A stretch of 56,368 nt of DNA, taken from positions 1 to 56,368 of the IMG/VR virus record IMGVR_UViG_3300032323_000661. The stretch is one strand, 5' to 3'. This stretch comes from a virus. Each line of letters starts with the position of its first letter. Position 1 is the stretch's first letter. This document shows positions 1 through 56,368 of this stretch, in pieces. The notes beneath the pieces were generated by a model, which was given only the letters and a program-made list of their open reading frames with translations, had not been told where the DNA came from and searched no databases. The position numbers and the translations under genes were made by a program.

Positions 1-123
1 GAACTTCTGGATGTTGTTCGCCGCCTCGCTGGCAGTCAGCGTGTAGCTACCAGTCACTACGGGCTTGGTCAGCACGGTGAATGCGAAATTCGTGCTTACG
101 CCGTAGCCCACCGTGATGTAGGA
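1..123. repeat. Terminal direct repeat, left copy
   Basis: These 123 bases are identical to 56246-56368. The repeat lies inside one open reading frame that reads through the join without a shift. It is most simply the overlap of a circularly closed assembly of a circularly permuted or terminally redundant phage genome. A genuine short terminal repeat cannot be excluded from sequence alone. Confidence 0.95.
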
Positions 124-822
124 GGAGCCGGTACACACGATGAACGCCGATTCCTCGGGCTGAAAGTTCTTTTGCGTCGTTCCGTCGATGATCTGGCCAC
201 CGGTCGTCTGCACTGTCAGCGTGCCCGTGCCCGAGTTCTTGAGCATCGTGAACCAGTTGTTCCCGAGCACCGCAGCGGTGGGGAGAGTCACAACACCAGC
301 GCCACCACTCCAGATGCAAACCTGCGCCCGTTGGCCACTGTTGAAGGTCGAAGGGGACGCGAGACCGGTCGCTGGGTGGCTCTGGTTCAGTGTCACCCCC
401 GAGGCGACGAGACCAAGACCCGCGAGAGTGGCCGCGTCCACCGCCGAGGACCCCGCACCGAATGCGATGATGCCCCAAGTGCCCTCGACTGTCGGGTTCG
501 CGGTGATGTAGATATACTTGGCCTCGCCCGGGGCAATCGACACGATTGTGTTTGTCCCCGCGTAATCCTCGACCACGAAGGTGTTCGCCCCGACGTTGCG
601 AATCATCGCGTCTTGACCCACCGAGGCCTGATTGGCCGGAGGCATGTACAACTGCAGACCCGGCGCGGTGGCGGTCACCTCCATGATACGCGCTGCGTAG
701 TCGTCGGTCGCGTTGCCGTTGATCGGCCACTGCAACTGAGTGTTCGCCGACAGCGTTATAGCACGAAAGGAGACGTCCGTGGGTTGGACGACGTTACCGG
801 TAAAAGGACTGTTGTAACTCAT
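1..822 (-). CDS. Tail-associated structural protein, N-terminal part (cut by window edge)
   Basis: First 274 codons of a protein whose remaining 138 residues are encoded at 56245..55829, giving 412 aa in total. The start ATG at 822-820 overlaps the TGA of the upstream adaptor gene (ATGA). The product is rich in Gly, Thr, Ala and Val with no membrane segment, and has beta-type repeats such as GANTFVVEDYAG and NSGTGTLTVQTTGG. It lies between the adaptor and the nozzle-like protein, so it is inferred to be a virion protein, perhaps a tail appendage. I do not recognise its family. Confidence 0.8.
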   Translation of the reverse strand, partial: MSYNSPFTGNVVQPTDVSFRAITLSANTQLQWPINGNATDDYAARIMEVTATAPGLQLYMPPANQASVGQDAMIRNVGANTFVVEDYAGTNTIVSIAPGEAKYIYITANPTVEGTWGIIAFGAGSSAVDAATLAGLGLVASGVTLNQSHPATGLASPSTFNSGQRAQVCIWSGGAGVVTLPTAAVLGNNWFTMLKNSGTGTLTVQTTGGQIIDGTTQKNFQPEESAFIVCTGSSYITVGYGVSTNFAFTVLTKPVVTGSYTLTASEAANNIQKF

Positions 823-1454
823 GAATCCACCGCGATGGCTTGACGGTCAGCGATACGCAGCTTGTCTTCAGTCTTCAGCACCGCCATAATCTGGTTGTAC
901 TGATCCTGCCACATTGCGATGCGAGCGTCGTTTTTCAGAAATGGCATAGCCTGCAGCAATGTGCCGTACAGCAATGCCTGCGGAGCGTAAATCGTGAACC
1001 AGTTGGTCTGATTGCTTGAATCCAGCGGTTGCACCCGTTCGTAGTACAGTACTTCGAAGTTAAAGGGTGCGTTCGGGGTGGGGCCGATCAGCCAATGGGT
1101 GTAATCGTAATCACAAAAGAACTTCGGCACGTCCTGTAGGGCGGGGTCGGGCCAATAGTTCCGGATGTACTCGTACTTGCGCAGCAGCACCGGGCGGCGT
1201 TCACCGGCCACGGTAATGTTCATCGATACAGTCTTGTGCCACCGGGCGGGTTTATCGACGATATTCGACCCCTGCTCCAGCTGGCTCGCGGCCACAGTAA
1301 GGTTCCCAAGGAACTTGATCTGGCTAGCAATCACTTGCTCGGCCAGCATGATGAACGTAGGGATTTTTTGGAGGGTCGCCTGATCGGTACGCTCCAAGTA
1401 GCTGCTGATGTCTGCCACGAGCGAATCGTAGGTCATCACCGCTGCAGTAGTCAT
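819..1454 (-). CDS. Head-tail adaptor protein (SU10-adaptor type)
   Basis: This 211-aa protein starts MTTAAVMTYDSLVADI and has the helical N-terminus followed by a beta section (KFFCDYDYTHWLIGP, FNFEVLYYERVQPL) typical of podovirus adaptor proteins that join portal to tail nozzle. The assignment is from recalled family resemblance. The ribosome site GGAGGAGG lies 7 bases before the ATG. Its own promoter sits in the 61-base gap after the lysozyme gene. The following gene overlaps its stop by 4 bases. Confidence 0.7.
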   Translation of the reverse strand: MTTAAVMTYDSLVADISSYLERTDQATLQKIPTFIMLAEQVIASQIKFLGNLTVAASQLEQGSNIVDKPARWHKTVSMNITVAGERRPVLLRKYEYIRNYWPDPALQDVPKFFCDYDYTHWLIGPTPNAPFNFEVLYYERVQPLDSSNQTNWFTIYAPQALLYGTLLQAMPFLKNDARIAMWQDQYNQIMAVLKTEDKLRIADRQAIAVDS

Positions 1455-1489
1455 TGAACCTCCTCCAACGGTTTGCGGCGTTGAACTAT

Positions 1490-1519
1490 ATTATACCATT
1501 TAAGTGCCATAGGGGTCAA
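1490..1519 (-). promoter_or_regulatory. Promoter upstream of the adaptor gene
   Basis: On the minus strand: -35 TTGACC (1519-1514), an 18-base spacer and -10 TATAAT (1495-1490) with a TG one base upstream (extended -10). It lies between the lysozyme stop at 1516 and the adaptor start at 1454 and would drive the adaptor, nozzle and internal-protein genes. Confidence 0.7.
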
Positions 1520-2049
1520 TCTTTCGCCGGTCCGTCGCTCAAGAACAGGGCGATTTCGGCCTCCCGGCGTTTAACGAGCCCTGGGAGTACCCGACCGCCG
1601 CCCTTGGTCCATGCGCGAAACGCTTCGGCTGCGCCCGTCCAGTCCCCACGGTTCGCCCTCATGCGGATGGTGGAGCGCTGGAGATTACCTAGCCCGAAGT
1701 TAAAGGAAATAGAGACAAGAGCGTCGAAAGCGCCTTGACGCCCAGCCACACCGGGAACAAGACGAAGAACACCCCGTTCAAAAGTTCCGACGTCAGCGCG
1801 GAATAGTTCGTCGATCTCCGTTTTCGTCCAGACACGGTTGTCCTCCGGTTTTAAGGGCATCTCTTTGCGGATCATGGGGATGTCGGCTGTGGTCTTGCCC
1901 GGTGGCCGCACCACGGGGAGCCTAATCTGTTCTTGGTACAGGACGTGGCCATAGCCAATCGTCCAGATGTGCGCTGGGCAAAGGTAGGGCCGAGAGCGAA
2001 AGCCCTCGTACCGGTGCATTAGGTCTTCCCCCGCCTTGCTCAGCTTCAC
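1516..2049 (-). CDS. Endolysin, GH24 lysozyme (muramidase)
   Basis: Cleaves the glycan strands of peptidoglycan at the end of infection. The 177-aa product starts MKLSKAGEDLMHRYEGF and shows the lambdoid lysozyme triad as E15, C24 and T30 (Glu-8-Cys-5-Thr), followed by WTIGYGH, the usual GH24 context. The GTG start at 2049 is chosen because it overlaps the holin stop (GTGA); a GTG at 2061 would add four residues. No signal peptide is visible, so export depends on the holin encoded just upstream. Confidence 0.9.
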   Translation of the reverse strand: MKLSKAGEDLMHRYEGFRSRPYLCPAHIWTIGYGHVLYQEQIRLPVVRPPGKTTADIPMIRKEMPLKPEDNRVWTKTEIDELFRADVGTFERGVLRLVPGVAGRQGAFDALVSISFNFGLGNLQRSTIRMRANRGDWTGAAEAFRAWTKGGGRVLPGLVKRREAEIALFLSDGPAKD

Positions 2050-2549
2050 TTTTTGCCCCACTGACGGCTGCCGAACCAGAACCCGATGATCGCGCCCAGC
2101 ATCGCCATTTCGTCGCTGGAGAAGATCAGGTCGGAGTAGCGGATCACGTCGTCAATGCTGGTGATCAGCTCCGGTTGCTGGTACAGATACCAAGCCATGA
2201 AAGCGTTGATCGCCACCAGCTCCAGCACAAAGATGTAGGTCACGGTGGGCCGCACCGTACCCACGTAGTTGGTAACCCACTTGCTCGCGTTGTCTAAAAT
2301 CTTCTTGTCATGCTCAAGCGCAGCCTCAGTCATCCGGGCATCGGTCTCCATCGCTACCTGCTCAGTGCGAATCTCCTCGACACGGGCTTGGGCCGCAAAG
2401 CCAGCAGCGGCCAGTTGGAGTTCACGCTCGGTCTGGACCTGAGCCAGTCGCAGTTCGTGCGCTTGGTCAGCCCTGTTCTGGAAGTACTCCAGCAGCTTGG
2501 GCAAGCCGGAGATCAGCAAACCCCCGAGGGTTGAGAATAGTGATAGCAT
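2046..2549 (-). CDS. Holin, 3TM type
   Basis: Inner-membrane protein of 167 aa expected to form the lesion that releases the lysozyme. It has an N-terminal hydrophobic stretch (MLSLFSTLGGLLISGLP), a charged helical middle, then two hydrophobic segments (TYIFVLELVAINAFMAW and MAMLGAIIGFWFGSRQW). The order matches the recalled Holin_3TMs family of gene-transfer agents and phages. The ATG at 2549 overlaps the previous stop (TGATG), and the stop overlaps the lysozyme start. Confidence 0.8.
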   Translation of the reverse strand: MLSLFSTLGGLLISGLPKLLEYFQNRADQAHELRLAQVQTERELQLAAAGFAAQARVEEIRTEQVAMETDARMTEAALEHDKKILDNASKWVTNYVGTVRPTVTYIFVLELVAINAFMAWYLYQQPELITSIDDVIRYSDLIFSSDEMAMLGAIIGFWFGSRQWGKK

Positions 2550-3166
2550 CAATGGCCCCTTTTCGTTAGCATAGCGCTGGCGATCTCCAGCATGAATCTC
2601 ACCTGTTCGACATCCTTTGGCGGCTCCGTCCACCCCACCGTAATTTGTCCCACGAAACGGTGACTATCTGGCGGTACACTCACCCGGCAGGTGTAAGCCA
2701 CACCCTTCTCCAAATACCACAAGCCCACTTCGGACTGCGCGTAGCGGTACTCCCCGCACGGGATCTCGTTGGTCATCAGCCGTACCACGTCCGCATTGTT
2801 GGCCGAGTTCTGACTAAACAGCCCCACGTCGATGTCCTCGATGGTCTTGTCCCGCCCATCCTTGGTGTAGGCTCGGTACAGCACCCGACTGTTGAACAGC
2901 GGGTTGACCTTGAAGACCGCCACCACCGTGGCCCCGGTCTTTTTGAGCAGCATCGAACTCGCATCATCAGCGCGCCCAGTGTTGATCTCCGGCAGCTTCT
3001 TGGACTCCTTGTAGGCGTCCCGCATGAACTCTTGATTCTGCCACAGGAAATACCCGGAGAACGCTACGACGCCCATCACAAGGATGGCAAATAGCTTGAA
3101 CGGCGAATCTACATACCCGAGCACTTTGTCGAGTGTGGTGTTGGCGTTCAACTTCTCGTCGCTCAT
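2549..3166 (-). CDS. Membrane-anchored lysis-cassette protein, unknown
   Basis: A 205-aa protein with a short cytoplasmic N-terminus, one hydrophobic segment (about residues 25-43, FKLFAILVMGVVAFSGYFLW) and a large soluble domain with two cysteines (IPCGEYRY, AYTCRVSV). The layout suggests a single-pass protein with a periplasmic domain. It sits just before the holin with overlapping stop and start codons at both ends. A spanin or accessory lysis role is inferred from position only. Confidence 0.7.
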   Translation of the reverse strand: MSDEKLNANTTLDKVLGYVDSPFKLFAILVMGVVAFSGYFLWQNQEFMRDAYKESKKLPEINTGRADDASSMLLKKTGATVVAVFKVNPLFNSRVLYRAYTKDGRDKTIEDIDVGLFSQNSANNADVVRLMTNEIPCGEYRYAQSEVGLWYLEKGVAYTCRVSVPPDSHRFVGQITVGWTEPPKDVEQVRFMLEIASAMLTKRGH

Positions 3167-3609
3167 CTCAAGTGCAGCATGTACAGAACGATACCATAAA
3201 TGATTAGGCCCGCAAGGATTACCGTGGCGATGCCAATGGCGACGTACTCAGCCAGCCGCTCCATCTTGGCCTTGCGCAGCTTCGCAGCTCTCTCTGCGGC
3301 CTCTTGCGCTTCCCGGCGCTTGCGGGCAGCGGCGGCTTGGAACTTTACCCAGTCATTCCACATGCCGGGACGCCCAGCGTACACCATACGTTCGCGCAGC
3401 TCCTCCTCTTGAAGTCGGAGTTGCTCCAGTGCCATGAACTCTTCGAGGTCGGAACCACCACCCTTCTTGGTGACGCTCTCCTGGATCTTCGCCTTATTGT
3501 CAAAGTAGTCGAATACCTTTGAGCCGAGGGCCGACAGTTCCTTGCCGTTGGCCAGTGCGGCTTTAATTACTGAGAAAGCCGCATTCGCTGCCGCGATTTC
3601 TGCCAACAT
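3163..3609 (-). CDS. Coiled-coil protein with C-terminal membrane anchor
   Basis: This 148-aa product has an Ala-rich N-terminus, a long charged helix rich in Glu, Arg and Lys (about 60-115) and a C-terminal hydrophobic segment (AIGIATVILAGLIIYGIVLYM). The ribosome site GAGG lies within the end of the preceding 30-codon gene. It is part of the lysis or late membrane cluster. Function is unknown. Confidence 0.7.
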   Translation of the reverse strand: MLAEIAAANAAFSVIKAALANGKELSALGSKVFDYFDNKAKIQESVTKKGGGSDLEEFMALEQLRLQEEELRERMVYAGRPGMWNDWVKFQAAAARKRREAQEAAERAAKLRKAKMERLAEYVAIGIATVILAGLIIYGIVLYMLHLR

Positions 3610-3613
3610 ACTA

Positions 3614-3706
3614 CTACCTCAACAGCGGAACGAGAACGTGGACGCACCAAAGGATGAGTCCGACGACTAGGACCGCAGCGATGAAGCTTACGGCCCAGTC
3701 TCTCAT
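3614..3706 (-). CDS. 30-aa single-pass membrane peptide
   Basis: A short reading frame of 30 residues (begins MRDWAVSFIAAVL, ends VHVLVPLLR), almost entirely one hydrophobic helix with a charged residue at each end. Its ATG is two bases after the TGA of the gene at 3709-3909, and its stop is four bases before the next ATG, so it exactly fills the gap between two membrane-protein genes. It may be a holin accessory or antiholin; that is inference from position. Confidence 0.55.
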   Translation of the reverse strand: MRDWAVSFIAAVLVVGLILWCVHVLVPLLR

Positions 3707-3708
3707 AG

Positions 3709-3909
3709 TCAGAGTCCCAGGATCTTTTTAACGAATTCAGCCGCCACACCCGGGCCAAGCAAAACGGCACCAATAGTGATGTAGAGCAGCACCTCGATGG
3801 TCTTCATGCGCTTTTTGCCCGCATCGAGTGACTCGTTGATCTTCTCGTAACGGGCGGCGCAAACGGCTTCATGAACTGACATACGGGTATCCATCGATTC
3901 CTCGGTCAT
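3709..3909 (-). CDS. Small membrane protein, haemolysin XhlA-like
   Basis: Using the ATG at 3909 gives 66 aa starting MTEESMDTRMSVHEAV. A soluble N-terminal helix (HEAVCAARYEKINESLDAG) is followed by a hydrophobic segment (IEVLLYITIGAVLLGPGVA) and a short amphipathic tail. The pattern resembles the small XhlA-type proteins often found in lysis cassettes. A TTG six bases upstream is a possible alternative start. Confidence 0.6.
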   Translation of the reverse strand: MTEESMDTRMSVHEAVCAARYEKINESLDAGKKRMKTIEVLLYITIGAVLLGPGVAAEFVKKILGL

Positions 3910-3911
3910 AA

Positions 3912-4175
3912 TCAAGCCCCATCAGCGGGTGCCTCAGGTGCAGCGTCCTCGACGGGTTCTGCGACCGGGGCCTCGGGTTGTGGTGGCGTGTACTGAACTG
4001 TGCCCTCGACGTCCTTGATAGTGCCGTCCTCTTCGATTGTCCACCCCGGCTCTACCGAGATGGGCGTCTCGACCGACGCCGCAATAATGCTGGGATGGAA
4101 GCACTGCTCGACTGAGAATCCCGGCACTGCGTTCAGGATCTCGGCCACTGTTTGATTTACAAGACGTACTCGCAT
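3912..4175 (-). CDS. Small acidic protein after the Gly-rich adhesin
   Basis: An 87-aa protein starting MRVRLVNQTVAEIL, with an acidic Pro/Ala-rich C-terminal tail (PQPEAPVAEPVEDAAPEAP). The ATG at 4175 has a GGAG site 7 bases upstream. It lies between the adhesin and the lysis genes. Small proteins after fibre genes are often fibre-assembly chaperones, but no motif proves that here. Confidence 0.6.
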   Translation of the reverse strand: MRVRLVNQTVAEILNAVPGFSVEQCFHPSIIAASVETPISVEPGWTIEEDGTIKDVEGTVQYTPPQPEAPVAEPVEDAAPEAPADGA

Positions 4176-4176
4176 T

Positions 4177-4905
4177 TCAATACTCCACAATCACAAGACC
4201 TGCTGCGCCTGATGCGCTGGTGCCGCCGCCGCCACCGGGGAAACCACCGGGGCCACTAGGACCACCACCGCCACCGTTAAAACCTGATTGGTTGTTGGTG
4301 CCACCACCACCGGGGCCGGTGCCGATAAGATCTATGGAGAAACTTCCACCGAACGAAACCGCGCTAGAAGCACCGCCACCAAGACCAGACGATGTGAGAC
4401 CAGACGCGCCTATTTCACCCGCGCTTGAAGAGCCGCCACCCGACGCGGAAGATGTGCGATTTGGTATCGCACCACCGTTACCACCGTTGCCCCACAAACT
4501 AGCTACACCCCCGCCACCAGAGCCGCTGCTCGCCCCGCCAGTGGTGTTCACATCACCACCAACGCCGAACCCGCCGACACCACCGCTGCCTTGAGCACCA
4601 CCCGTTGCCGAAACGAGCGTACCGAATGAAGACGTGCCACCAGCGGTTCCTGCACTACTGCCGCCCACTGTAACCCCAACTGAGGTGATGCCGAGACCAG
4701 CTAGGTTGAAAATAGTACGCATGGCGAACCCGCCACCACCGCCGCCACCACCGCCACCGCCACCCCATACCCGCACACGGACGTTATTCACTCCGGGCGG
4801 TATAGTAAAAGTGCCACTTACGCCATAAACTTGAACTTGACCGAAACCAAACACACCCGAGCCGGGCATGGAATTAGAGACGATTGCTTGAGTCGGGTAC
4901 GCCAT
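4177..4905 (-). CDS. Glycine-rich tail adhesin
   Basis: This 242-aa protein contains TFTIPPGVNNVRVRVWGG followed by a run of glycines, the classic opening of Gly-rich domains at phage fibre tips. The rest is Gly/Ser-rich with polyglycine turns, consistent with a bundle of polyglycine helices presenting short variable loops to the receptor. It follows the 941-aa fibre gene with a TAATG overlap, as tip adhesins often do. The repetitive GGN codons make the complementary strand look open; that is a shadow. Confidence 0.75.
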   Translation of the reverse strand: MAYPTQAIVSNSMPGSGVFGFGQVQVYGVSGTFTIPPGVNNVRVRVWGGGGGGGGGGGGFAMRTIFNLAGLGITSVGVTVGGSSAGTAGGTSSFGTLVSATGGAQGSGGVGGFGVGGDVNTTGGASSGSGGGGVASLWGNGGNGGAIPNRTSSASGGGSSSAGEIGASGLTSSGLGGGASSAVSFGGSFSIDLIGTGPGGGGTNNQSGFNGGGGGPSGPGGFPGGGGGTSASGAAGLVIVEY

Positions 4906-7730
4906 TATTTGCCTCCAGAAAGAATCACGTTGCGACCAGAGATAGTGCCGCGTATACCGACATCAAGCGCAGGAGTGTTGAAGTCGAACGCCTGCGATGT
5001 GGTACCAGCGGGATATTGGGAATTCAAGGTGGCCGCGCCATTCACTTGCAAGACTCCCGTACCACCCGCCGCACATTCCGAGGCCGACACACCAGCGAGG
5101 CAGTAACCATTCGAGGGCGACGGAATCAGTGCGGTGTTGGATGCTGTTACACCCGCCGTAATGTTAGTGGTATATGTCGAAGCTACAGTACACAACAACC
5201 CGACTCTAATCGAGCCAGAAGAGTTGCTGCCGCCATCAATGAAAGCAAAGGCGTAAATGTTGTCGTAAAGATTCACGATTTGAGCCTGCGAACCACAAGT
5301 AGTATTAGTGTTTTGGCCAGTGATCGTCAGACCTGTACCGTCGATCGAGACGTTGCTGTTGGGGGCAACGTTGCCACCAGCGGCAAACTGAGAGGCAGAC
5401 GGGGAATACCGGTACCAAGCTGGGCTACCATCGATGCGAATCATCACTACCTCGCCATTTTGTCCAACACAAGGATTAGCAGCGTTGTAATCCACGCTAC
5501 CGATAGCTGTCGTTAAGTTGCCGCCTCCGGGTGTGGATTTAGCGACCCTTCTCGAACCACCAGCGCTAGTTGCTCCGACCACGGTGCCGTATGGAGTCAT
5601 CACACAACCCTCGCCGTAATTCTGCGTGCTATAACCGGAGCTGTTAACAGAACTCACTTGAAAGAAGTACAGTGAATTCGTGGTGGCATTGCGAGTGAAG
5701 TATTGCGTGTAACCCGTAGATTGAGAAGTCGCATAATGTCTAATCGCCACATCCCCTGCAGCGTCTGATGCAATGCGGATATTTTGGTTACCGCCGAAAG
5801 CGTCACCATTTACCAATGCTTGGAAAACGGCAGAGTCGTCGTAAACTAACACACAAACAGAACCATTGCTGTTGTTGTTGATCCCTACCACGAAAGAATC
5901 GTTGCCGAATGGTGCAATGTCGTGTCCGGCGCTGCTGTTCCAACTACCGACATCGGAGAAACCTCCCCCAGCAGAAACCCCTGTGGCCAACAAAACGTAG
6001 GTATTGGCTGCGTAAACCGCGAAATTAACCGTGCTGGAGTTGGTGCACCAAGACACCACTAGCTTGCCATTGCCGAGGCAAGTGCAGCGCACGAGTTGTG
6101 CCGCAGCATTCGTTGCAACAGTAGTCGTAGAAATCAGCGTTCCACTAGGGTTGAAGACAGAGAAAGATACAACGTTCAATGTATTTCTGTAAGCGATTAC
6201 GAACTGACCATTGGTCATGTCGGTCAAGGCCATCGAATTGATGTTGCCACCCCCAATTGCCGTATAAGGAGCGAGGACGAACGTAGATCCACTGGAAACC
6301 GGTACGTTAAGCGTCAGCGTTTGGGTGGTTGCGGCCAAGAAAGAAGCGGAATTCGGAGTGGAGGCAGATCTCGCATAACCAGAAACCGCAGCGCTAACAG
6401 CACCTACAGAGGAATTCGCCGCAAATCTACGCCGTATACCGGTCGCAGTCACATTGGTTTTATTAACCTGAATGTAGGGCATCGAATGGTATGTGTAACC
6501 CGTGGACACGTAACTGTTGTCAATCAGGGTGAGAAATGTACTGCCCTCAAGGATCGTAATCCTCTGGTTACGCCCCGCTTGAGTAGCTGCAAAATACCCC
6601 GGCAATCCGACCAACTCAACAGATGAAACTACAGCCGAGGCTGCGCTTAGCCGCCTTAAAATCACAGTTCCGGTACTGGGCACACATGTTGTCGCCACGT
6701 AACCACCCCCGGACAGGGCGTAGCCATTGACTGTTTGCTGGAAGGCTTCTAAATTTGTCACAACACCGGACACAGCGCCGGTTGATTGGTTATAGGTCCT
6801 AACTGCAGCGAAAAAAGATGAACTATCTATCGAAAGAACTATACCCAAGCCTGTACTTAGAGTAATAAAATCATAGCCCGTGCTGCTAGACCAATCCGAC
6901 TGCACCGAATATGTTGCGACAAAACCACCAGTGTTATCAAACCGAGAGATGCTCAAAGATGAGCTACCAACTGGGTACAGTGCGGCAAAAGTGTTGTCGC
7001 TGAATGTAGTGACCACAATTTGTGAATCGCTGTTCCACCCGCTAACAGTCGAGGACGTACCACCGACACCGACACTGGAAAACACCCGGAAGCGGTAATT
7101 AGAAGACACTTGGGTGGCAATGACGTAGCCACCACCAGACAACGCCCGAATTTCGAGAGTACCGAAGCCTGTCCCTAATGTGGCATCCTGCGCAATAGCT
7201 GTGACTACCGCGCCTGTATTCGAATAAACGCCGTGAGCTATTCCATCACTGGTAGTGTTGCGGAAAGCTACCGCGAACCCACCACCGGTAAGTGCGCATA
7301 CCCCGATAAGACCTTGGTTAGAAATGTTCAAAGACCCGATTTGGGTCCTATCCACTACGATTGCCCCGCTTTGGTCGATTATTTTGAAGTATGCAGGAGA
7401 GCCGCCACTTGAAAGGTGTTCGCCATACACTACAACGATGTTACCGTTGGTTAGTGTCGCAGCACTCGTAGCGCGGGTGTTGGTGGAGCCTGTCCGGGTG
7501 TTCGGATTGTAATTCGCCCAGTTAACCGTGGCGTTGAATGCTATCTGATTTTGAGTTACGTCAGCATTGATTGGAAAGTTGGCGCTTGTCACTGCGTTTC
7601 CGGGGATCGTTCCGAAGTTGCTGTCGCGGAAGTAAACCAGATCGCCCGACTGAAAACCAGCCGTAGATGAAACGGAAGAATATGCGGGTGTCAGCGTGGT
7701 GTTGGGGACTGGAGGAGTGATGCGAGACAT
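4905..7730 (-). CDS. Large tail fibre with repeated propeller-like blades
   Basis: A 941-aa protein with a Pro/Thr-rich N-terminus and many recurring units of the form GGGFAVAFRN, GGGYVIATQ, NGNIVVVYG and NGKLVVSWC, each about 45-60 residues apart. This spacing resembles blades of beta-propellers. Composition is rich in Ser, Thr, Asn and Gly with no membrane segment or catalytic motif. It is probably a receptor-binding fibre or tailspike. The ribosome site GAAGGG precedes ATG 7730. Confidence 0.7.
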   Translation of the reverse strand: MSRITPPVPNTTLTPAYSSVSSTAGFQSGDLVYFRDSNFGTIPGNAVTSANFPINADVTQNQIAFNATVNWANYNPNTRTGSTNTRATSAATLTNGNIVVVYGEHLSSGGSPAYFKIIDQSGAIVVDRTQIGSLNISNQGLIGVCALTGGGFAVAFRNTTSDGIAHGVYSNTGAVVTAIAQDATLGTGFGTLEIRALSGGGYVIATQVSSNYRFRVFSSVGVGGTSSTVSGWNSDSQIVVTTFSDNTFAALYPVGSSSLSISRFDNTGGFVATYSVQSDWSSSTGYDFITLSTGLGIVLSIDSSSFFAAVRTYNQSTGAVSGVVTNLEAFQQTVNGYALSGGGYVATTCVPSTGTVILRRLSAASAVVSSVELVGLPGYFAATQAGRNQRITILEGSTFLTLIDNSYVSTGYTYHSMPYIQVNKTNVTATGIRRRFAANSSVGAVSAAVSGYARSASTPNSASFLAATTQTLTLNVPVSSGSTFVLAPYTAIGGGNINSMALTDMTNGQFVIAYRNTLNVVSFSVFNPSGTLISTTTVATNAAAQLVRCTCLGNGKLVVSWCTNSSTVNFAVYAANTYVLLATGVSAGGGFSDVGSWNSSAGHDIAPFGNDSFVVGINNNSNGSVCVLVYDDSAVFQALVNGDAFGGNQNIRIASDAAGDVAIRHYATSQSTGYTQYFTRNATTNSLYFFQVSSVNSSGYSTQNYGEGCVMTPYGTVVGATSAGGSRRVAKSTPGGGNLTTAIGSVDYNAANPCVGQNGEVVMIRIDGSPAWYRYSPSASQFAAGGNVAPNSNVSIDGTGLTITGQNTNTTCGSQAQIVNLYDNIYAFAFIDGGSNSSGSIRVGLLCTVASTYTTNITAGVTASNTALIPSPSNGYCLAGVSASECAAGGTGVLQVNGAATLNSQYPAGTTSQAFDFNTPALDVGIRGTISGRNVILSGGK

Positions 7731-7734
7731 AGTA

Positions 7735-8046
7735 TTACCCTTCGAAACCGTAGACGCTCACGGAGCAGTTAGAAGTGGAGCAGTTGGCGACCACACGTTT
7801 TGCGGCCTCAGCGACAAGGCCTCCTCGTTCAAGTACGCCCCCCGGAGGTAGGACGGTCTGGAACTCGATGAATTCGCTGGCCGTAGGTGGTACGGACGCT
7901 GCAAGCGCCAGATTCACCGCCGCAGAGCTTGAGCCAGTGTTGACCACGGAGATGTTGAACGTAGCGAACGTGGCCGCAGGCACGATGTACACAGTGGCGT
8001 TGGTGTTCGCTGTTGGGTTGGCTTGTCCGAGAATTCCAGTTGGCAT
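7735..8046 (-). CDS. Small structural protein in the fibre cluster
   Basis: A 103-aa protein starting MPTGILGQANPTANTNATVYIVPA, all beta-like. One stretch (FNISVVNTGSSSAAVNLALA) recalls an immunoglobulin-like strand pattern. It contains PPGGVLERGG and ends CSTSNCSVSVYGFEG. It lies between two fibre genes with an AAGGA site 9 bases before the ATG. A minor fibre or decoration role is inferred. Confidence 0.65.
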   Translation of the reverse strand: MPTGILGQANPTANTNATVYIVPAATFATFNISVVNTGSSSAAVNLALAASVPPTASEFIEFQTVLPPGGVLERGGLVAEAAKRVVANCSTSNCSVSVYGFEG

Positions 8047-8055
8047 ATTCTTTCC

Positions 8056-8931
8056 TTAGAACTGGGCGCAAAAATAAACGAAGGATTTCGACACTGCTGG
8101 CACTTGGTCTTGCCATACTGGAGCCGTTCCTGCGCCTTGGCTGGTGAGCACCTGACCAGCGTTGCCAGTGGGCAGAAAATCGGTGTTGCCCGGTGCAGTT
8201 TGGTACAGGATCTGGTTCGCCGTTCCACCCGCAACGTCAACTGCAGACCCAGCGGAGCCAGCGGTGGCGGCGAAGTTGACCGAGAGTCCGCTTGGATTCG
8301 TCCACGTTGGAGCAGCAGCACCACCGGAGGTGAGCAGGAATCCGGCAGTGCCCGTAGGTGTGAATGCGGTGTCACCCGGAGCGACTTGGTAGGGCACGGA
8401 ACCGGCAGTGCCACCGGCCAAGTCAATCGCGGAGGTTGCAGCAGGTGCCGCCGCCCACACAAAAGCGCTTCCGTTCCAACTCAGCACAAAGCCCGGAGTA
8501 GTCGGAGCTACGACGAACGAGGTGGAATCCGGCGCATTCTGGAACAGGATCTGGTTTGCCACCCCGCCCAAGATGTCCGAAGTCTCGCCCGAGGCGTCTG
8601 CGTAGCCTACCGACACGCTGGAAGGGTTGACGTACTGCGGAGCGGTTGCCCCCGCCGTCAAGATCCAGTTGGTCGTGCCCAGCGTCAGGTAGGCGGTGTT
8701 GCCCATAGTCGCTTGGTACACCAGCGTACCAGTACCGCCACCGGGGAGGTTACCCGTAGCCGAGGACGAATCGGCCAGCACCTTGACGACACCCGCCGCA
8801 TTCTTGAAGAATAGCTTCTCGTCGAGGATGTTGATTGCCAACTCGCCGACTTGCATGCGGGGCGCAGTCGGCGTCGCTCCATTCGTTGTGCTGTAGTACA
8901 GCTGTACCGGTGTGAATCCTATCTGTGCCAT
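8056..8931 (-). CDS. Tail fibre with tandem collagen-like/beta repeats
   Basis: This 291-aa protein begins MAQIGFTPVQLYYSTTNG. PRMQVGELAINILDEKLFFKN is a common N-terminal attachment motif of phage fibres. It is followed by at least four imperfect repeats of about 35 residues containing GG(T/V)A-x-x-(I/V)-x-(F/Y)Q-x-APG/APD, each with a W-x-x-PS-type segment. It lacks a signal peptide or enzyme motif. GGAGG lies 9 bases before the ATG. Confidence 0.75.
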   Translation of the reverse strand: MAQIGFTPVQLYYSTTNGATPTAPRMQVGELAINILDEKLFFKNAAGVVKVLADSSSATGNLPGGGTGTLVYQATMGNTAYLTLGTTNWILTAGATAPQYVNPSSVSVGYADASGETSDILGGVANQILFQNAPDSTSFVVAPTTPGFVLSWNGSAFVWAAAPAATSAIDLAGGTAGSVPYQVAPGDTAFTPTGTAGFLLTSGGAAAPTWTNPSGLSVNFAATAGSAGSAVDVAGGTANQILYQTAPGNTDFLPTGNAGQVLTSQGAGTAPVWQDQVPAVSKSFVYFCAQF

Positions 8932-8936
8932 GCTTT

Positions 8937-9212
8937 TTATTCCTCCACAATCCCGCCGTACGGAATACCGGGGCCGGACAGGTTATTGAGTGCCACGTCG
9001 GGACGGGCGAAGCGCAGGTTAATGCGCTCGGTCTGCCGAGCCGGGAGCCGGTAGGGATCGAATTGGTCGCGACAGCCACGCTCGGCGCAGACCCGCAGAC
9101 CCGGAAAATTGGGGTCCGAGACCAGCGAGACGAAGGAGACCTTCATCTTGCAGCGGTCGCACACACCGATGGCGATGTTGGCGAGTCCGGTGGTGTCGAG
9201 AAATACCGGCAT
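8937..9212 (-). CDS. Small protein with CxxC motif in the tail cluster
   Basis: A 91-aa protein with CDRCKMK near residue 18 and a second Cys pair (RVCAERGCRDQFDPYR), suggesting a bound zinc. The C-terminal half resembles short phage proteins sitting next to tail adaptor genes. The ribosome site CGAGG precedes the ATG. Function unknown. Confidence 0.65.
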   Translation of the reverse strand: MPVFLDTTGLANIAIGVCDRCKMKVSFVSLVSDPNFPGLRVCAERGCRDQFDPYRLPARQTERINLRFARPDVALNNLSGPGIPYGGIVEE

Positions 9213-9215
9213 CGC

Positions 9216-10289
9216 TTACCTCGTGTACACCGAAATGTTCGGTGCCCAGTAGATTGGGGACTTGTCGCGCTCCTCCTGCTCGGCCTCTTCGAACGTCTTG
9301 GACGCCTGCCCGTCCAGGTACTGGATGCGGGCCATTTCGACAGTAGGCAGGATGAGGCTCATCCGGTGAGCCAGCATGTTCTGAATCGCGAGATACCAGC
9401 GGTCGGGGATCGCGAGCGAGCCGGACAATGCGCCGACATCCTCGACTTGGCACGAGTACCAGACGGTCATTTGCACGAACGGACTGGAGGGCACGGGCCA
9501 CAGGTAGATGCTGGGCTGTGGGATGGTGCGATCGAACCAGAACTGATAAGGCTGATTCGCGGTGAAATTCTTGTTCGGCAGATTGGTGTAGTCGTCGCGG
9601 TTCAGACGGCTCATCTGGACTTCGCGGCTATTATTACCCCAATACAGTTCACGGAGCGCAAGGACGGCCCCTCCCGTGACTCGGACGCGGTATCCGCGCA
9701 CGGTCTCGCCGGGTTCGACATCGATCCAGATCCACCGGCCATCGGTCACGACCGTAGGTCCGAGGCTTTCGAGGGTGTTCCAAGTCACCATGTCGGAGCT
9801 GTACTCGACGACGAGGTTCCAAGTGGCGCTGCCGCCACCGGCGACGTAGGGCAGGAGACCCACGGAGCCGACGTACACCGGGTTGTTGACGCCGAAATCG
9901 GTCGAAATATGCCCGTTCGCGGTGGTCTGCTGGCACCACGTGTCGATATCTCCGTCGAACGCGAGTGCTACGTCGCCACCCGCCGAGCTGGTGTTGGTAC
10001 CGGTGGGGCGGTTAATAGTGCGGTAAAGCACGTTGAGGGCATCGACCGACCCAAGCGGGAGGTTGTAAACGTATTTGTCGGGGTTCAGACCTATTGCGGT
10101 CTTCTTGATCGCGAAATACTGGATGCCCTTGTTGATCAGCGAGGACAGGAGGTAGAACAGCTGGCGCTTGGCCGAGTCCACCTGCTCCACTGTGAGTTCT
10201 TCGGCGAGTTTCCCGCATGCACGAGCAGCATCATCGATCAGCTCTTGGACCGTTATGGTGGTTTGTCCGACTGTTCCAGATGTGCTCAT
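9216..10289 (-). CDS. Tail accessory protein with inserted discoidin-like domain
   Basis: A 357-aa protein. The N-terminal helical part (ITVQELIDDAARACGKL, QLFYLLSSLINKGIQ) and the C-terminal part (WYLAIQNMLAHRMSLILP) resemble P22 gp4-type head-closure proteins. About residues 110-220 form a beta-rich insert with ALAFDGDIDTWCQQT and GYRVRVTGGAVLALRELY, strongly reminiscent of the F5/8 type C (discoidin) fold. The insert could expose a sugar-binding domain at the portal-tail joint. The fold calls are from motif reading, not search. Confidence 0.65.
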   Translation of the reverse strand: MSTSGTVGQTTITVQELIDDAARACGKLAEELTVEQVDSAKRQLFYLLSSLINKGIQYFAIKKTAIGLNPDKYVYNLPLGSVDALNVLYRTINRPTGTNTSSAGGDVALAFDGDIDTWCQQTTANGHISTDFGVNNPVYVGSVGLLPYVAGGGSATWNLVVEYSSDMVTWNTLESLGPTVVTDGRWIWIDVEPGETVRGYRVRVTGGAVLALRELYWGNNSREVQMSRLNRDDYTNLPNKNFTANQPYQFWFDRTIPQPSIYLWPVPSSPFVQMTVWYSCQVEDVGALSGSLAIPDRWYLAIQNMLAHRMSLILPTVEMARIQYLDGQASKTFEEAEQEERDKSPIYWAPNISVYTR

Positions 10290-10298
10290 TGGGGTCCT

Positions 10299-10709
10299 TT
10301 ACCAGCCCGGGCAATTCCAGCGCTTGAGAGATGCGGCTTTACGGGTTGGACGGCCTTTTTCGTCTTTCAAAGGCCCGGGGTTGCCCGCCATCCGAGCGCA
10401 GAATGAATCCTTTCGAGGCCCTCCTTGGGGCTGCGGGGCTTTCAGATTGCTTCCGGTCTCCCGATTATACTTTTCCCGACCCTTCTTTGTCAATCCAGCG
10501 CCCTTTTCGGCGGGTAGCTTCTCGCCTCGACCCACCGAAAGACTTACGGAGCCACCCTTTGCCCTGCGTTCGGGCAGTTTCGGGTAGCTCTCGTTGCTCG
10601 ACGTGTACTCCGCTGCCGCCTTCCGGGACATTCCGACCCGCTTGGCGACCTTTGGATCGTTCTCGACCGCCTTCATGAGGCGAAATTGGGCTCTGGAGAC
10701 TGCTGGCAT
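10299..10709 (-). CDS. Basic phage protein, DUF6321-like
   Basis: A 136-aa, strongly basic protein. Its C-terminal half (GLTKKGREKYNRETGSNL, RKDSFCARMAG, GRPTRKAASLKRWNC) matches what I recall as the DUF6321 domain of tailed phages. The N-terminus begins MPAVSRAQFRLMKAVENDP. The ATG overlaps the previous stop (TGATCATG). A TTGACA/TATAAT promoter for the next genes lies within the coding sequence. Confidence 0.7.
   Translation of the reverse strand: MPAVSRAQFRLMKAVENDPKVAKRVGMSRKAAAEYTSSNESYPKLPERRAKGGSVSLSVGRGEKLPAEKGAGLTKKGREKYNRETGSNLKAPQPQGGPRKDSFCARMAGNPGPLKDEKGRPTRKAASLKRWNCPGW
10464..10493 (-). promoter_or_regulatory. Intragenic promoter within the DUF6321-like gene
   Basis: Minus strand: perfect -35 TTGACA (10493-10488), 18-base spacer and perfect -10 TATAAT (10469-10464). 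It would start transcription about 165 bases before the end of this gene and feed the discoidin-bearing tail protein and the fibres downstream. Confidence 0.65.
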
Positions 10710-10711
10710 GA

Positions 10712-10996
10712 TCAGCCGCAGAATACCGTGATTCTTGCGTTCGCGGGCAAAGTGATGTGGATATTCGTGGTGAAACGAATACCATTACCGGGCAACAGCG
10801 TGGACAGTGCGTTCGTGGGCGCTGTAGCAATGTTAAACCTCAGTCGTTCGGTACCGGAAGCACCACCGTCGCGGAAAACGATGTCTCCTGCTGTACCACC
10901 GGGCAAGATTTGGTAACCGCCAAGATTGGTTGGCCCGTTGTAAATAACGCCGGTTGACTCCAGGTGCGCGGCAAATACGTTCGTCAATGTAGACAT
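10712..10996 (-). CDS. Small structural protein, unknown
   Basis: A 94-aa protein beginning MSTLTNVFAAHLESTGVI and ending ANARITVFCG, beta-rich, with GGYQILPGGTAGDIVF in the middle. Position between capsid-associated and tail genes suggests a minor virion component. GGAG lies 9 bases before the ATG. Confidence 0.65.
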   Translation of the reverse strand: MSTLTNVFAAHLESTGVIYNGPTNLGGYQILPGGTAGDIVFRDGGASGTERLRFNIATAPTNALSTLLPGNGIRFTTNIHITLPANARITVFCG

Positions 10997-11017
10997 TTAA
11001 AATTCTCCGATAAAGGA

Positions 11018-11035
11018 CGGGGGCCGAAGCCCCCG
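11018..11035 (-). terminator. UUCG-capped hairpin downstream of the Lys/Gly-rich gene
   Basis: On the minus strand a 7-bp GC stem (CGGGGGC/GCCCCCG) closes a TTCG tetraloop and is followed by TCCTTTAT. It sits 8 bases after the stop at 11043. It may be an intrinsic terminator, or an RNA-processing or stability hairpin; the U-tract is weak. Confidence 0.6.
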
Positions 11036-11042
11036 CTCTAGG

Positions 11043-11795
11043 TCAGCAGACCCGACCACCCTTTTTGAACGTTCCCGAAAGTTCGGAAATCGCCACAGGT
11101 TTGCTCGGAGCTTTCTTGGGCATCGCTACGGCATGGCCCGAGTCATTTACGACTCGACCCCCCGTAGCAAAAGCTTTTTTTGCTGCACCGCCCTTCTTGT
11201 AGCCGCCAGCATTGCCCATCTTGACGTCACCAGTAGGCGCAGAATTGTGGTCAGGCTTGGCCTCCACCACTTTCGTCGTCTTGTTGGTCATCGTCTTGAT
11301 GATGCCACCCGCCTTGTAGCCACCCCGGCCATTCACCACGCCACCCGTCATGTAGCCACCGGGCTTCGTGGACTTGGCGATACCGCCAGTCTTCAGACCC
11401 TTGTGAGCCTTAGAGGCGGGCATATCGGCGTGCTTCTCCAGCGCTGCGGAAACGTCGCCGCCCTTCTTCATCACTGGACGAGCCATTGGTGCAGGAGGAG
11501 CTGCGGGACGAGCAGGACCGGTAGCCATAGAACGAGCGGGCAGAGATGCCGCACGCATAGGACGCTTCGCGGCCATAGCACGAGCAGCAGCAGGATTGCC
11601 CAAGGCGGTAGTTGGCGCGGGAGTACGGGACAAAGCGTCCATCACTCCCCCGTTCATCTTTTTTACGGGCTTGAACCCGTCCTTGGCTCCTGCGCTGTGC
11701 AGCTTGGAGTGCGTAGCGCTACCGCCCTTCTTGAGCTTGAGCTCAACGGACGGCTCAGTGGTCATCATTTTGACCATTGGTTTGAATTGGCCCAT
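11043..11795 (-). CDS. Lys/Gly/Ala-rich basic protein
   Basis: A 250-aa low-complexity protein starting MGQFKPMVKMMTTEP, with many KKGG, KTGG and AGG motifs and Pro/Ala/Arg-rich central stretches. Similar KGG motifs occur in the 1108-aa protein (18738-22064) and at the C-terminus of the 1481-aa protein (49138-53583). The high positive charge suggests nucleic acid binding inside the capsid. The ATG at 11795 with GAGGAGG upstream is preferred over the upstream in-frame ATG. Confidence 0.65.
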   Translation of the reverse strand: MGQFKPMVKMMTTEPSVELKLKKGGSATHSKLHSAGAKDGFKPVKKMNGGVMDALSRTPAPTTALGNPAAARAMAAKRPMRAASLPARSMATGPARPAAPPAPMARPVMKKGGDVSAALEKHADMPASKAHKGLKTGGIAKSTKPGGYMTGGVVNGRGGYKAGGIIKTMTNKTTKVVEAKPDHNSAPTGDVKMGNAGGYKKGGAAKKAFATGGRVVNDSGHAVAMPKKAPSKPVAISELSGTFKKGGRVC

Positions 11796-11809
11796 GGTAT
11801 TGTGCCTCC

Positions 11810-12259
11810 TCAAAGCTTCTGAGCGTAGACCACAGTGATGCGGAATACACCTTGCGTGGTAGAAATAGTGCCGTTCGGGTCAACAGTAGTCACCACCGAA
11901 GTGTTGGTGCCAATGTCGGCCATCGCGAGGCACTGTGCTGTAGTGAACGACAACGCGATACGACCGCCAGCGATCGCATTGGTAGCCGACAGGTACTGAG
12001 TACCAGCAGCGGCTGTACCAATCGTGATCGGGCAGGTAGTAGCGGTGCCGCCACCGACCACGGGAGTCACCATCGTATCGACAAAAATGTCGATGATCTG
12101 CGAACCAGCGGGCAGGACTTCGGTAGCGCTAACCGCGTTACCGTCGGCAGTGGTAGTCACCGTGATGGTTTGAGCCAAAACGACGAAACCGCCATCGACG
12201 TTATCGGTCAGCGCGGTGGAACCCGAACGAAGTGCAGTACCAAAATAGGTTTGTGACAT
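11810..12259 (-). CDS. Head-associated beta-rich protein
   Basis: A 149-aa protein starting MSQTYFGTALRSGSTAL. It is beta-rich and has a hydrophobic core pattern (SQIIDIFVDTMVTPVV, GVFRITVVYAQKL), like small capsid decoration or cement proteins. It directly follows the major capsid gene, separated by a UUCG hairpin. AGGAG precedes the ATG. The role is inferred from composition and position. Confidence 0.65.
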   Translation of the reverse strand: MSQTYFGTALRSGSTALTDNVDGGFVVLAQTITVTTTADGNAVSATEVLPAGSQIIDIFVDTMVTPVVGGGTATTCPITIGTAAAGTQYLSATNAIAGGRIALSFTTAQCLAMADIGTNTSVVTTVDPNGTISTTQGVFRITVVYAQKL

Positions 12260-12275
12260 TTTTATCTCCTAAAGT

Positions 12276-12297
12276 AATGAGGGCCGAAGCCCCCATT
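12276..12297 (-). terminator. UUCG-capped hairpin after the major capsid gene
   Basis: Minus strand: a 9-bp stem (AATGGGGGC with GCCCTCATT, one G-U pair) with loop TTCG, five bases past the capsid stop at 12303 and overlapping the leader of the next gene. Likely a partial terminator or mRNA-stabilising structure. Confidence 0.6.
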
Positions 12298-12302
12298 TAG
12301 GT

Positions 12303-13217
12303 TTAGACGCCGGGGGTACCGTACATCGCACGAGGATCGGTGAAGCCGATGTCGTAACGCTCTGTCGCCTTGTAGCGCATAGAGTCAGTCTCGAAATCGC
12401 CTTCCATCGTCTTCTCCAGAGCGCGACGCATCATCAGCTTCATGCCTTCTGGAGCATCGGTCTGGACCCACCACGCGTTGGGGTTAGTCAGACGGGACAG
12501 AACAGCGGCACCTTCGTCCAGCAAGCCGATAGACTTGACGGGGTTGATGTCGTTGTTGGCTGTACCGGCACGCAGCACGGACTTCAGGAGCACTTCGGCT
12601 TGGAACACGTTGCCCGGGGCGACCACCAGCTGGCGGGGCACCAAACGGATACGCTTGCCGTTGTTGTCCACCGCTTGACGGATCTGGATCAACATCTGCT
12701 CCAGCGAGGTCTGCGACAGGTTAGCCGCAGTGCCCAGCAAGTTGGAGAAGGTGCCGTTCACGATCGGGTGAGAAGCGGAGTTCAACTGCACGCCGTCGCC
12801 ACCGGGGAAGGAGGCGTTGAAAGCGCGGTTCAACACGTTGGCGGCGAGTGTTTCCTTGGTCTCGATCAGGGACTGAGCAAGGTGCTTGGCGTACACTTGG
12901 CCGATACGGATGTGGTCGCCGTCTTCCACGAGCACTTTTGTCAAGGCGAAGGCGAGGCCATACACCGAGTAGACGTAGCGCTTGAGGAACAACACACCAC
13001 CTTGCTGGTACGACACTGGAGTGCCGTCCGGCAGCTGGGGGGCTGCACCGAAACCGTACAGGACGGGTTCTTCGTGGTAGTTACGTGGGATGCCCTGCTC
13101 TTCACGGAAGACACGGGACCACTCGTCTTTACGCTGATCATACACGCCATCGAAGCACTCATTCAGAATGGGTTCGACGATGGAACGGAAGTCAGTACTG
13201 CGCATTGGGGCTGCCAT
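12303..13217 (-). CDS. Major capsid protein
   Basis: A 304-aa protein beginning MAAPMRSTDFRSIVEPILNE. It lies directly downstream of scaffold and decoration-type genes, has an excellent ribosome site (GGAGGG) and is followed by a stem-loop. Features match a phage capsid fold: an N-terminal arm, an E-loop-like segment (VSYQQGGVLFLKRYVYS), a long helix containing AKHLAQSLIETKETLAANVL, and a P-domain-like stretch (RLVPRQLVVAPGN). It ends RYDIGFTDPRAMYGTPGV. The length suits an HK97-fold coat protein without a fused scaffold. Confidence 0.85.
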   Translation of the reverse strand: MAAPMRSTDFRSIVEPILNECFDGVYDQRKDEWSRVFREEQGIPRNYHEEPVLYGFGAAPQLPDGTPVSYQQGGVLFLKRYVYSVYGLAFALTKVLVEDGDHIRIGQVYAKHLAQSLIETKETLAANVLNRAFNASFPGGDGVQLNSASHPIVNGTFSNLLGTAANLSQTSLEQMLIQIRQAVDNNGKRIRLVPRQLVVAPGNVFQAEVLLKSVLRAGTANNDINPVKSIGLLDEGAAVLSRLTNPNAWWVQTDAPEGMKLMMRRALEKTMEGDFETDSMRYKATERYDIGFTDPRAMYGTPGV

Positions 13218-13231
13218 GGTTTATGCCCTCC

Positions 13232-13834
13232 TTAGATGCCAGTGCCAGCAACACCAGCGAACTGGTATTCGGCGATCTGTGTTTGAACGATCACGAAATT
13301 ATCGCCCCATGCGTTGTCGGCATAAGGAGCAAGATTAATTACGCGCATTTGAGCCACTTGGCCAGCGGCCACCGGGGTGGCGCTCAGTGTGCACTGAGAC
13401 AGACCAGTCGTGGTAGAACCAGCGGCGGTGTTGGACAGATCGCACTCGGCACCAACGATGCTTTGCGAGACTGTACCGTCAGTCTGGATTTCGTACACGA
13501 TGTTGGGATCGCTGTAGTAGTACGCGACCACAGAGCCAGTCTGGAAGGACTCGCTACCGGGCCAGTAGTTAGAAACGCGACGACGACCTGTGCTGTCAGT
13601 CCACTCAACGCCAGCGAAGGCACCGAGGAACGCGTCACCGGCGACGGCAACGTTCAGGAAACCGGTCGTATCCATCTTGACGGGCTGACCCTTCAGGATG
13701 GTTGTAGCGTAACCGAGGTTTGTGTTTCCGCTAGTGGAAACGATTGGGATGCCGTTAGCCAGCGCAGTGGCGCGGTCCAGACCAGAGGGGTGGAACGCGG
13801 GGCGCAGACCGAACGGAGCAGAGGTTGCAGGCAT
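13232..13834 (-). CDS. Capsid decoration/head protein
   Basis: A 200-aa protein beginning MPATSAPFGLRPAFHPSG, with a beta-barrel-like pattern (GYATTILKGQPVKMD, GSVVAYYYSDPNIVYEIQ). This is typical of proteins encoded next to coat genes and annotated as head or decoration proteins in related podoviruses. GGAG is 7 bases before the ATG. It is part of the scaffold-capsid cluster. Confidence 0.7.
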   Translation of the reverse strand: MPATSAPFGLRPAFHPSGLDRATALANGIPIVSTSGNTNLGYATTILKGQPVKMDTTGFLNVAVAGDAFLGAFAGVEWTDSTGRRRVSNYWPGSESFQTGSVVAYYYSDPNIVYEIQTDGTVSQSIVGAECDLSNTAAGSTTTGLSQCTLSATPVAAGQVAQMRVINLAPYADNAWGDNFVIVQTQIAEYQFAGVAGTGI

Positions 13835-13864
13835 GTGCTTACTCCAAAGTAGTTCGATTTTCCG

Positions 13865-14404
13865 TCACTGGAATACAGGGACGGGCATGGGTTTGTCCAA
13901 GTCCGCGATGCCTTCACCTTCAACCATACCGAGCGGCCTGCCACGGGAATCGCGACCAATAGCAGACTCAGCCTGAACACGGATTTTATCCGCCTCATCC
14001 TGGGGTGCGTAGTGGTGCATTTCTGCCATGATGTCCTGATAGATTTCCTCAGGGATCTTGTACAGCAGCATCTCGTTGCATGCGATAAATCCAGTATGCT
14101 CACCGGCTTTAACTTTGTAGTTCTCAAAGCCCGGAACTTCTTCGATCTGCACGGGCTGATAGCCCATACGGATACGCTTGTGGATTGGATCATAGCCGTT
14201 GGTTGTCGAAAGCCAGACAACGTGGAAACCGGGGATTCCCGGTGGTGTGGGAAGGGACTCTTGCACCCACTCCGATCTGAACATCCTACGACGTTCTTGC
14301 GCGCTCGCCAGTTCCTCCGTAGCTGCACCGCGTTTGCTGTCCTGTGTTGCACGGGACTCGCGGCCACCTGCGGAAAGGTCTTTTTTCAGTCGATCGTCTC
14401 TCAT
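13865..14404 (-). CDS. Conserved head-cluster protein
   Basis: A 179-aa protein with a charged N-terminal region (residues 1-45) and a compact middle with GFHVVWLSTTNGYDPI, MGYQPVQIEEVPGFE and LLYKIPEEIYQDIMAEMHH. Comparable proteins sit between scaffold and capsid genes in many podoviruses, but no function is established to my knowledge. Confidence 0.65.
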   Translation of the reverse strand: MRDDRLKKDLSAGGRESRATQDSKRGAATEELASAQERRRMFRSEWVQESLPTPPGIPGFHVVWLSTTNGYDPIHKRIRMGYQPVQIEEVPGFENYKVKAGEHTGFIACNEMLLYKIPEEIYQDIMAEMHHYAPQDEADKIRVQAESAIGRDSRGRPLGMVEGEGIADLDKPMPVPVFQ

Positions 14405-14420
14405 AACTCTTTACCCCTTA

Positions 14421-15413
14421 TTACTTGGTTTGCATGCGGTCATATTCCGCATATTTACGGATCATCTTGTTGCGTTCGGCGATGTTATCCCACCGCCCCG
14501 CCTCTTTGATTGCGCGTACACGCTCGGGCGACAACCGGAACTCGCCGGGGCGAGCTGCCGGGGTTGATTCGCGTCCTGATCCTGTTACCACGCTTCGGGG
14601 TCTCCGTTCTGACGATCGACCAGATGTTTCGCCATTGCCGCTATTATAACGGTGAGGCAAGTATTTTGTCAATCTATTATCCAGCTCTTCCCAGTACTCG
14701 CCGGTTGTGGGGTCCCAGCCTTCCTTCATCAGAGCCTCGTCCACCTTGGTCGCGACTTGGGAGTCCATGTCGTCCCCGTTGGGGTCGTACCAGTCGTTCT
14801 TGGCCATCCAGTTGGACGCGTGGCGCTTGAGCACCGGGTCCGGGGCCTTGGGTACCGACTGCTTGGGCGAGCCGTTATCGACCGCCTTTTTCTTGAGCGC
14901 TTCCAGGGCCTCGACTTGACGTCGTGCCTCGTACCACGCTTCCTGCGCTTCCACCACCGCTGACCCGTCGGCCATTTCGGTCGCCTCTTTGATCTTCATC
15001 TTCGCGTATTGCAAGCGCAGATGTCCATCTTCGATCGCTTTGTCCAGTCGTGCCAGATCGGAACCGGCTGTGCGCTTTTCGAGCACGGCCAGTCGCTCGG
15101 CCATCTGCTCGTTCTGGCGCTTGAGGGACTGAATCAGGTGGTTAGATTCGCTGAGTTTCGCCTTTTGAAGCTTTTTCTTGAGCTGGCGCTCTTCGCGTCG
15201 TGCCAATCGGATCGCTTCGCGCTCCGGGTCGGCGTCCGGCGTGTTGTCGTGGTCATCGTCGTCGTGGTCGTCGGAACCCACCGAACCGCCACCGGCGTGT
15301 TCTGCGGGGTTGTCGGACGCGCCGCCGGGTACTTCCTCGGGCGGCAGATGCACGACGGCGGAACCGTCTTGCTCTTCAGCGACCTGCAGGTCCATTTTGT
15401 CTTGGGGTGTCAT
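14421..15413 (-). CDS. Capsid scaffolding protein
   Basis: A 330-aa, highly charged and largely helical protein. It has an acidic N-terminal region (SDDHDDDDHDNTPDADPE), a long coiled coil (about 65-170, EERQLKKKLQKAKL, QSLKRQNEQMAERL) and a basic C-terminal end (MIRKYAEYDRMQTK). This composition and its place between portal and coat genes are characteristic of an internal scaffold that guides procapsid assembly. A strong promoter sequence lies within its 3-prime third. Confidence 0.8.
   Translation of the reverse strand: MTPQDKMDLQVAEEQDGSAVVHLPPEEVPGGASDNPAEHAGGGSVGSDDHDDDDHDNTPDADPEREAIRLARREERQLKKKLQKAKLSESNHLIQSLKRQNEQMAERLAVLEKRTAGSDLARLDKAIEDGHLRLQYAKMKIKEATEMADGSAVVEAQEAWYEARRQVEALEALKKKAVDNGSPKQSVPKAPDPVLKRHASNWMAKNDWYDPNGDDMDSQVATKVDEALMKEGWDPTTGEYWEELDNRLTKYLPHRYNSGNGETSGRSSERRPRSVVTGSGRESTPAARPGEFRLSPERVRAIKEAGRWDNIAERNKMIRKYAEYDRMQTK
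14643..14672 (-). promoter_or_regulatory. Intragenic promoter within the scaffold gene
   Basis: Minus strand: perfect -35 TTGACA (14672-14667), 18-base spacer, perfect -10 TATAAT (14648-14643). It is placed to boost the head-cluster, decoration and major capsid genes independently of scaffold and portal. Confidence 0.65.
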
Positions 15414-15422
15414 AGGAATGCC

Positions 15423-15860
15423 TTACAGAAATGCCTTAACCTTGAGGGGGTCGCCAGTAACTTTGGCGATCACTTCGTGGTCGTTAAACACGGAGAACAG
15501 CGCGGTCTCGCCAAGGTCCACGTCGCCGTAGGGTACTTCCCAACGGTCGCCGCCCCACTTGGGCATACGCACATAATCCCCCACCTCCACCCAGTTGCCT
15601 TCCGGCCACGGTTCGAGGGTGTCGCGCTTCTTAAAAGCGAGTGGACCGATCGCGATGACTTTCGCGACTTGGTTGTTCCACTTCTCGGTCTCCTTTGTCT
15701 CCTCGACAAGGACAATACCCGCACTGGTCACGGTCTTTCGGGTGCGACGCCACTGCACCAAAATACGGCCACCGACAGGTTTAGCACCGGGATCGACATC
15801 GGGAAATGCTTCCCGCAATTCGGCTTCATTCGAAGCCACCGGCTCAGTATTATGAATCAT
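15423..15860 (-). CDS. GroES-like co-chaperonin
   Basis: A 145-aa protein. After a 27-residue N-terminal extension it follows the GroES barrel pattern: GGRILVQWRRTRKTVTSAGIVLVEE (strand, mobile-loop region, strand), KVIAIGPLAF, then NWVEVGDYVRMPKWGG and a C-terminal ending near VFNDHEVIAKV. Phage GroES homologues (for example T4 gp31) reprogram host GroEL to fold the coat protein. The gene is next to scaffold and capsid, consistent with that role. The start overlaps the upstream gene by 11 bases. Confidence 0.8.
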   Translation of the reverse strand: MIHNTEPVASNEAELREAFPDVDPGAKPVGGRILVQWRRTRKTVTSAGIVLVEETKETEKWNNQVAKVIAIGPLAFKKRDTLEPWPEGNWVEVGDYVRMPKWGGDRWEVPYGDVDLGETALFSVFNDHEVIAKVTGDPLKVKAFL

Positions 15861-16038
15861 CGGATTCAGGTTCCTTCAAAAGGCCATTTAAGATTACCAG
15901 AGCTTCTTCAAGCCCTTGGTGCTGGCCAACTAGGCGTTGGTAGGCCTCAAAGTTCACGGCATTACCCGCGACCAGTGACTCGGCGATCGTCTTTTGACGC
16001 GACTCAATAGCACCAATGAGGTCGCTGACGTATCGCAT
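15850..16038 (-). CDS. Small helical protein between portal and GroES genes
   Basis: A 62-aa helical protein (MRYVSDLIGAIESRQ, ending LLKEPESDDS). The hydrophobic heptad pattern suggests a short coiled coil. It starts directly after the preceding stop (TAA-ATG) and overlaps the GroES-like start, so it is translated as part of one polycistron. Function unknown; small gpW-like connectors are one possibility. Confidence 0.6.
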   Translation of the reverse strand: MRYVSDLIGAIESRQKTIAESLVAGNAVNFEAYQRLVGQHQGLEEALVILNGLLKEPESDDS

Positions 16039-16203
16039 TTATTTCTTCTTAGCCTGGGCCAATGCACCACCACCGCTCGACTTGCGTGCGGGTGTGCGTG
16101 CGGGCTCTTTCGCGCCCATCGAGGAACCGTCCAGCTTCGCGCCCATTGCGATGCGCTTGTGGTAGTTCACATCTTGACCCATTTGCTCTTGATTGCTTGC
16201 CAT
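16039..16203 (-). CDS. 54-aa basic small protein
   Basis: A 54-residue frame beginning MASNQEQMGQDVNYHKRIAM and ending GGGALAQAKKK. It has a clear AGGAG site 9 bases before the ATG and abuts both the portal stop region and the next start. It is basic, Gly/Ala-rich and probably unstructured at the C-terminus. Unknown role in head assembly. Confidence 0.6.
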   Translation of the reverse strand: MASNQEQMGQDVNYHKRIAMGAKLDGSSMGAKEPARTPARKSSGGGALAQAKKK

Positions 16204-16207
16204 GGCT

Positions 16208-18700
16208 TTATACTCCTAAGGCGTTTTGTGCGCTTTGCTGCGCGGTGAGTGCAGTTTCTAGCTGCTCCTTTTGCAGAACCTGCGCGTCTTGCGTAAGCTC
16301 GGCGGATTTGATACGCTCCTCGGTCAGATTGTCCGACGCGTTGAGCGCGATGTCGATCTGCTGCTGCCGGTTCTGATGCAGCGCTTGCTGCGCCAGCTTC
16401 TTCTCGGCCAGCACTGTGTCAGCTTGGTCCTTGAGCTTGCGACGCTCGGTCTCGGCCATCGACGTCTGCAGAATCACCTGATCCGCTCCGTCCATCTGTG
16501 GCTTCGGTGCGAACGTCTGCAGAATCTTCACCATCTGCATGATTGCCGGTTGTACCTGCGTCAACGTCTCTTTCGCGTCGATCGATGTGTGCTGCGACGC
16601 CAACGCGTACAGCTTGTCGATCTCGCCCGTGACCCCCGCGATGTCGTAATCCTTCACCGGACGACCCAGCGACTCCTCGACGTAGCCGTTCATGTGGCCC
16701 ATGTACCACAGCAGCAAGTGCTGCTTGATGTGCTCCAGCGCTTGCGGCAGGAACTGTTGCGCGATAATCGGGTTGGCACCAAGCAGCGGGTTGAGAGCGA
16801 AGTCCAAGTGCGCTTGCAGGTGCGCCAGCTGGTTCTGGTGCGGATACGCGAATGCTGCGCGACCGATCGCCATCGCCGCGTTCTCTTCCGCTGCGTTGAT
16901 CTCCATCGGCTCGGCTGTCGCGGGCATCAGTTCGGTGACGTTCGGCACCTTCATCTGCTTGAGCGCCCGCTGCACCACGGCACGACGGTCGAAGAGGTCG
17001 GGGTACTTGTCCATCATGGCCATGACCGCTTGGGTCTGCGCCATGCGCTGAGTCTCCGAGAAGATGTGCGGGTCCGACACTGGGATCACGTCGGAATTGC
17101 GGTTGAAGTCCTCGCGCTTGATGTCGAGATTCTCCACCATGTCGCCTTTGTGCATCTCGTCGAGATACCAGCGGTCGATGCGCTGCAGGATCTTGAGCAC
17201 TCGCGACTGCGAATCGTGCAAACGGGCGTGAATCGCGGCGAATACCTTCGAGCCCTGCTCGATCAGCGCCTGCGCGGTGCCGACCGGCATGTTGTTGCCC
17301 GCGTCCGCGATCTTCTCTTCGGCGGTCGTGACCACACCCTTGGCGGCGTCGGTGAGGAACCCCACGAGCTTGAACAGCGTCTCGCTCGGTGGGTTGAAGG
17401 GCATCGGCATGGCGATCTTGCGAATGTCGTCCACACCCGGAGCGCCTTCGATCTCGGTGACCTGCGTGACTTCTACGTTCTGGCTCTGCCCGGAGATTTT
17501 CGCTCCTTTGAGCTTGAGCATCGTAGCCGCGTTGTTAATGTGCGCCGTATCCAGTAGAGCACGCAAACCGCCAGTAATAGCAGCAGAAAGACCGCCAATG
17601 AGGTGCGGGAGTCCGATAGCATAAGCGCCTCGCCACGGGATAAATTTGAACTCGACCAGCCAGTCGAGCTTGGACATCGTAGCGTCGCCCTCTTCCCAGT
17701 TGCGGTACAGCCCGACGACTTCGGTGTTTTCCTCGTCGATCATCAGGATGTAGGGGGCGAGCTCGCCCTTGGAGTGCGAGTCGTCTTCGACTTCGAGCAT
17801 GACGTACACGTGATAGACGCGACGCTCGCCGTCGATGTTGTCCACCCAGCTGCGGCCCTCGATCTTGTTGTTCGCCTTCTCGGGTGCGGTTGGGTCCGGC
17901 TCCATTGAGGCACGGGTGATGGAAATGTCGCGGTACAGACCCGAGCCGATGCGCGACTCGAATTCCTGCTGCGTGATATCCTGCTGCTCCGTGGCCCGCT
18001 GTGCGGTGTAGAAGTTCGCAGCGGAGAAAGGCAGAATCACATTGTCGATCGGTACGAACTCGGCGCAGGGGCGCTTCTTGCGGTCATCGTACCAGAGCTT
18101 GAGGTACTGGGAGCCGCCGAGTGGCAGCTGCGTGAGCATCTGCTCCATTTCGTCCCGGAACTCTTCGACCTGATTGGTCAGCTGCCAATTCATGAAGTCG
18201 CGCTTGCGCTCGGCACGCTTCTCCTCTTCCTCGTTCACGTCGCCCACGATGTTCGTGCGCACTGGACCGTCCGGTGGGAACAGTTCTTTAATCGCCCGTG
18301 ATTCGAAGTCGATGCACGCCTCGGCCATGACCGGGTGCACCACCTTGGAGGCCCCTTGGAACGTCGCGCCACCGGGGGCGTCGTTGCCCATACCCGTGCG
18401 CTTGAGGCCCTCTTCGTACTGCTTGTCGCGCTCCTTGCGTGCTTCGCGGTCTTTCTCGATCAGATCGAGGTACTTGAGCGCCATCGACGACAGTTCGAAC
18501 TCGGGCAACTCCTCCGCGAGGTTCGCGTAGAAATCCTGGTCTTCCTTCGGGCCTTTGAACTCGTCCATGCGGACGATTGCCGAACCGTCCGGCTGCTCCT
18601 GAACCTCTGCGAATTCATCATCCAGATCGAGCACGATGCCCTCGATATCCTCGGGGCCTTCGGTTATTTCCATCTGCGGTTGGGGGAATGCGGTTGCCAT
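16208..18700 (-). CDS. Portal protein
   Basis: An 830-aa protein forming the dodecameric DNA gateway at the capsid vertex. Landmarks are the acidic N-terminus, EACIDFESRAIKELFPP, a Glu/Arg-rich helix (EEEEKRAERKRDFMNWQ), LPLGGSQYLKLWYDD, and a long C-terminal coiled region rich in Gln and Ala (about 700-830, barrel-like). Size and order resemble the large portals of P22-type and related podoviruses. It lies two genes after the large terminase, as expected. AAAGGA precedes the ATG. Confidence 0.88.
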   Translation of the reverse strand: MATAFPQPQMEITEGPEDIEGIVLDLDDEFAEVQEQPDGSAIVRMDEFKGPKEDQDFYANLAEELPEFELSSMALKYLDLIEKDREARKERDKQYEEGLKRTGMGNDAPGGATFQGASKVVHPVMAEACIDFESRAIKELFPPDGPVRTNIVGDVNEEEEKRAERKRDFMNWQLTNQVEEFRDEMEQMLTQLPLGGSQYLKLWYDDRKKRPCAEFVPIDNVILPFSAANFYTAQRATEQQDITQQEFESRIGSGLYRDISITRASMEPDPTAPEKANNKIEGRSWVDNIDGERRVYHVYVMLEVEDDSHSKGELAPYILMIDEENTEVVGLYRNWEEGDATMSKLDWLVEFKFIPWRGAYAIGLPHLIGGLSAAITGGLRALLDTAHINNAATMLKLKGAKISGQSQNVEVTQVTEIEGAPGVDDIRKIAMPMPFNPPSETLFKLVGFLTDAAKGVVTTAEEKIADAGNNMPVGTAQALIEQGSKVFAAIHARLHDSQSRVLKILQRIDRWYLDEMHKGDMVENLDIKREDFNRNSDVIPVSDPHIFSETQRMAQTQAVMAMMDKYPDLFDRRAVVQRALKQMKVPNVTELMPATAEPMEINAAEENAAMAIGRAAFAYPHQNQLAHLQAHLDFALNPLLGANPIIAQQFLPQALEHIKQHLLLWYMGHMNGYVEESLGRPVKDYDIAGVTGEIDKLYALASQHTSIDAKETLTQVQPAIMQMVKILQTFAPKPQMDGADQVILQTSMAETERRKLKDQADTVLAEKKLAQQALHQNRQQQIDIALNASDNLTEERIKSAELTQDAQVLQKEQLETALTAQQSAQNALGV

Positions 18701-18724
18701 CGGCGATTATCCTTTTGGTGCTAT

Positions 18725-18753
18725 ATTGTACCACGGCTTAAGGCTCGAAACCA
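18725..18753 (-). promoter_or_regulatory. Weak possible promoter before the portal gene
   Basis: Minus strand extended -10 TGGTACAAT (TACAAT at 18730-18725) with a poor -35 (TGGTTT) 17 bases upstream, in the 37-base gap before the portal gene. Only the -10 is convincing. Confidence 0.35.
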
Positions 18754-21700
18754 TATTCGGCGATATCTTTGGCCGTTTGACGCAGTTCGTCGTATTTCGC
18801 GGGGTCGATGTGTCGCATGTACCGCAACGCACCCCGATTGGTAATGGGCGGGCCTTCGGTGCCGATCAGCTCCATCATCGCACGACCAGCGCCCACGGGC
18901 TCTTCGAACATGATCGACGTCGGGTCTTTGATAGATCCCACCGTGCGCTCGACCTTTTCTGGAGTCATTGTGCGATATGTCCCAAGAATCATCTTGGCGA
19001 CGTCGCTCTCGCTCATACCCTCGCGCAGACCAGCGGCGATCATTCCGGGCATACCAAACGGGGTGGCGGTGGGTGCCACGACCTTCGCCGCCTGCTTGGC
19101 GACCTCCACCGGCTTGAGTAGATCGGCGAAAGACTGCGCGGGCAGTGCGCTCTGCAGCACCTGACCGGTCGCGGACTTGAGCACAGTGCGGCGCGACACA
19201 GGGGTCGAAGCGACCTTCTGGATGGTGTCGGTGACCTTCGCGCTACTCTTGCCCGGATCGATGGACACGGTGCGCTCCTCGACCTTCGGCGCTACCTTCT
19301 CGGCCTTGTTCAGCTCGGCTTGCATCTTGTCCAACTCGCGCTGCACGGGCACCAACTCCCGCCCCGCTGTGTCCTGGCTCGGCTTGAGGCCGAACAACGA
19401 GCGACGAGCGAGGTTCACACCCTCCTTGACACCGGCCTTGACGGAGCCACCGGCCATATAGCCCTCGGGCGGGAACTCCTGAGTCAACCGTGTCAAATCC
19501 TCGTCGTTGAGGCAGCGCGGCACTTCGCGCCCAGCCGCTTTAAGCTTGAGCGCCAAATCGCTGTCGGGGTCCGTCCTGTAGAGGCCCGTGTTGGCAAAGT
19601 CACCAACATCCGACCACTCGCCGGACTTCACGAAGTCCTGCACGAATGGCAAATACTGCTCGTTGGGACGACGGTTCTGCTTGCCTTTGATCTGGACGAT
19701 TTTGTTTGCCGTCGCATCCAAAAGTTCTGGTGCTTCTGCTTTCAGAAATTCAGGCCAACTGTTGAAATATTTATTTCTGTCTGCACTATACTTTGCATAC
19801 AGCTCTGGGAGATTTTGCTTGGCGTACAGCGACTCAAGATTGGGATTGTGAGGCTCGACTTCCACCGTCACATGAGGCTCGCCCTTAGCATCACGTGGCG
19901 AGAAGATACGGGAGCGGCCTTCCATCACGTCCGGGCAGTAGCCACCAACGCAGTGGCCCATCGTTTCGCCCTCGTACTTCAGAGCTTCCTCTAATGGCTT
20001 CCTTGCGCGTTCGTTGCGCAACTGCATTAGAGCCTGCTCTTCATTGGCGAAAACGTTGTAACCTGCCGGACTGACGAGGCGATTGCCTTCGGCATCAAAT
20101 GCGCGAACACCATCTCTCACCTTTTCGAATCGGATACCCGACATATCCACATCAGGGGCTTTCAGCTCAATCCACCGGAAGCCCTCTGGATACTCCTTGT
20201 AAGTCGGCATGCCCTCAGTGGCTTTAATCTGCGCCTCGGCCATCTGCTTGGCCTTCTCCAAGTCGTACTCGTAGGTGCGGCGCACAGCTTGCTCGACGCT
20301 TACCTTGTTAAGCTGCTCGGGACGAATGCGGCCAGTGGCGAGATCCTCTTTGAGCACGTCGATCACGTGGTCGAACCCGAGGTCGTAGACGTCGCCGTGG
20401 TAGGCCGGTGCATCAGGGTCGAGCTTGGCGATCCACGGGTTCTCTTTCGCAATCATCGCATTCGGACCCTGCGAGTCGATCGATGCACGCTCGTAGTCAC
20501 GGCTTATCGCGTAAAATCCCTCATCGCCCACGATCTCGGCCTTTTGCTTCGGCGACATGACGCGCAGCATAGTGGCGGCTTCGTCCTCGTTAAAGCCATT
20601 GGAGGCCATGCGCTCGGCCATCTTAGCGTCGATTTCGGCTACTTTGGCAGAATACGCAGCTTTAGCTTCGTCGAGCTTACCACCCGATTCCACCGCTTGC
20701 TGGATGTCGCCCGCCCGGTGGGTATAAATCGACTCGTCCGCAAGGTTCTCCCATTTCTTGGCCAACTCCGATTCGCCCATACCAGTTTCGGGAAACCCAG
20801 CGCGGCCCCGCGTACGCCGCAAGGTGCCGGTAGGGTATTCCGCAGTGCGGTTCGCCAGATCGGGCAGGTGCGTGATGCCCTCCTCGGCCAGCTTGCGCAC
20901 TGGGTCAGAGGGCGTGGCCATCTGCTTTTGCAGGTAATTGCCGAGGTTACTACCGATCCATTTGTTGATCGCCTCATTCTCAGGCGTGTTTGGCGGCGGT
21001 GTGCCGATCTCGGGGAACAGGTCGGGGAGGTCGTACTGCTTGAGGCTAGATGTGCCACGCTGCACAGCACCTTTGAGCCAGTTGCCGCCCTCGGGCTTGA
21101 CCACGTTGACAGCGGGTTGACCAGCGGCCCGTGCGAAGTCCACACCAGCACGCTTGATAGCACCGGGGACGGAGGTGATCGCACGGGCAGCGGAGCCGGG
21201 TCCAGTGTAGGCCCCGCCACCCAGTATGCCGAGGCCAGAAGCGAAGCGCCCGGTAGGAGAGTCGGAGCCAAAGGGGATGCGCTTGAGGACATCCTCGCTG
21301 GTCGGCAGCACAGTCCTCTCGTCCAAGCCGGGGAGCATGCGGATCAGGGACTCGATGTCACCCGGCATCCCAAGAGTACCCGCGACGAAGCCACGGGCAA
21401 GATCGACTGGGATGTTCTTGGCGGCTTCTCGGTCTTGCTTGTCCTCGCTGCGCTTACCGGCTTTGGGATAGATACCGAAGGCAGCGCCTCCGGGTTCGCC
21501 CTTCTTGGCTCGCCCGCCTTTGTCGAACATGGCCACCGAGCCGCCCTTGGCGTAGCGTTTCGCGTGCTCGCCCACCATGCCGCCGATGGAGTACAGCGGG
21601 GTGCGATCCACAACGTCCGATTCTTTCATCTTCCGTGCGCAGGTGAACAGCGGTTCCTGCTTGCCAGTGCCCGGAGTCGAGTGCCCGTAGGCACGACCAG

Positions 21701-22064
21701 CAAACGGGTCGGCCAGCACCATCTCGGCGTGCGGCTCCAGTCCCGTCTGCCCTGCACGCTTTTGCGCGTAGTAATCGGCCACACGCTTTTGCGGCGTGAC
21801 GAACAAGTCTGGCGCTGCACCACCCTCACCCGCGAAGCCTCGATAAAAGCCCTGCAGCATGCGCTGCTCGGGTGCACGCTCCAGCGCTTGGCGGCGCATT
21901 TCGGCCTCGATCTGCTCGGGCGTGACCGGTGCACGGGGCTGAATGTCGCGTGTGTGCTTCGAGGCGTCCGCTGCATCTGCGGCCTTGTTCAGCGCAGAAC
22001 GGGCTGCGAATTCCTCGCGCAGCGCGGCCAGCGCACCACGGGCGATTTGGGCTTTAGACGGCAT
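18738..22064 (-). CDS. 1108-aa protein between terminase and portal, PcfJ-like segment
   Basis: A multidomain protein of unknown function. About residues 70-150 (QGFYRGFAGEGG, DLFVTPQKRVADYYAQKR, EMVLADPFAGRAYG) hint at an ADP-ribosyltransferase-like domain; this is speculative. Residues 170-200 carry KGGSVAMFDKGG motifs. Around residue 700, MGHCVGGYC with IFSPRDAKGEPHVTVEV and VQIKGKQNRRP matches the recalled PcfJ-like family. The C-terminus ends EYGFEP. It overlaps the large terminase by 11 bases and probably enters the virion. Its size is unusual for this slot. Confidence 0.7.
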   Translation of the reverse strand: MPSKAQIARGALAALREEFAARSALNKAADAADASKHTRDIQPRAPVTPEQIEAEMRRQALERAPEQRMLQGFYRGFAGEGGAAPDLFVTPQKRVADYYAQKRAGQTGLEPHAEMVLADPFAGRAYGHSTPGTGKQEPLFTCARKMKESDVVDRTPLYSIGGMVGEHAKRYAKGGSVAMFDKGGRAKKGEPGGAAFGIYPKAGKRSEDKQDREAAKNIPVDLARGFVAGTLGMPGDIESLIRMLPGLDERTVLPTSEDVLKRIPFGSDSPTGRFASGLGILGGGAYTGPGSAARAITSVPGAIKRAGVDFARAAGQPAVNVVKPEGGNWLKGAVQRGTSSLKQYDLPDLFPEIGTPPPNTPENEAINKWIGSNLGNYLQKQMATPSDPVRKLAEEGITHLPDLANRTAEYPTGTLRRTRGRAGFPETGMGESELAKKWENLADESIYTHRAGDIQQAVESGGKLDEAKAAYSAKVAEIDAKMAERMASNGFNEDEAATMLRVMSPKQKAEIVGDEGFYAISRDYERASIDSQGPNAMIAKENPWIAKLDPDAPAYHGDVYDLGFDHVIDVLKEDLATGRIRPEQLNKVSVEQAVRRTYEYDLEKAKQMAEAQIKATEGMPTYKEYPEGFRWIELKAPDVDMSGIRFEKVRDGVRAFDAEGNRLVSPAGYNVFANEEQALMQLRNERARKPLEEALKYEGETMGHCVGGYCPDVMEGRSRIFSPRDAKGEPHVTVEVEPHNPNLESLYAKQNLPELYAKYSADRNKYFNSWPEFLKAEAPELLDATANKIVQIKGKQNRRPNEQYLPFVQDFVKSGEWSDVGDFANTGLYRTDPDSDLALKLKAAGREVPRCLNDEDLTRLTQEFPPEGYMAGGSVKAGVKEGVNLARRSLFGLKPSQDTAGRELVPVQRELDKMQAELNKAEKVAPKVEERTVSIDPGKSSAKVTDTIQKVASTPVSRRTVLKSATGQVLQSALPAQSFADLLKPVEVAKQAAKVVAPTATPFGMPGMIAAGLREGMSESDVAKMILGTYRTMTPEKVERTVGSIKDPTSIMFEEPVGAGRAMMELIGTEGPPITNRGALRYMRHIDPAKYDELRQTAKDIAEYGFEP

Positions 22065-23487
22065 AAGGGTTCACCTTCTTTTCGCGATACTCCTCGTCCA
22101 CGTACTCGGTATCGGGGGCGATGGGGTCAATATTGAGGAAGCCCATATCGCGCAGCAGTCGCAGCGCTTGGGACATGGTGTCGGTCAGGTCGTCGTGCTC
22201 GGCCTCGGGGAAGGAGCACACCTGCGAGACGAGCGGATCTGCCCAGTCGCGGGGCTGACCCTTGTGGACCATCGACTCGGGGATATAGACGCGCCCGTGG
22301 GCAATGATGTTGGCCACGAGGTGCAAGCGCTGGGTCTTGTCGGCGCGTCCCGGGTTGTAGGCCCGCACCGGGATCTGTGCCCGCTGCAGGTCCTGGATGA
22401 TCGAAATGCCCGAGGCCTTGTCCTCCACGAGCACGAGGTCCACCTTTTTGCCGGGTTCGCCGTAGATCGATTTGTACTCTTCCACAATCTTGGGGCGCAG
22501 GTCCGGATACGCGAGGCGGTCCTCCCAGCAGTCGATCAGCATGACACTCATCGGCGCGTCGTCCGATGGCCGGAACACGCCCCACACCGAGCACGCGGTG
22601 GGGTCGTTCGAGGTCTTGTCCGTGTACGCACAATCGTACGACTGCAGGATATAGATGAACTGCGGGAATGGCCGCTCGGCGTCCCACAGGCGAAACCACG
22701 AGCGTTTCACAATGCCGTAGTCTTCCGGATCGATAATCTCGGCGTACAGTTCCTGCCGCCCGATCCGCGTGCCCTCGTACTGCGACACGATCTCGTCGCG
22801 AAACGTCGGCGCGAGGTTGTTAAAGTTCTCGTGCGTCGTGCCCGTAGTCACGAACGTGCGCTCGTCCGAGTACAGGCGTTTGACCAGTGGCACCGGCTTG
22901 GGCGTGGTCGTGACGCACACCCGGGGGCGCTGCCCGAGGCGCAGGCCGAACATTAGGTTCGACCACATGTCCTCGGCGTTGCGGAACTTGGCCAGCTCGT
23001 CCACCCACGCGAGGTCATGCTGGGGGCCACGGAGCGTCTCCGGGTCATTGTCCGAGTATATGGTGGCTATCGCCCCGTTGGGCCACTCCAAGCGCCTCTT
23101 GGACGGCACAAATGTGGGACGCATGGAGGGGTGCGAGATGGCCAGGATGCCCGACTCGCCCTCGATCATCACATCCCGGGCGTCGCCCGCGTCTTCGGCG
23201 ATCAGTGCGATGCGGCCCGCGAGCTTGTTCTCGACGTGGTAGCGCACGAACTCGGCACCACAGCGGGTCTTTCCCCACCCACGACCGGCGAGAATGAGCC
23301 ACGTGGTCCAAAAGGGCTGATCCACCGGGGGCAGCTGGTTCGGGCGTGCCCACGTGGGCCAGTCGTAAAACAGTTCGAGCGCCTCCCGGTCCGATAACTC
23401 TGCGACGAAATCGTGCAGGTTATGCGGGTCGAGTGGTTCACTCTTCGGCTTTCGCCTTCTGCTGGAGCCGCTGGGCAAGGCGATCAC
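22054..23487 (-). CDS. terL: Terminase large subunit
   Basis: The DNA-packaging motor. The ATPase part has Walker A GRGWGKT and Walker B AWVDE. The nuclease part has acidic residues in SYDCAYTDKTSND, VLVEDKASG and AEHDDLTDTMSQA. No ATG is available near the front; the GTG at 23487, preceded by GAGGGA, gives 477 aa and overlaps the small-terminase gene by 50 bases. A TTG at 23517 would add ten residues. Located directly after the small terminase. Confidence 0.92.
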   Translation of the reverse strand: MIALPSGSSRRRKPKSEPLDPHNLHDFVAELSDREALELFYDWPTWARPNQLPPVDQPFWTTWLILAGRGWGKTRCGAEFVRYHVENKLAGRIALIAEDAGDARDVMIEGESGILAISHPSMRPTFVPSKRRLEWPNGAIATIYSDNDPETLRGPQHDLAWVDELAKFRNAEDMWSNLMFGLRLGQRPRVCVTTTPKPVPLVKRLYSDERTFVTTGTTHENFNNLAPTFRDEIVSQYEGTRIGRQELYAEIIDPEDYGIVKRSWFRLWDAERPFPQFIYILQSYDCAYTDKTSNDPTACSVWGVFRPSDDAPMSVMLIDCWEDRLAYPDLRPKIVEEYKSIYGEPGKKVDLVLVEDKASGISIIQDLQRAQIPVRAYNPGRADKTQRLHLVANIIAHGRVYIPESMVHKGQPRDWADPLVSQVCSFPEAEHDDLTDTMSQALRLLRDMGFLNIDPIAPDTEYVDEEYREKKVNPYAV

Positions 23488-24097
23488 GGAGTCCCTCGAT
23501 ATTGATGTTGGAGTCAAGCTGGCCCGAGACAGCGACGTTCACGTCTTTCGCCCGGAATTTCGCGTCGTACCCCATGAGGGTGAATTGCAGGAGGCCATCG
23601 GAGAACTTCTTCACGGTGTCGGTCCGCACGCCTTGATAGAACACCGGCTCGTCGTGCCCCACCACGGCTCGGCGGTAGGCCTCGGCACGCATGGTATCGA
23701 CCATTTCCTCTTGGATCGAGGTCATGATATTGTCGAACAGCTTGTGTTCCGCACGCCAGTTCATGAGCGTCGCCCGATGCACACCGGCACTGGTGTAGGC
23801 GTGACGCAGCGAGAAGGGCGCAGTGTCTGGACCGTCGCGGAATTCGGCGATGATCTGCAGCATCTTGAACGCCTTTGTCTCCTCGTGCTTTTTGAGCGCC
23901 CCGTTGGCCTTTGCCGTCGGATCGTTGCACACCAACGAATGTGGCAGGAGGCACGAATCACTCGGCGGGAACCGCACCCGGTCACGCACGATAGAGTCCA
24001 GCAGCGTTTGCGCGGAGATCCCGGCGCGTCGCTCGAAGTGCTCCAGCGTTTCGGCACCAATCTGGTCGAATGTGGTAAGGTCGTCGTTGAAAGCCAT
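23438..24097 (-). CDS. terS: Terminase small subunit
   Basis: A 219-aa protein starting MAFNDDLTTFDQIGAE. A central helix-turn-helix-like region (AYTSAGVHRATLMNWRAEH) is followed by a conserved helical part (EEMVDTMRAEAYRRAVVG) and a C-terminal oligomerisation tail. It recognises phage DNA and hands it to the large subunit. The -10 box of a good promoter ends 7 bases before the ATG and there is no Shine-Dalgarno site, so translation may be leaderless. Confidence 0.8.
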   Translation of the reverse strand: MAFNDDLTTFDQIGAETLEHFERRAGISAQTLLDSIVRDRVRFPPSDSCLLPHSLVCNDPTAKANGALKKHEETKAFKMLQIIAEFRDGPDTAPFSLRHAYTSAGVHRATLMNWRAEHKLFDNIMTSIQEEMVDTMRAEAYRRAVVGHDEPVFYQGVRTDTVKKFSDGLLQFTLMGYDAKFRAKDVNVAVSGQLDSNINIEGLRDRLAQRLQQKAKAEE

Positions 24098-24104
24098 GGC
24101 GCGA

Positions 24105-24133
24105 ATTATACCCCACCGGTTTGTGCAACGCAA
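24105..24133 (-). promoter_or_regulatory. Late promoter for terminase genes
   Basis: Minus strand: -35 TTGCGT (24133-24128), 17-base spacer, -10 TATAAT (24110-24105). The expected transcription start is at or within a base or two of the terS ATG (24097), implying a leaderless message. Confidence 0.6.
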
Positions 24134-24303
24134 GATATAGCGCGAAGTCATAACGCGGCGCTCCGTTATAACGCGGGGTCATAACAATCGTGCGCGTACA
24201 CGAGAGGCCTCTGAAGAGACCCGAGTGGAGAAGGAAGGTGCTGGGGCGTCTGAAGACCCTTGCTGGTGCCTTCTCGCTCAATTGAGTACTTCCGTATTCA
24301 TTC

Positions 24304-24345
24304 GTGTTACATCGTTCCACTCTGATGGAACGGCTGATGTAACAC
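24304..24345. repeat. Interrupted palindrome with paired GTTACA/GTTCCA boxes
   Basis: The arms are GTGTTACATC + GTTCCA and TGGAAC + ggct + GATGTAACAC, separated by 6 bases. The right arm (22 bases, 24324-24345) is repeated perfectly and directly at 44141-44162. Confidence 0.85.
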
Positions 24346-24734
24346 ACCAACTGGCTCCGAGGCCCCGTCCCGCTTCGGTTCTGGAGTAGTATATATATTG
24401 TGTTCCATTGTTACATCTCAATGCCCCCCAATATTGTGATTTCGTTGACAGGGCCTCATGGGTGTGCGCATGTGTAACGATGTAACAGCGGGCCTTGTTT
24501 CGAATGGGAGAGTTGTTACATTGCCCGTTCCATCTTGGTGTAACGGTGGAACACGGAGTTAGTGGCGACTAACTGGTCCCAAGGGTCCGATGACCCTGGC
24601 CGCGCTGCGTTGCACAGGCGGTGGCACCGGGTCGCCCTCCCCCAGTAGCTTGAGTCCCGAATCCCACGGGCCACTCGATATTTAACGTCTGCCGAGTAAG
24701 ACTAGTAGTGGCACGATCGCCACCACGGATTGTA

Positions 24735-25193
24735 TTACACCACGCATTCGGCCAGCGCGTCAAGCACTTGGATGGCGGTCGCATTTCGCCGGTCCAGCAC
24801 CTGCCCGAACGTCGCCCAGTCTTTCGCGGTCCACGCACCCTCGTGCTGCGCCAGTTCGGCGGCGTCGAACACGTAGACCTTTTGCTCGCTCTCGACGGCT
24901 ACGACCGCCCAGCAAGTCCCACCGTGTTGCCGGTGCCGCAGTGCCCAGTAGCGCTGGCCGGCGGTCCAGTGTGGAAGCTTCACGGTAGTGGCGGCCCGTG
25001 CCGGGAACGCGTCCAGCACCTTCAGCTCGATCCACCCCCGCAGCTGGGCGAACCCGCCAGCGTCGCCGTACTTGGCCGCGACGTACAGATCCGGCGTGTC
25101 TTTCTTGACTCGGTTCTCCACGCGTTCGAGGAAGGCGACGTGCCCGATTTTGCGCTGCATCCAGTCGTAGAGCTTTTGCTCGGGTAGTCTCAC
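24735..25193 (-). CDS. PD-(D/E)XK nuclease-like protein
   Basis: A 152-aa protein with the arrangement DTPDLYVAAKYG then WIELKV, the PD-x(n)-E-x-K core of restriction and resolvase-type nucleases, plus a following GQRYWALRHRQHGG helix as in VRR-NUC and phage resolvase-like proteins. It could act in recombination, host DNA degradation or trimming of replication intermediates. The GTG start at 25193 overlaps the previous stop (GTGA), with GAGGG upstream. It is the last gene of the replication module. Confidence 0.65.
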   Translation of the reverse strand: MRLPEQKLYDWMQRKIGHVAFLERVENRVKKDTPDLYVAAKYGDAGGFAQLRGWIELKVLDAFPARAATTVKLPHWTAGQRYWALRHRQHGGTCWAVVAVESEQKVYVFDAAELAQHEGAWTAKDWATFGQVLDRRNATAIQVLDALAECVV

Positions 25194-25414
25194 GCTTCCC
25201 TCGCTTTCAGCATGGCATCGGCCTGCATATGTGCGACCTTTGCAACCTCTTCCTCTTGCAGATACGCTGCGTTTGGGCGTGAAAGCTGCCCCTGCATCGC
25301 CTTGGCTGCAAAGTAGTCGCGCAGGGTCATGCCTTCACACGGCAAGTACAAGTCTTGCTCTGCGTCCCAACGCGATCCGGGGAACGCTGGCCCACCCGTG
25401 TTTGTACTGTTCAC
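25190..25414 (-). CDS. Small conserved phage protein (GMTLRDYFAAKAMQG family)
   Basis: A 74-aa protein containing GGPAFP and GMTLRDYFAAKAMQGQL, a pairing widespread in short phage proteins of unknown function. The GTG start overlaps the preceding stop (GTGA), with AAGGAG upstream. Confidence 0.7.
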   Translation of the reverse strand: MNSTNTGGPAFPGSRWDAEQDLYLPCEGMTLRDYFAAKAMQGQLSRPNAAYLQEEEVAKVAHMQADAMLKAREA

Positions 25415-25728
25415 GTGTTTTTCTCCTTGAGGACGTTGTTGGCGTACACCATCCCATTGATAAAATATGGGTGGTCGTACATCGGACTATCGCCGTCGGG
25501 CATGTCGCTCGGCTCCAGCTCCTTCCATTTGCGCTGTGCCATCGCGTTCATTGCTTTGTCCACACTTGACTGCACCTGCATTTGTCGCCCATCGATCACG
25601 CCGCGCTCGTACTCGCTCAGGTGTGCACGCATATGCATCGCGTGCTCGCTCAGGGCGGCGCTTACAGCCTTTCGGCGCATGTCGGCTTCGCGCTCGATGC
25701 GGTTGAACTCGTCGTCTTCGTTGTTCAT
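25411..25728 (-). CDS. Early protein, charged helical, unknown
   Basis: A 105-aa protein starting MNNEDDEFNRIEREADM. It is largely helical and charged, with a more compact C-terminal segment (MYDHPYFINGMVYANNVLKEKNT). GGAG lies 8 bases before the ATG at 25728, and the start overlaps the previous stop. Confidence 0.65.
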   Translation of the reverse strand: MNNEDDEFNRIEREADMRRKAVSAALSEHAMHMRAHLSEYERGVIDGRQMQVQSSVDKAMNAMAQRKWKELEPSDMPDGDSPMYDHPYFINGMVYANNVLKEKNT

Positions 25729-25859
25729 GTCTTTTGCTCCTTCAGGAATGTGAATATCAGCCCTTTGCACCGCGTGCATTGGTACATGTAGTGGTTCGGT
25801 GTGCGCCACCTTGCGCCGAAGCTGCTCGGCTCCCAGCGATGTTTACAGGTCGTCGTCAT
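25725..25859 (-). CDS. 44-aa zinc-ribbon-like early protein
   Basis: A 44-residue protein starting MTTTCKHRWEPSSFG, with CKH near the N-terminus and CTRCKG near the C-terminus, a likely zinc site. AGGAGG lies 4 bases before the ATG at 25859. Stop and start overlap both neighbours. Confidence 0.6.
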   Translation of the reverse strand: MTTTCKHRWEPSSFGARWRTPNHYMYQCTRCKGLIFTFLKEQKT

Positions 25860-26016
25860 CGTCCTCCTCCATGTGTTCTTGCAGTAGTTGCAGCTTGGCG
25901 AGGTCGAGGCATCCGAGCGCTGTGGGCAGCACCATCGCTTCATCGTACCTGTGCACCACCTCCAGCAGCTCGTCCACGAGCTTTTGCGCCAGCGATCCTT
26001 GGTAGTCGTAGGTCAT
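25843..26016 (-). CDS. 57-aa acidic early protein
   Basis: Starts MTYDYQGSLAQKLVDELLEV and ends with an extremely acidic tail (EEDDDDDL). The helical body plus polyanionic tail could mimic DNA or bind a basic host protein; that is inference. The start at 26016 overlaps the preceding stop. Confidence 0.6.
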   Translation of the reverse strand: MTYDYQGSLAQKLVDELLEVVHRYDEAMVLPTALGCLDLAKLQLLQEHMEEDDDDDL

Positions 26017-26300
26017 GTGTTTTCCCCTGGCTTCGGTGCGGCGACGAGCATGGCGTGCCACACGTTAATCGTCGTGCCGTCTGTGTCAGCACTCGTGAAG
26101 TCAACGCGGTCAACTGCGCGAACCATTGCCTCGGTCGGGTCCTCCGGCACCAGCTTCCACCCTTCACGCACGAGTGCTGCGAGCGCGTGCTCCGCGATCG
26201 CCTTGTACTGGCCGCACCAATAGCGCGTCTCGGCTACAGTGTTGTGGCGTTCGCCGCGCTGTGCTTCTTTTAGCACCCGTTTTAGTACCTCGACGTTCAT
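26013..26300 (-). CDS. Early protein, 95 aa, unknown
   Basis: Starts MNVEVLKRVLKEAQRGE and contains EDPTEAMVRAVDRVDFTSADT, a pattern often seen in short phage proteins. The ATG at 26300 lies in the shared coupling box (GAAAGGCACTGGGATGA), overlapping the stop of the gene before it. Confidence 0.6.
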   Translation of the reverse strand: MNVEVLKRVLKEAQRGERHNTVAETRYWCGQYKAIAEHALAALVREGWKLVPEDPTEAMVRAVDRVDFTSADTDGTTINVWHAMLVAAPKPGENT

Positions 26301-26545
26301 CCCAGTGCCTTTCGCTCTTTTAAGTATCTTCGTACCAGCGGCACCATCCGGGCTTGAACGGTGAAGTGCTCGTGGGCGTTCGATTTTTTGTATATTGGTA
26401 CCCAGTCCCCGGTGCGTTGGCTGTGCACCTGCAGCACTTGGTAGGCGGCGGTCGTTGGCCGGTGCGCGATCCCCAGCTCGTCGAGCCATACCTTGAAGTC
26501 TTCGAGCCGGTTGAAGTGCAGTAGTGCGCGGTCGGGGTACGTCAT
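26297..26545 (-). CDS. Early protein, 82 aa, ends KALG
   Basis: Starts MTYPDRALLHFNRLEDF; a compact alpha/beta protein of unknown function ending ERKALG. Its start and its stop each lie in a copy of the repeated coupling box. Confidence 0.6.
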   Translation of the reverse strand: MTYPDRALLHFNRLEDFKVWLDELGIAHRPTTAAYQVLQVHSQRTGDWVPIYKKSNAHEHFTVQARMVPLVRRYLKERKALG

Positions 26546-26688
26546 CCCAGTGCCTTTCGCTTCCAGAGCTTGAACAGGGTGTAGGGGAGGAACCAGAGGG
26601 GCAGCGTCACGAAGACCAAACCCGCGATGGCCATAAGCCACGCGATCTCGGCAAGCCCGGTGACTGCTTCAGTAAAAGTGCCCATCAT
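26542..26688 (-). CDS. 48-aa small membrane protein, ends KALG
   Basis: Starts MMGTFTEAVTGLAEIAW, with one long hydrophobic segment (AWLMAIAGLVFVTLPLWFLPY) and a basic end (KLWKRKALG). Likely an inner-membrane protein of the early cluster. Start choice 26688 or 26685 is undecidable. Confidence 0.6.
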   Translation of the reverse strand: MMGTFTEAVTGLAEIAWLMAIAGLVFVTLPLWFLPYTLFKLWKRKALG

Positions 26689-27119
26689 CCCAGTGCCTTT
26701 CGCAGCGCGTTCAGCAGTCGCATTGTGGCCACTCCGGCGTTCGGGGCGTCGAGAATCGTGGGGTCCAGGCCGTACCTTTTGCACAGTGCGATCTTCTCGA
26801 CCCCGCCATTGCACTCGGCCACGAGCTGCTGTGCCTTATCCGGTTCCCGGGGTATCCGGGCGGGCTTCCGTGGGGTCTCCGTTGCGCTCGTGGGGGCAGG
26901 TGGGGGCGTCAGTACCGGCTCGCGCCGCAGGTGCATCGGAACGCGTCCGGTCACGTACCCCGCCTCGATCACCACGCCCGATTCGGTCGTGAATTTAGTG
27001 CCGTTCATCTTGGCGTATTCGCCTTTCGCCCACCACGGCACGTAATCCGGGTCCCCCGGGGGCCTGGGGCAGTGCTCGGACAGTGGCCCGAAGTCGTACT
27101 CGATCTTTTTCGTTACCAT
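26685..27119 (-). CDS. Early protein, 144 aa, unknown, ends KALG
   Basis: Starts MVTKKIEYDFGPLSEHCP, with a folded-looking N-terminal part (PDYVPWWAKGEYAKMNG), a Pro/Thr linker and a C-terminal helical part (CNGGVEKIALCKRYGLDP). GGAGG is 4 bases before the ATG. Its last codons form the first of three coupling boxes. Confidence 0.6.
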   Translation of the reverse strand: MVTKKIEYDFGPLSEHCPRPPGDPDYVPWWAKGEYAKMNGTKFTTESGVVIEAGYVTGRVPMHLRREPVLTPPPAPTSATETPRKPARIPREPDKAQQLVAECNGGVEKIALCKRYGLDPTILDAPNAGVATMRLLNALRKALG

Positions 27120-27247
27120 GGTGCCTCCGGCCATTTGGCCCGTTGCTGTTTGTCGTATTCGCCGCGTTGGCGCGGCGTCCAAGGGACTGGCCCACCGGGG
27201 GGCGGGAAGGGCCAGCGGGGGTCAGGCGGCGGGAGGGGTGTCGCCAT
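27113..27247 (-). CDS. 44-aa Pro/Trp-rich small protein
   Basis: Begins MATPLPPPDPRWPFPP and ends QQRAKWPEAPW. It overlaps the gene at 27222 at its start and the 27119 start at its stop, which fits the tight packing here. The ribosome site is only a GGGGCGG run, so it may not be expressed. Confidence 0.4.
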   Translation of the reverse strand: MATPLPPPDPRWPFPPPGGPVPWTPRQRGEYDKQQRAKWPEAPW

Positions 27248-27449
27248 AGCCGCCCCGCAGGTACTGCGTGATGAAGCTCTCCAACAACCCGAACGCGTCC
27301 CAGTCGGTCACGCCCTCGGGCAGGGGGTCGAACACTGCGTCGATGTTCGCGCCCTCGATGGTGGCCTCGAACCCGATCTGCTGGCCCGCGATCAGAAGGC
27401 GACCCCGCAGGGTGCCCGCCTCGATTCGTACTCTCCGTGCTGTCGTCAT
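27222..27449 (-). CDS. Early protein, 75 aa, unknown
   Basis: Starts MTTARRVRIEAGTLRGRLL and has a two-part pattern: a beta section, then an acidic helical section (FDPLPEGVTDWDAFGLLESF). GAGG precedes the ATG by 9 bases. Unrecognised. Confidence 0.6.
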   Translation of the reverse strand: MTTARRVRIEAGTLRGRLLIAGQQIGFEATIEGANIDAVFDPLPEGVTDWDAFGLLESFITQYLRGGYGDTPPAA

Positions 27450-27458
27450 TTTGCTGCC

Positions 27459-27938
27459 TCAATATGGTAGAAACCACGCCCATTTGCGGATGTTGTCTTC
27501 ACCCGGCAAGTATTGGAGGTTCCACGGGACATTAAGGCCGCATACAACGTGCTCTTTCGTGACTGGGTGGATTCCGCGTATCGGTACGATGTGATCCACG
27601 TGGTAACCTTCGGGGCGATTTGAATAAATCTGCTTAAATTGCTCAAAGTATTCCGGGTATTTGCCGCCTTGTTTGCGACGGGCAAACGAGTAGGCCCTTC
27701 GCCACTCTTTGTTTTCAGCGTGCCAACGACTGTTGCGCGATTTTTTACCCTCGTACAACGACCCGCCTTTGCTCTCGGCTGCGCGCTGATATTCCCGCAT
27801 CCTTTCGCGCTGCTCGGGCGATTTGCGGTACGCGTTGCTTCTTTCGTGCGTGCACGCGACGCATTTATAGCTAGATTCATACCTTGTTCCTTCCAATTCC
27901 GGGTGCTTATCGCACAGTTTGCCAAAATATCGACCCAT
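27459..27938 (-). CDS. HNH endonuclease
   Basis: A 159-aa protein with the HNH core in its C-terminal third: YHVDHIVPIRG, then HVVCGLNVPWNLQYLPGEDN. The N-terminal part is basic and aromatic with two Cys (YKCVACTHE), likely for zinc and DNA binding. ATG 27938 has GGAGG 7 bases upstream. It carries its own promoter, so it could be an independently mobile homing nuclease or a phage nicking enzyme. Confidence 0.85.
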   Translation of the reverse strand: MGRYFGKLCDKHPELEGTRYESSYKCVACTHERSNAYRKSPEQRERMREYQRAAESKGGSLYEGKKSRNSRWHAENKEWRRAYSFARRKQGGKYPEYFEQFKQIYSNRPEGYHVDHIVPIRGIHPVTKEHVVCGLNVPWNLQYLPGEDNIRKWAWFLPY

Positions 27939-27958
27939 ATGGTACCTCCGCAATGCGT

Positions 27959-27987
27959 AGCATACCATATACAGGCTTTTCCGTCAA
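27959..27987 (-). promoter_or_regulatory. Promoter for the HNH gene
   Basis: Minus strand: -35 TTGACG (27987-27982), 17-base spacer, -10 TATGCT (27964-27959), about 20 bases before the HNH start. It overlaps the stop of the gene at 27984. Confidence 0.5.
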
Positions 27988-28541
27988 GCGACAGATTCTT
28001 TTTGGATTTTGCGAATCATGTTACCAATTGACATCCGTTGCATCCCCACATTCAGGTGCTCGAAGCGACTCTTCAAATCTCGCACAGAATGGCCAGTGAT
28101 TTTCGAACCTTCGCCATACACTTGATCGATAGTCATGCCGCGCAGCTGCACAGCGATCGCGTCGCCCTTGTCGATCGAGCGGCGCACTTGGCCATTGACC
28201 ACCGCCTTGTATTTCTCGTACTGCGGCAGGTATCCGGCGTACACCACGCCGTTTTTGCGCTCGGAAGGGTCCTTAGGCTCTTTCTCGGCTTTCGCGGCCT
28301 TGGCGGCTTTTGCTGCAGCTTTTGCATCGTGCGCGCGCATCGCTTCGGCCTTTTGCATTACCAGCTCGGCGGTCATGCCGGACAGGGCGGCGTGGGCTGA
28401 GAGTGCACCGTTGCGCACCTTGAATTCGCGGGTGTCGGCGTCCATGGTCTGCACTGTGGTCCAACCGCCGTTGACGGCTACGATCTCGACGCGCTCGCCG
28501 GTGGCGGTAACGACTGCGGTGGTGATTGCTGCTGTGTTCAT
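27984..28541 (-). CDS. Early protein, 185 aa, Ala/Lys-rich linker
   Basis: Starts MNTAAITTAVVTATGERVE. It has an N-terminal beta domain, a helical Ala/Lys-rich linker (DAKAAAKAAKAAKAEKE) and a C-terminal helical part (MSIGNMIRKIQKESVA). It sits behind the best early promoter and the conserved leader, so it is expected to be strongly expressed early. Function unknown; DNA binding is a guess from charge. Confidence 0.7.
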   Translation of the reverse strand: MNTAAITTAVVTATGERVEIVAVNGGWTTVQTMDADTREFKVRNGALSAHAALSGMTAELVMQKAEAMRAHDAKAAAKAAKAAKAEKEPKDPSERKNGVVYAGYLPQYEKYKAVVNGQVRRSIDKGDAIAVQLRGMTIDQVYGEGSKITGHSVRDLKSRFEHLNVGMQRMSIGNMIRKIQKESVA

Positions 28542-28544
28542 GAT

Positions 28545-28623
28545 CTCTTGTCCTCTATTCGGTATTTCGGTTGCTGGAAAAGCCCAGTAATTGTATTGTA
28601 GCACGGGTGGGATAATTTGTCAA
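28545..28623 (-). promoter_or_regulatory. Early promoter and leader cassette 1
   Basis: Minus strand: -35 TTGACA (28623-28618), 17-base spacer ending CACCCGTGC, -10 TACAAT (28600-28595) with extended TG. The leader starts near a CTGG...CCAG hairpin and ends in AATAGAGGAC, the ribosome site of the 28541 gene. Shares this layout with cassettes 2 and 3. Confidence 0.8.
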
Positions 28624-28634
28624 TCCCCCTGCAC

Positions 28635-28907
28635 TCACTCCCCTGTCGCCTCTGCGACACCCGAGGGGTCCCGCACCATTGCAAGGTAGTCCTCGACCTG
28701 CTCGGTCCACGCGTGGTCGGGCCACCAAATCTTGTACTGCTCGTCCTGCGGGAAATACTGCACGAAGCACGCGGCCTTGGGTAGTCCCTCCATGTCGGAG
28801 CCTTTCGCCACGATGCATCCGACGAATCCCTCGACCCAGATGGCTTCGAGTCCCCGGTTCTCAATGGCGTCCACGAGGTCGAGTGTTTTGTGGTTGATGG
28901 TCTGCAT
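28635..28907 (-). CDS. Early protein, 90 aa, unknown
   Basis: Starts MQTINHKTLDLVDAIEN. Compact alpha/beta sequence with several Trp (AIWVEGFVG, YKIWWPDHAW). ATG 28907 with GGAG 9 bases upstream is preferred over a GTG at 28916 that would abut the ribosome site. Confidence 0.65.
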   Translation of the reverse strand: MQTINHKTLDLVDAIENRGLEAIWVEGFVGCIVAKGSDMEGLPKAACFVQYFPQDEQYKIWWPDHAWTEQVEDYLAMVRDPSGVAEATGE

Positions 28908-28912
28908 GGTGT

Positions 28913-29092
28913 TCACTCCTCAACAATGTTCAAGATGCCGCGAGCCATTGCGGCGCTGTGGGCAGCGTTTTGCTGCATGCGTACAGCGATAAATGCGTAC
29001 TCCGGGCTTTTGCGGCACTCACTGGCTTGCAGGTACACGAAGGCCGCGTCCTCTTGGAACCAGATCGCTTTGTCGATGTCGAATTGTGTCAT
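28913..29092 (-). CDS. Early protein, 59 aa, unknown
   Basis: A 59-residue frame starting MTQFDIDKAIWFQEDAAF and ending ARGILNIVEE, with the conserved AATAGAGGAC leader and ATG at 29092. It is directly behind early promoter 2, so expression is likely. Helical; no motif recognised. Confidence 0.65.
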   Translation of the reverse strand: MTQFDIDKAIWFQEDAAFVYLQASECRKSPEYAFIAVRMQQNAAHSAAMARGILNIVEE

Positions 29093-29170
29093 TTCGCTGT
29101 CCTCTATTCAGTCTATTGCACTGGGAAAATCCAGTAACTGTATTATAGCACGGGTGCTACAGGCTTGCAA
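29093..29170 (-). promoter_or_regulatory. Early promoter and leader cassette 2
   Basis: Minus strand: -35 TTGCAA (29170-29165), 17-base spacer, -10 TATAAT (29147-29142) in GTGCTATAAT. A 5-prime hairpin ACTGG-(ATTTTC)-CCAGT is followed by AATAGAGGAC and the ATG at 29092. Confidence 0.8.
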
Positions 29171-29873
29171 GTATTTGCCGCAATTCACCCTGCCCACCGT
29201 TGCAGTAATGCAACACCCCGGCCTTTCGCCACCGCTCCTGAATGCTGTGGTTGATGAATTTGGTCATTAGCACCACGTTGGCCATCGGGTGCACGTTGCG
29301 CTTGCTCGCGTCGTCCGAGTCGTACCACTGGATATCGAGCCGGTGTCCGAATTCGCGTCTGAGCACCTCCCCGGTCTGCGGCAGCAGTCCCAGGATTAGG
29401 ACGCCGGGGCGGCACTGTCGCGGCTGCGACACGGGTAGAGGGTTGTGCCGGGGTCTGTGCTGCGTTTCGCTGGTCGTCGTGGTCCGAGTCTCGACCTCCA
29501 CCCGCATTCTGTCGGCTATCCGCTCCGCTACCTTGTCGGCGAGGACATCCAGCAGCTGCTCGAATATGGTGGCGAGCCGCTCCGTGGGGGTCTCCTTGCG
29601 CTCTGGCGCGGGGGTAGGGGCCAGAATAGGGGCCGAGGCCTCTGCGGGCTTCTCGGGCCGCTTCTTGCGGGCATTTGCCCGGGCGATCTCTATTCGGTCT
29701 TTGTAGTTGAACACCCGCCGGTCGGTCACCACGATCCGGCGACCGGAACCCAGCACCGACTGCGCCTCGCGCAGCGCGTCTTTGCGCAGCATGTTCGGGC
29801 TGTCGCGAAAGAGTTCCTCCATCCGGGCGAAAATCGCCTTCTTCTCGATATCGGTCCACACGGTTCGTGTCAT
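29157..29873 (-). CDS. 238-aa protein with DUF2325-like C-terminus
   Basis: N-terminal helices (TDIEKKAIFARMEELFRD), a Pro/Ala linker, then a C-terminal domain with GVLILGLLPQTGEVLRREF, IQWYDSDDASKRNVH and NVVLMTKFINHSIQERWRK. Its Rossmann-like order resembles DUF2325 proteins; the resemblance is recalled, not searched. The start uses the AATAGAGGA leader. Function unknown. Confidence 0.6.
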   Translation of the reverse strand: MTRTVWTDIEKKAIFARMEELFRDSPNMLRKDALREAQSVLGSGRRIVVTDRRVFNYKDRIEIARANARKKRPEKPAEASAPILAPTPAPERKETPTERLATIFEQLLDVLADKVAERIADRMRVEVETRTTTTSETQHRPRHNPLPVSQPRQCRPGVLILGLLPQTGEVLRREFGHRLDIQWYDSDDASKRNVHPMANVVLMTKFINHSIQERWRKAGVLHYCNGGQGELRQILASL

Positions 29874-29971
29874 AACTCGGTTTCCTCTATTAGTCTAAAA
29901 AGTGCCGAGAGCCTTTCGACCCCCGGCAAAGCTTCATGGCCACTGCCGTCTCCAGCAGTGCCCCCATTCTA

Positions 29972-30145
29972 TCACGCGTCCCAGTCCTCGGGAATGTCGA
30001 AGTCTTCCTCGTCGGCGCTCGGCCTTTCGAATCCGGAGCCCCGGCACCACGAGCAACTCGCGCCGTCGTATTGACCCTCGCCCGTCCCGTTGCACCCGGA
30101 GCAGTACGCGGCCTCCTCGCTTTCGATCTCTTCAACGTTTGTCAT
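29972..30145 (-). CDS. 57-aa DnaJ-type zinc-finger protein
   Basis: Starts MTNVEEIESEEAAY and has CSGCNGTGEG and CSWCRGSGF, two CxxCxGxG motifs forming a DnaJ-type zinc-binding hairpin, with an acidic tail (DEEDFDIPEDWDA). No J-domain is present. It may bind a chaperone or protein partner. Confidence 0.65.
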   Translation of the reverse strand: MTNVEEIESEEAAYCSGCNGTGEGQYDGASCSWCRGSGFERPSADEEDFDIPEDWDA

Positions 30146-30590
30146 TGCGCAGCTTCCATTCAATCACTCGTTCCACCACCTCGCACGCGTGCAGCAGCTC
30201 GCGCCGGGTAGCGGCCTTTTGCATCGCATCGCACCGCACCAGCGCTTGCCCGATCGCTCGGAACTGCTCGCCCGTGCACCCGACCTTGTTGGTCTCGTAC
30301 CACCGGTCGATTACCGCCCGAATCGCGCTCAGGCCCGCTTCCATGTCGGCCCGGGTCTCCGGGTTCTCGAACGTCTCCCCGGCGAGCACGTACCCGCAGT
30401 TAATGCGGAAATTGACCGCACTTAGCGAGTACCAATTGCCCTCGCCGCGCATCATCGCGTTGAGCTCCACGTGCGGGATGGTCTGCAGATCCAGTTCGGC
30501 TTGCGCCGAGAATCGGATGTTGACCGGCAACTGGGGACCTTCCGTGTGGCGCGGACGGTACTTCTTGCGTGGCTTCTTACTTTGTGGCAT
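30132..30590 (-). CDS. Conserved early protein, 152 aa
   Basis: Begins MPQSKKPRKKYRPRH, a basic N-terminus common to several phage and prophage proteins of unknown role, followed by a helical domain (FRAIGQALVRCDAMQKAA, ELLHACEVVERVIEWKL). It overlaps both neighbours, suggesting coupled translation. Confidence 0.65.
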   Translation of the reverse strand: MPQSKKPRKKYRPRHTEGPQLPVNIRFSAQAELDLQTIPHVELNAMMRGEGNWYSLSAVNFRINCGYVLAGETFENPETRADMEAGLSAIRAVIDRWYETNKVGCTGEQFRAIGQALVRCDAMQKAATRRELLHACEVVERVIEWKLRNDKR

Positions 30591-30753
30591 CGGAGCGTCT
30601 GAGTGCTATCGTGTCCCAGTACACCCACCTCGGGCCGAGGAACTGGACGGACCGGACCCACTGGTGCCGATTGTGGCGGCGGGTATGGTGTGGAACGCCA
30701 TCGACGTCGAACAGGCGTTTCGCGTTGCGGATTAATTCACGTGTGGTCTTCAT
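30577..30753 (-). CDS. Early protein, 58 aa, basic
   Basis: Starts MKTTRELIRNAKRLFDVDG and has a His/Arg-rich middle (PHHTRRHNRHQWVRS). GAGGAG lies 8 bases before ATG 30753. Its stop overlaps the next start by 14 bases. Possible small nucleic acid binder; unrecognised. Confidence 0.6.
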   Translation of the reverse strand: MKTTRELIRNAKRLFDVDGVPHHTRRHNRHQWVRSVQFLGPRWVYWDTIALRRSDATK

Positions 30754-30781
30754 CTATTGACTCCTCAGTTAGAATTCGGGT

Positions 30782-31096
30782 TTACGCGTTGTGCGGTACG
30801 ATCTCGGTCGCGTCGATGTTCATCGAGGTGGAGGCCTTCATGTTCGCGGCGCACCACTCCTCGCCAAGAGCTGCACGGGCGGCGGCAGTGTCGAGACGCT
30901 CCGAGGTGATGTGGCGGGTCTTGAGTACGTAGTGGTCGCCCCGGTAAATCGTATCGGCCCCGGCGCAGTCCTTGCGCAGCGCCTCGACAAGCTCTTTCTC
31001 GCGCTTGGCCAACGATTTGATCTGGTCACGCAGCGCGGCCAGCTCGTCGATCACTGCAGCGGTGATTACGATTGCGGGGGTAGTAACTTTTGCCAT
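30782..31096 (-). CDS. Early coiled-coil protein, 104 aa
   Basis: Starts MAKVTTPAIVITAAV, with a coiled coil (DELAALRDQIKSLAKREKEL), then a beta/helix section (YVLKTRHITSERLDTAAARAAL) resembling a recurrent family of small phage proteins, some of which sit with nucleotide or recombination genes. Served by early promoter 3 with the AATAGAGGAC leader. Confidence 0.65.
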   Translation of the reverse strand: MAKVTTPAIVITAAVIDELAALRDQIKSLAKREKELVEALRKDCAGADTIYRGDHYVLKTRHITSERLDTAAARAALGEEWCAANMKASTSMNIDATEIVPHNA

Positions 31097-31172
31097 TTTG
31101 GGTCCTCTATTTGACTATACACTGGGAATGTCCAGCAATTGTATTATAACACGGGTGGGATAAGGGGCGCAA
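31097..31172 (-). promoter_or_regulatory. Early promoter and leader cassette 3
   Basis: Minus strand: -35 TTGCGC (31172-31167), 18-base spacer, -10 TATAAT (31148-31143) preceded by CACCCGTGT. The 5-prime hairpin GCTGG-(ACATTC)-CCAGT and AATAGAGGAC leader match cassettes 1 and 2. Confidence 0.75.
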
Positions 31173-31177
31173 TACCC

Positions 31178-31438
31178 CTACTGTTTGATACGGATCGCCA
31201 CAATATGCGCGTACCCCGCGATATCGGCCCAGGAATCGACCACGTTGGGGTCGCCGTTCAGAATGCGCGATATCTTGTGCTGGATCATGTCGAGCGACTC
31301 GCGCTGATGGGGCAACAGGTTCTGCCACCCGGGTATCAGTCGCATGTAGTCCTTCAAGTCCTGCGCGATATGGGCTTGGTCCGTGAAATCCCCATACTGC
31401 TCACCCCGCTCGGCGGTAATTGCTTCGATGTCTGCCAT
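31178..31438 (-). CDS. DUF6378-like protein
   Basis: An 86-aa protein: ERGEQYGDFTDQAHIAQDLK, LDMIQHKISRILNGDP, then VDSWADIAGYAHIV. This linear motif order matches what I recall as DUF6378, a compact helical phage family of unknown function sometimes likened to nucleotide-pyrophosphohydrolase-type bundles. GGAGG lies upstream of the ATG. It is near the Z-DNA genes. Confidence 0.75.
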   Translation of the reverse strand: MADIEAITAERGEQYGDFTDQAHIAQDLKDYMRLIPGWQNLLPHQRESLDMIQHKISRILNGDPNVVDSWADIAGYAHIVAIRIKQ

Positions 31439-31443
31439 TTGCT

Positions 31444-31665
31444 TCAGTCCTCCGTCCGTACTGCTCGCGCATCTTCACGTTCGAACAATTCCAACTGGGC
31501 GCGAGTCACGACCTCCACCGGTGCCCCGGTCGTCGCTTCCGGGTGTTCGCGTGTCGTGAACCGCGTCTTGCACACTATGCACCCGCGGCGGCGCTTTACA
31601 CGCCCGTCCTCGTTCTGGTATGTGGTCAACACCCGTGTGTCTTCCCCGCATTCGATGCATCTCAT
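31444..31665 (-). CDS. NrdR-type zinc-ribbon protein
   Basis: A 73-aa protein starting MRCIECGEDTRVLTT, continuing RRRGCIVCKTRFTTREHPE. These two CxxC pairs and the basic RVKRRRGC stretch closely follow the N-terminal zinc ribbon of bacterial NrdR, the repressor of ribonucleotide reductase genes. The ATP-cone that normally follows is absent. It overlaps the gene before it in the datZ-mazZ-purZ run and could bind host nrd operators. Confidence 0.75.
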   Translation of the reverse strand: MRCIECGEDTRVLTTYQNEDGRVKRRRGCIVCKTRFTTREHPEATTGAPVEVVTRAQLELFEREDARAVRTED

Positions 31666-31856
31666 TGCATTTGTCCTTTCACTTCTTGCGCTGCGAATTG
31701 CAGCGATTGCGCCAGTTCCGCGTAGTCGCGGGGGTGCACATGCACGAACTCAATCCCAGCGGTCGGCGAGTTCTGCACGAGGATGACGCCCGTTCCGTAC
31801 ATGAGAGCATCAACCACGGCTTTCTCGGTGACCTGCGCCAGATCGGTCGGGTTCAC
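31662..31856 (-). CDS. 64-aa protein coupled to datZ
   Basis: Starting at the GTG that overlaps the datZ stop (GTGA), it reads MNPTDLAQVTEKAVVDALMYG and contains GVILVQNSPTAGIEFVHVHP. Small alpha/beta protein, no recognised family. Confidence 0.6.
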   Translation of the reverse strand: MNPTDLAQVTEKAVVDALMYGTGVILVQNSPTAGIEFVHVHPRDYAELAQSLQFAAQEVKGQMQ

Positions 31857-32416
31857 AGCCAGCCCCCGTGGATATTGATCTCGGCGCACACTTCGCGCAC
31901 CCCGGCACGCACCCGCAACTCGGGCCACTGCTTCTCGATGGTGTCCACCATTGTGGCGAGAATCCGACGCATACCGTCGAGCACCTCCAGCGCGTGCTGG
32001 CCATAGCCGTTGTCCTGCAGGAAGAAAATCGCCTCGATCTGGTCCGCGAGCTTCACGATCGCTTCGATCTCGGTCCCTTCCGATTGCCGCATCGAGCCCG
32101 AGTGGTCACGGTCCACGAGGTCCTCGGCACGCTCGACGACACCGGGTCCGGCGACCTTTTCGAGTTCGCGCTTAAATGGTGTGGGGATATCGCCCGTACG
32201 CACCTCGATCAAGTCGTGCGAGAGCGCGTTCTGCAGCAGCTGGAGCCGGAGACGGTCGTGCAGCAAGCCCTTGTAGCCCATCGAGGCGGCGAGCGAGCCC
32301 GCAATGACCGCAACCGCAAAGGAGTGTTCGGCCAGTGTCTGCTGGCGGTGCGTTTGTACGATGTGCCAGCGTTTCACATGGCAAGCGCGGAGTTGTTCGT
32401 AGGTGGTGAGGCTCAT
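31853..32416 (-). CDS. datZ: dATP triphosphohydrolase (HD domain), DatZ
   Basis: Expected to hydrolyse dATP to deoxyadenosine and triphosphate, emptying the dATP pool so that dZTP is used. The 187-aa protein has the HD-domain metal ligands H31 (TLAEHSFAV), H67-D68 (ALSHDLIEV) and D125 (VKLADQIEA), with spacing close to that of the characterised cyanophage S-2L enzyme. TGDIPTPFK follows the HD pair as in YfbR-like nucleotidases. The ATG overlaps the previous stop (ATGA). Clustered with mazZ, purZ and dpoZ. Confidence 0.88.
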   Translation of the reverse strand: MSLTTYEQLRACHVKRWHIVQTHRQQTLAEHSFAVAVIAGSLAASMGYKGLLHDRLRLQLLQNALSHDLIEVRTGDIPTPFKRELEKVAGPGVVERAEDLVDRDHSGSMRQSEGTEIEAIVKLADQIEAIFFLQDNGYGQHALEVLDGMRRILATMVDTIEKQWPELRVRAGVREVCAEINIHGGWL

Positions 32417-32628
32417 GAGGTAATCGCTTGAAGGCGACGAATGCGGTCGGCCACTGCGTCGCCGGTCATTTCGTCGAAGATTTGAAATTCGAATTGGCGG
32501 GCTGCGGTTTCGAGTGCGTCGTTCCACACTCGACGGATGGCATTCCGATTCTCGGGGTCATCGTGCCCCTCGTATTGCGCGAACGCGGTATTGTACCACG
32601 CATCGAAGGGTTTATTCCGATCCGACAT
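32413..32628 (-). CDS. 71-aa protein between mazZ and datZ
   Basis: Starts MSDRNKPFDAWYNTAFAQYE and is helical (RRVWNDALETAARQFEF). The ATG at 32628 has AGGAT upstream and lies inside the end of mazZ. The stop overlaps the datZ start. No known function; a helper in the Z pathway is possible only by position. Confidence 0.6.
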   Translation of the reverse strand: MSDRNKPFDAWYNTAFAQYEGHDDPENRNAIRRVWNDALETAARQFEFQIFDEMTGDAVADRIRRLQAITS

Positions 32629-33115
32629 GGCGCATAATCCTCGTGTTCGAGTCCACCGTCCACGAACGGGTCTCGTTAATGTCCATTTTCTCCTCCACCG
32701 CTTTATGCACATCGATGCCGTTCTTGTGCGCGACGTCCAGCAGCAGGATCATGATGTCGCCCATTTCGAGAGCCGCCTTTGGATTACGCGCATATTCGCC
32801 GACTTCTTCATAGAGCTTGAGTAGAATATCGGCTGTAGTCCTATTAGGGAAGTTCGCGTCCGCCCATTTCGTGATGCGGTCCTGTAATTGGCATATATCT
32901 GCACCGCCTCTCTTTTTGTAGGCGTTGACTGCTCGCACTGTAAGATCCGCATTCCGGTCGCAATTGGCGAGAACACCCTTGAGGTGGTGACGAACTTCGA
33001 AAGACGCGACGGCAGCGCCGGTCGCATCGACAACGACCGCCCCATTTGTCGGGGAGACCGCCCACGGTGTTGCGTTCTCATGGTCAGTATGTACGGTTGA
33101 TTCAACTTGCAGCAT
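32612..33115 (-). CDS. mazZ: MazG-like nucleotide pyrophosphohydrolase, MazZ
   Basis: Expected to convert (d)GTP to (d)GMP, the substrate of PurZ. The C-terminal domain (about 80-155 of 167 aa) has the MazG acidic motif: KLYEEVGEYARN followed by ALEMGDIMILLLDVA, i.e. ExxE then ExxD. An N-terminal extension of about 70 residues (WAVSPTNGAVVVDATG, NADLTVRAVNAYKKRGG) is not part of the core fold. ATG 33115 has AAGGAG 8 bases upstream and overlaps the end of purZ. Confidence 0.85.
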   Translation of the reverse strand: MLQVESTVHTDHENATPWAVSPTNGAVVVDATGAAVASFEVRHHLKGVLANCDRNADLTVRAVNAYKKRGGADICQLQDRITKWADANFPNRTTADILLKLYEEVGEYARNPKAALEMGDIMILLLDVAHKNGIDVHKAVEEKMDINETRSWTVDSNTRIMRHVGSE

Positions 33116-34217
33116 TGCGGCACTCCTTCCAGTATTGTACGATTTTTTGCATGCGTTCGGCACGATCGCCGTTTATCTGGCGCACGTCGTGGTATCCCGG
33201 CCCCACCCCGATCCAGCGCACTTGCGTGTCTTTGCGTTCGATCGCTTGCACGATGTCGATCAGCTCCACCTCGTTGCGCACGTAGTTCACGAAATTGAGG
33301 AACACCTCGAACACGCCGTTGTGCCGAATCGCCTCCTCGATCTGTCGGCCCGAGAACGTGAAAATCCGGCGCGGCAGCTTCGTCACCGTGGTGAGTTCGG
33401 TCTTTTGCCCGATGTCCTCGAATGCGATCTCCACCTGATCATTGTAGCACGGGCCGGAGTATCCGACCTGCGTCCCAGTTTCGTCGAATCGGTTAGCCAC
33501 ACGGATCGGGTAGGTGCGGCAGGTGCCGAGTGCGCGGACCTTGCAGACGCGGTACTTGTCGAGCACGTCGGCGGCTTGGATGCCGGAGTCGGCCAGGATC
33601 TGCCACAGCGACACATCGCGGGAAGTCGTGTAGGGGTAGAATCCATGGTACATCGACAGCTCGTAGCCCTGCGCTCCCTCGACCAGCACGTATTCGGAAT
33701 CCTTGAGCGCTTGGCGGTACTCGTCGGTAGTGACCACGTACGGACCGAGCACATCGATGAAATTCGCCGCAATGTTCTGGTCGTCCGGGTCGCGCCGGAT
33801 ACGCTGCACCATTGCTGCGCCCACGCCCTTTTTGGTCGAGCCGATCTTAGTCATGGGTCCCGCCTCTTCCTCGATGTGGCGGTCGGTCACAATGGCGGCG
33901 TGCGGGTGGATGAGGATGTCGATATTCTTGTGGATGATGATATCGCGGCACTGCTCGATCTCGGCCAGCAGCCGGGACGGGTTGATCAGCGAGCCCGGGC
34001 CGAGGAACACGCGACGGACTGCGGGTCCCACGATGCCGTTGGCGAGGTGTGTGTGAATGAACTTGCGCCCGTTCTTGTCGATGTACGTGTGCCCCGCATT
34101 TGGTGCCCACGCAGTCACAATCGCGTCGTACGGGCCATTCTCGGCAAGGTAGCCCACGAGGAGGCCCTTGCCGGTGCTGCCGTATTGAAGATCTACGATG
34201 ACGTCTACTTTTTCCAT
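33102..34217 (-). CDS. purZ: 2-aminoadenylosuccinate synthetase, PurZ
   Basis: Condenses dGMP with aspartate to give N6-succino-2-amino-dAMP, which host PurB would split to dZMP. The 371-aa protein is a PurA homologue: P-loop-like GSTGKG at residues 13-18, APNAGHTYID near 40, GSTKKGVG, VLVEGAQGYELS and KVRALGTC. In cellular PurA the first motif is GDEGKG with a catalytic Asp; here Ser14 occupies that place, the substitution reported for PurZ. AGGAG precedes ATG 34217. Confidence 0.93.
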   Translation of the reverse strand: MEKVDVIVDLQYGSTGKGLLVGYLAENGPYDAIVTAWAPNAGHTYIDKNGRKFIHTHLANGIVGPAVRRVFLGPGSLINPSRLLAEIEQCRDIIIHKNIDILIHPHAAIVTDRHIEEEAGPMTKIGSTKKGVGAAMVQRIRRDPDDQNIAANFIDVLGPYVVTTDEYRQALKDSEYVLVEGAQGYELSMYHGFYPYTTSRDVSLWQILADSGIQAADVLDKYRVCKVRALGTCRTYPIRVANRFDETGTQVGYSGPCYNDQVEIAFEDIGQKTELTTVTKLPRRIFTFSGRQIEEAIRHNGVFEVFLNFVNYVRNEVELIDIVQAIERKDTQVRWIGVGPGYHDVRQINGDRAERMQKIVQYWKECRNAAS

Positions 34218-34233
34218 TATTACTCCTGTTGTG

Positions 34234-36072
34234 TTAACCTTTAGCTTCGTACCAATCGTCCCCGATACCCCAGTCGCACGTGATCGGCACGCGCAACGCG
34301 ATCGGGCATTCTACACCGTCGAATGTGGTGTAAATCCGTGCTATCTCCTCCGCGTGCTGCAGACAGTCGGTGTCGAGCGAGATATCCACCTCGTCGTGAA
34401 CCGACAGCAGCAACCGCCCCCAGCCCTCGCTGCGAAGCTTGCGGTGCAACTCGATAAGCTTAATCTTCATGCAGTCGGCGCTGGTCGCTTGGTAGATCAG
34501 TCCCGACGCCTTGTGCACGAACCGCCCACCCGGGAACCGGATGTGTCTGCCCATCATCGAATGCACGTACCCGCGCTCTTTCGCGATGCCCGACGCCTTG
34601 ATCTGGTTGTTGCGCATACCCGGGTTCGCCGCGTGGTACTTGTCGAACAGCGCCAGCGCCTCGGGTCCGGCCTTGAGGTAAACGTTGCCGTTCGGCCCCT
34701 CCTCCTCGGTGTACGGCAAGCCGCACTCCTGCGCCAGCCGTCCGGAGCCCATGTTAAAGGCGAGTCCGAGGTTGATCGCCTTGGAGGACGGACCCCCGGC
34801 GTACTGCGCGTTGCGGGGAATGCCGGTCATGTCGGAGACCAGCTGGTGGAAATCCAGTTGCGGGTTCTTGCGGTAGGCCTCTAGAATCGCGGGTACTTGA
34901 CCGTAATGATTAGCCACTCGGAATTCGAATTGCGACCAATCAAGGCCCAGCCATTTCGCACCATAATCCGCCTTAAAAATCGGACGAACCAGCGATTTAA
35001 TAGCGACGTCTCTACTCGGGATCTGCTGCAGAGCGGGATTTGTAATAGAAAGCCGCCCGGTTCCCGTTCCAGCTTCAGAGTCATTTTTGGTCTGGTTGTA
35101 GTTGCAGTGAATGATGCCGTCGTGTTGATGCCCAAGGATGTGCCCCGACAGGAAGGTGTCGCGGGTCTTGAGCATCTTGCGAAGGTCCAGGATTTGCTTT
35201 GCCGCTGGGTGCCGCATGCGGCGCAGACAGTCGGCGTTGATGGACGCCTTGCCCCCGTCGGTCTTGTCGGCCCGGGTGCCGTCAATCAGATACCATTCAT
35301 TGTCCGCACCGAGCTTGGGTTGAAACAGCTGTGCGATTGAACCGGAGGGGTTCGGATTGACCTCGAAGCCCGCCATGGTATTGAGATCGCGCTGGAATTC
35401 GTCGATGCGAACGGTGAGGCTCCGGATGGCCTTCTCGGCCAGCTCCACGTCCACCCGCACTCCCTCGGTCTCCATGTCGATAATCACCGGCTGCAGATCG
35501 CGCTCCAGCTGGTGAACCCGGCGCAGGTTCTGGCGCTCCATTTCGCCGCACTGCCATTCGTACAGTGCCCGGGTGACCACCGCGTCTTGCACAGCGTACT
35601 TGGATACCACGTGCACGGGGGCTCGCGATATGTTCGGCATCTGCGCGTTCCGCGTCGCCCGCCCACCGAAGAGCTTGGCCATTTCCTCGTAGATCTCGTC
35701 GTCCTTCTTCGCACCGCAGTATTTGCGGGCCAGGAAGTCGAGCGTGTAGGTCGGCTCGTGCTCGTTGATCAGCGCAGCACGAATCATCGTGCAGTCCAGC
35801 TGCTCGGGAGGCAGTAGAACGCCGCCTTCGCGCAGAAAGTGGTAGTCGAATTTAATGTTGTGCCCGATCCACTCGCCCACGCGACCCTCGCGGATCAGGT
35901 CGTTGAACCACTCGACAATACGGGGCTCCTCGCGTACGTCCCAGTAGTACCCGCCTTCTTCCCCGGGCAACGCGATGGAAATCCCGAATACACGGTCTTC
36001 CCACCACTTGAGCCCAGTTGTCTCGGTGTCGATCACGCAGTACGGGACCGAATCAATACGGGGAACTCGCAT
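34234..36072 (-). CDS. dpoZ: Family A DNA polymerase, DpoZ type
   Basis: Replicative polymerase of 612 aa with an N-terminal 3-prime to 5-prime exonuclease (D15 and E17 in VIDTETTGL; GHNIKFDYHFL near 70-80; VQDAVVTRALYE near 165) and a PolI-type polymerase domain: motif A LGLDWSQFEFRV (~370), motif B SSKAINLGLAFNMGSG, motif C SVHDEVD (~555). There is no 5-prime nuclease domain. Position beside purZ is that of DpoZ in aminoadenine phages, where it favours dZTP over dATP. The start lies 3 bases after the SSB-like stop. Confidence 0.92.
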   Translation of the reverse strand: MRVPRIDSVPYCVIDTETTGLKWWEDRVFGISIALPGEEGGYYWDVREEPRIVEWFNDLIREGRVGEWIGHNIKFDYHFLREGGVLLPPEQLDCTMIRAALINEHEPTYTLDFLARKYCGAKKDDEIYEEMAKLFGGRATRNAQMPNISRAPVHVVSKYAVQDAVVTRALYEWQCGEMERQNLRRVHQLERDLQPVIIDMETEGVRVDVELAEKAIRSLTVRIDEFQRDLNTMAGFEVNPNPSGSIAQLFQPKLGADNEWYLIDGTRADKTDGGKASINADCLRRMRHPAAKQILDLRKMLKTRDTFLSGHILGHQHDGIIHCNYNQTKNDSEAGTGTGRLSITNPALQQIPSRDVAIKSLVRPIFKADYGAKWLGLDWSQFEFRVANHYGQVPAILEAYRKNPQLDFHQLVSDMTGIPRNAQYAGGPSSKAINLGLAFNMGSGRLAQECGLPYTEEEGPNGNVYLKAGPEALALFDKYHAANPGMRNNQIKASGIAKERGYVHSMMGRHIRFPGGRFVHKASGLIYQATSADCMKIKLIELHRKLRSEGWGRLLLSVHDEVDISLDTDCLQHAEEIARIYTTFDGVECPIALRVPITCDWGIGDDWYEAKG

Positions 36073-36075
36073 GGC

Positions 36076-36357
36076 TCAGAACGGGATGTCGTCGGACTCA
36101 ATACCCCCGAAGCTTGGGCGCTCCATGCGCTGCACCCCACCACCGCTGGCCGGAGCCTGTGACTCTTTGCGGTTGAGCTTGATGGAGAAGTACTTTTTGC
36201 CTTCCATCTTGCCACCGGGCTTGCCCTCGTTCACCCACGCGGAGAGCCAGTAATCTGTGCCCTCGACGTTGATCGAGCCGGAGAATTCCGGGTGCTTGTC
36301 CGTCTTGCGGTTCTCGTTGCGGGCCATCATGCCCGAATTGGTGTTGTCGTATGCCAT
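36076..36357 (-). CDS. SSB-like single-strand DNA-binding protein
   Basis: A 93-aa protein starting MAYDNTNSGMMARNENR. It has a small beta domain (HPEFSGSINVEGTDYWLSAW, KKYFSIKLNRKE) and a C-terminal tail ending ESDDIPF, which mimics the DDDIPF tip of bacterial SSB that recruits repair and replication proteins. It lies directly upstream of the polymerase. The fold assignment is by pattern. Leader GATAGAGGACC precedes ATG 36357. Confidence 0.65.
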   Translation of the reverse strand: MAYDNTNSGMMARNENRKTDKHPEFSGSINVEGTDYWLSAWVNEGKPGGKMEGKKYFSIKLNRKESQAPASGGGVQRMERPSFGGIESDDIPF

Positions 36358-36393
36358 TTTGTATCGGTCCTCTATCAGTTCGTTGATGTGTCT

Positions 36394-36423
36394 ATTATAG
36401 CACAGGTGCCACAGGAATGGCAA
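36394..36423 (-). promoter_or_regulatory. Promoter for SSB-like, polymerase and Z genes
   Basis: Minus strand: -35 TTGCCA (36423-36418), 18-base spacer ending CACCTGTGC, -10 TATAAT (36399-36394) with extended TG. It sits in the 76-base gap before the SSB-like gene and shares its -10 context with the early cassettes, but lacks the CTGG hairpin. Confidence 0.75.
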
Positions 36424-36433
36424 CTGGCCGCGT

Positions 36434-37849
36434 TTACAATGGGTAGGGGTTGTGGCCCTCCACAATGTCGAGTTGCCGCTTGGCGCGAGTCATACCGACG
36501 TACCAGACGCGAATCTCGTCGTCGGGCGATTTCTCGGCACTTTGCGCCACTCGGGTGGTCATGTCCGTGAGAAGAATGACGCGATCGGCCTCGTGACCTT
36601 TCGCAGCATGGATTGTAGAAAGCCGGATCGTGGGGATGGATTCCAAGTCAGCGTCTCGGTAAAAGTCCACGGCTCGCCCGGGGATGTTGAGTGCAACGTA
36701 GAAGGGTCGAGCATATACCGATTTGTAGTCGTTGGCCTCAAGGAATCCCCGAGTGGAGGCAGTGGCACAATTGAAGAGCGAATTTCGCTCTCCGTCAGTG
36801 ATCTGCTCGCCCCTTTCAAGCTTGCGGAATACGCGAATAGCGGCTGCGTATTTGTTCTGGTACATCCCCGGGCGTCCCGATTCGCGCACGTACGGGATGC
36901 GTTCTTCAATGAGCGATTGCTCAACTTCGCGAAGCACTGAATGCGTCCGTCCCAGTAAAAGTATATCCTCTCCATGTGTGATGTCCACGGAGTGAATCGA
37001 CCCGAATAGGCGGACCAGTCCCAAATCCGGGCGGGGACTAAAGTCCTTGTCCACTCGGAGAGCAACGCGACGGATGAGGTCTTGAGATTTCGCGTGGATT
37101 GCAGCAGGAAGTCGATGCGAGAGCGAGAGCACATGGCTATCACCCTGATGCTTCTGCGTGAATCTTGCCATACCGTGTGCATCCGCACCGGCCCACGTAT
37201 AAATCGCCTGATCATCGTCCCCTGCGATATGCACTTCGTGAGCACGTCGGCAGAGCTCCTCGATAACACGCCACTGAAGAGGTGATAAGTCTTGAGCTTC
37301 ATCGACAAATACGACTTCGGCATCTCCACGCATGCCGCCCCGAGCGGCTCGCTCAAGCATGTCGGTAAAGTCGTAAAAGCCATACGTAGATTTCCACTCA
37401 GCGTATGCCCGTACGAACGCATTGAACTCGGCGCGGGTTCCCGGCCTATCCGAGACGTCATATACTTCATCCGGATGGGAGAAGGTGTTGCGGGCATAGT
37501 TAAGTAGGTCAAGGTAGAAGTCTCCATCGGCACGCTCCTCATCGTCTTCGGGTGATTTCCCAATAATCGGAATCCCCATCACCGTGGAGAACTCCCGCAG
37601 TTTCATCGAATCCACCACCTGCGCCTGTCGCATATTCATCGATCGAAATGCCATGGCGTGGATGGTGGATACGTTGTCGGACCGCTTAAGACCGAGCCTG
37701 GACAGAGCCTCCGAGGCGGCGGCACGGGTGAACGACACGAAGGCGACGCGTTCGGCCTGAACGCCTGAATTCCTCGTGTGCTGCACCCGCCGCAGCATCT
37801 CGGTGGTCTTGCCGGTGCCCGGAGGCCCGTAGAGCGCGTGGACTTGCAT
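36434..37849 (-). CDS. SF1 DNA helicase (UvrD/Rep-like)
   Basis: A 471-aa ATP-driven helicase. Motif I is YGPPGTGKTTEM (residues 7-18), motif II VDEAQDLSPLQW, motif III GDDDQAIYTWAGADAHG and motif VI VWYVGMTRAKRQL near the C-terminus. It is smaller than host UvrD, lacking large 1B/2B insertions, like phage Dda-type enzymes. The ATG at 37849 overlaps the previous stop (TAATG), with GAGG upstream. Confidence 0.9.
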   Translation of the reverse strand: MQVHALYGPPGTGKTTEMLRRVQHTRNSGVQAERVAFVSFTRAAASEALSRLGLKRSDNVSTIHAMAFRSMNMRQAQVVDSMKLREFSTVMGIPIIGKSPEDDEERADGDFYLDLLNYARNTFSHPDEVYDVSDRPGTRAEFNAFVRAYAEWKSTYGFYDFTDMLERAARGGMRGDAEVVFVDEAQDLSPLQWRVIEELCRRAHEVHIAGDDDQAIYTWAGADAHGMARFTQKHQGDSHVLSLSHRLPAAIHAKSQDLIRRVALRVDKDFSPRPDLGLVRLFGSIHSVDITHGEDILLLGRTHSVLREVEQSLIEERIPYVRESGRPGMYQNKYAAAIRVFRKLERGEQITDGERNSLFNCATASTRGFLEANDYKSVYARPFYVALNIPGRAVDFYRDADLESIPTIRLSTIHAAKGHEADRVILLTDMTTRVAQSAEKSPDDEIRVWYVGMTRAKRQLDIVEGHNPYPL

Positions 37850-38208
37850 TAGCCTCGGTGCGTGATGCCACGAACGGCCCACATGCTGGCGGTCTCGGCG
37901 TTGGTGATGGCCACGGAGAACATGCGTTGCACTTCGGCGTCGTGGTAGGAGTCGCGCAGCACCAACAGGTACGTAATTGCTGCGTCGAAATGCTGCTTCG
38001 TCTGTTTCACGCGACGTATCTCGTCTTGAGACAAGGGAACATGCAGCGTCACCGACTCCTGCTCCCTCGCGGGTGCTGGGTCCGGCGTGGGCGCTGCGGC
38101 CACCACGGGTTGCGGGGATTGCACCGCGCTCTCGCTGGGCATGTCGCTGGGCATTGCCTTGAAATCGTCGTGCGGTACGGTCGTATCGGTAGTCTTTTTG
38201 GTCGCCAT
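37849..38208 (-). CDS. Acb2-like small helical protein (possible anti-CBASS)
   Basis: A 119-aa protein. The first 55 residues are disordered and Pro/Ala-rich. The C-terminal 65 residues form a predicted helical hairpin (VPLSQDEIRRVKQTKQHF, then AITNAETASMWAVRGIT) whose layout and ending match the recalled Acb2/Tad1 hairpin domain (DUF7681). Acb2 proteins sequester cyclic nucleotides and block CBASS defence. This is an inference from motif memory. ATG 38208 has AAGGA upstream. Confidence 0.5.
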   Translation of the reverse strand: MATKKTTDTTVPHDDFKAMPSDMPSESAVQSPQPVVAAAPTPDPAPAREQESVTLHVPLSQDEIRRVKQTKQHFDAAITYLLVLRDSYHDAEVQRMFSVAITNAETASMWAVRGITHRG

Positions 38209-38224
38209 TTTGGTCAATTCCTTG

Positions 38225-38374
38225 TTAGAAGCAGTTGGTGGTACAGTTCGGTCCGAAGCAGCAGGTGGTGCAGGTCACGATGCGACCGCCCTGCATGATT
38301 GTGTGCGTTGAGCATGCCGCCCAAGTGCTCGTGGAGAGCGCAAAGATCCAGACGCCTACGAGTGCTTTTTTCAT
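38225..38374 (-). CDS. 49-aa exported Cys-rich peptide
   Basis: Starts MKKALVGVWIFALSTSTWAAC: a basic start, a hydrophobic core and a small-residue cleavage site before the first Cys. The mature part is Cys-rich (CTTCCFGPNC, then CF at the end), so it is probably disulphide-bonded or a lipoprotein-like periplasmic peptide. The lipobox (WAAC) is not canonical. ATG overlaps the previous stop; GGGAG lies upstream. A superinfection-exclusion role is possible but unproven. Confidence 0.65.
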   Translation of the reverse strand: MKKALVGVWIFALSTSTWAACSTHTIMQGGRIVTCTTCCFGPNCTTNCF

Positions 38375-38733
38375 GATAACTCCCTAGGTGCGGGGAACAG
38401 TTGGGCCAGCACTTCGGCGTACTGGGACTTGCGGCGCTCCAGCAGCGCGGCTTTGTCGAGCTTGTCGAGGAGGCTCGGGAAGTTAATGTCCTCCTTGCTG
38501 CACTGCTCTTGGATATCGGCTTCCAATCGGATCAGCTCGTCGTCCAGCTTGGCCATCTCCAGCTCGGCTTGGCTCTTGACCTTGCGTGCGCGAATCGGTG
38601 CCAGCGACTCGGCCAGCTTGGCCATCTCCAGCTCGGCTTGGCTCTTGACCTTGCGTGCGCGAATCGGTGCCAGCGACTCGGCCAGCTTCTCTTTCGACAG
38701 TGCGATGATCTCGGCGAATGGTTTCAATTTCAT
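38371..38733 (-). CDS. Helical protein with internal 23-residue duplication
   Basis: A 120-aa, fully helical and charged protein. Residues beginning KLAESLAPIRARKVKSQ are repeated exactly in tandem, reflecting a perfect 69-bp duplication. Likely a coiled coil. The next gene starts within its stop codon. Function unknown; the duplication should lengthen the helix by about 34 angstroms. Confidence 0.7.
   Translation of the reverse strand: MKLKPFAEIIALSKEKLAESLAPIRARKVKSQAELEMAKLAESLAPIRARKVKSQAELEMAKLDDELIRLEADIQEQCSKEDINFPSLLDKLDKAALLERRKSQYAEVLAQLFPAPRELS
38544..38688. repeat. Perfect 69-bp tandem duplication
   Basis: Copies at 38544-38612 and 38613-38681 read as identical, plus 7 bases of a third copy. 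In frame within the helical-protein gene. Confidence 0.9.
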
Positions 38734-39011
38734 GATGTTGCTCCAGTGAGTAATAACTTTTTGTCTGCGTTCTTGAGGAACGACAGCGGGGTTTGGGGTT
38801 CGGGTATTGGCGTCGTGTTGATCGGTGCCATATACCGCTGCGCGTCCACGAATGAATCGGTGTTGAGATCGTACCGGTACCCACGCCTCTCGTTCTCCAA
38901 ACGGTAGAGCTGCTCTTCGTAGTACCGTGCTTCCGCGCTGCTTGATGCCTTGCGGATTCGATCCCGAAGATATTCGATCTCGTTCCTCAGGGTCATGGTA
39001 GAGATTGCCAT
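38730..39011 (-). CDS. 93-aa protein with helical N-terminus
   Basis: Starts MAISTMTLRNEIEYLRDRIRK, a coiled coil over the first 45 residues, then a Pro-rich tail (INTTPIPEPQTPLSF). GAGGG lies 7 bases before the ATG and just after a strong UUCG hairpin. Unrecognised. Confidence 0.65.
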   Translation of the reverse strand: MAISTMTLRNEIEYLRDRIRKASSSAEARYYEEQLYRLENERRGYRYDLNTDSFVDAQRYMAPINTTPIPEPQTPLSFLKNADKKLLLTGATS

Positions 39012-39023
39012 AGGCTTGCCCTC

Positions 39024-39051
39024 ATAACCGGGGCCGAAGCCCCGTGGTTAT
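39024..39051 (-). terminator. UUCG-capped hairpin between replication genes
   Basis: Minus strand: a GGGGC/GCCCC stem with TTCG loop, extended by ATAACC/GGTTAT pairing after a 2-base bulge. It begins at the stop of the 39051 gene. No U-tract follows, so an RNA-stability or attenuation role is as likely as termination. Confidence 0.6.
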
Positions 39052-39803
39052 CAATATTCGGAGTCTGCGGTCTCTGCCACTTCACCGTCGTAGTCGTTCG
39101 ACACCTTCACGCCACCTGCGCGGATGGTCTCGTACAGCTTCTCGGCACGGTCGTACACGTCTTTGCTCACGAACCCGAGTGGTGCGATCGCGAAGTTGTG
39201 GTACGATTCGTTGCGAGCGTTCGTCTCGGTTGCCGCCGACAGCTTGTAGGCACGGGCGAACGAGTCGGTTTGCGTCATGCGGATCAACGAGTTCCAGCGC
39301 TTGGAGACTTTCATTTTGGACTTGGCCATCGAGATCACCGCCTCCTGCCACTCGCCCCCGTAGTTCACGAGCACGAAATGCTGTGCGGTGTCGGAGACTT
39401 CGAGGCCTTCTTCACCCAGCTGCGCGATTGTGTCGCGAGCCAGTGCCTCAGTGGCGAATGCTCCACGGAAACCGTTGCTGCCACCACCCCCGGCTTTGCG
39501 GTCCTTCCACACGAGGAATTGCTTGGTGTAGTACACCGGCACAACTGTGACCGCCTCGCCATACAGCTGGCGCGTGACGTTGTTGTACAGCATACCCTCG
39601 TCGGCCCCTTCAATGTACGCCGGATCGTTCTTTTTGCGCGCTGGCGACAGCGCCTGAATCAGTTCGATTCGGGGGATAATCATGTCGTCGGTGGTGACGT
39701 TCTCGGCTCCGCGAGCTTGGCCCTGCTTGAGCCATTCCGGAATTTCGTTAGTCATTACTTCGAACGATTGCTCTTGTACTGCTACTGCTTGGTTCTTTGC
39801 CAT
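39051..39803 (-). CDS. Conserved replication-module protein, 250 aa
   Basis: Starts MAKNQAVAVQEQSFEVM. It contains DDMIIPRIELIQALSP, MLYNNVTRQLYGEAVTVVPV, KQFLVWKDRK and a helical C-terminal part (SFARAYKLSAATETN). This type of protein is common beside single-strand-binding, helicase and nuclease genes in phages, but I know no demonstrated function. ATG 39803 with AGGAG is preferred to an upstream start lying inside a hairpin. Confidence 0.7.
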   Translation of the reverse strand: MAKNQAVAVQEQSFEVMTNEIPEWLKQGQARGAENVTTDDMIIPRIELIQALSPARKKNDPAYIEGADEGMLYNNVTRQLYGEAVTVVPVYYTKQFLVWKDRKAGGGGSNGFRGAFATEALARDTIAQLGEEGLEVSDTAQHFVLVNYGGEWQEAVISMAKSKMKVSKRWNSLIRMTQTDSFARAYKLSAATETNARNESYHNFAIAPLGFVSKDVYDRAEKLYETIRAGGVKVSNDYDGEVAETADSEY

Positions 39804-39823
39804 TTCTGGACTCCTAGTTACAT

Positions 39824-39861
39824 GCACGCGAGGCGTGCGGGGTTATCCGGCAGGATTGCCG
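39824..39861. other. Two adjacent hairpins upstream of the 39803 gene
   Basis: GCACGC-GAG-GCGTGC (39824-39838) and CGGCA-GGAT-TGCCG (39848-39861). Together with the tRNA-like fold next to them they fill the 149-base gap between two genes. Confidence 0.6.
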
Positions 39862-39870
39862 AATTCGGGC

Positions 39871-39945
39871 GGGACTGTGTGGGGATCGAACCCACCACCT
39901 TCGGGTTTGAACGGCGAATTTCGCGCCGACCTCTGCTCCAGTCCC
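39871..39945 (-). tRNA. tRNA-like element, degenerate
   Basis: Read on the minus strand it has a perfect 7-bp acceptor stem (GGGACTG/CAGTCCC) and a perfect T-arm (GTGGG-TTCGATC-CCCAC). A 5-bp hairpin CGGCG-CGAAATT-CGCCG lies in the middle. The D-arm is shortened or missing, the anticodon loop lacks the usual U33, one base separates the T stem from the acceptor, and no CCA is encoded (GCCC follows). It is either a decayed tRNA gene or a tRNA mimic; no amino acid can be assigned. Confidence 0.45.
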
Positions 39946-39952
39946 CATAATC

Positions 39953-40390
39953 TCATGACCGAGTGATACTGGCTCGCGTGAAAGGCGAGACGTTCAGCAT
40001 GTCGTCGGGGATCTCTTCACCGCTGCGGTACATCTGCTTCACCGTCGCTTTCAGCGTCGAGGGGTTAACGTTCGCGGTTATCAGGTCGCCCCGGCCATTG
40101 TCGCCGAGCCACTCGAAGAACCGCTCTTTCTGGTCCGCCTTGATACTCACGTGCATATCGGCGGTCAGCGACACGCGGCCAATGCCGGACACCGCGATGC
40201 GGTCCACACCATCATCCTCCATCTTCGCGGGCACTTTTGTGATGCGCAAGAAGTCGTATTCCTTGTTGAGTATCTTCAGCTGCGCCTCGATCGCTTCCTT
40301 GCGATTTTGCAGCGTGGACATTGCTTCGATCAGTTCTACGAGTGTCTTGCCGTCGTACTGCGCGAATTCGTTGGGGGTATCAATAGACAT
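39953..40390 (-). CDS. Conserved phage protein, 145 aa
   Basis: N-terminal coiled coil (LVELIEAMSTLQNRKEAIEAQLKIL), then a small beta/alpha domain (GIGRVSLTADMHVSI, RFFEWLGDNGRGDLI, TLKATVKQMYRSGEEIPDDML). The pattern recurs among phage replication modules without known function. GGAG lies upstream of the ATG. Confidence 0.7.
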   Translation of the reverse strand: MSIDTPNEFAQYDGKTLVELIEAMSTLQNRKEAIEAQLKILNKEYDFLRITKVPAKMEDDGVDRIAVSGIGRVSLTADMHVSIKADQKERFFEWLGDNGRGDLITANVNPSTLKATVKQMYRSGEEIPDDMLNVSPFTRASITRS

Positions 40391-40721
40391 TTATTTCTCC
40401 TTCGATCGAGATTCTGATGGGGGTGTACATACGGTCGCGGTTGTTCCACTTGAGGATGTTGAAGGTCGTTCCCTTCTCGCGAGCAATAGCGAATACAAGT
40501 CCCGCAACGATGGGAGAACCAGAAGTCGCGATGAAATCGACCTCCGGCCTGTACTCGGCGAATCGGCTTCGGATGAAGGCGACGAGCTTTTTGTTGTGCA
40601 GGGAGTCGAGCACATTCGATACCTCACTGGTGGACAAGAACACGGGTTCCCCGAATCGTTCAATGTCGGAGTAGTTGGCGGTCATCACCTCTTGCGTGAT
40701 GTAAATCTTCGGCTTTTCCAT
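40380..40721 (-). CDS. 113-aa protein with phosphoribosyltransferase-like loop
   Basis: Contains DFIATSGSPIVAGLVFAIARE followed by FNILKWNNRDRMYTP. The hydrophobic strand, small-residue loop and helix recall the beta-loop-helix of phosphoribosyltransferases, but the family signature is incomplete and size is small, so an enzyme function is not claimed. The start uses the GATAGAGGACC leader. It overlaps the next gene by 11 bases. Confidence 0.6.
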   Translation of the reverse strand: MEKPKIYITQEVMTANYSDIERFGEPVFLSTSEVSNVLDSLHNKKLVAFIRSRFAEYRPEVDFIATSGSPIVAGLVFAIAREKGTTFNILKWNNRDRMYTPIRISIEGEINVY

Positions 40722-40750
40722 TAATGGTCCTCTATCTGTGTGTAGGTTCT

Positions 40751-40780
40751 ATTATACACTACACGAGTGTTCCGAGTAAC
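40751..40780 (-). promoter_or_regulatory. Probable promoter after the SF2 helicase
   Basis: Minus strand -10 TATAAT (40756-40751) followed by the GATAGAGGACC leader of the 40721 gene. The -35 region (GTTACT or TTACTC) is poor and overlaps the helicase 3-prime end. Confidence 0.5.
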
Positions 40781-42492
40781 TTACCGGTAGAACGATCGTT
40801 TATGCTCGTGCGAATGAACTCCGATACGTCCTTCTTGCTCTTGAGCGCTTCAATCACGGTCTCGTCCACAGTGCCCTCGGCCACCAAATCGATGTAGGTT
40901 ACACTCCGCGTCTGCCCGATCCGGTGCGCCCGGTCCTCGGACTGCTCGCGGTCGGTGAACGAGAACGAGTTGGAGTAATACACGACGAGCTCGGCGGCGG
41001 TCATGTTGAGACCCACGCCACCGGTGGCCGCGTTGCCCACGATGAACCTCGCCTTCTTGGTCTGGAACTTGTCCGACACGTTCGCCCAGCGTGTGTCCTC
41101 GTCGATCGCTCCGTACACCTGCACGACAGAACTCGGCCCGTACTTCTCGACAAGCGCCTCGGTCACCATCTGGATCTCTTCGATGAACCGGCACCAAATG
41201 ATCGTGCTGCACTCGGTCTCTTCCACGATCGACATTAGCTCCTCGATCTTTGCGTTCTTGCCGGGAATCCGTACATGATCGAATTTCGAGGGGTTGTGGA
41301 CGTCCGGGTTGCGTTCCCACGTTGCCACTCCTCCTGCGATTTCTTGGAGTCGGAGCATTTTTTCGAGCATTGTGGTGACGGTGATTCCTCGATCTCCCAT
41401 GACCGCTTTGTCACGCTTAGCAATTTCGCGATATATTCTTTTCTGTTCATCATTGAGTTGCACTGTTCTGGTTTCGAACACTTTCGGCGGCAATTCGGTC
41501 AGCACCTCCGACTTGCGCACTTGGAACGTGAAGGGCGCGAGCAATTCGGTCAGCTCCGCCATGTTCTGGTAGCCCACGACCTGCCGTTGCTCGTACCCGC
41601 CCATGATCGCGTAGCGGTTACGGAACGAGTAGAAATCGCCGATCCCGATGATATTCGGGTCGATGAACTCGAACTGCATGAACACGTCCATAGGTCCGTT
41701 GGCCACAGGGGTGCCGGTCATAATCACCCGGTAGTTCGCCGACAGCCCGAGCTTGACGCAATTCTTGGACCGTACCGCCGAATGGGTCTTGATCATGTGC
41801 GCTTCGTCCACGATCATTCCCACCCGAGTGCTGCAGCCGACGAACTTTTGCGCCAGCAGCGTCGCACCACCAGCGGCGAGCGATTCGGTGCCCACGATCA
41901 GGAATTTAAGGCCTCGGCTCGTGTCGGTGTTCCACGCCTCGAACACCTTGGGTTTGCTGGTGTCGAGCACAAGCACGTCGGTCTCGACCGGGCAGTGAAT
42001 CCCGATCTCGGCCTCCCAGTTGCGGCGCGTCGAGAACTTGGTCACCACGAGCACCCGGTCCACCTTGCCGTCGACGAAATACGCCGAGAACAGGTCGAGC
42101 GACGTCTTGGTCTTGCCGGTGCCCATGTCCATGTAGAACGCGAACCCTGGCTTGCCCCATGCACAATCGAGCGCTCGGCGCTGGTATCCCCTCGGCTCCG
42201 TCTTGAACGGGTACAGGGGTGGGAACGGATTTAGACGGGCGGCAGCCTTTTCGATAGTGCGAGTTGCAGCCTCGCGAGCTGGGCCTGTGAAAACGTCAGC
42301 ACCAAAATTGCTGAGCAGAAACTCGCTATTAGCGCGTAATGCAGGAGCTGTCCACACGCGGCGACGAGCATCCCAACGCCGATTAGGCACCGCACGCACC
42401 TTGTCCACCATCCAAGGAGGAGTCTCGATAATGAAGCGCGAGGTCTTGGCATCGTAGTCAATCTTAATATTCGGAGCGGAAGACGGGTTCAT
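40759..42492 (-). CDS. SF2 helicase of the SNF2/SMARCAL1-like type
   Basis: A 577-aa DNA-dependent ATPase. The N-terminal WDARRRVWTAP region resembles a HARP-like substrate-recognition segment. Helicase motifs: I YMDMGTGKTKTSL, II VDEAHMIKTHS, III MTGTPVANG, V VGLNMTAAE, VI SEDRAHRIGQTRS. Such enzymes in phages drive branch migration, fork remodelling or origin melting. It follows the primase with a 29-base overlap. GAGG precedes the ATG. Confidence 0.9.
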   Translation of the reverse strand: MNPSSAPNIKIDYDAKTSRFIIETPPWMVDKVRAVPNRRWDARRRVWTAPALRANSEFLLSNFGADVFTGPAREAATRTIEKAAARLNPFPPLYPFKTEPRGYQRRALDCAWGKPGFAFYMDMGTGKTKTSLDLFSAYFVDGKVDRVLVVTKFSTRRNWEAEIGIHCPVETDVLVLDTSKPKVFEAWNTDTSRGLKFLIVGTESLAAGGATLLAQKFVGCSTRVGMIVDEAHMIKTHSAVRSKNCVKLGLSANYRVIMTGTPVANGPMDVFMQFEFIDPNIIGIGDFYSFRNRYAIMGGYEQRQVVGYQNMAELTELLAPFTFQVRKSEVLTELPPKVFETRTVQLNDEQKRIYREIAKRDKAVMGDRGITVTTMLEKMLRLQEIAGGVATWERNPDVHNPSKFDHVRIPGKNAKIEELMSIVEETECSTIIWCRFIEEIQMVTEALVEKYGPSSVVQVYGAIDEDTRWANVSDKFQTKKARFIVGNAATGGVGLNMTAAELVVYYSNSFSFTDREQSEDRAHRIGQTRSVTYIDLVAEGTVDETVIEALKSKKDVSEFIRTSINDRSTGKLLGTLV

Positions 42493-44026
42493 CGATTTTT
42501 ACCTCATGCTCTTCAGTAATAGGGGCGTACCAGACGTTAATAACCTTGCCGCCCGGAATTCGCATCTTGTCGTGGTCCGCCCCACAGTCGCGGCGCAACG
42601 CGATCCACAAATCCATGCCGTGCAGCACCTCGGCCTTGTTGCGCTTGAGGAACTCCGAGAATGCGGTGCCTTTGAACACCACACACCGGACGCCGTTGAC
42701 CACCTGCACTATCGGAATGTTCCGGGTCAGCGCCTTGCGGTCTTCGGTATTGGTGCCCTCGGACGCGAGGTCGGCCTTCTGCACGAACTCGGTGAACTTG
42801 GCGGCGATCACACCCGAAGCGGACGCCTCCTTAGGCACTTCGACGACACGGAGATTGGGAACCAGCGGGTCGAGTACGCGCCGACGCCACGACTCCTGCG
42901 AGATCTTGGGGATATTGATCTTAATGCGCTCGAAGATCAGGTTACCCATAGCGGCGGGGTCGCGCAGCACGATGGTAGGAATGTTCGAGATCAGGTGCCC
43001 GTTGACGTGCAAGCCCCAGCGCGGCGGGTCCGATTGATACTCGATCAGGTCCGTGAACTGCGGCAGCGAGTCCTGCGCGTCCAGGTCTTTAGCCTCGTCC
43101 ATCGAGATACCGAACTCGCGGGTAACGCACACCTTGCGATCGCACAGGCTCTTGCAGGGGTCCTCGGAGCACTTGTACAGGTAATCGCGGCGCGATGCCG
43201 AGCGGATCACCTTCTTAGCCTCAGCCGGTCCCAGCGGCTTGTCGAACATTGTCTTGTTCAGCGCCATCGCGTCGCCAAAGAACGTGTCGGGACGGGCACG
43301 CTTGAGGTACACCACCACGTTGTACATGGAGTCGTTCCGAGAGCCGGACTCGACCCCGGTGTGGATCATCTTCTGGATACACGGTGGCGCTTCGAGGTGC
43401 TCGCGTGTCGCCATCGCTTGCAGCTGTTCGACCGTCACCCGCTTGGACTGCGCCATTTGCACGAACAGCTCGAACGAGATCCGCTCGCCCTTCTCGTTCA
43501 CCGCGTACCGCACCGTATCCTCGACGTTGAAGTAGCACAGATTAATCCAGTTACCCAGCGATTTCTCGCCACTGGAAGTCACCAGCGAATCCTGCTTGGG
43601 GAATATGTCCACGTGCGTTTTAATCTGGAGCATGTCGCGCCAGCTGTTCAGGAGCCGGATCACGAGCTTGGCCGGGAGGTAGTCCTGCCCGAACAGGTAC
43701 AGATGGCACCCGCCCGATTTGGAACGCGTCGGCACAAGCGGGAGCCGGTACTGCTCGATCTTGGTGGCAAGGTCCACGATGTCGATATCGGACCCGTCCG
43801 ACCCTTTACCGTGGTTGTCCACGTCGATACACCCGAACTTGCAGGTGCCGCCGTCGGTCACGGGGACTACCCCTAGACCCATGCGCCCGGACAGGTGCGC
43901 GGCGTAATGCTCTTCCGTGACTTCTGCCTTCTCCGTTACCATATTACCGGTACTGGGGTCCCACTGGCCGTAAGACCGCAGGTTCCCGGAGAACAGATCG
44001 GCGAAGTCTTTAACTAGACTCGTCAT
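42464..44026 (-). CDS. Archaeo-eukaryotic-type primase (TOTE/PrimPol-like)
   Basis: A 520-aa protein. The N-terminal half has the catalytic acidic pair in GCIDVDNHG (near residue 70) and SKSGGCHLYLF with the basic/His residue expected of the TOTE-type AEP primase fold. A Cys cluster (YKCSEDPCKSLCDRKVC) in the middle should bind zinc. It would make primers and might also polymerise DNA. First gene of the replication module; ATG 44026 with GAGGA upstream is chosen over a longer frame that runs into the promoter. Confidence 0.8.
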   Translation of the reverse strand: MTSLVKDFADLFSGNLRSYGQWDPSTGNMVTEKAEVTEEHYAAHLSGRMGLGVVPVTDGGTCKFGCIDVDNHGKGSDGSDIDIVDLATKIEQYRLPLVPTRSKSGGCHLYLFGQDYLPAKLVIRLLNSWRDMLQIKTHVDIFPKQDSLVTSSGEKSLGNWINLCYFNVEDTVRYAVNEKGERISFELFVQMAQSKRVTVEQLQAMATREHLEAPPCIQKMIHTGVESGSRNDSMYNVVVYLKRARPDTFFGDAMALNKTMFDKPLGPAEAKKVIRSASRRDYLYKCSEDPCKSLCDRKVCVTREFGISMDEAKDLDAQDSLPQFTDLIEYQSDPPRWGLHVNGHLISNIPTIVLRDPAAMGNLIFERIKINIPKISQESWRRRVLDPLVPNLRVVEVPKEASASGVIAAKFTEFVQKADLASEGTNTEDRKALTRNIPIVQVVNGVRCVVFKGTAFSEFLKRNKAEVLHGMDLWIALRRDCGADHDKMRIPGGKVINVWYAPITEEHEVKIDEPVFRSEY

Positions 44027-44053
44027 GATTTCCTCGCTATAAGCTATTGGGGA

Positions 44054-44082
44054 TTGACACCACCTCGGTGGGCTGGTAGAAT
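44054..44082 (+). promoter_or_regulatory. Possible plus-strand promoter
   Basis: TTGACA (44054-44059), 17 bases, TAGAAT (44077-44082). The spacer contains the inverted repeat CCACC-TC-GGTGG. It overlaps the -10 of the oppositely directed primase promoter and would transcribe into region B, where no gene is seen. It may make a primer or regulatory RNA, or be chance. Confidence 0.35.
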
Positions 44083-44110
44083 TATAACACTCCCCATCTC
44101 GGAACAGCAA
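44081..44110 (-). promoter_or_regulatory. Promoter for primase and SF2 helicase
   Basis: Minus strand: -35 TTGCTG (44110-44105), 18-base spacer, -10 TATAAT (44086-44081), about 55 bases before ATG 44026. Confidence 0.6.
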
Positions 44111-44225
44111 TCCCCACAGTTTGTTCCACTGTTACATCACGATGGAACGGCTGATGTAACACCCCCTCCCATTCGAAGACAAGGCCCGCTGTTACACCGT
44201 TACACATGCACGCGGGGGTGCGATC

Positions 44226-44245
44226 CTGTCGCAAGCTTGCGACAG
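44226..44245. repeat. Perfect 20-bp palindrome
   Basis: CTGTCGCAAG followed by its exact complement. Flanking GGGGG and GAT on the left and ATC and CCCCC on the right extend the possible cruciform with small interruptions. No U-tract, so not a typical terminator. Confidence 0.85.
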
Positions 44246-44431
44246 ATCCCCCCTATATGTGGTGGAACGGTATCTACGGTGGAACAAACACGCCGAATGT
44301 GAAGCGGGACGGGGCTTCGGAGCCAGTCAGGGTGTTCCAGACGCCGTTCCACCTTATGTAACACATTAGGGCGAACCCGAATATCGTACGTGTATGCGCG
44401 TAAGCTGAGCGCAAGCTAGAATGAAAGAGAG

Positions 44432-44453
44432 CCCTCCGGAGGCCCTCGGAGGG
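44432..44453 (-). terminator. Terminator-like hairpin at the end of the late module
   Basis: Minus strand stem CCCTCCG/CGGAGGG with an 8-base loop, followed by CTCTCTTTCAT. It is 22 bases past the stop at 44475 and separates the late from the replication module. Confidence 0.6.
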
Positions 44454-44474
44454 TGGGGCAGCTATATTAATAGC

Positions 44475-46514
44475 TTACCGTGCGAACTGCTGCAACGGAG
44501 AGGGCGAGGGTGGGCCAGACGGTGTACCCGGAGTGGCCACCGATTCCTCGGGGTACTGCTGGGGGATTCCACGGGAGGCTCCGAGTGCTCCGGCCATACC
44601 AGCGGCGGTACCTGCAGCACCGGTGGCGGTAAGCAGTTCCTGCTCCTGCGTCTTGAGCGACTGCATGATACTGTCGATCACCGCGTCGGTCTTGGCGGCG
44701 GGGGTCAGCAGCTTTTGCACGGTTGGCGCTGCCACGGAGGGAGGTACGCCCGTCAGCGCAGGGAACCGGTTGCGCACGGTCTCCAGCATAGCGCCGAATG
44801 GGCGACCTTGCACGAGTGCAGTGGCGGCACCTACACCACCAGCGTCGTCGGCCAGATCCGTGTCCAGGGGCGACCTGCGGAATCCGGTCTTCTCGGTCTG
44901 GAGCATGTTGCGCTCTTCAACGAGTCGATTCTTGAATGTGTCGAATGCCTCGTCGTCGCGGAATGCGCGACGCAGCTTGTCCTCGACGCCCCGGGGAAAG
45001 ATGGTGGCCAGAGGGTCAGCGGTGGGACCTCCGGCACGCATGCGCTCCAGCATAGCCTGCGACACCCCGGCACGGAACGCGTCGTATTCGGACGGAGAAT
45101 CGCGGAAGCGCTCGATCAGCTTGCGCATATCCATCTCGGGTAGTTGGTAGATCCGTTGGCCTTCCTTCATCGCGGTGAGCATCTCCGAATCCCCGGCGAA
45201 CGCCTCTCGGGCCGTGCGGTACTCGGGCGACCGGCGTTCCATGGCCTTGAGGAGCTTCTCCTTCATGTCCATTAGAATTCGAGCCTGATTCGCGCCACGG
45301 TCCGAGGACATCGCCCGCTCGATCATGTCGTCGAGTTCGAGCTTGGTCTCGTGCAAGCCGCGCAGCACGTTGGCGGGGTCGTTAATATCCAGGCCTTGGT
45401 CGGCCATCCGGCGCGAGCCGCCTTCCATCGCGGTGCGGAAGGTAGGAAGGTTGCGCAGTGCCTCCAATTCGCGGGAGTTGCGGGGCGTGAACGTCGGGGC
45501 CGAGTTCCACGCCGCCTTGTACAGTGCGTCGGCTTCCTCGGAACGCTTGCGGATCAGGTCGGTGACGTCCGTGTAGAAATCCTTCGATCCCGACATCAGT
45601 GTGCGCAGGTCCTCGGACACCCGGGGCACCCGCTCGATCTCGCGTGCGGCCAGTGCCGCTTTTGTGTCTCTACGTGCAGCACCCGGTGCAGCGCTGGAGC
45701 GGCGCAGCAGTGCGGCGGTGTTCTCGCCGAGGTCCGCCAGTGTGGCTTCCCCGCGCTGCATCGCGGCCAAGCGTGCAGCGGCCTGATCCGGGGTCATCCC
45801 GTCCTTTTCGAGTGCACGTGCGATTGCGAGGTCTGCGGCCTTGTTGCTGTCGCCGTAGCCCATAGCCGTTTTCACGCGTCGGAATGCGGGCATCAGCACA
45901 TACTGCCCCGCCAGTCCTGCGCCACCGGCGATCGTACCACCGGCGATACCACCCTTCAGGGCCTCACCGGGCAATTCGCCCATCGGCTTTTCGGAAGTGC
46001 CTACAGCCGATACCGCACCAGTGCCCGCACCGACTCCTACAGCGCGGCCAATCGTGGGCTTGGTGCCGAACAGCAACTCGGCGGCGCGTGGTCCGAGCCG
46101 GGAGGCGACAGCACGGGAAGCGCCGGGAATCAGTGCACCACCGCCTGTTACCAGCGCGGGAGCAAGACTGCCGCCCATTTCGGCCACGGTGGACGAGACA
46201 GGGTTGGCCTCGCGGTATTTACGCAGTCCTTCGCGCTCGGCCTTCACGAGGTCCTCGTAGGAGCCTTGCCCCATAGCGGAGCGCAGCTTGGCGATCGCCT
46301 CGTCCGAAAAGCCCATTGTCAGCCCTTGCAGGGCTTGTGATCCGAGTCCAGTCGAGAATGGTCGGGGTCGGGCTGCGGGGGGCTGTGTGGGTGCGCTCGG
46401 GGTGGGAGCAGCAGCGCCGCCAGTCTTGGACGCCTCGAATTTACGGATCGTGGCCTCGGAGGTGCCATTGGGGAACTCATAAATCACTCCACCAATCACG
46501 CGTTCAATGGACAT
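44475..46514 (-). CDS. Internal virion/ejection protein, 679 aa
   Basis: Last gene of the late module. The Pro-rich N-terminal section is followed by a Gly/Ala-rich hydrophobic region (RAVGVGAGTGAVSAVG, GGIAGGTIAGGAGLAG) that could insert in membranes, then long charged helices (about 250-560). The C-terminus is Gly/Pro/Gln-rich. Such helical proteins with an amphipathic hydrophobic stretch are typical of podovirus ejectosome components. The ATG overlaps the preceding stop (TAATG). Confidence 0.65.
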   Translation of the reverse strand: MSIERVIGGVIYEFPNGTSEATIRKFEASKTGGAAAPTPSAPTQPPAARPRPFSTGLGSQALQGLTMGFSDEAIAKLRSAMGQGSYEDLVKAEREGLRKYREANPVSSTVAEMGGSLAPALVTGGGALIPGASRAVASRLGPRAAELLFGTKPTIGRAVGVGAGTGAVSAVGTSEKPMGELPGEALKGGIAGGTIAGGAGLAGQYVLMPAFRRVKTAMGYGDSNKAADLAIARALEKDGMTPDQAAARLAAMQRGEATLADLGENTAALLRRSSAAPGAARRDTKAALAAREIERVPRVSEDLRTLMSGSKDFYTDVTDLIRKRSEEADALYKAAWNSAPTFTPRNSRELEALRNLPTFRTAMEGGSRRMADQGLDINDPANVLRGLHETKLELDDMIERAMSSDRGANQARILMDMKEKLLKAMERRSPEYRTAREAFAGDSEMLTAMKEGQRIYQLPEMDMRKLIERFRDSPSEYDAFRAGVSQAMLERMRAGGPTADPLATIFPRGVEDKLRRAFRDDEAFDTFKNRLVEERNMLQTEKTGFRRSPLDTDLADDAGGVGAATALVQGRPFGAMLETVRNRFPALTGVPPSVAAPTVQKLLTPAAKTDAVIDSIMQSLKTQEQELLTATGAAGTAAGMAGALGASRGIPQQYPEESVATPGTPSGPPSPSPLQQFAR

Positions 46515-48127
46515 TACTTAACCTCCCGCCCTTGTGCATCCACTTGGACGCGAGGCATGCTGAAATACTGCTGGAATGACAGACGGTCCGGATTGAGCGA
46601 AATCGCACCGGTGGTCGGGTCACGTCGAGTGATAGGGTTCGCTTCGAGATACCTGCGCCACTGCGACTGCGCGAATGGGGTGATCCCGCCGTTAACCGCC
46701 GCGTAGCGCTGCAGGTAATCGTTGAAATCCCGGTCGCGCTGGCGCTGGGCGATCTGGAACTTGATGATGTTCTCGTTCGTCTTCGGCTCTTTGTCCGTGG
46801 AGAATGTGCCGAGGCGCATCCACGCCATATCGGCGTTCGATACGTTGGAATCGCCCGGAATGCGGTTTTGCTTGGCGGCACGGGCGGCAATGGAGTCGAA
46901 TTCGGAGATCTTGGCGCGGTCGCCCGACAGGAGCTTCGCGGCCTCACCCACCCCCATACCGACGCCGAAGGTGTAGCCCGTTTTGATCTCGGAGTTGAGC
47001 TTCAGTGCGCGGCGCAGGTCGTTCAGGTCGTCATCAATCGCCGCCGTGAACGGTGCGATCTTCTCGTTAATGTACTTGGTCGCCTCGGCCTGATCCTTTT
47101 GGCGCTTCTCGGCGATCTCTTTTTTGTTCAGCCCCGTGTACTGCACCTTCGGATCGACCGGCACCCCCGCCTCTTGCGCGGTCTGGTTGATACCTAGAAC
47201 GTTGCCTTGCCGGATGTGCTCCTCGATCTCCTGTCGAGTACGGGTGATCTGCGCCTGCTGCGCTTGGATCGCGGACTGTTTGCTTGTCCGTTCGAGCGCG
47301 ACATCAGATTGCAGTTCACGCTGGGCACGGGCCACATCTTCGGGCTTGAGCGGATCGCCACCGAAGCGTTGCAAGGCCTTTGCCACATCCGGGTTCTGTG
47401 TGCGGAAGGCGTCCCGCTGCGCTTCCTGTTGTGCCCGAGTGCGCTGCACGGGGTCGTTCAGGTCGAGATTGAAGCGGGTGGCGATGTCCTGCAGACTACG
47501 GGTCTCGGAGAACAGCTTAAACTTAGCGGCGAATGCGGGGTCGGTGAGAGAGACTCCGGATTGTGCCGCGAAGGCCTTCATCTCGGGCGTGGCCTTGTCC
47601 ATCGCCAGCAACTCCCGCACCCGAGCGATACCCTCGGGCGAATTCGGGTCGATGCCCTCCGAGCGCACCTGCTGCTGGTACGGGGTGGCCTTGGGTGTGA
47701 TACGCTGCGCGACCGAGAGGCCGAGCTTGGCCGCTTCCTTCTCCTCCCCGAGTGCGGCGTTGGCCAACTCGTAACGCATTCTCGCCAGCTGTGCGGCACG
47801 ATCCGCTTCGGCGTCTTGCACTTTGCTGAACGCGCCCACCGCCGTACCGAGCGACTCGCCGAACGAACCGGTCTTGGTTGGTGCTAGAAAGCCCTGGGCC
47901 AGCGCCAGCATGGAGGGGTCAATTCGGCCCTTGCGTTGCTGCAATGCGCCTTTCATGGCCTCGCGAGCCGCGTCCACCTCCGCTTTCGCGGTGCGGTAGG
48001 CCTCAGTGTCGGCCCCCATTGCTTGCCGACCGAGTGCGGACAAAGAAAGGGAATCGACCTTGGTGGGGTCCACCCCCAAGATCTTCGCGAGTGCTGGGCT
48101 GTACGGATCGGCGGTCTGTTCGGACAT
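46514..48127 (-). CDS. Internal virion protein, 537 aa
   Basis: A largely helical protein rich in Ala, Gln and Arg (AAREAMKGALQQRKGR; long coiled coil near 270-380 with QAQQAQITRTRQEIEEH). No enzyme motif. GGAG lies 7 bases before the ATG. It lies in the string of four large late genes and is inferred to be packaged in the capsid or tail interior. Confidence 0.65.
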   Translation of the reverse strand: MSEQTADPYSPALAKILGVDPTKVDSLSLSALGRQAMGADTEAYRTAKAEVDAAREAMKGALQQRKGRIDPSMLALAQGFLAPTKTGSFGESLGTAVGAFSKVQDAEADRAAQLARMRYELANAALGEEKEAAKLGLSVAQRITPKATPYQQQVRSEGIDPNSPEGIARVRELLAMDKATPEMKAFAAQSGVSLTDPAFAAKFKLFSETRSLQDIATRFNLDLNDPVQRTRAQQEAQRDAFRTQNPDVAKALQRFGGDPLKPEDVARAQRELQSDVALERTSKQSAIQAQQAQITRTRQEIEEHIRQGNVLGINQTAQEAGVPVDPKVQYTGLNKKEIAEKRQKDQAEATKYINEKIAPFTAAIDDDLNDLRRALKLNSEIKTGYTFGVGMGVGEAAKLLSGDRAKISEFDSIAARAAKQNRIPGDSNVSNADMAWMRLGTFSTDKEPKTNENIIKFQIAQRQRDRDFNDYLQRYAAVNGGITPFAQSQWRRYLEANPITRRDPTTGAISLNPDRLSFQQYFSMPRVQVDAQGREVK

Positions 48128-48136
48128 ATTTACTCC

Positions 48137-49141
48137 TTAACCGGGGAAGTCGCCGAGGGAGTTCGAGTAATCGATCTCGTCTTGCGACCGTGATTGCCCG
48201 AAAGACCCGCTGTTGGTGCGTGCCCAGTCCTGCAAGCTCGACAGGAAGCCACCGTCGGCACTACCGGCACCGGAGCCGAAGACGGTGCGCAGGAAGCCCT
48301 CGGCAGCGCTTGTGCCGCCCGAGCCCGAGGCGAACAGTGAGCCCAATCCGGCGACTTGCGCCAGCGGGGAAGTGGAATAGGCACCGGGAATGGGCGCGTT
48401 GGCAGTCTCCGACACGGTGGTCGGCACCTTGAGGTTCGAGTACACATCGGCTGCGCTCTTGGCAGCGGACACGGGGGCCAAGATCTTGGACTGCTCGAAT
48501 TGTTGCTCTTTGGAGCCGAATCCGTACTGCGATTCCAGCGCCTTGATCGCGGCGTCGAGGTCGGCTGTGGCCACGCCCCGCTGAGTCTCTGCGGCTTGGC
48601 GGGTGAGACCAGCCTGTGCCAACGCGGTGTCGAGCGCCTTGTTGTAACCGGTCTCCAGTGCTTTGCCCTGTTGGCCAGTGAGGTTCGCCTGCATATCGGC
48701 GAGCACCTGCCCGAGGGCACCAGTCATGCGCGAGGAGCCAAATGCACCGGAACCCGCGAAAGCGCCACGCAGGGAGGGCAGCACATTGCGCTGGAGATTC
48801 TGCTGCTGCAGTCGCCCCATCTCGTCCACCACACCAGCGGTGTACGGGTTCATGTACGCTTGAATGCTGTCGGGCGTAATGCCTTTCGCGGCCAGATCTG
48901 CGGACTTGCCAGCCTCGGACATGAGTTGTTCGTACCGCGACAGGTCGGTGGGAACCGAAGAGATCGCGCCGGTCTGCAGGGTGGACATCGGGGCGACCAG
49001 CTGCTCGCCGGTCTGGCCCAAGAGTGCCGTACCGGGTTTGGCGAGGTCTTGCAGGTATGCGTTGTACCAGTCGGGGCCAAGGGTCTTGACCTCCTTGGTC
49101 GTCGTGATATTCGGTAGTGGATCGCCTTGGAGCAGACTCAT
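48137..49141 (-). CDS. Internal virion protein, 334 aa
   Basis: Starts MSLLQGDPLPNITTTKEVKT. Contains YNAYLQDLAKPGTALLGQTG, MNPYTAGVVDEMGRLQQQNLQR and GSFGSSRM-like Gly/Ser stretches seen in podovirus structural proteins, with helices rich in Ala and Gln. The start overlaps the stop of the 1481-aa gene (ATGA). Function unknown. Confidence 0.65.
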   Translation of the reverse strand: MSLLQGDPLPNITTTKEVKTLGPDWYNAYLQDLAKPGTALLGQTGEQLVAPMSTLQTGAISSVPTDLSRYEQLMSEAGKSADLAAKGITPDSIQAYMNPYTAGVVDEMGRLQQQNLQRNVLPSLRGAFAGSGAFGSSRMTGALGQVLADMQANLTGQQGKALETGYNKALDTALAQAGLTRQAAETQRGVATADLDAAIKALESQYGFGSKEQQFEQSKILAPVSAAKSAADVYSNLKVPTTVSETANAPIPGAYSTSPLAQVAGLGSLFASGSGGTSAAEGFLRTVFGSGAGSADGGFLSSLQDWARTNSGSFGQSRSQDEIDYSNSLGDFPG

Positions 49142-52100
49142 CGGGTGGCCTCTTTAAGATATTGCAGGGGTGACTTGGCTTTTGGCGGTATAGTCTTCAC
49201 AGAGCCTCCGCGTTTGTGCCTGCGGATCGCTTCGCGCATCGCATCGAGCTTTTTCGCACCTTCTTTGTTCGATCCGTCACCGAGCGCTGCGACGATTTCG
49301 GCATCGAACACGTATTCACCATCCGCGAGTTTCGCCGGAATAAGGTCGTCTTGACCGCCTCCGGCACCTTCAACGTAATGGGAACCTTTGTGGGATACAT
49401 CACCGCCTGCCGCCGCCATAAGTGGGGATGCCATAATTTTACCGCCGGAGGCATAGTTTTGTACAGTCCCACCCGCCCGGTACTGGCCCATCACCTCGCT
49501 CGGGGACGACTCACGCCCGTAGGAGAAGTAGTCCGGCCCCGGCGCTCTTTGCGTCGGGGTGATGCCCGAGGCGCGTTGCAAAGCCGAAATGGCACTGGAT
49601 TCCTGCGCGGCAGGGGTGAAGCCGAATAGAGCGGCAAGAGCCGCCAGATCGGGAGCTGTGGGAACGTTGTCTCTAAACATACCGCCTGTCCATGTTTCTT
49701 CTGGTGATGTGGGAGTGTAGCGCCCGGTCGGAGCTGCAGCTGCCCCGGCAAGCACTGATTGGGCACGCCGACCACCCGTGGGTTGACGCCGTGGGCTTCT
49801 TGTAGTCGATCCAGGCCCAGCAGTGCTGGACGTCGAGGTGCCGTCGCCACCGGTCACGACATCACCACCACTAGTTACGACGTCGGGTGTCACCACTCGC
49901 GTGGTCCCAGTGCCGTCGGTTACAGTCACCCGCTCCTCGCCCGTGTCGATGTTGACCACGGTTGTGGTGGTCGTGTCGGTGTTGACGTTGGTGCTAACTG
50001 TGGTCTGCGTGTTGGTGTTCGTGTCGGTAGCCACCGTGGTATTCACCCCGGTGTTGTTGTTCACGTTGGTGCTCACGGTAACGTTCGAGCCTGTGTCCGT
50101 GGTCGTCGCGGCATTCGTCGCTGCGTTGCTATTCGCACCAGTGGTGGTCGCGCTGTTGACGGCAGCGGCTACAGCAGTGGAAGCGTTCACACCATTGTTC
50201 GTGGCTGTGTTCACTGCGTTGCTGACCGTAATGTTCAAGTCAGCGCCCGCATCAATAGCTGCGGACACAGTGTTGCCCACCGCGACCGTGGAATCCACAC
50301 CGTTGTTCAACGCCGAGCCGATGGAGGCATCTACCACACTCTTGGTGTCGGCCCCCGAGGAAACGCCATCGGTGACCGCGACATTCACCGCCTGTGCGGT
50401 GTCGCCGTTCAGAGTCGCGGAATCCGTGATCACGTTGTTCACGTTCTGCACGGTCGCCGTTGTGTTCGAGTCGGCAATCACATTGCCCGCACCAGTGTCG
50501 CTCGATGCCACAATAGTGCCGGGACGGAATGTACCGTCGGTGGAGGTGAGACCCTCGGCAGCGAACGCCTGCTCGATGTCGCTCTGGATGCTCGTCGCAG
50601 CAGTCATGGAGCCCGAGGTCTTCGCACCGAAGAGGCTACCCGCCACGGACTTGGACAGCGCGGTCGGGAGGTCGTCCCCTGTGGCCAGTGCGATCGCCAG
50701 TTCCTCGGCACCTTCCTGCACGAACTCGCGGCTAGTGGAGGAGGTCACACGACCGACGATCTTCTCCATCGCCTTTTCGTAGCCCTTGATGAGCGACGCG
50801 TCGGCAAGGCCCGCTGTACCGGTAGTGATCGCGAATGCCTTCCACCCGTCGGCGTTGGCCAGCCGCTCCGCTTGGTCCACCGGTGTGCCCTTGGCGATCT
50901 CCTCGTTGAACTTCTGGCGGGAGCTGGAGCCCATGGACTCGGCGGCGTTCAAGAGAACGTCGGTCGCGATACCCGCCCCTTTGCCGATCAGTTTGAACAC
51001 AGCGCCACCAGTCACGAGGGGTGCGACTTCTTGGAGGCCTTCTTTCGCTACCTGAGTGAGTACCAGCGGGTTGTCCACCACCGACTTGAGTGCTGCGGCC
51101 ACCTTGCCCGAGTAGGTCTCGGCACCTTGGACATTATTCCAGAAATTGCGCGTGGCCTCGGTGACGCCCGGGATTTCGAGATTTTGCCCCGTGCGCTCCA
51201 GCGATTGGCCCAACTGCACGAGCACGTTATAGCGATCGGCGAATCCCATATTGGAAAAAGCCGTACCGATGTCCGCAATCTGCTCGCCCCCCGCACCAAG
51301 GATCGTCGAGAGCGTCTGGCGAACCACATCGCCCGAAGTACCTTCCAGGCTGTTGGCCCAATTCGCGAGATCGTTGCCCGCCGTATCCATTCTGGTGGTG
51401 AAATTAATGGCGTTGCCACTCGCATCAACTGGTGTTCCACCGACGATCTCGACACCGGGTACATTACTGCCGGGCGCGTATCTTAATCCTTTGTCGTCGT
51501 AACTGTACCCCTCGGAGTCCAGCCAGCGACCTTGATCGTCTTTACCCACGATTGTAGGGGTGCGGTTGATAAGGTCTTGTACCGACAGCTTTTGCAGCTG
51601 ATCTAGTGGCATACCACGCATTGTGATACCCATCGCCGCAATCTCGTTCTCGGATACTTTGTCCAGCGTCCTTCCGGTCGTGCGTTCGAATTCTGTGGCC
51701 AGCCGCTCGATTTGCGTGTTGCGCGCCTGTGTATCGACTGCCGTGTCCAGATCGCCCCAGTTCGTATCGACCGTGTTCGCGGCTCCGGTGTACGTTGTGG
51801 AGCTGGAGAGATTCGGCCCACCGGCGTCGATCGGGTTGACTTGCACACCGGTGACGACGTTTGCAGCAGCGTATGCCTCCTCGTCTGTCATCCCCGCTTC
51901 TTTCGCACGTATGAACGCGTCAGCACCGGCCTGCACGATTGTGTCGTCATAAACGCGGTTCGTGATGCCGCCCTCACCAGTGGTGGGTCGGTTGGCACTG
52001 ATCACCGAGGACACGGCACGAGTGATCGCGTTGACGTCACCGGATCGCACAGCGTTGGCAAAATCCACAGCGTTCAGCGCTTGGCCAACTGTGTACCCAG

Positions 52101-53583
52101 TATCGCCGATTTGCGCACCACCAGTGTTGGTGAGGTTCACCCCTGCATTGATAAGGCCGAGAACATCGCCGCGATCTGCGGCATCCTTCAGATTCGACAC
52201 CCGATTAACGGTCTGCAGCGTCGATGCTAGGCCAGCGGGCAGCATATTACCCACACCGGGAATTCCGAGCAGCGAAGTCAGTGCACCGATTTTGTTGCCT
52301 TGATCCAATGCAATGGCGGCATTCGCAGCGGCGGCAAAGGGTGCCAGCCCCGGGACGAATTGCGCGATAGTGAGGAGTGGAGCGATTAAGCCGAGGCTGC
52401 TGGAGGATTGACCGAAAGTGCTGAATGCTGGTTTGCCAGTCGCCGGATCGATCGTGAGCGTGTAGAATGTACCACCCGGGCCGGTGTAAGTCGAGCCTAT
52501 GCGCAGCTGCGAGGAGTCGGAGACCGTTTTGCCATCAGGTCCCACGATGCCTTTACCCACAACGGTGGTGATTGGCTCGTAGGTGGTGTAGGTTCCCTCC
52601 CCATCGGACACTTCACGAGTCTTGACCTGCGCGGCCTCCTCGGGTGTCAGATCGCGGGAGAACGTGTAATTGCCCTCGCTATCGTTGCCGTAATAAGCGC
52701 GGTATCCGGTGATCTGGCCATCTTCACCGATCACAGGCACTACGTTCGCCTGACCCATGATATCGCCGTACTTGAGTTGGGACAGGCTCGTCACGCCTTT
52801 GTTCAGCAACTGTGCTGCAGCGTCGAGGAACACCTGACCGACTGCCGTGGTGTTGTCACCGAACAGCTTGCGGGCCTCTTCCGCTGCAAAGCCGATGTTG
52901 CCGCCGACTTCCCCATACACACCACCTTGCAGAGCGCCATCGGAGGTAGCGCCCGCTAACTCTCTCGCGAGGCTCAGCAGCTCGTCGCCTTGATACACCT
53001 GCCCAGTGTGATAGGTGAGGGTTAGTGGTGCTTCAGCAGCTGTCGCCTGTGTCGCCTGACTCAGAGCTCCAGCCGGAGCCACTCGACCCTCATTCACACC
53101 GAACATCTGGTAGTGCGTTTGCGCGAACTGGTCCGGCGTCATGCCTTGAGTGTTGCGCATGTACTCCGCTGCCACATCCGGGTTCGCTGCGAAGTACGGG
53201 TTGTAATTGGTGCCGGTAGCGGTGGACTCCACGCCTTTAGCCACATTCTCGGCCACGGCACGCTGGAAGATAGCGGCCTCGTTCGCGTCCACATCAGCGC
53301 CGAATTGGTTGCGCCAGTAATCCAGCCCACCGGGGTCGGAGCCACGACCGGCGTACTGGGTGTACAGTTGCTCGATAGGATCGACAGTCGCCTGTTGCAA
53401 CGCACCCGCTGCTGGCTGCACTGCATCATAGCGGGACTGCACATCGGCCACATTCAACCCGGTGGCTGCAGCCATTTGGGCGGGTGTTACTTTGAACTCG
53501 TTCATCGCCGCAGCGATAGCCGCGTCAGTTAACCCAGGATTCGCCGCCAAATATGAGGTGATTTGTTCGTTAGATACAGCCAT
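49138..53583 (-). CDS. Giant internal/tail protein, 1481 aa
   Basis: The N-terminus carries DUF4214-like units (IEQLYTQYAGRGSDPGGLDYWRNQFG; NPDVAAEYMRNTQGMTPDQ). A hydrophobic region follows (about 395-445, LIAPLLTIAQFVPGLAP, ALTSLLGIPGVGNMLP), then helices. A long Thr/Asn/Val repeat tract (about 1130-1270) precedes a C-terminal segment with GGGQDDLIPAKLADGEYVFDA and RRHKRGGSV, a motif common near the end of podovirus internal proteins. Likely ejected with DNA or forms the inner tail. Only partial fold clues. Confidence 0.75.
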   Translation of the reverse strand: MAVSNEQITSYLAANPGLTDAAIAAAMNEFKVTPAQMAAATGLNVADVQSRYDAVQPAAGALQQATVDPIEQLYTQYAGRGSDPGGLDYWRNQFGADVDANEAAIFQRAVAENVAKGVESTATGTNYNPYFAANPDVAAEYMRNTQGMTPDQFAQTHYQMFGVNEGRVAPAGALSQATQATAAEAPLTLTYHTGQVYQGDELLSLARELAGATSDGALQGGVYGEVGGNIGFAAEEARKLFGDNTTAVGQVFLDAAAQLLNKGVTSLSQLKYGDIMGQANVVPVIGEDGQITGYRAYYGNDSEGNYTFSRDLTPEEAAQVKTREVSDGEGTYTTYEPITTVVGKGIVGPDGKTVSDSSQLRIGSTYTGPGGTFYTLTIDPATGKPAFSTFGQSSSSLGLIAPLLTIAQFVPGLAPFAAAANAAIALDQGNKIGALTSLLGIPGVGNMLPAGLASTLQTVNRVSNLKDAADRGDVLGLINAGVNLTNTGGAQIGDTGYTVGQALNAVDFANAVRSGDVNAITRAVSSVISANRPTTGEGGITNRVYDDTIVQAGADAFIRAKEAGMTDEEAYAAANVVTGVQVNPIDAGGPNLSSSTTYTGAANTVDTNWGDLDTAVDTQARNTQIERLATEFERTTGRTLDKVSENEIAAMGITMRGMPLDQLQKLSVQDLINRTPTIVGKDDQGRWLDSEGYSYDDKGLRYAPGSNVPGVEIVGGTPVDASGNAINFTTRMDTAGNDLANWANSLEGTSGDVVRQTLSTILGAGGEQIADIGTAFSNMGFADRYNVLVQLGQSLERTGQNLEIPGVTEATRNFWNNVQGAETYSGKVAAALKSVVDNPLVLTQVAKEGLQEVAPLVTGGAVFKLIGKGAGIATDVLLNAAESMGSSSRQKFNEEIAKGTPVDQAERLANADGWKAFAITTGTAGLADASLIKGYEKAMEKIVGRVTSSTSREFVQEGAEELAIALATGDDLPTALSKSVAGSLFGAKTSGSMTAATSIQSDIEQAFAAEGLTSTDGTFRPGTIVASSDTGAGNVIADSNTTATVQNVNNVITDSATLNGDTAQAVNVAVTDGVSSGADTKSVVDASIGSALNNGVDSTVAVGNTVSAAIDAGADLNITVSNAVNTATNNGVNASTAVAAAVNSATTTGANSNAATNAATTTDTGSNVTVSTNVNNNTGVNTTVATDTNTNTQTTVSTNVNTDTTTTTVVNIDTGEERVTVTDGTGTTRVVTPDVVTSGGDVVTGGDGTSTSSTAGPGSTTRSPRRQPTGGRRAQSVLAGAAAAPTGRYTPTSPEETWTGGMFRDNVPTAPDLAALAALFGFTPAAQESSAISALQRASGITPTQRAPGPDYFSYGRESSPSEVMGQYRAGGTVQNYASGGKIMASPLMAAAGGDVSHKGSHYVEGAGGGQDDLIPAKLADGEYVFDAEIVAALGDGSNKEGAKKLDAMREAIRRHKRGGSVKTIPPKAKSPLQYLKEATR

Positions 53584-53829
53584 TTATACCCCGCTGGAAG
53601 GACTCAAGGTGTTGACCACACTAACCGCCCATTCTTGCCAATCGTCGAAGTTGTACGGGTCGGGCATCGCATCCTTGGCGAATAGATCGATTCCGACAAA
53701 TCCTGCGGCCCAGCCTTTCCAGTTCTCCTCACCATCCGGGATCGAAAGATTCTGAGTCGCGTACGCTTCGCACATAAGCGACGCCCATGAATCCCAAGTC
53801 TGGTGGCGTGGATCGTAGGCAACCGTCAT
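53584..53829 (-). CDS. Small tail-cluster protein, 81 aa
   Basis: Starts MTVAYDPRHQTWDSWASLMC, acidic and Trp-rich (ENWKGWAAGFVGIDLF, DDWQEWAVSVV). The ATG overlaps the preceding stop (TGATG). Position between the nozzle-like and the giant protein suggests a minor virion component or chaperone. Confidence 0.65.
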   Translation of the reverse strand: MTVAYDPRHQTWDSWASLMCEAYATQNLSIPDGEENWKGWAAGFVGIDLFAKDAMPDPYNFDDWQEWAVSVVNTLSPSSGV

Positions 53830-55829
53830 CAGTAACCCCGCACGTCGCCCTCGTCGGCGCTGAGAATGATGCGGCCACACTGGTAATCGCCGCCTTCTTG
53901 GTTCGACACGAAAAGCAGTCGCAACTCGCGGCGCTGCTGGCGAATGTCGATCTTGTTCGTCGTGGCGTCGAACACGTACGCTTGCGAAGTGTCGTCTTCG
54001 GACTGTGCATAAGGGCGACCGACCACGTACATGGTCATCTCGCCTTCGAGAATGAAATCCGGCTCGACCCGCTCGACGTGCAACCAGACGTTGTTACCCA
54101 CTGCCGTAGGCTCCGAAGGGCCACCGGAGACCCACCCGAGATCGTTCGTCTCGAAGTAGGACTCAATCGCCGAGGCCCGAGTATTGCGCACAGCGTCCAC
54201 GCCGAATTCGTGCTGCCACAGAGAGACGAATGTTTCGAGTATATCTATCGTGAGCGCAAATCCAGACCCTGTGCCGCCGACACTGGAGGGCGCGACGCCC
54301 AAAACGTCGCCGACCGTGTAATTCACACCTTGGTTCTGGATCGTGCAGGATGTGACCACCCCACCCGCCACCACAATCGTGGCCGTCACCCCGGAGCCTG
54401 TACCACCTGTAAGCGGAACGTAAGGGTACGTGCCGTTGGTGTAGCCTGTGCCGGGATTCGTGATCGTCGTGTTGCTCACCCCGCCCACCGCGTTCGGCTC
54501 CCAGCCACCCGCCACCGGGAAGCGGAACACCTGCGAGAAATAGCCCGCCGAGCGGCGTGCACCAAGGGCCTCACCGGCGTCGTACCAGCAATTCTCACGG
54601 ATGTTGTACACGATCGCATCGTTGCACTCGACGGAATCGCCCCGGGGGTAGTACCACCAAATCTCGCCGTATCGCGGCACTTTGGTTGCCCACACCTTTT
54701 GGCGCTGTGCGTAATTCAGATTGTCGAAGAAGTAATTCTGGTTGAACGCGTTCGGGATCTCTTTCGCCACACCGTTGTACAGCATGAATCGGTCGGTGCC
54801 GATCCAGTAGTAAATACCGTCGTACTCGATAACGCAGGAGGAGGACAGGATCGAGGACTGGCTCGTGATGATGTCGTAGCGCCAGTATTGCGTAACCGCT
54901 GTGCCGCCGATCGTAACGGTCGTGGGGTTGTAGCTCACGCGGATGAGGCTGTCGAGACTCCAGAACAGGCCCGAGGGTGAGTTGGAACCACCACGCACGG
55001 GCAGGCCCTTGACGATCTTGCCGGTCGCTACGTTCTCGGCGTTCGCGTCAGCCGATACCCAGTCCTGCGAGTTGCCCGCCGCGCAATTGCGGATCAATCC
55101 GTCATTGCCATAGGCGAAGATGTAGGGGTGTAGCACCACCACACCACCCGACACGTCGATCTGATTGTCGAACGTCGCCGCCACGGTGCCCGCTGGGACC
55201 GCATTCGAGAGCGTCACGGAAGTACCGACGACCGATATCACTGTGGTGTTGGGGGGAATGGTCGTCCCAGTGACGAGCTGCCCCGCTCCGATCAGCGGGT
55301 TCGCTGCGGCGATTGTGACCACGGCTGTGCCGGTCGAGACGATCGATTGCGGGAAGGTGCCGATGGCCGATACGGAAGCGCCGCCGAAGCTGCCGCCGAG
55401 CACCGGAGTGTCGGTCGTGCTGTCGATGTCGGACAGATTCTGCCCAGGGTGCGCCAGCAGGATCGTCTGGCCACCACCGAAAGAGTCGGTGAAGGTGTCG
55501 AACTGCCAGAGGTTGTTGTCGTTGGGTGTGAAATCGGACGCGGCGATGTAGTTCACGCCAGCGCCGAGACCATTGGCGTCCACGATCAGCTGCTGCAACC
55601 CGTCGCGGTAGCCGTTGATAATGAAGTTGAATCCGTTCTGTGGGCTCACGTACAGACCACGCGAGGGTCCGGCCATATCGGGCACGATTTCCCGGTAGCC
55701 ACCCATCTTGCGGGGGCGTCCGCGCTGGAAGCGCATCCAACGACCGTCGGTGTAGAACTGCTTGTCGAACAGCGTGCCGTCCCGCTGCACTCCGGGCTTC
55801 GTGTCGAGCGCGAAGACCTTAGTAGCCAT
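53829..55829 (-). CDS. Tail nozzle-like protein, 666 aa
   Basis: Starts MATKVFALDTKPGVQRDGT, then GRWMRFQRGRPRKMGGYREI, a motif of the gp10/nozzle-type proteins that form the tail hub beneath the adaptor. It is beta-rich, with immunoglobulin-like insertions (about 150-210 and 440-520, TATIVVAGGVVTSCTIQ). It ends with REWRLLFVSN-type strands and AGRIILSADEG-like sequence. The ATG overlaps the preceding stop (TAATG). Positioned after adaptor and appendage genes, as expected. Confidence 0.75.
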   Translation of the reverse strand: MATKVFALDTKPGVQRDGTLFDKQFYTDGRWMRFQRGRPRKMGGYREIVPDMAGPSRGLYVSPQNGFNFIINGYRDGLQQLIVDANGLGAGVNYIAASDFTPNDNNLWQFDTFTDSFGGGQTILLAHPGQNLSDIDSTTDTPVLGGSFGGASVSAIGTFPQSIVSTGTAVVTIAAANPLIGAGQLVTGTTIPPNTTVISVVGTSVTLSNAVPAGTVAATFDNQIDVSGGVVVLHPYIFAYGNDGLIRNCAAGNSQDWVSADANAENVATGKIVKGLPVRGGSNSPSGLFWSLDSLIRVSYNPTTVTIGGTAVTQYWRYDIITSQSSILSSSCVIEYDGIYYWIGTDRFMLYNGVAKEIPNAFNQNYFFDNLNYAQRQKVWATKVPRYGEIWWYYPRGDSVECNDAIVYNIRENCWYDAGEALGARRSAGYFSQVFRFPVAGGWEPNAVGGVSNTTITNPGTGYTNGTYPYVPLTGGTGSGVTATIVVAGGVVTSCTIQNQGVNYTVGDVLGVAPSSVGGTGSGFALTIDILETFVSLWQHEFGVDAVRNTRASAIESYFETNDLGWVSGGPSEPTAVGNNVWLHVERVEPDFILEGEMTMYVVGRPYAQSEDDTSQAYVFDATTNKIDIRQQRRELRLLFVSNQEGGDYQCGRIILSADEGDVRGY

Positions 55830-56368
55830 TAGAACACCCCACCGGAGATACCCCCGATAAAGTTCCCTGTACCCGGTGACCTAATTCCGGTGGTGTTCAC
55901 CTCCAGCATCAGATTCCCGAGGACGGTAATACCGAACTGGCCAAGGCCCACACGGTACACACCGGTGTTGGTCTCCAGCGCGAACTGCAAAGAGGGCGAT
56001 CCGACGTTGCCGTCGGTCAGCTGGATCACCGTCGCACCGGCTTGGAAGGTGTTCGCGTTCAGGAAGTTAGTGCCATCGCAAATCAGCGTAGCTTGCCCTC
56101 CGGGCGGGATCTGCGCCGTAGCGCTTCCGACGACCCCGGTGGTTACGGTCAGGGTGCGGCCACCCGCCACCGTCTGGTTCGAGATCACGTACAGGTTCAC
56201 CACGGGTGGGTAGTTGACCACTACGTTACCGGTGAGAGTGCCCGTGAACTTCTGGATGTTGTTCGCCGCCTCGCTGGCAGTCAGCGTGTAGCTACCAGTC
56301 ACTACGGGCTTGGTCAGCACGGTGAATGCGAAATTCGTGCTTACGCCGTAGCCCACCGTGATGTAGGA
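55829..56368 (-). CDS. Tail-associated structural protein, C-terminal part (cut by window edge)
   Basis: C-terminal part of the 412-aa protein that begins at 822 on the other side of the join; the first 41 codons here duplicate the end of that piece. Contains TGSYTLTASEAANNIQKFTG and a repeated beta-type section, and ends GTGNFIGGISGGVF, with NTGVYRVGLGQFGITV resembling fibre C-terminal segments that present the variable tip. Unrecognised family. Confidence 0.8.
   Translation of the reverse strand, partial: SYITVGYGVSTNFAFTVLTKPVVTGSYTLTASEAANNIQKFTGTLTGNVVVNYPPVVNLYVISNQTVAGGRTLTVTTGVVGSATAQIPPGGQATLICDGTNFLNANTFQAGATVIQLTDGNVGSPSLQFALETNTGVYRVGLGQFGITVLGNLMLEVNTTGIRSPGTGNFIGGISGGVF
56246..56368. 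repeat. Terminal direct repeat, right copy
   Basis: Identical to bases 1-123; see left copy. Marks the closure point of a unit of about 56,245 bp. Confidence 0.95.

Follow-up and report, generated by a model that had tools for sequence, protein, structure and literature searches.

A probable 2-aminoadenine (Z) genome cassette joined to a virion module common to non-Z phages in an uncultivated phage lineage

The window analysed here, i.e., the whole stretch of 56,368 nucleotides of the IMG/VR record IMGVR_UViG_3300032323_000661, carries between positions 31853 and 36072 four genes that a sequence-only reading had taken for the complete phage pathway replacing A by 2-aminoadenine (Z). This locus raises two questions, namely whether these genes really encode the Z enzymes and whether the genome that carries them is Z-DNA. 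The Z gene set itself is already known, its enzymes have been characterised in other phages, and the pathway was reportedly published in Science papers of 2021 as well. The pathway, the gene cluster and the polymerase DpoZ are described in PMC8342488, PMC8065100, PMC8599892 and PMC12884076. At least seven groups of Z phages have been counted (PMC12884076), and the main text of that paper makes no mention of Caulobacter phages or metagenomes; the lineage of the window appears to be a further group beyond those given there. What is new is the complete genome of an uncultivated lineage that joins a Z/replication cassette to a virion module common to non-Z phages.

The Z locus and the residues of its enzymes

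The four Z genes form a single run, as had been proposed, all on the minus strand and abutting or overlapping. The first, dpoZ (34234-36072), encodes a family A DNA polymerase of 612 amino acids with a 3'-5' exonuclease, of the DpoZ-2 (phiVC8-like) type. It is followed by purZ (33102-34217), encoding a 2-amino-2'-deoxyadenylosuccinate synthetase of 371 amino acids, by mazZ (32612-33115), encoding a MazZ-1 dGTP diphosphohydrolase of 167 amino acids that matches PF04447 (DUF550), by an ORF of 71 amino acids (32413-32628, minus strand) that overlaps both of its neighbours and is not among the genes named in the sequence-only reading, and by datZ (31853-32416), encoding an HD-domain dATP triphosphohydrolase of 187 amino acids. 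Because purZ and mazZ overlap by 14 bp, mazZ and the 71-amino-acid ORF by 17 bp, and this ORF and datZ by 4 bp (ATGA), the layout suggests one translationally coupled operon. Upstream of dpoZ, on the same strand, lie genes for a single-strand DNA-binding protein (SSB; 36076-36357, phrog_7364, with its ATG at 36357) and for the UvrD/PcrA-type helicase of the cassette (36434-37882, PF00580), which is 40% identical to its PMBT28 homologue in an equivalent relative position. The order DpoZ-PurZ-MazZ-DatZ and the strand are kept in 63/63 environmental loci (all those retrieved from IMG/VR in which the four genes occur together), so the neighbourhood of the four genes is not due to chance. Downstream of datZ, a small protein with an NrdR-type zinc ribbon (PF22811) alone, devoid of the ATP-cone (31444-31665), is kept in the lineage.

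The best PDB match of the polymerase is 7pbk (E 9e-135), which we take to be the DpoZ of phiVC8. Alignments served to locate the residues that PMC8599892, PMC8342488 and PMC8065100 give as diagnostic for DpoZ, PurZ, MazZ and DatZ. The polymerase of the window has F459 (helix O), L455 and G548, together with R161 and M165 (E2 helix); its exonuclease residues D26/E28/D85 and the HD of motif C are intact, and near the active site it carries each of the three DpoZ-2 insertions, the third being shorter than that of phiVC8. F459, the sole change common to both known DpoZ clades, is found with L455 and G548 in all 66 environmental relatives with an aligned polymerase. In HTVC023P and DSL-LC04, related phages without Z, PolA has Y at position 459 and N at position 548, as it does in E. 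coli, and the PolA of both phages is devoid of insertions 2 and 3. Position 583, which is E and not S, as in phages SH-Ab 15497 and PMBT28, is not diagnostic. A tree of 45 polymerases places the protein of the window within the DpoZ-2 group, beside its own lineage. In Ochrobactrum phage OH (L221:2963-4789), in which PurZ and DatZ are present, position 459 of PolA is Ser, insertions 2 and 3 are missing, and the MazG-like protein lacks several MazZ-1 residues; OH may have a third type of Z polymerase, or may have undergone a loss.

The synthetase matches the PurZ structures of phiVC8 (6fko, E 1.7e-79) and S-2L (7odx, E 5.5e-77), as well as phrog_1211, annotated as 2-aminooxy adenylosuccinate synthetase (E 1.9e-84). 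It also matches the Pfam family Adenylsucc_synt, and the neighbouring HD protein matches YfbR, as would be expected if the synthetase were an ordinary PurA or a PurZ0 that had come by chance to lie beside MazG and HD enzymes of a generic kind. Against this stands the Ser of the GSTGKG motif (S-2L position 23), which replaces the catalytic Asp of PurA in the window and in 81/81 relatives. Moreover, T273, N305 and N308 agree with PurZ and not with PurA or PurZ0; the last two belong to the ATP-type base site, where PurZ has N305 and Q or N at 308, and PurA and PurZ0 have Thr and Asp at positions 305 and 308. In a tree of 60 synthetases, with PurA represented by non-archaeal sequences, the protein falls beside its own lineage within the PurZ clade (100/97), with PurZ0 (100/98) and PurA (100/100) both outside, so that the comparison proposed in the sequence-only reading sets it apart from both; some long branches (OH, MaF61, Eunoia) are unreliably placed. 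Residues and tree contradict a PurA or PurZ0, and with the gene order fixed in 63 loci this alternative has a negligible probability.

Further occurrences of PurZ-like proteins were noted. In Flavobacterium phage MaF61 (168 kb; L217:968-2311), a PurA/PurZ-like protein of strongly diverged sequence has Ser where PurA has Asp, and both of its ATP-base positions are Asn; it groups with the OH PurZ on long branches. Two contigs (L187 and L189) from metagenome-assembled genomes (MAGs) labelled Verrucomicrobia and Gammaproteobacteria carry PurZ with DpoZ and DatZ, and in L187 also MazZ; they probably derive from phages or prophages that were placed in the bins of their hosts. When a chromosomal copy was sought, just three MAG contigs with PurZ-like genes were found, none of them close.

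MazZ matches the S-2L enzyme (7ody, E 4.4e-13). Its metal residues E35, E38, E50 and D53 and its R83 are all present; the E and D residues are found in 74/74 relatives and R83 in 73 of the 74, with one gap. The guanine-specificity residues I56 and D60 are present too. The base pocket differs from that of S-2L in having A for I16, F for N20 and I for A92, differences that are not diagnostic; the three S-2L residues are described as unique to that phage (PMC8342488). DatZ matches S-2L DatZ (6zpa, E 3.5e-19) and phrog_7076, dATP triphosphohydrolase (E 2.9e-29); it retains each tested ligand of metal and phosphate (H34, H66, D67, E70 and D119 are present, as are R19, K81 and K116) and the adenine/deoxyribose selectivity residues W20, I22 and P79. 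Nearly all of the published diagnostic residues tested are present in the four proteins, and the structures that match these proteins best are those of phiVC8 and S-2L enzymes; the sequence-only reading had likewise noted signature residues in them. With several dozen sequences added for DpoZ, PurZ and MazZ, the set of residues associated with the use of Z becomes narrower.

The predicted pathway and the chemistry of the genome

The residues, the trees and the synteny with proven Z phages support the locus as a Z-DNA cassette, and we give a probability of about 94% to a complete cassette that works as proposed and yields virion DNA made of Z:T and G:C pairs. Judging from the characterised homologues of its enzymes, MazZ would convert dGTP to dGMP after infection, and PurZ would condense this dGMP with aspartate into dSMP at the expense of ATP or dATP. 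Host PurB and host kinases would then lead from dSMP to dZTP; a profile search of this genome for PurB (PF00206) and guanylate kinase (PF00625) found neither, which for these two families agrees with the earlier claim that no PurB or nucleotide kinase is encoded. DatZ would destroy dATP, DpoZ would incorporate dZTP in preference to leftover dATP, and the resulting Z:T/G:C genome would resist many host nucleases.

The same genes might instead lower dATP or shift nucleotide pools for another purpose, in a genome that holds A or only partial Z. Base composition cannot reveal Z, and E. coli expressing the S-2L cluster replaced just 12% of A in a plasmid and 4% in the chromosome (PMC8342488). However, a DpoZ with the clade-specific residues adjoins PurZ in 66/66 relatives with an aligned polymerase, and in G020 and W01, two near-complete genomes with the virion module of the window, PurZ and a DpoZ-type polymerase are missing together. 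Furthermore, the genomes of phiVC8, S-2L and SH-Ab 15497, phages that carry all or most of these genes, are ZTGC according to PMC12884076. A pool-shifting role thus seems very improbable, and the genome of the window very probably uses 2-aminoadenine, as far as its genes can tell.

Lineage-specific parts and known Z phages

Two parts of the locus are specific to this lineage, a new N-terminal domain of MazZ and the conserved 71-amino-acid gene. The domain, of about 75 amino acids (from 33115 to about 32890, minus strand), is kept throughout the lineage and absent from the other Z phages aligned. Neither Pfam nor PHROGs gave a match to it, and no PDB structure matches it significantly by itself; AlphaFold predicts beta strands and one helix, and Foldseek searches with the MazZ model gave significant matches to the MazG part only. 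MazZ-1 proteins are known to acquire N-terminal fusions (PMC8342488), and PMC12884076 describes the fusion in SH-Ab 15497 as a DUF5664 domain, different from that of the window. The 71-amino-acid ORF follows mazZ in all 11 lineage loci inspected in the mazZ-datZ gap; it is predicted by AlphaFold to be all-helical, and has no PHROG match and, in a search made with a longer frame, no Pfam match. In most inspected members of the lineage, a variable run of small genes separates this ORF from datZ, the mazZ-datZ gap ranging from 113 to 2194 bp; elsewhere among Z phages, these two genes usually abut or overlap. Another kind of fusion was seen in two distant Z-phage relatives (L073:7625-8398 and L071:11035-11850), in which MazZ is joined to a segment resembling the C-terminal portion of deoxynucleoside monophosphate kinases (phrog_139, E 1.5e-8 and 7e-6; phrog_38514), with no P-loop half seen; this fusion might supply a dZMP kinase function.

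Among known systems, the Acinetobacter and Salmonella siphophages SH-Ab 15497 and PMBT28 have, like the window, the order UvrD helicase, DpoZ, PurZ, DUF550 MazZ and DatZ, with matching primase and SF2 helicase genes upstream, and their PurZ and DpoZ are 45-47% and 47-48% identical to those of the window, respectively. They differ from it in having the SSB gene between dpoZ and purZ and not upstream of dpoZ, and no match to the 71-amino-acid gene was found in them. The podophage phiVC8 (Enhodamvirus) has DatZ, a PurZ 43% and a DpoZ 41% identical to those of the window; in contrast, it has MazZ-2 instead of MazZ-1, a primase gene between dpoZ and purZ, and a genome of about 39 kb. Cyanophage S-2L has purZ-mazZ-datZ in the order of the window and a MazZ of the MazZ-1 type, but this MazZ lacks the N-terminal domain and the phage has a PrimPol and no DpoZ (PMC8065100). 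Burkholderia phage Bm1 (67.5 kb) encodes SSB, DpoZ, PurZ (42% identity over 322 residues), MazZ and DatZ as in the window, with a MazZ that also lacks the N-terminal domain; its Z locus is followed by a DUF6378-like protein, a homologue (48%) of the DUF6378 protein found downstream of the Z genes of the window (31178-31438).

A virion module in common with non-Z phages

The first 123 bp of the window (1-123) are identical to the last (56246-56368); this direct terminal repeat, across whose junction an ORF remains open, indicates that the assembly is complete and that the genome measures 56,245 bp and is either circular or terminally redundant. Megablast with 20 kb of the window against isolated phages gave no DNA-level match. 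At least 24 IMG/VR records hold both PurZ and this portal, to which the more distant G044 can be added, and the lineage is apparently widespread and uncultivated.

Gene-by-gene comparison divides the genome into two modules. The virion module (1-24 kb and 48-56 kb) encodes the major capsid protein (12303-13217, minus strand, phrog_4523), the portal or head-to-tail connector (16208-18700, minus strand, phrog_1216), the large terminase subunit TerL (22054-23517, minus strand, phrog_38), GroES and tail proteins. The replication/Z module (28-44 kb) comprises, besides the UvrD, SSB, DpoZ, PurZ, MazZ and DatZ genes, those for the conserved phrog_2402 protein (39051-39827, minus strand), for a superfamily II DNA helicase (40759-42492, minus strand, phrog_62) and for a primase (42464-44026, minus strand, phrog_21866, E 3.5e-121), whose nearest isolates are Z-siphophages. 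The genes of this replication/Z module have their counterparts in PMBT28 and SH-Ab 15497; in the PMBT28 genome, which is complete, nothing matches the virion genes. The virion module is found in Caulobacter phage RW (proposed Riverwalkvirus) and in MW202545, which have a GroES gene, capsid proteins 77-88% identical to that of the window (RW, 77%; MW202545, 88%), portals 46-61% and TerL 39-48% identical; these phages have their own replication genes, and no homologue of PurZ, DpoZ, MazZ or DatZ was found in them. Similarly, the non-Z relative G020, with a capsid protein 93% identical, has no match to PurZ or a DpoZ-type polymerase. Among the window, its Z relatives and the closest phages lacking Z, the major capsid protein is very strongly conserved, at 88-96% identity, and the portal is at 61-88%.

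Since the two halves differ in their closest isolated relatives, the window could be suspected of being a chimeric assembly, with the replication cassette of a Z-siphophage joined to the virion genes of an unrelated phage. Yet both halves recur in the full-length records compared among the 24 or more cited above, and the 123-bp repeat joins the two ends of the window; independent assemblies and terminal repeat contradict a chimera, to which we leave hardly any probability.

The podovirus-like backbone announced by the sequence-only reading is supported, though not proven, for one half of this genome: portal, TerL and capsid are shared with Caulobacter phage RW and Pelagibacter phage HTVC023P, but the replication half resembles that of siphophages (PMBT28, SH-Ab 15497). 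No tail-tube or tape-measure family was matched among the proteins scanned. A podovirus morphology, with a short non-contractile tail, may go with this gene content.

In the portal tree, the presence of Z requires at least two changes: G044, which is Z+, groups with the Z- phages RW and HTVC023P, apart from the lineage of the window, and its PurZ and DpoZ fall in a different sub-clade from those of the window. G018, a partial contig of 37.9 kb (28 kb of it upstream of the portal) in which neither PurZ nor DpoZ was found, branches just outside the Z+ lineage. These few genomes agree with a gain of the Z cassette within this virion backbone, which is the direction of transfer that we infer. A broader and rather unlikely proposal is that the Z machinery extends to the MazZ N-terminal domain and the 71-amino-acid protein, which would work in the synthesis or control of dZTP, and that the whole cassette would move as a unit, having entered this backbone at least twice (in the lineage of the window and in G044).

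The window thus adds a probable Z-DNA phage lineage on a virion backbone outside those that we found described, and its close relatives devoid of Z genes offer a natural with/without comparison of the demands that Z-DNA makes on capsid, packaging and polymerase. Considered as an indirect sign of Z, the avoidance of A-containing hexamer palindromes is slightly weaker in Z+ phages (observed/expected ratios of 0.76-0.94) than in Z- phages (0.51-0.78, with 0.99 in the AT-rich HTVC023P) among the few, related genomes compared, but GC-only palindromes are avoided in both.

Follow-up and report, generated by a model that had tools for sequence, protein, structure and literature searches.

PurA, the cellular adenylosuccinate synthetase, has a catalytic aspartate that abstracts the N1 proton and contacts Mg, and the phage enzyme PurZ0 uses GTP. 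A survey from 2026 found serine in all phage PurZ and PurZ0 sequences compared (147/147), whereas Asp13 occurs in 99% of PurA (PMC12884076). The introduction of that paper describes PurZ as using ATP, and because of this, together with the GTP use of PurZ0 noted above, the order of the two donors in one of its passages was taken to be swapped. Solved structures represent PurZ of S-2L (PDB 7odx) and phiVC8 (6fm1, 6tnh) and PurZ0 of Actinomycetota phages (7vf6).

The DNA analysed here, referred to as the window, is the whole of IMG/VR record IMGVR_UViG_3300032323_000661 (56,368 nt). It encodes what is almost certainly the purZ of a double-stranded DNA tailed phage, predicted to have 2-aminoadenine (Z) instead of adenine in its DNA, a reading based directly on sequence, family membership, pocket residues, fold and operon structure. 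The purZ reading frame opens with ATG, just downstream of an AGGAG ribosome-binding site, and runs for 371 codons to a single terminal stop. Its product passed the NCBIfam PurZ model NF038379 (327.4 bits, cut-off 300), matched the phage adenylosuccinate synthetase family PHROG 1211, and had as its top sequence matches in the PDB the PurZ proteins of phiVC8 (E 1.7e-79) and S-2L (5.5e-77), followed by PurZ0 and Pyrococcus horikoshii PurA at about 1e-26. An AlphaFold2 model (mean pLDDT 85.9, pTM 0.88), built on an alignment of 27 relatives from which one row (L049) with stop codons in its match range was left out, had low confidence in the pocket loop at residues 189–198 (pLDDT <50). When this model was compared using Foldseek and VIA-align, S-2L and phiVC8 PurZ again ranked first (Z 40.6 and 40.2, rmsd 2.1), with lower scores for archaeal PurA (33.3), PurZ0 (32.6) and bacterial and eukaryotic PurA (≤29.9). 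The solved PurZ structures, with which the sequence-only reading of this DNA had proposed a comparison, are thus the nearest by both sequence and predicted fold. The dGMP-bound PurZ structures, at 41–46% identity, are also the closest characterised PurZ proteins, and in the tree the window protein fell in the PurZ branch (support 100/99), apart from PurZ0 and PurA. The gene is an ordinary phage PurZ and a new example of a known system.

Table 1 Coordinates of predicted features in the window.
Feature	Coordinates	Strand	Basis
purZ, succino-2-amino-deoxyadenylate synthetase, 371 aa	33102..34217	-	NCBIfam NF038379, PHROG 1211, PDB matches
P-loop-like motif Y12-G-S-T-G-K-G18 in purZ	34164..34184	-	
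Ser14 codon (AGC)	34176..34178	-	
Asp9 codon	34191..34193	-	conserved in all PurZ; PurZ0 and E. coli PurA have Gly
dpoZ, family A DNA polymerase with 3'-5' exonuclease, phiVC8-like	34234..36072	-	NCBIfam NF038380
Single-strand DNA-binding protein (SSB)	36076..36465	-	PHROG 7364
UvrD/PcrA-like helicase	36434..37882	-	PF00580, PHROG 1967; synteny
mazZ, MazZ-1/DUF550-type dGTP diphosphohydrolase (predicted)	32612..33115	-	PF04447
Small ORF between mazZ and datZ	32413..32712	-	BLASTP match in 45/62 related loci
datZ, HD-domain dATP triphosphohydrolase (predicted)	31853..32416	-	PHROG 7076
Short zinc-ribbon-like ORF	31444..31665	-	NrdR-like by eye
DUF6378 protein	31178..31438	-	conserved in 51/62 loci
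Small ORF with in-frame direct repeat	38371..38733	-	AESLAPIRARKVKSQAELEMAKL twice
SNF2-type helicase, adjoining the AEP-type primase	40759..42492		
AEP-type primase	42464..44110	-	PF22548
Terminal direct repeat, 123 nt	1..123 and 56246..56368		exact match

The other genes of a Z-genome surround purZ (Table 1). Downstream lie mazZ, a small ORF and datZ, and upstream dpoZ, SSB and the helicase, whose position ahead of dpoZ is shared by SH-Ab 15497 and PMBT28. Neighbouring reading frames overlap or are almost contiguous, in the manner of an operon. Translation of mazZ probably starts at the ATG at 33115, within the 3' end of purZ, and that of datZ at the ATG at 32416. DpoZ scored 772 bits against NF038380 (cut-off 500) and keeps the exonuclease residues D26, E28 and D85 as well as R440, L455, F459 and G548 of phiVC8 DpoZ. 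NCBIfam names this polymerase type DpoZ_1, a numbering opposite to that of PMC12884076, where DpoZ-1 is the PurZ0-type polymerase. MazZ retains all of the S-2L catalytic and guanine-contacting residues (E34, E35, E38, E50, D53, I56, D60 and R83), and DatZ retains R19, W20, I22, H34, H66, D67, E70, D75, P79, K81, K116 and D119 of S-2L, including the HD and metal residues. The set of purZ, mazZ, datZ and dpoZ is full, its members retaining their published active-site residues. Elsewhere in the window, a short zinc-ribbon-like ORF and a gene for a DUF6378 protein lie beyond datZ, another small ORF contains an in-frame direct repeat, and an SNF2-type helicase adjoins an AEP-type primase that is 39–42% identical to those of SH-Ab 15497-like and PMBT28-like Z-phages.

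The P-loop-like motif at the start of PurZ reads GSTGKG. Aligned against E. coli K-12 PurA (GDEGKG), the protein has Ser14 in the column of the catalytic aspartate, in agreement with the substitution that the sequence-only reading had described from the translation, and the Ser14 codon lies within the interval 34149–34182 that was singled out there. The same serine is found in PurZ of S-2L, phiVC8, SH-Ab 15497, PMBT28, ZP6 and VLCpiS6a. Across a comparison set of 69 PurZ rows, mostly IMG/VR loci, 65 span this column, and both the serine and the entire G13–G18 motif are identical in every one of them (65/65), so Ser14 is neither a chance change nor a sequencing error. Taken with the 147 surveyed sequences, this invariance indicates that Ser14 is a family trait rather than a local oddity, one that, judged from the alignments, marks PurZ and PurZ0 as a group. 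No substitute aspartate, which would have counted against the earlier interpretation, was found at or beside the catalytic column of the window protein, the nearest being Asp9, five residues upstream. The identification as PurZ, with the Asp-to-Ser change as its hallmark, is upheld by the PurZ model score, the best structural matches and the survey (PMC12884076).

The ligand pockets were compared with the residues published for S-2L PurZ bound to dGMP and dATP (PMC8342488), and 29 of the 31 motif and ligand positions checked are identical. The exceptions are S-2L C204, which is Thr197 in the window and varies across PurZ (T, C or V), and S-2L Q308, which is Asn311 as in phiVC8. The dGMP pocket is consequently unchanged save for C204, and the T273–T276 loop covering the aspartate site, Val240 beside the 2'-position, Arg142, Arg239 and Arg283 are all retained. 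N308, F309, N311, G339 and P340, corresponding to S-2L N305, F306, Q/N308, G335 and P336, form a donor pocket that on its residues is of the adenine type.

These features bear on two other assignments. A phage PurA acting on IMP to raise host AMP synthesis, with Ser14 as a neutral change, would belong to the same superfamily (PF00709 matches at 112 bits) and share the fold of the window protein, yet every PurA equivalog model scored far under its cut-off (112 versus 395.55 and 145 versus 368) while the PurZ model passed, about 20 PurZ-only columns are retained, and the neighbours are datZ, mazZ and dpoZ. Such a role is very improbable, and PurA membership was rejected on the serine in place of aspartate and on the 112 bits against 395.55. 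Still less probable is a GTP-using enzyme of the PurZ0 type instead of an ATP-using PurZ: serine at the catalytic column is common to both, but the window motif is not GSEAKG, the N308-F309-x-N311 adenine pocket is missing from PurZ0, the window protein groups with PurZ in the tree, and its partners are DatZ and MazZ, not DutZ and DmtZ. Membership of PurZ0 was rejected since GSTGKG and N-F-x-N are present, without GSEAKG or a GTP-type donor pocket.

With the assignment to PurZ retained, whether Ser14 itself explains the use of dGMP is a separate matter. The sequence-only reading held that loss of the aspartate lets the enzyme accept dGMP; the change is a real PurZ hallmark, but wording that makes it the cause exceeds the evidence, and support for the causal claim is only partial. 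The serine hydroxyl of S-2L PurZ lies 3.7 Å from N2, the 2-amino nitrogen, a distance described as too long for the hydrogen bond that had been postulated (PMC8342488), and in the 69-row comparison about 20 further columns are PurZ-only relative to PurA and PurZ0, including Asp9, Thr15, Arg200, Asp210, Asn242, Arg243 and the N308-F309-x-N311-Y312 block; for these two reasons serine is not proven to be the cause. The valine pressing on the 2'-OH, along with other positions confined to PurZ, also takes part in the choice of dGMP, and on the alignments serine alone fails to tell ATP-using PurZ from PurZ0. The analysis found no data on mutants.

It is possible, though on balance doubtful, that Ser14 is only one of several coupled changes and that much of the altered base chemistry is due to Asp9 or to other residues specific to PurZ. 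The 3.7 Å distance and the residues invariant in PurZ only favour this idea. Against it, the serine substitution is reported for phage PurZ and PurZ0 as a whole (PMC12884076), Asp9 is missing from PurZ0 although both enzymes are classed together as users of dGMP, and Asp9 is not among the listed ligand contacts of S-2L PurZ (PMC8342488). Such coupling would refine the best explanation rather than compete with it, and the confidences given to the readings therefore do not sum to one. Asp9 is conserved in all 66 PurZ rows (66/66), is also invariant in A1, and in the AlphaFold2 model lies near the end of strand 1, with Ser14 opening helix 1. A role for this residue was not described in the PurZ literature consulted, and the more specific proposal that in ATP-using PurZ it compensates for the lost PurA aspartate, acting as a base in a shifted position or as a residue linked to the metal, is unlikely.

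The activities, substrate and Z content of the PurZ-based system would be those of its studied relatives. MazZ would convert dGTP to dGMP, and PurZ would join aspartate to C6 of dGMP with ATP (or dATP), forming dSMP, which host enzymes would carry on to dZTP. DatZ would destroy dATP, and DpoZ would copy the genome with Z opposite T. Ser14 is the usual PurZ residue in the purine pocket, without the carboxylate that PurA applies to N1 of IMP, and would leave space beside the guanine 2-amino group.

Among phage records, 209 matched the window PurZ, the best at near 48% identity and none at ≥60%, and Megablast found no near relative of the 12-kb replication region in phage records. IMG/VR contributed 62 related loci, up to 87% identical, with MazZ in 61, DatZ in 60 and DpoZ in 55, some of the absences being due to contig ends; the purZ-mazZ-datZ set is thus found in 60–61 of the 62. 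The window pairs with one of these loci, L006 (support 100/97), inside a 47-row group made up of uncultured contigs only (87/96), many of them 53–59 kb in length. The contigs L006–L067 form a large uncultured Z-phage group without a close cultured relative, several of them 53–59 kb long. A scan of 84,980 species genomes for this PurZ type returned two metagenome-assembled contigs only, both with GSTGKG and taken to be phage contigs; the scan used narrow peptide patterns and says nothing on the frequency of serine in cellular PurA. Because of the exact 123-nt terminal direct repeat, the record is probably a complete, terminally redundant genome of about 56.2 kb; no tRNA genes were found in the window. 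Mild novelty is confined to the lineage, an uncultured group of Z-phages in which PurZ identity to cultured relatives does not exceed about 48%. The window contributes a further predicted 2-aminoadenine phage, equipped with a full textbook gene set, in an uncultured lineage distant from cultured examples, and the comparison reveals positions invariant across PurZ, while the motif as such brings no new biology.

Compared with known systems, the window PurZ shares with those of S-2L and phiVC8 the serine in GSTGKG, the dGMP and adenine-donor pockets and the fold, but is 41–46% identical to them, has a long C-terminal helix and, relative to S-2L, carries Thr197 for C204 and the phiVC8 state, N311, for Q308. 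As in SH-Ab 15497, PMBT28 and Klebsiella phage VLCpiS6a, helicase, SSB, DpoZ, PurZ, MazZ and DatZ are encoded together, and the AEP-type primases of these phages are 39–42% identical to that of the window. In contrast, their SSB gene lies between dpoZ and purZ rather than before dpoZ, their mazZ is a fused version longer than that of the window, and the window has an extra small ORF before datZ. The nearest primases are those of SH-Ab-like and PMBT28-like Z-phages, whereas the terminase of the window most resembles those of other phages. PurZ0 of Actinomycetota phages likewise has serine at the catalytic column, but is set apart by GSEAKG, another donor pocket, DutZ-type partners and a separate branch (PMC12884076). 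Cellular PurA shares its fold, and a large part of its nucleotide pocket, with the window PurZ, but carries aspartate at this column, and the window protein falls far under the cut-offs of the PurA models.
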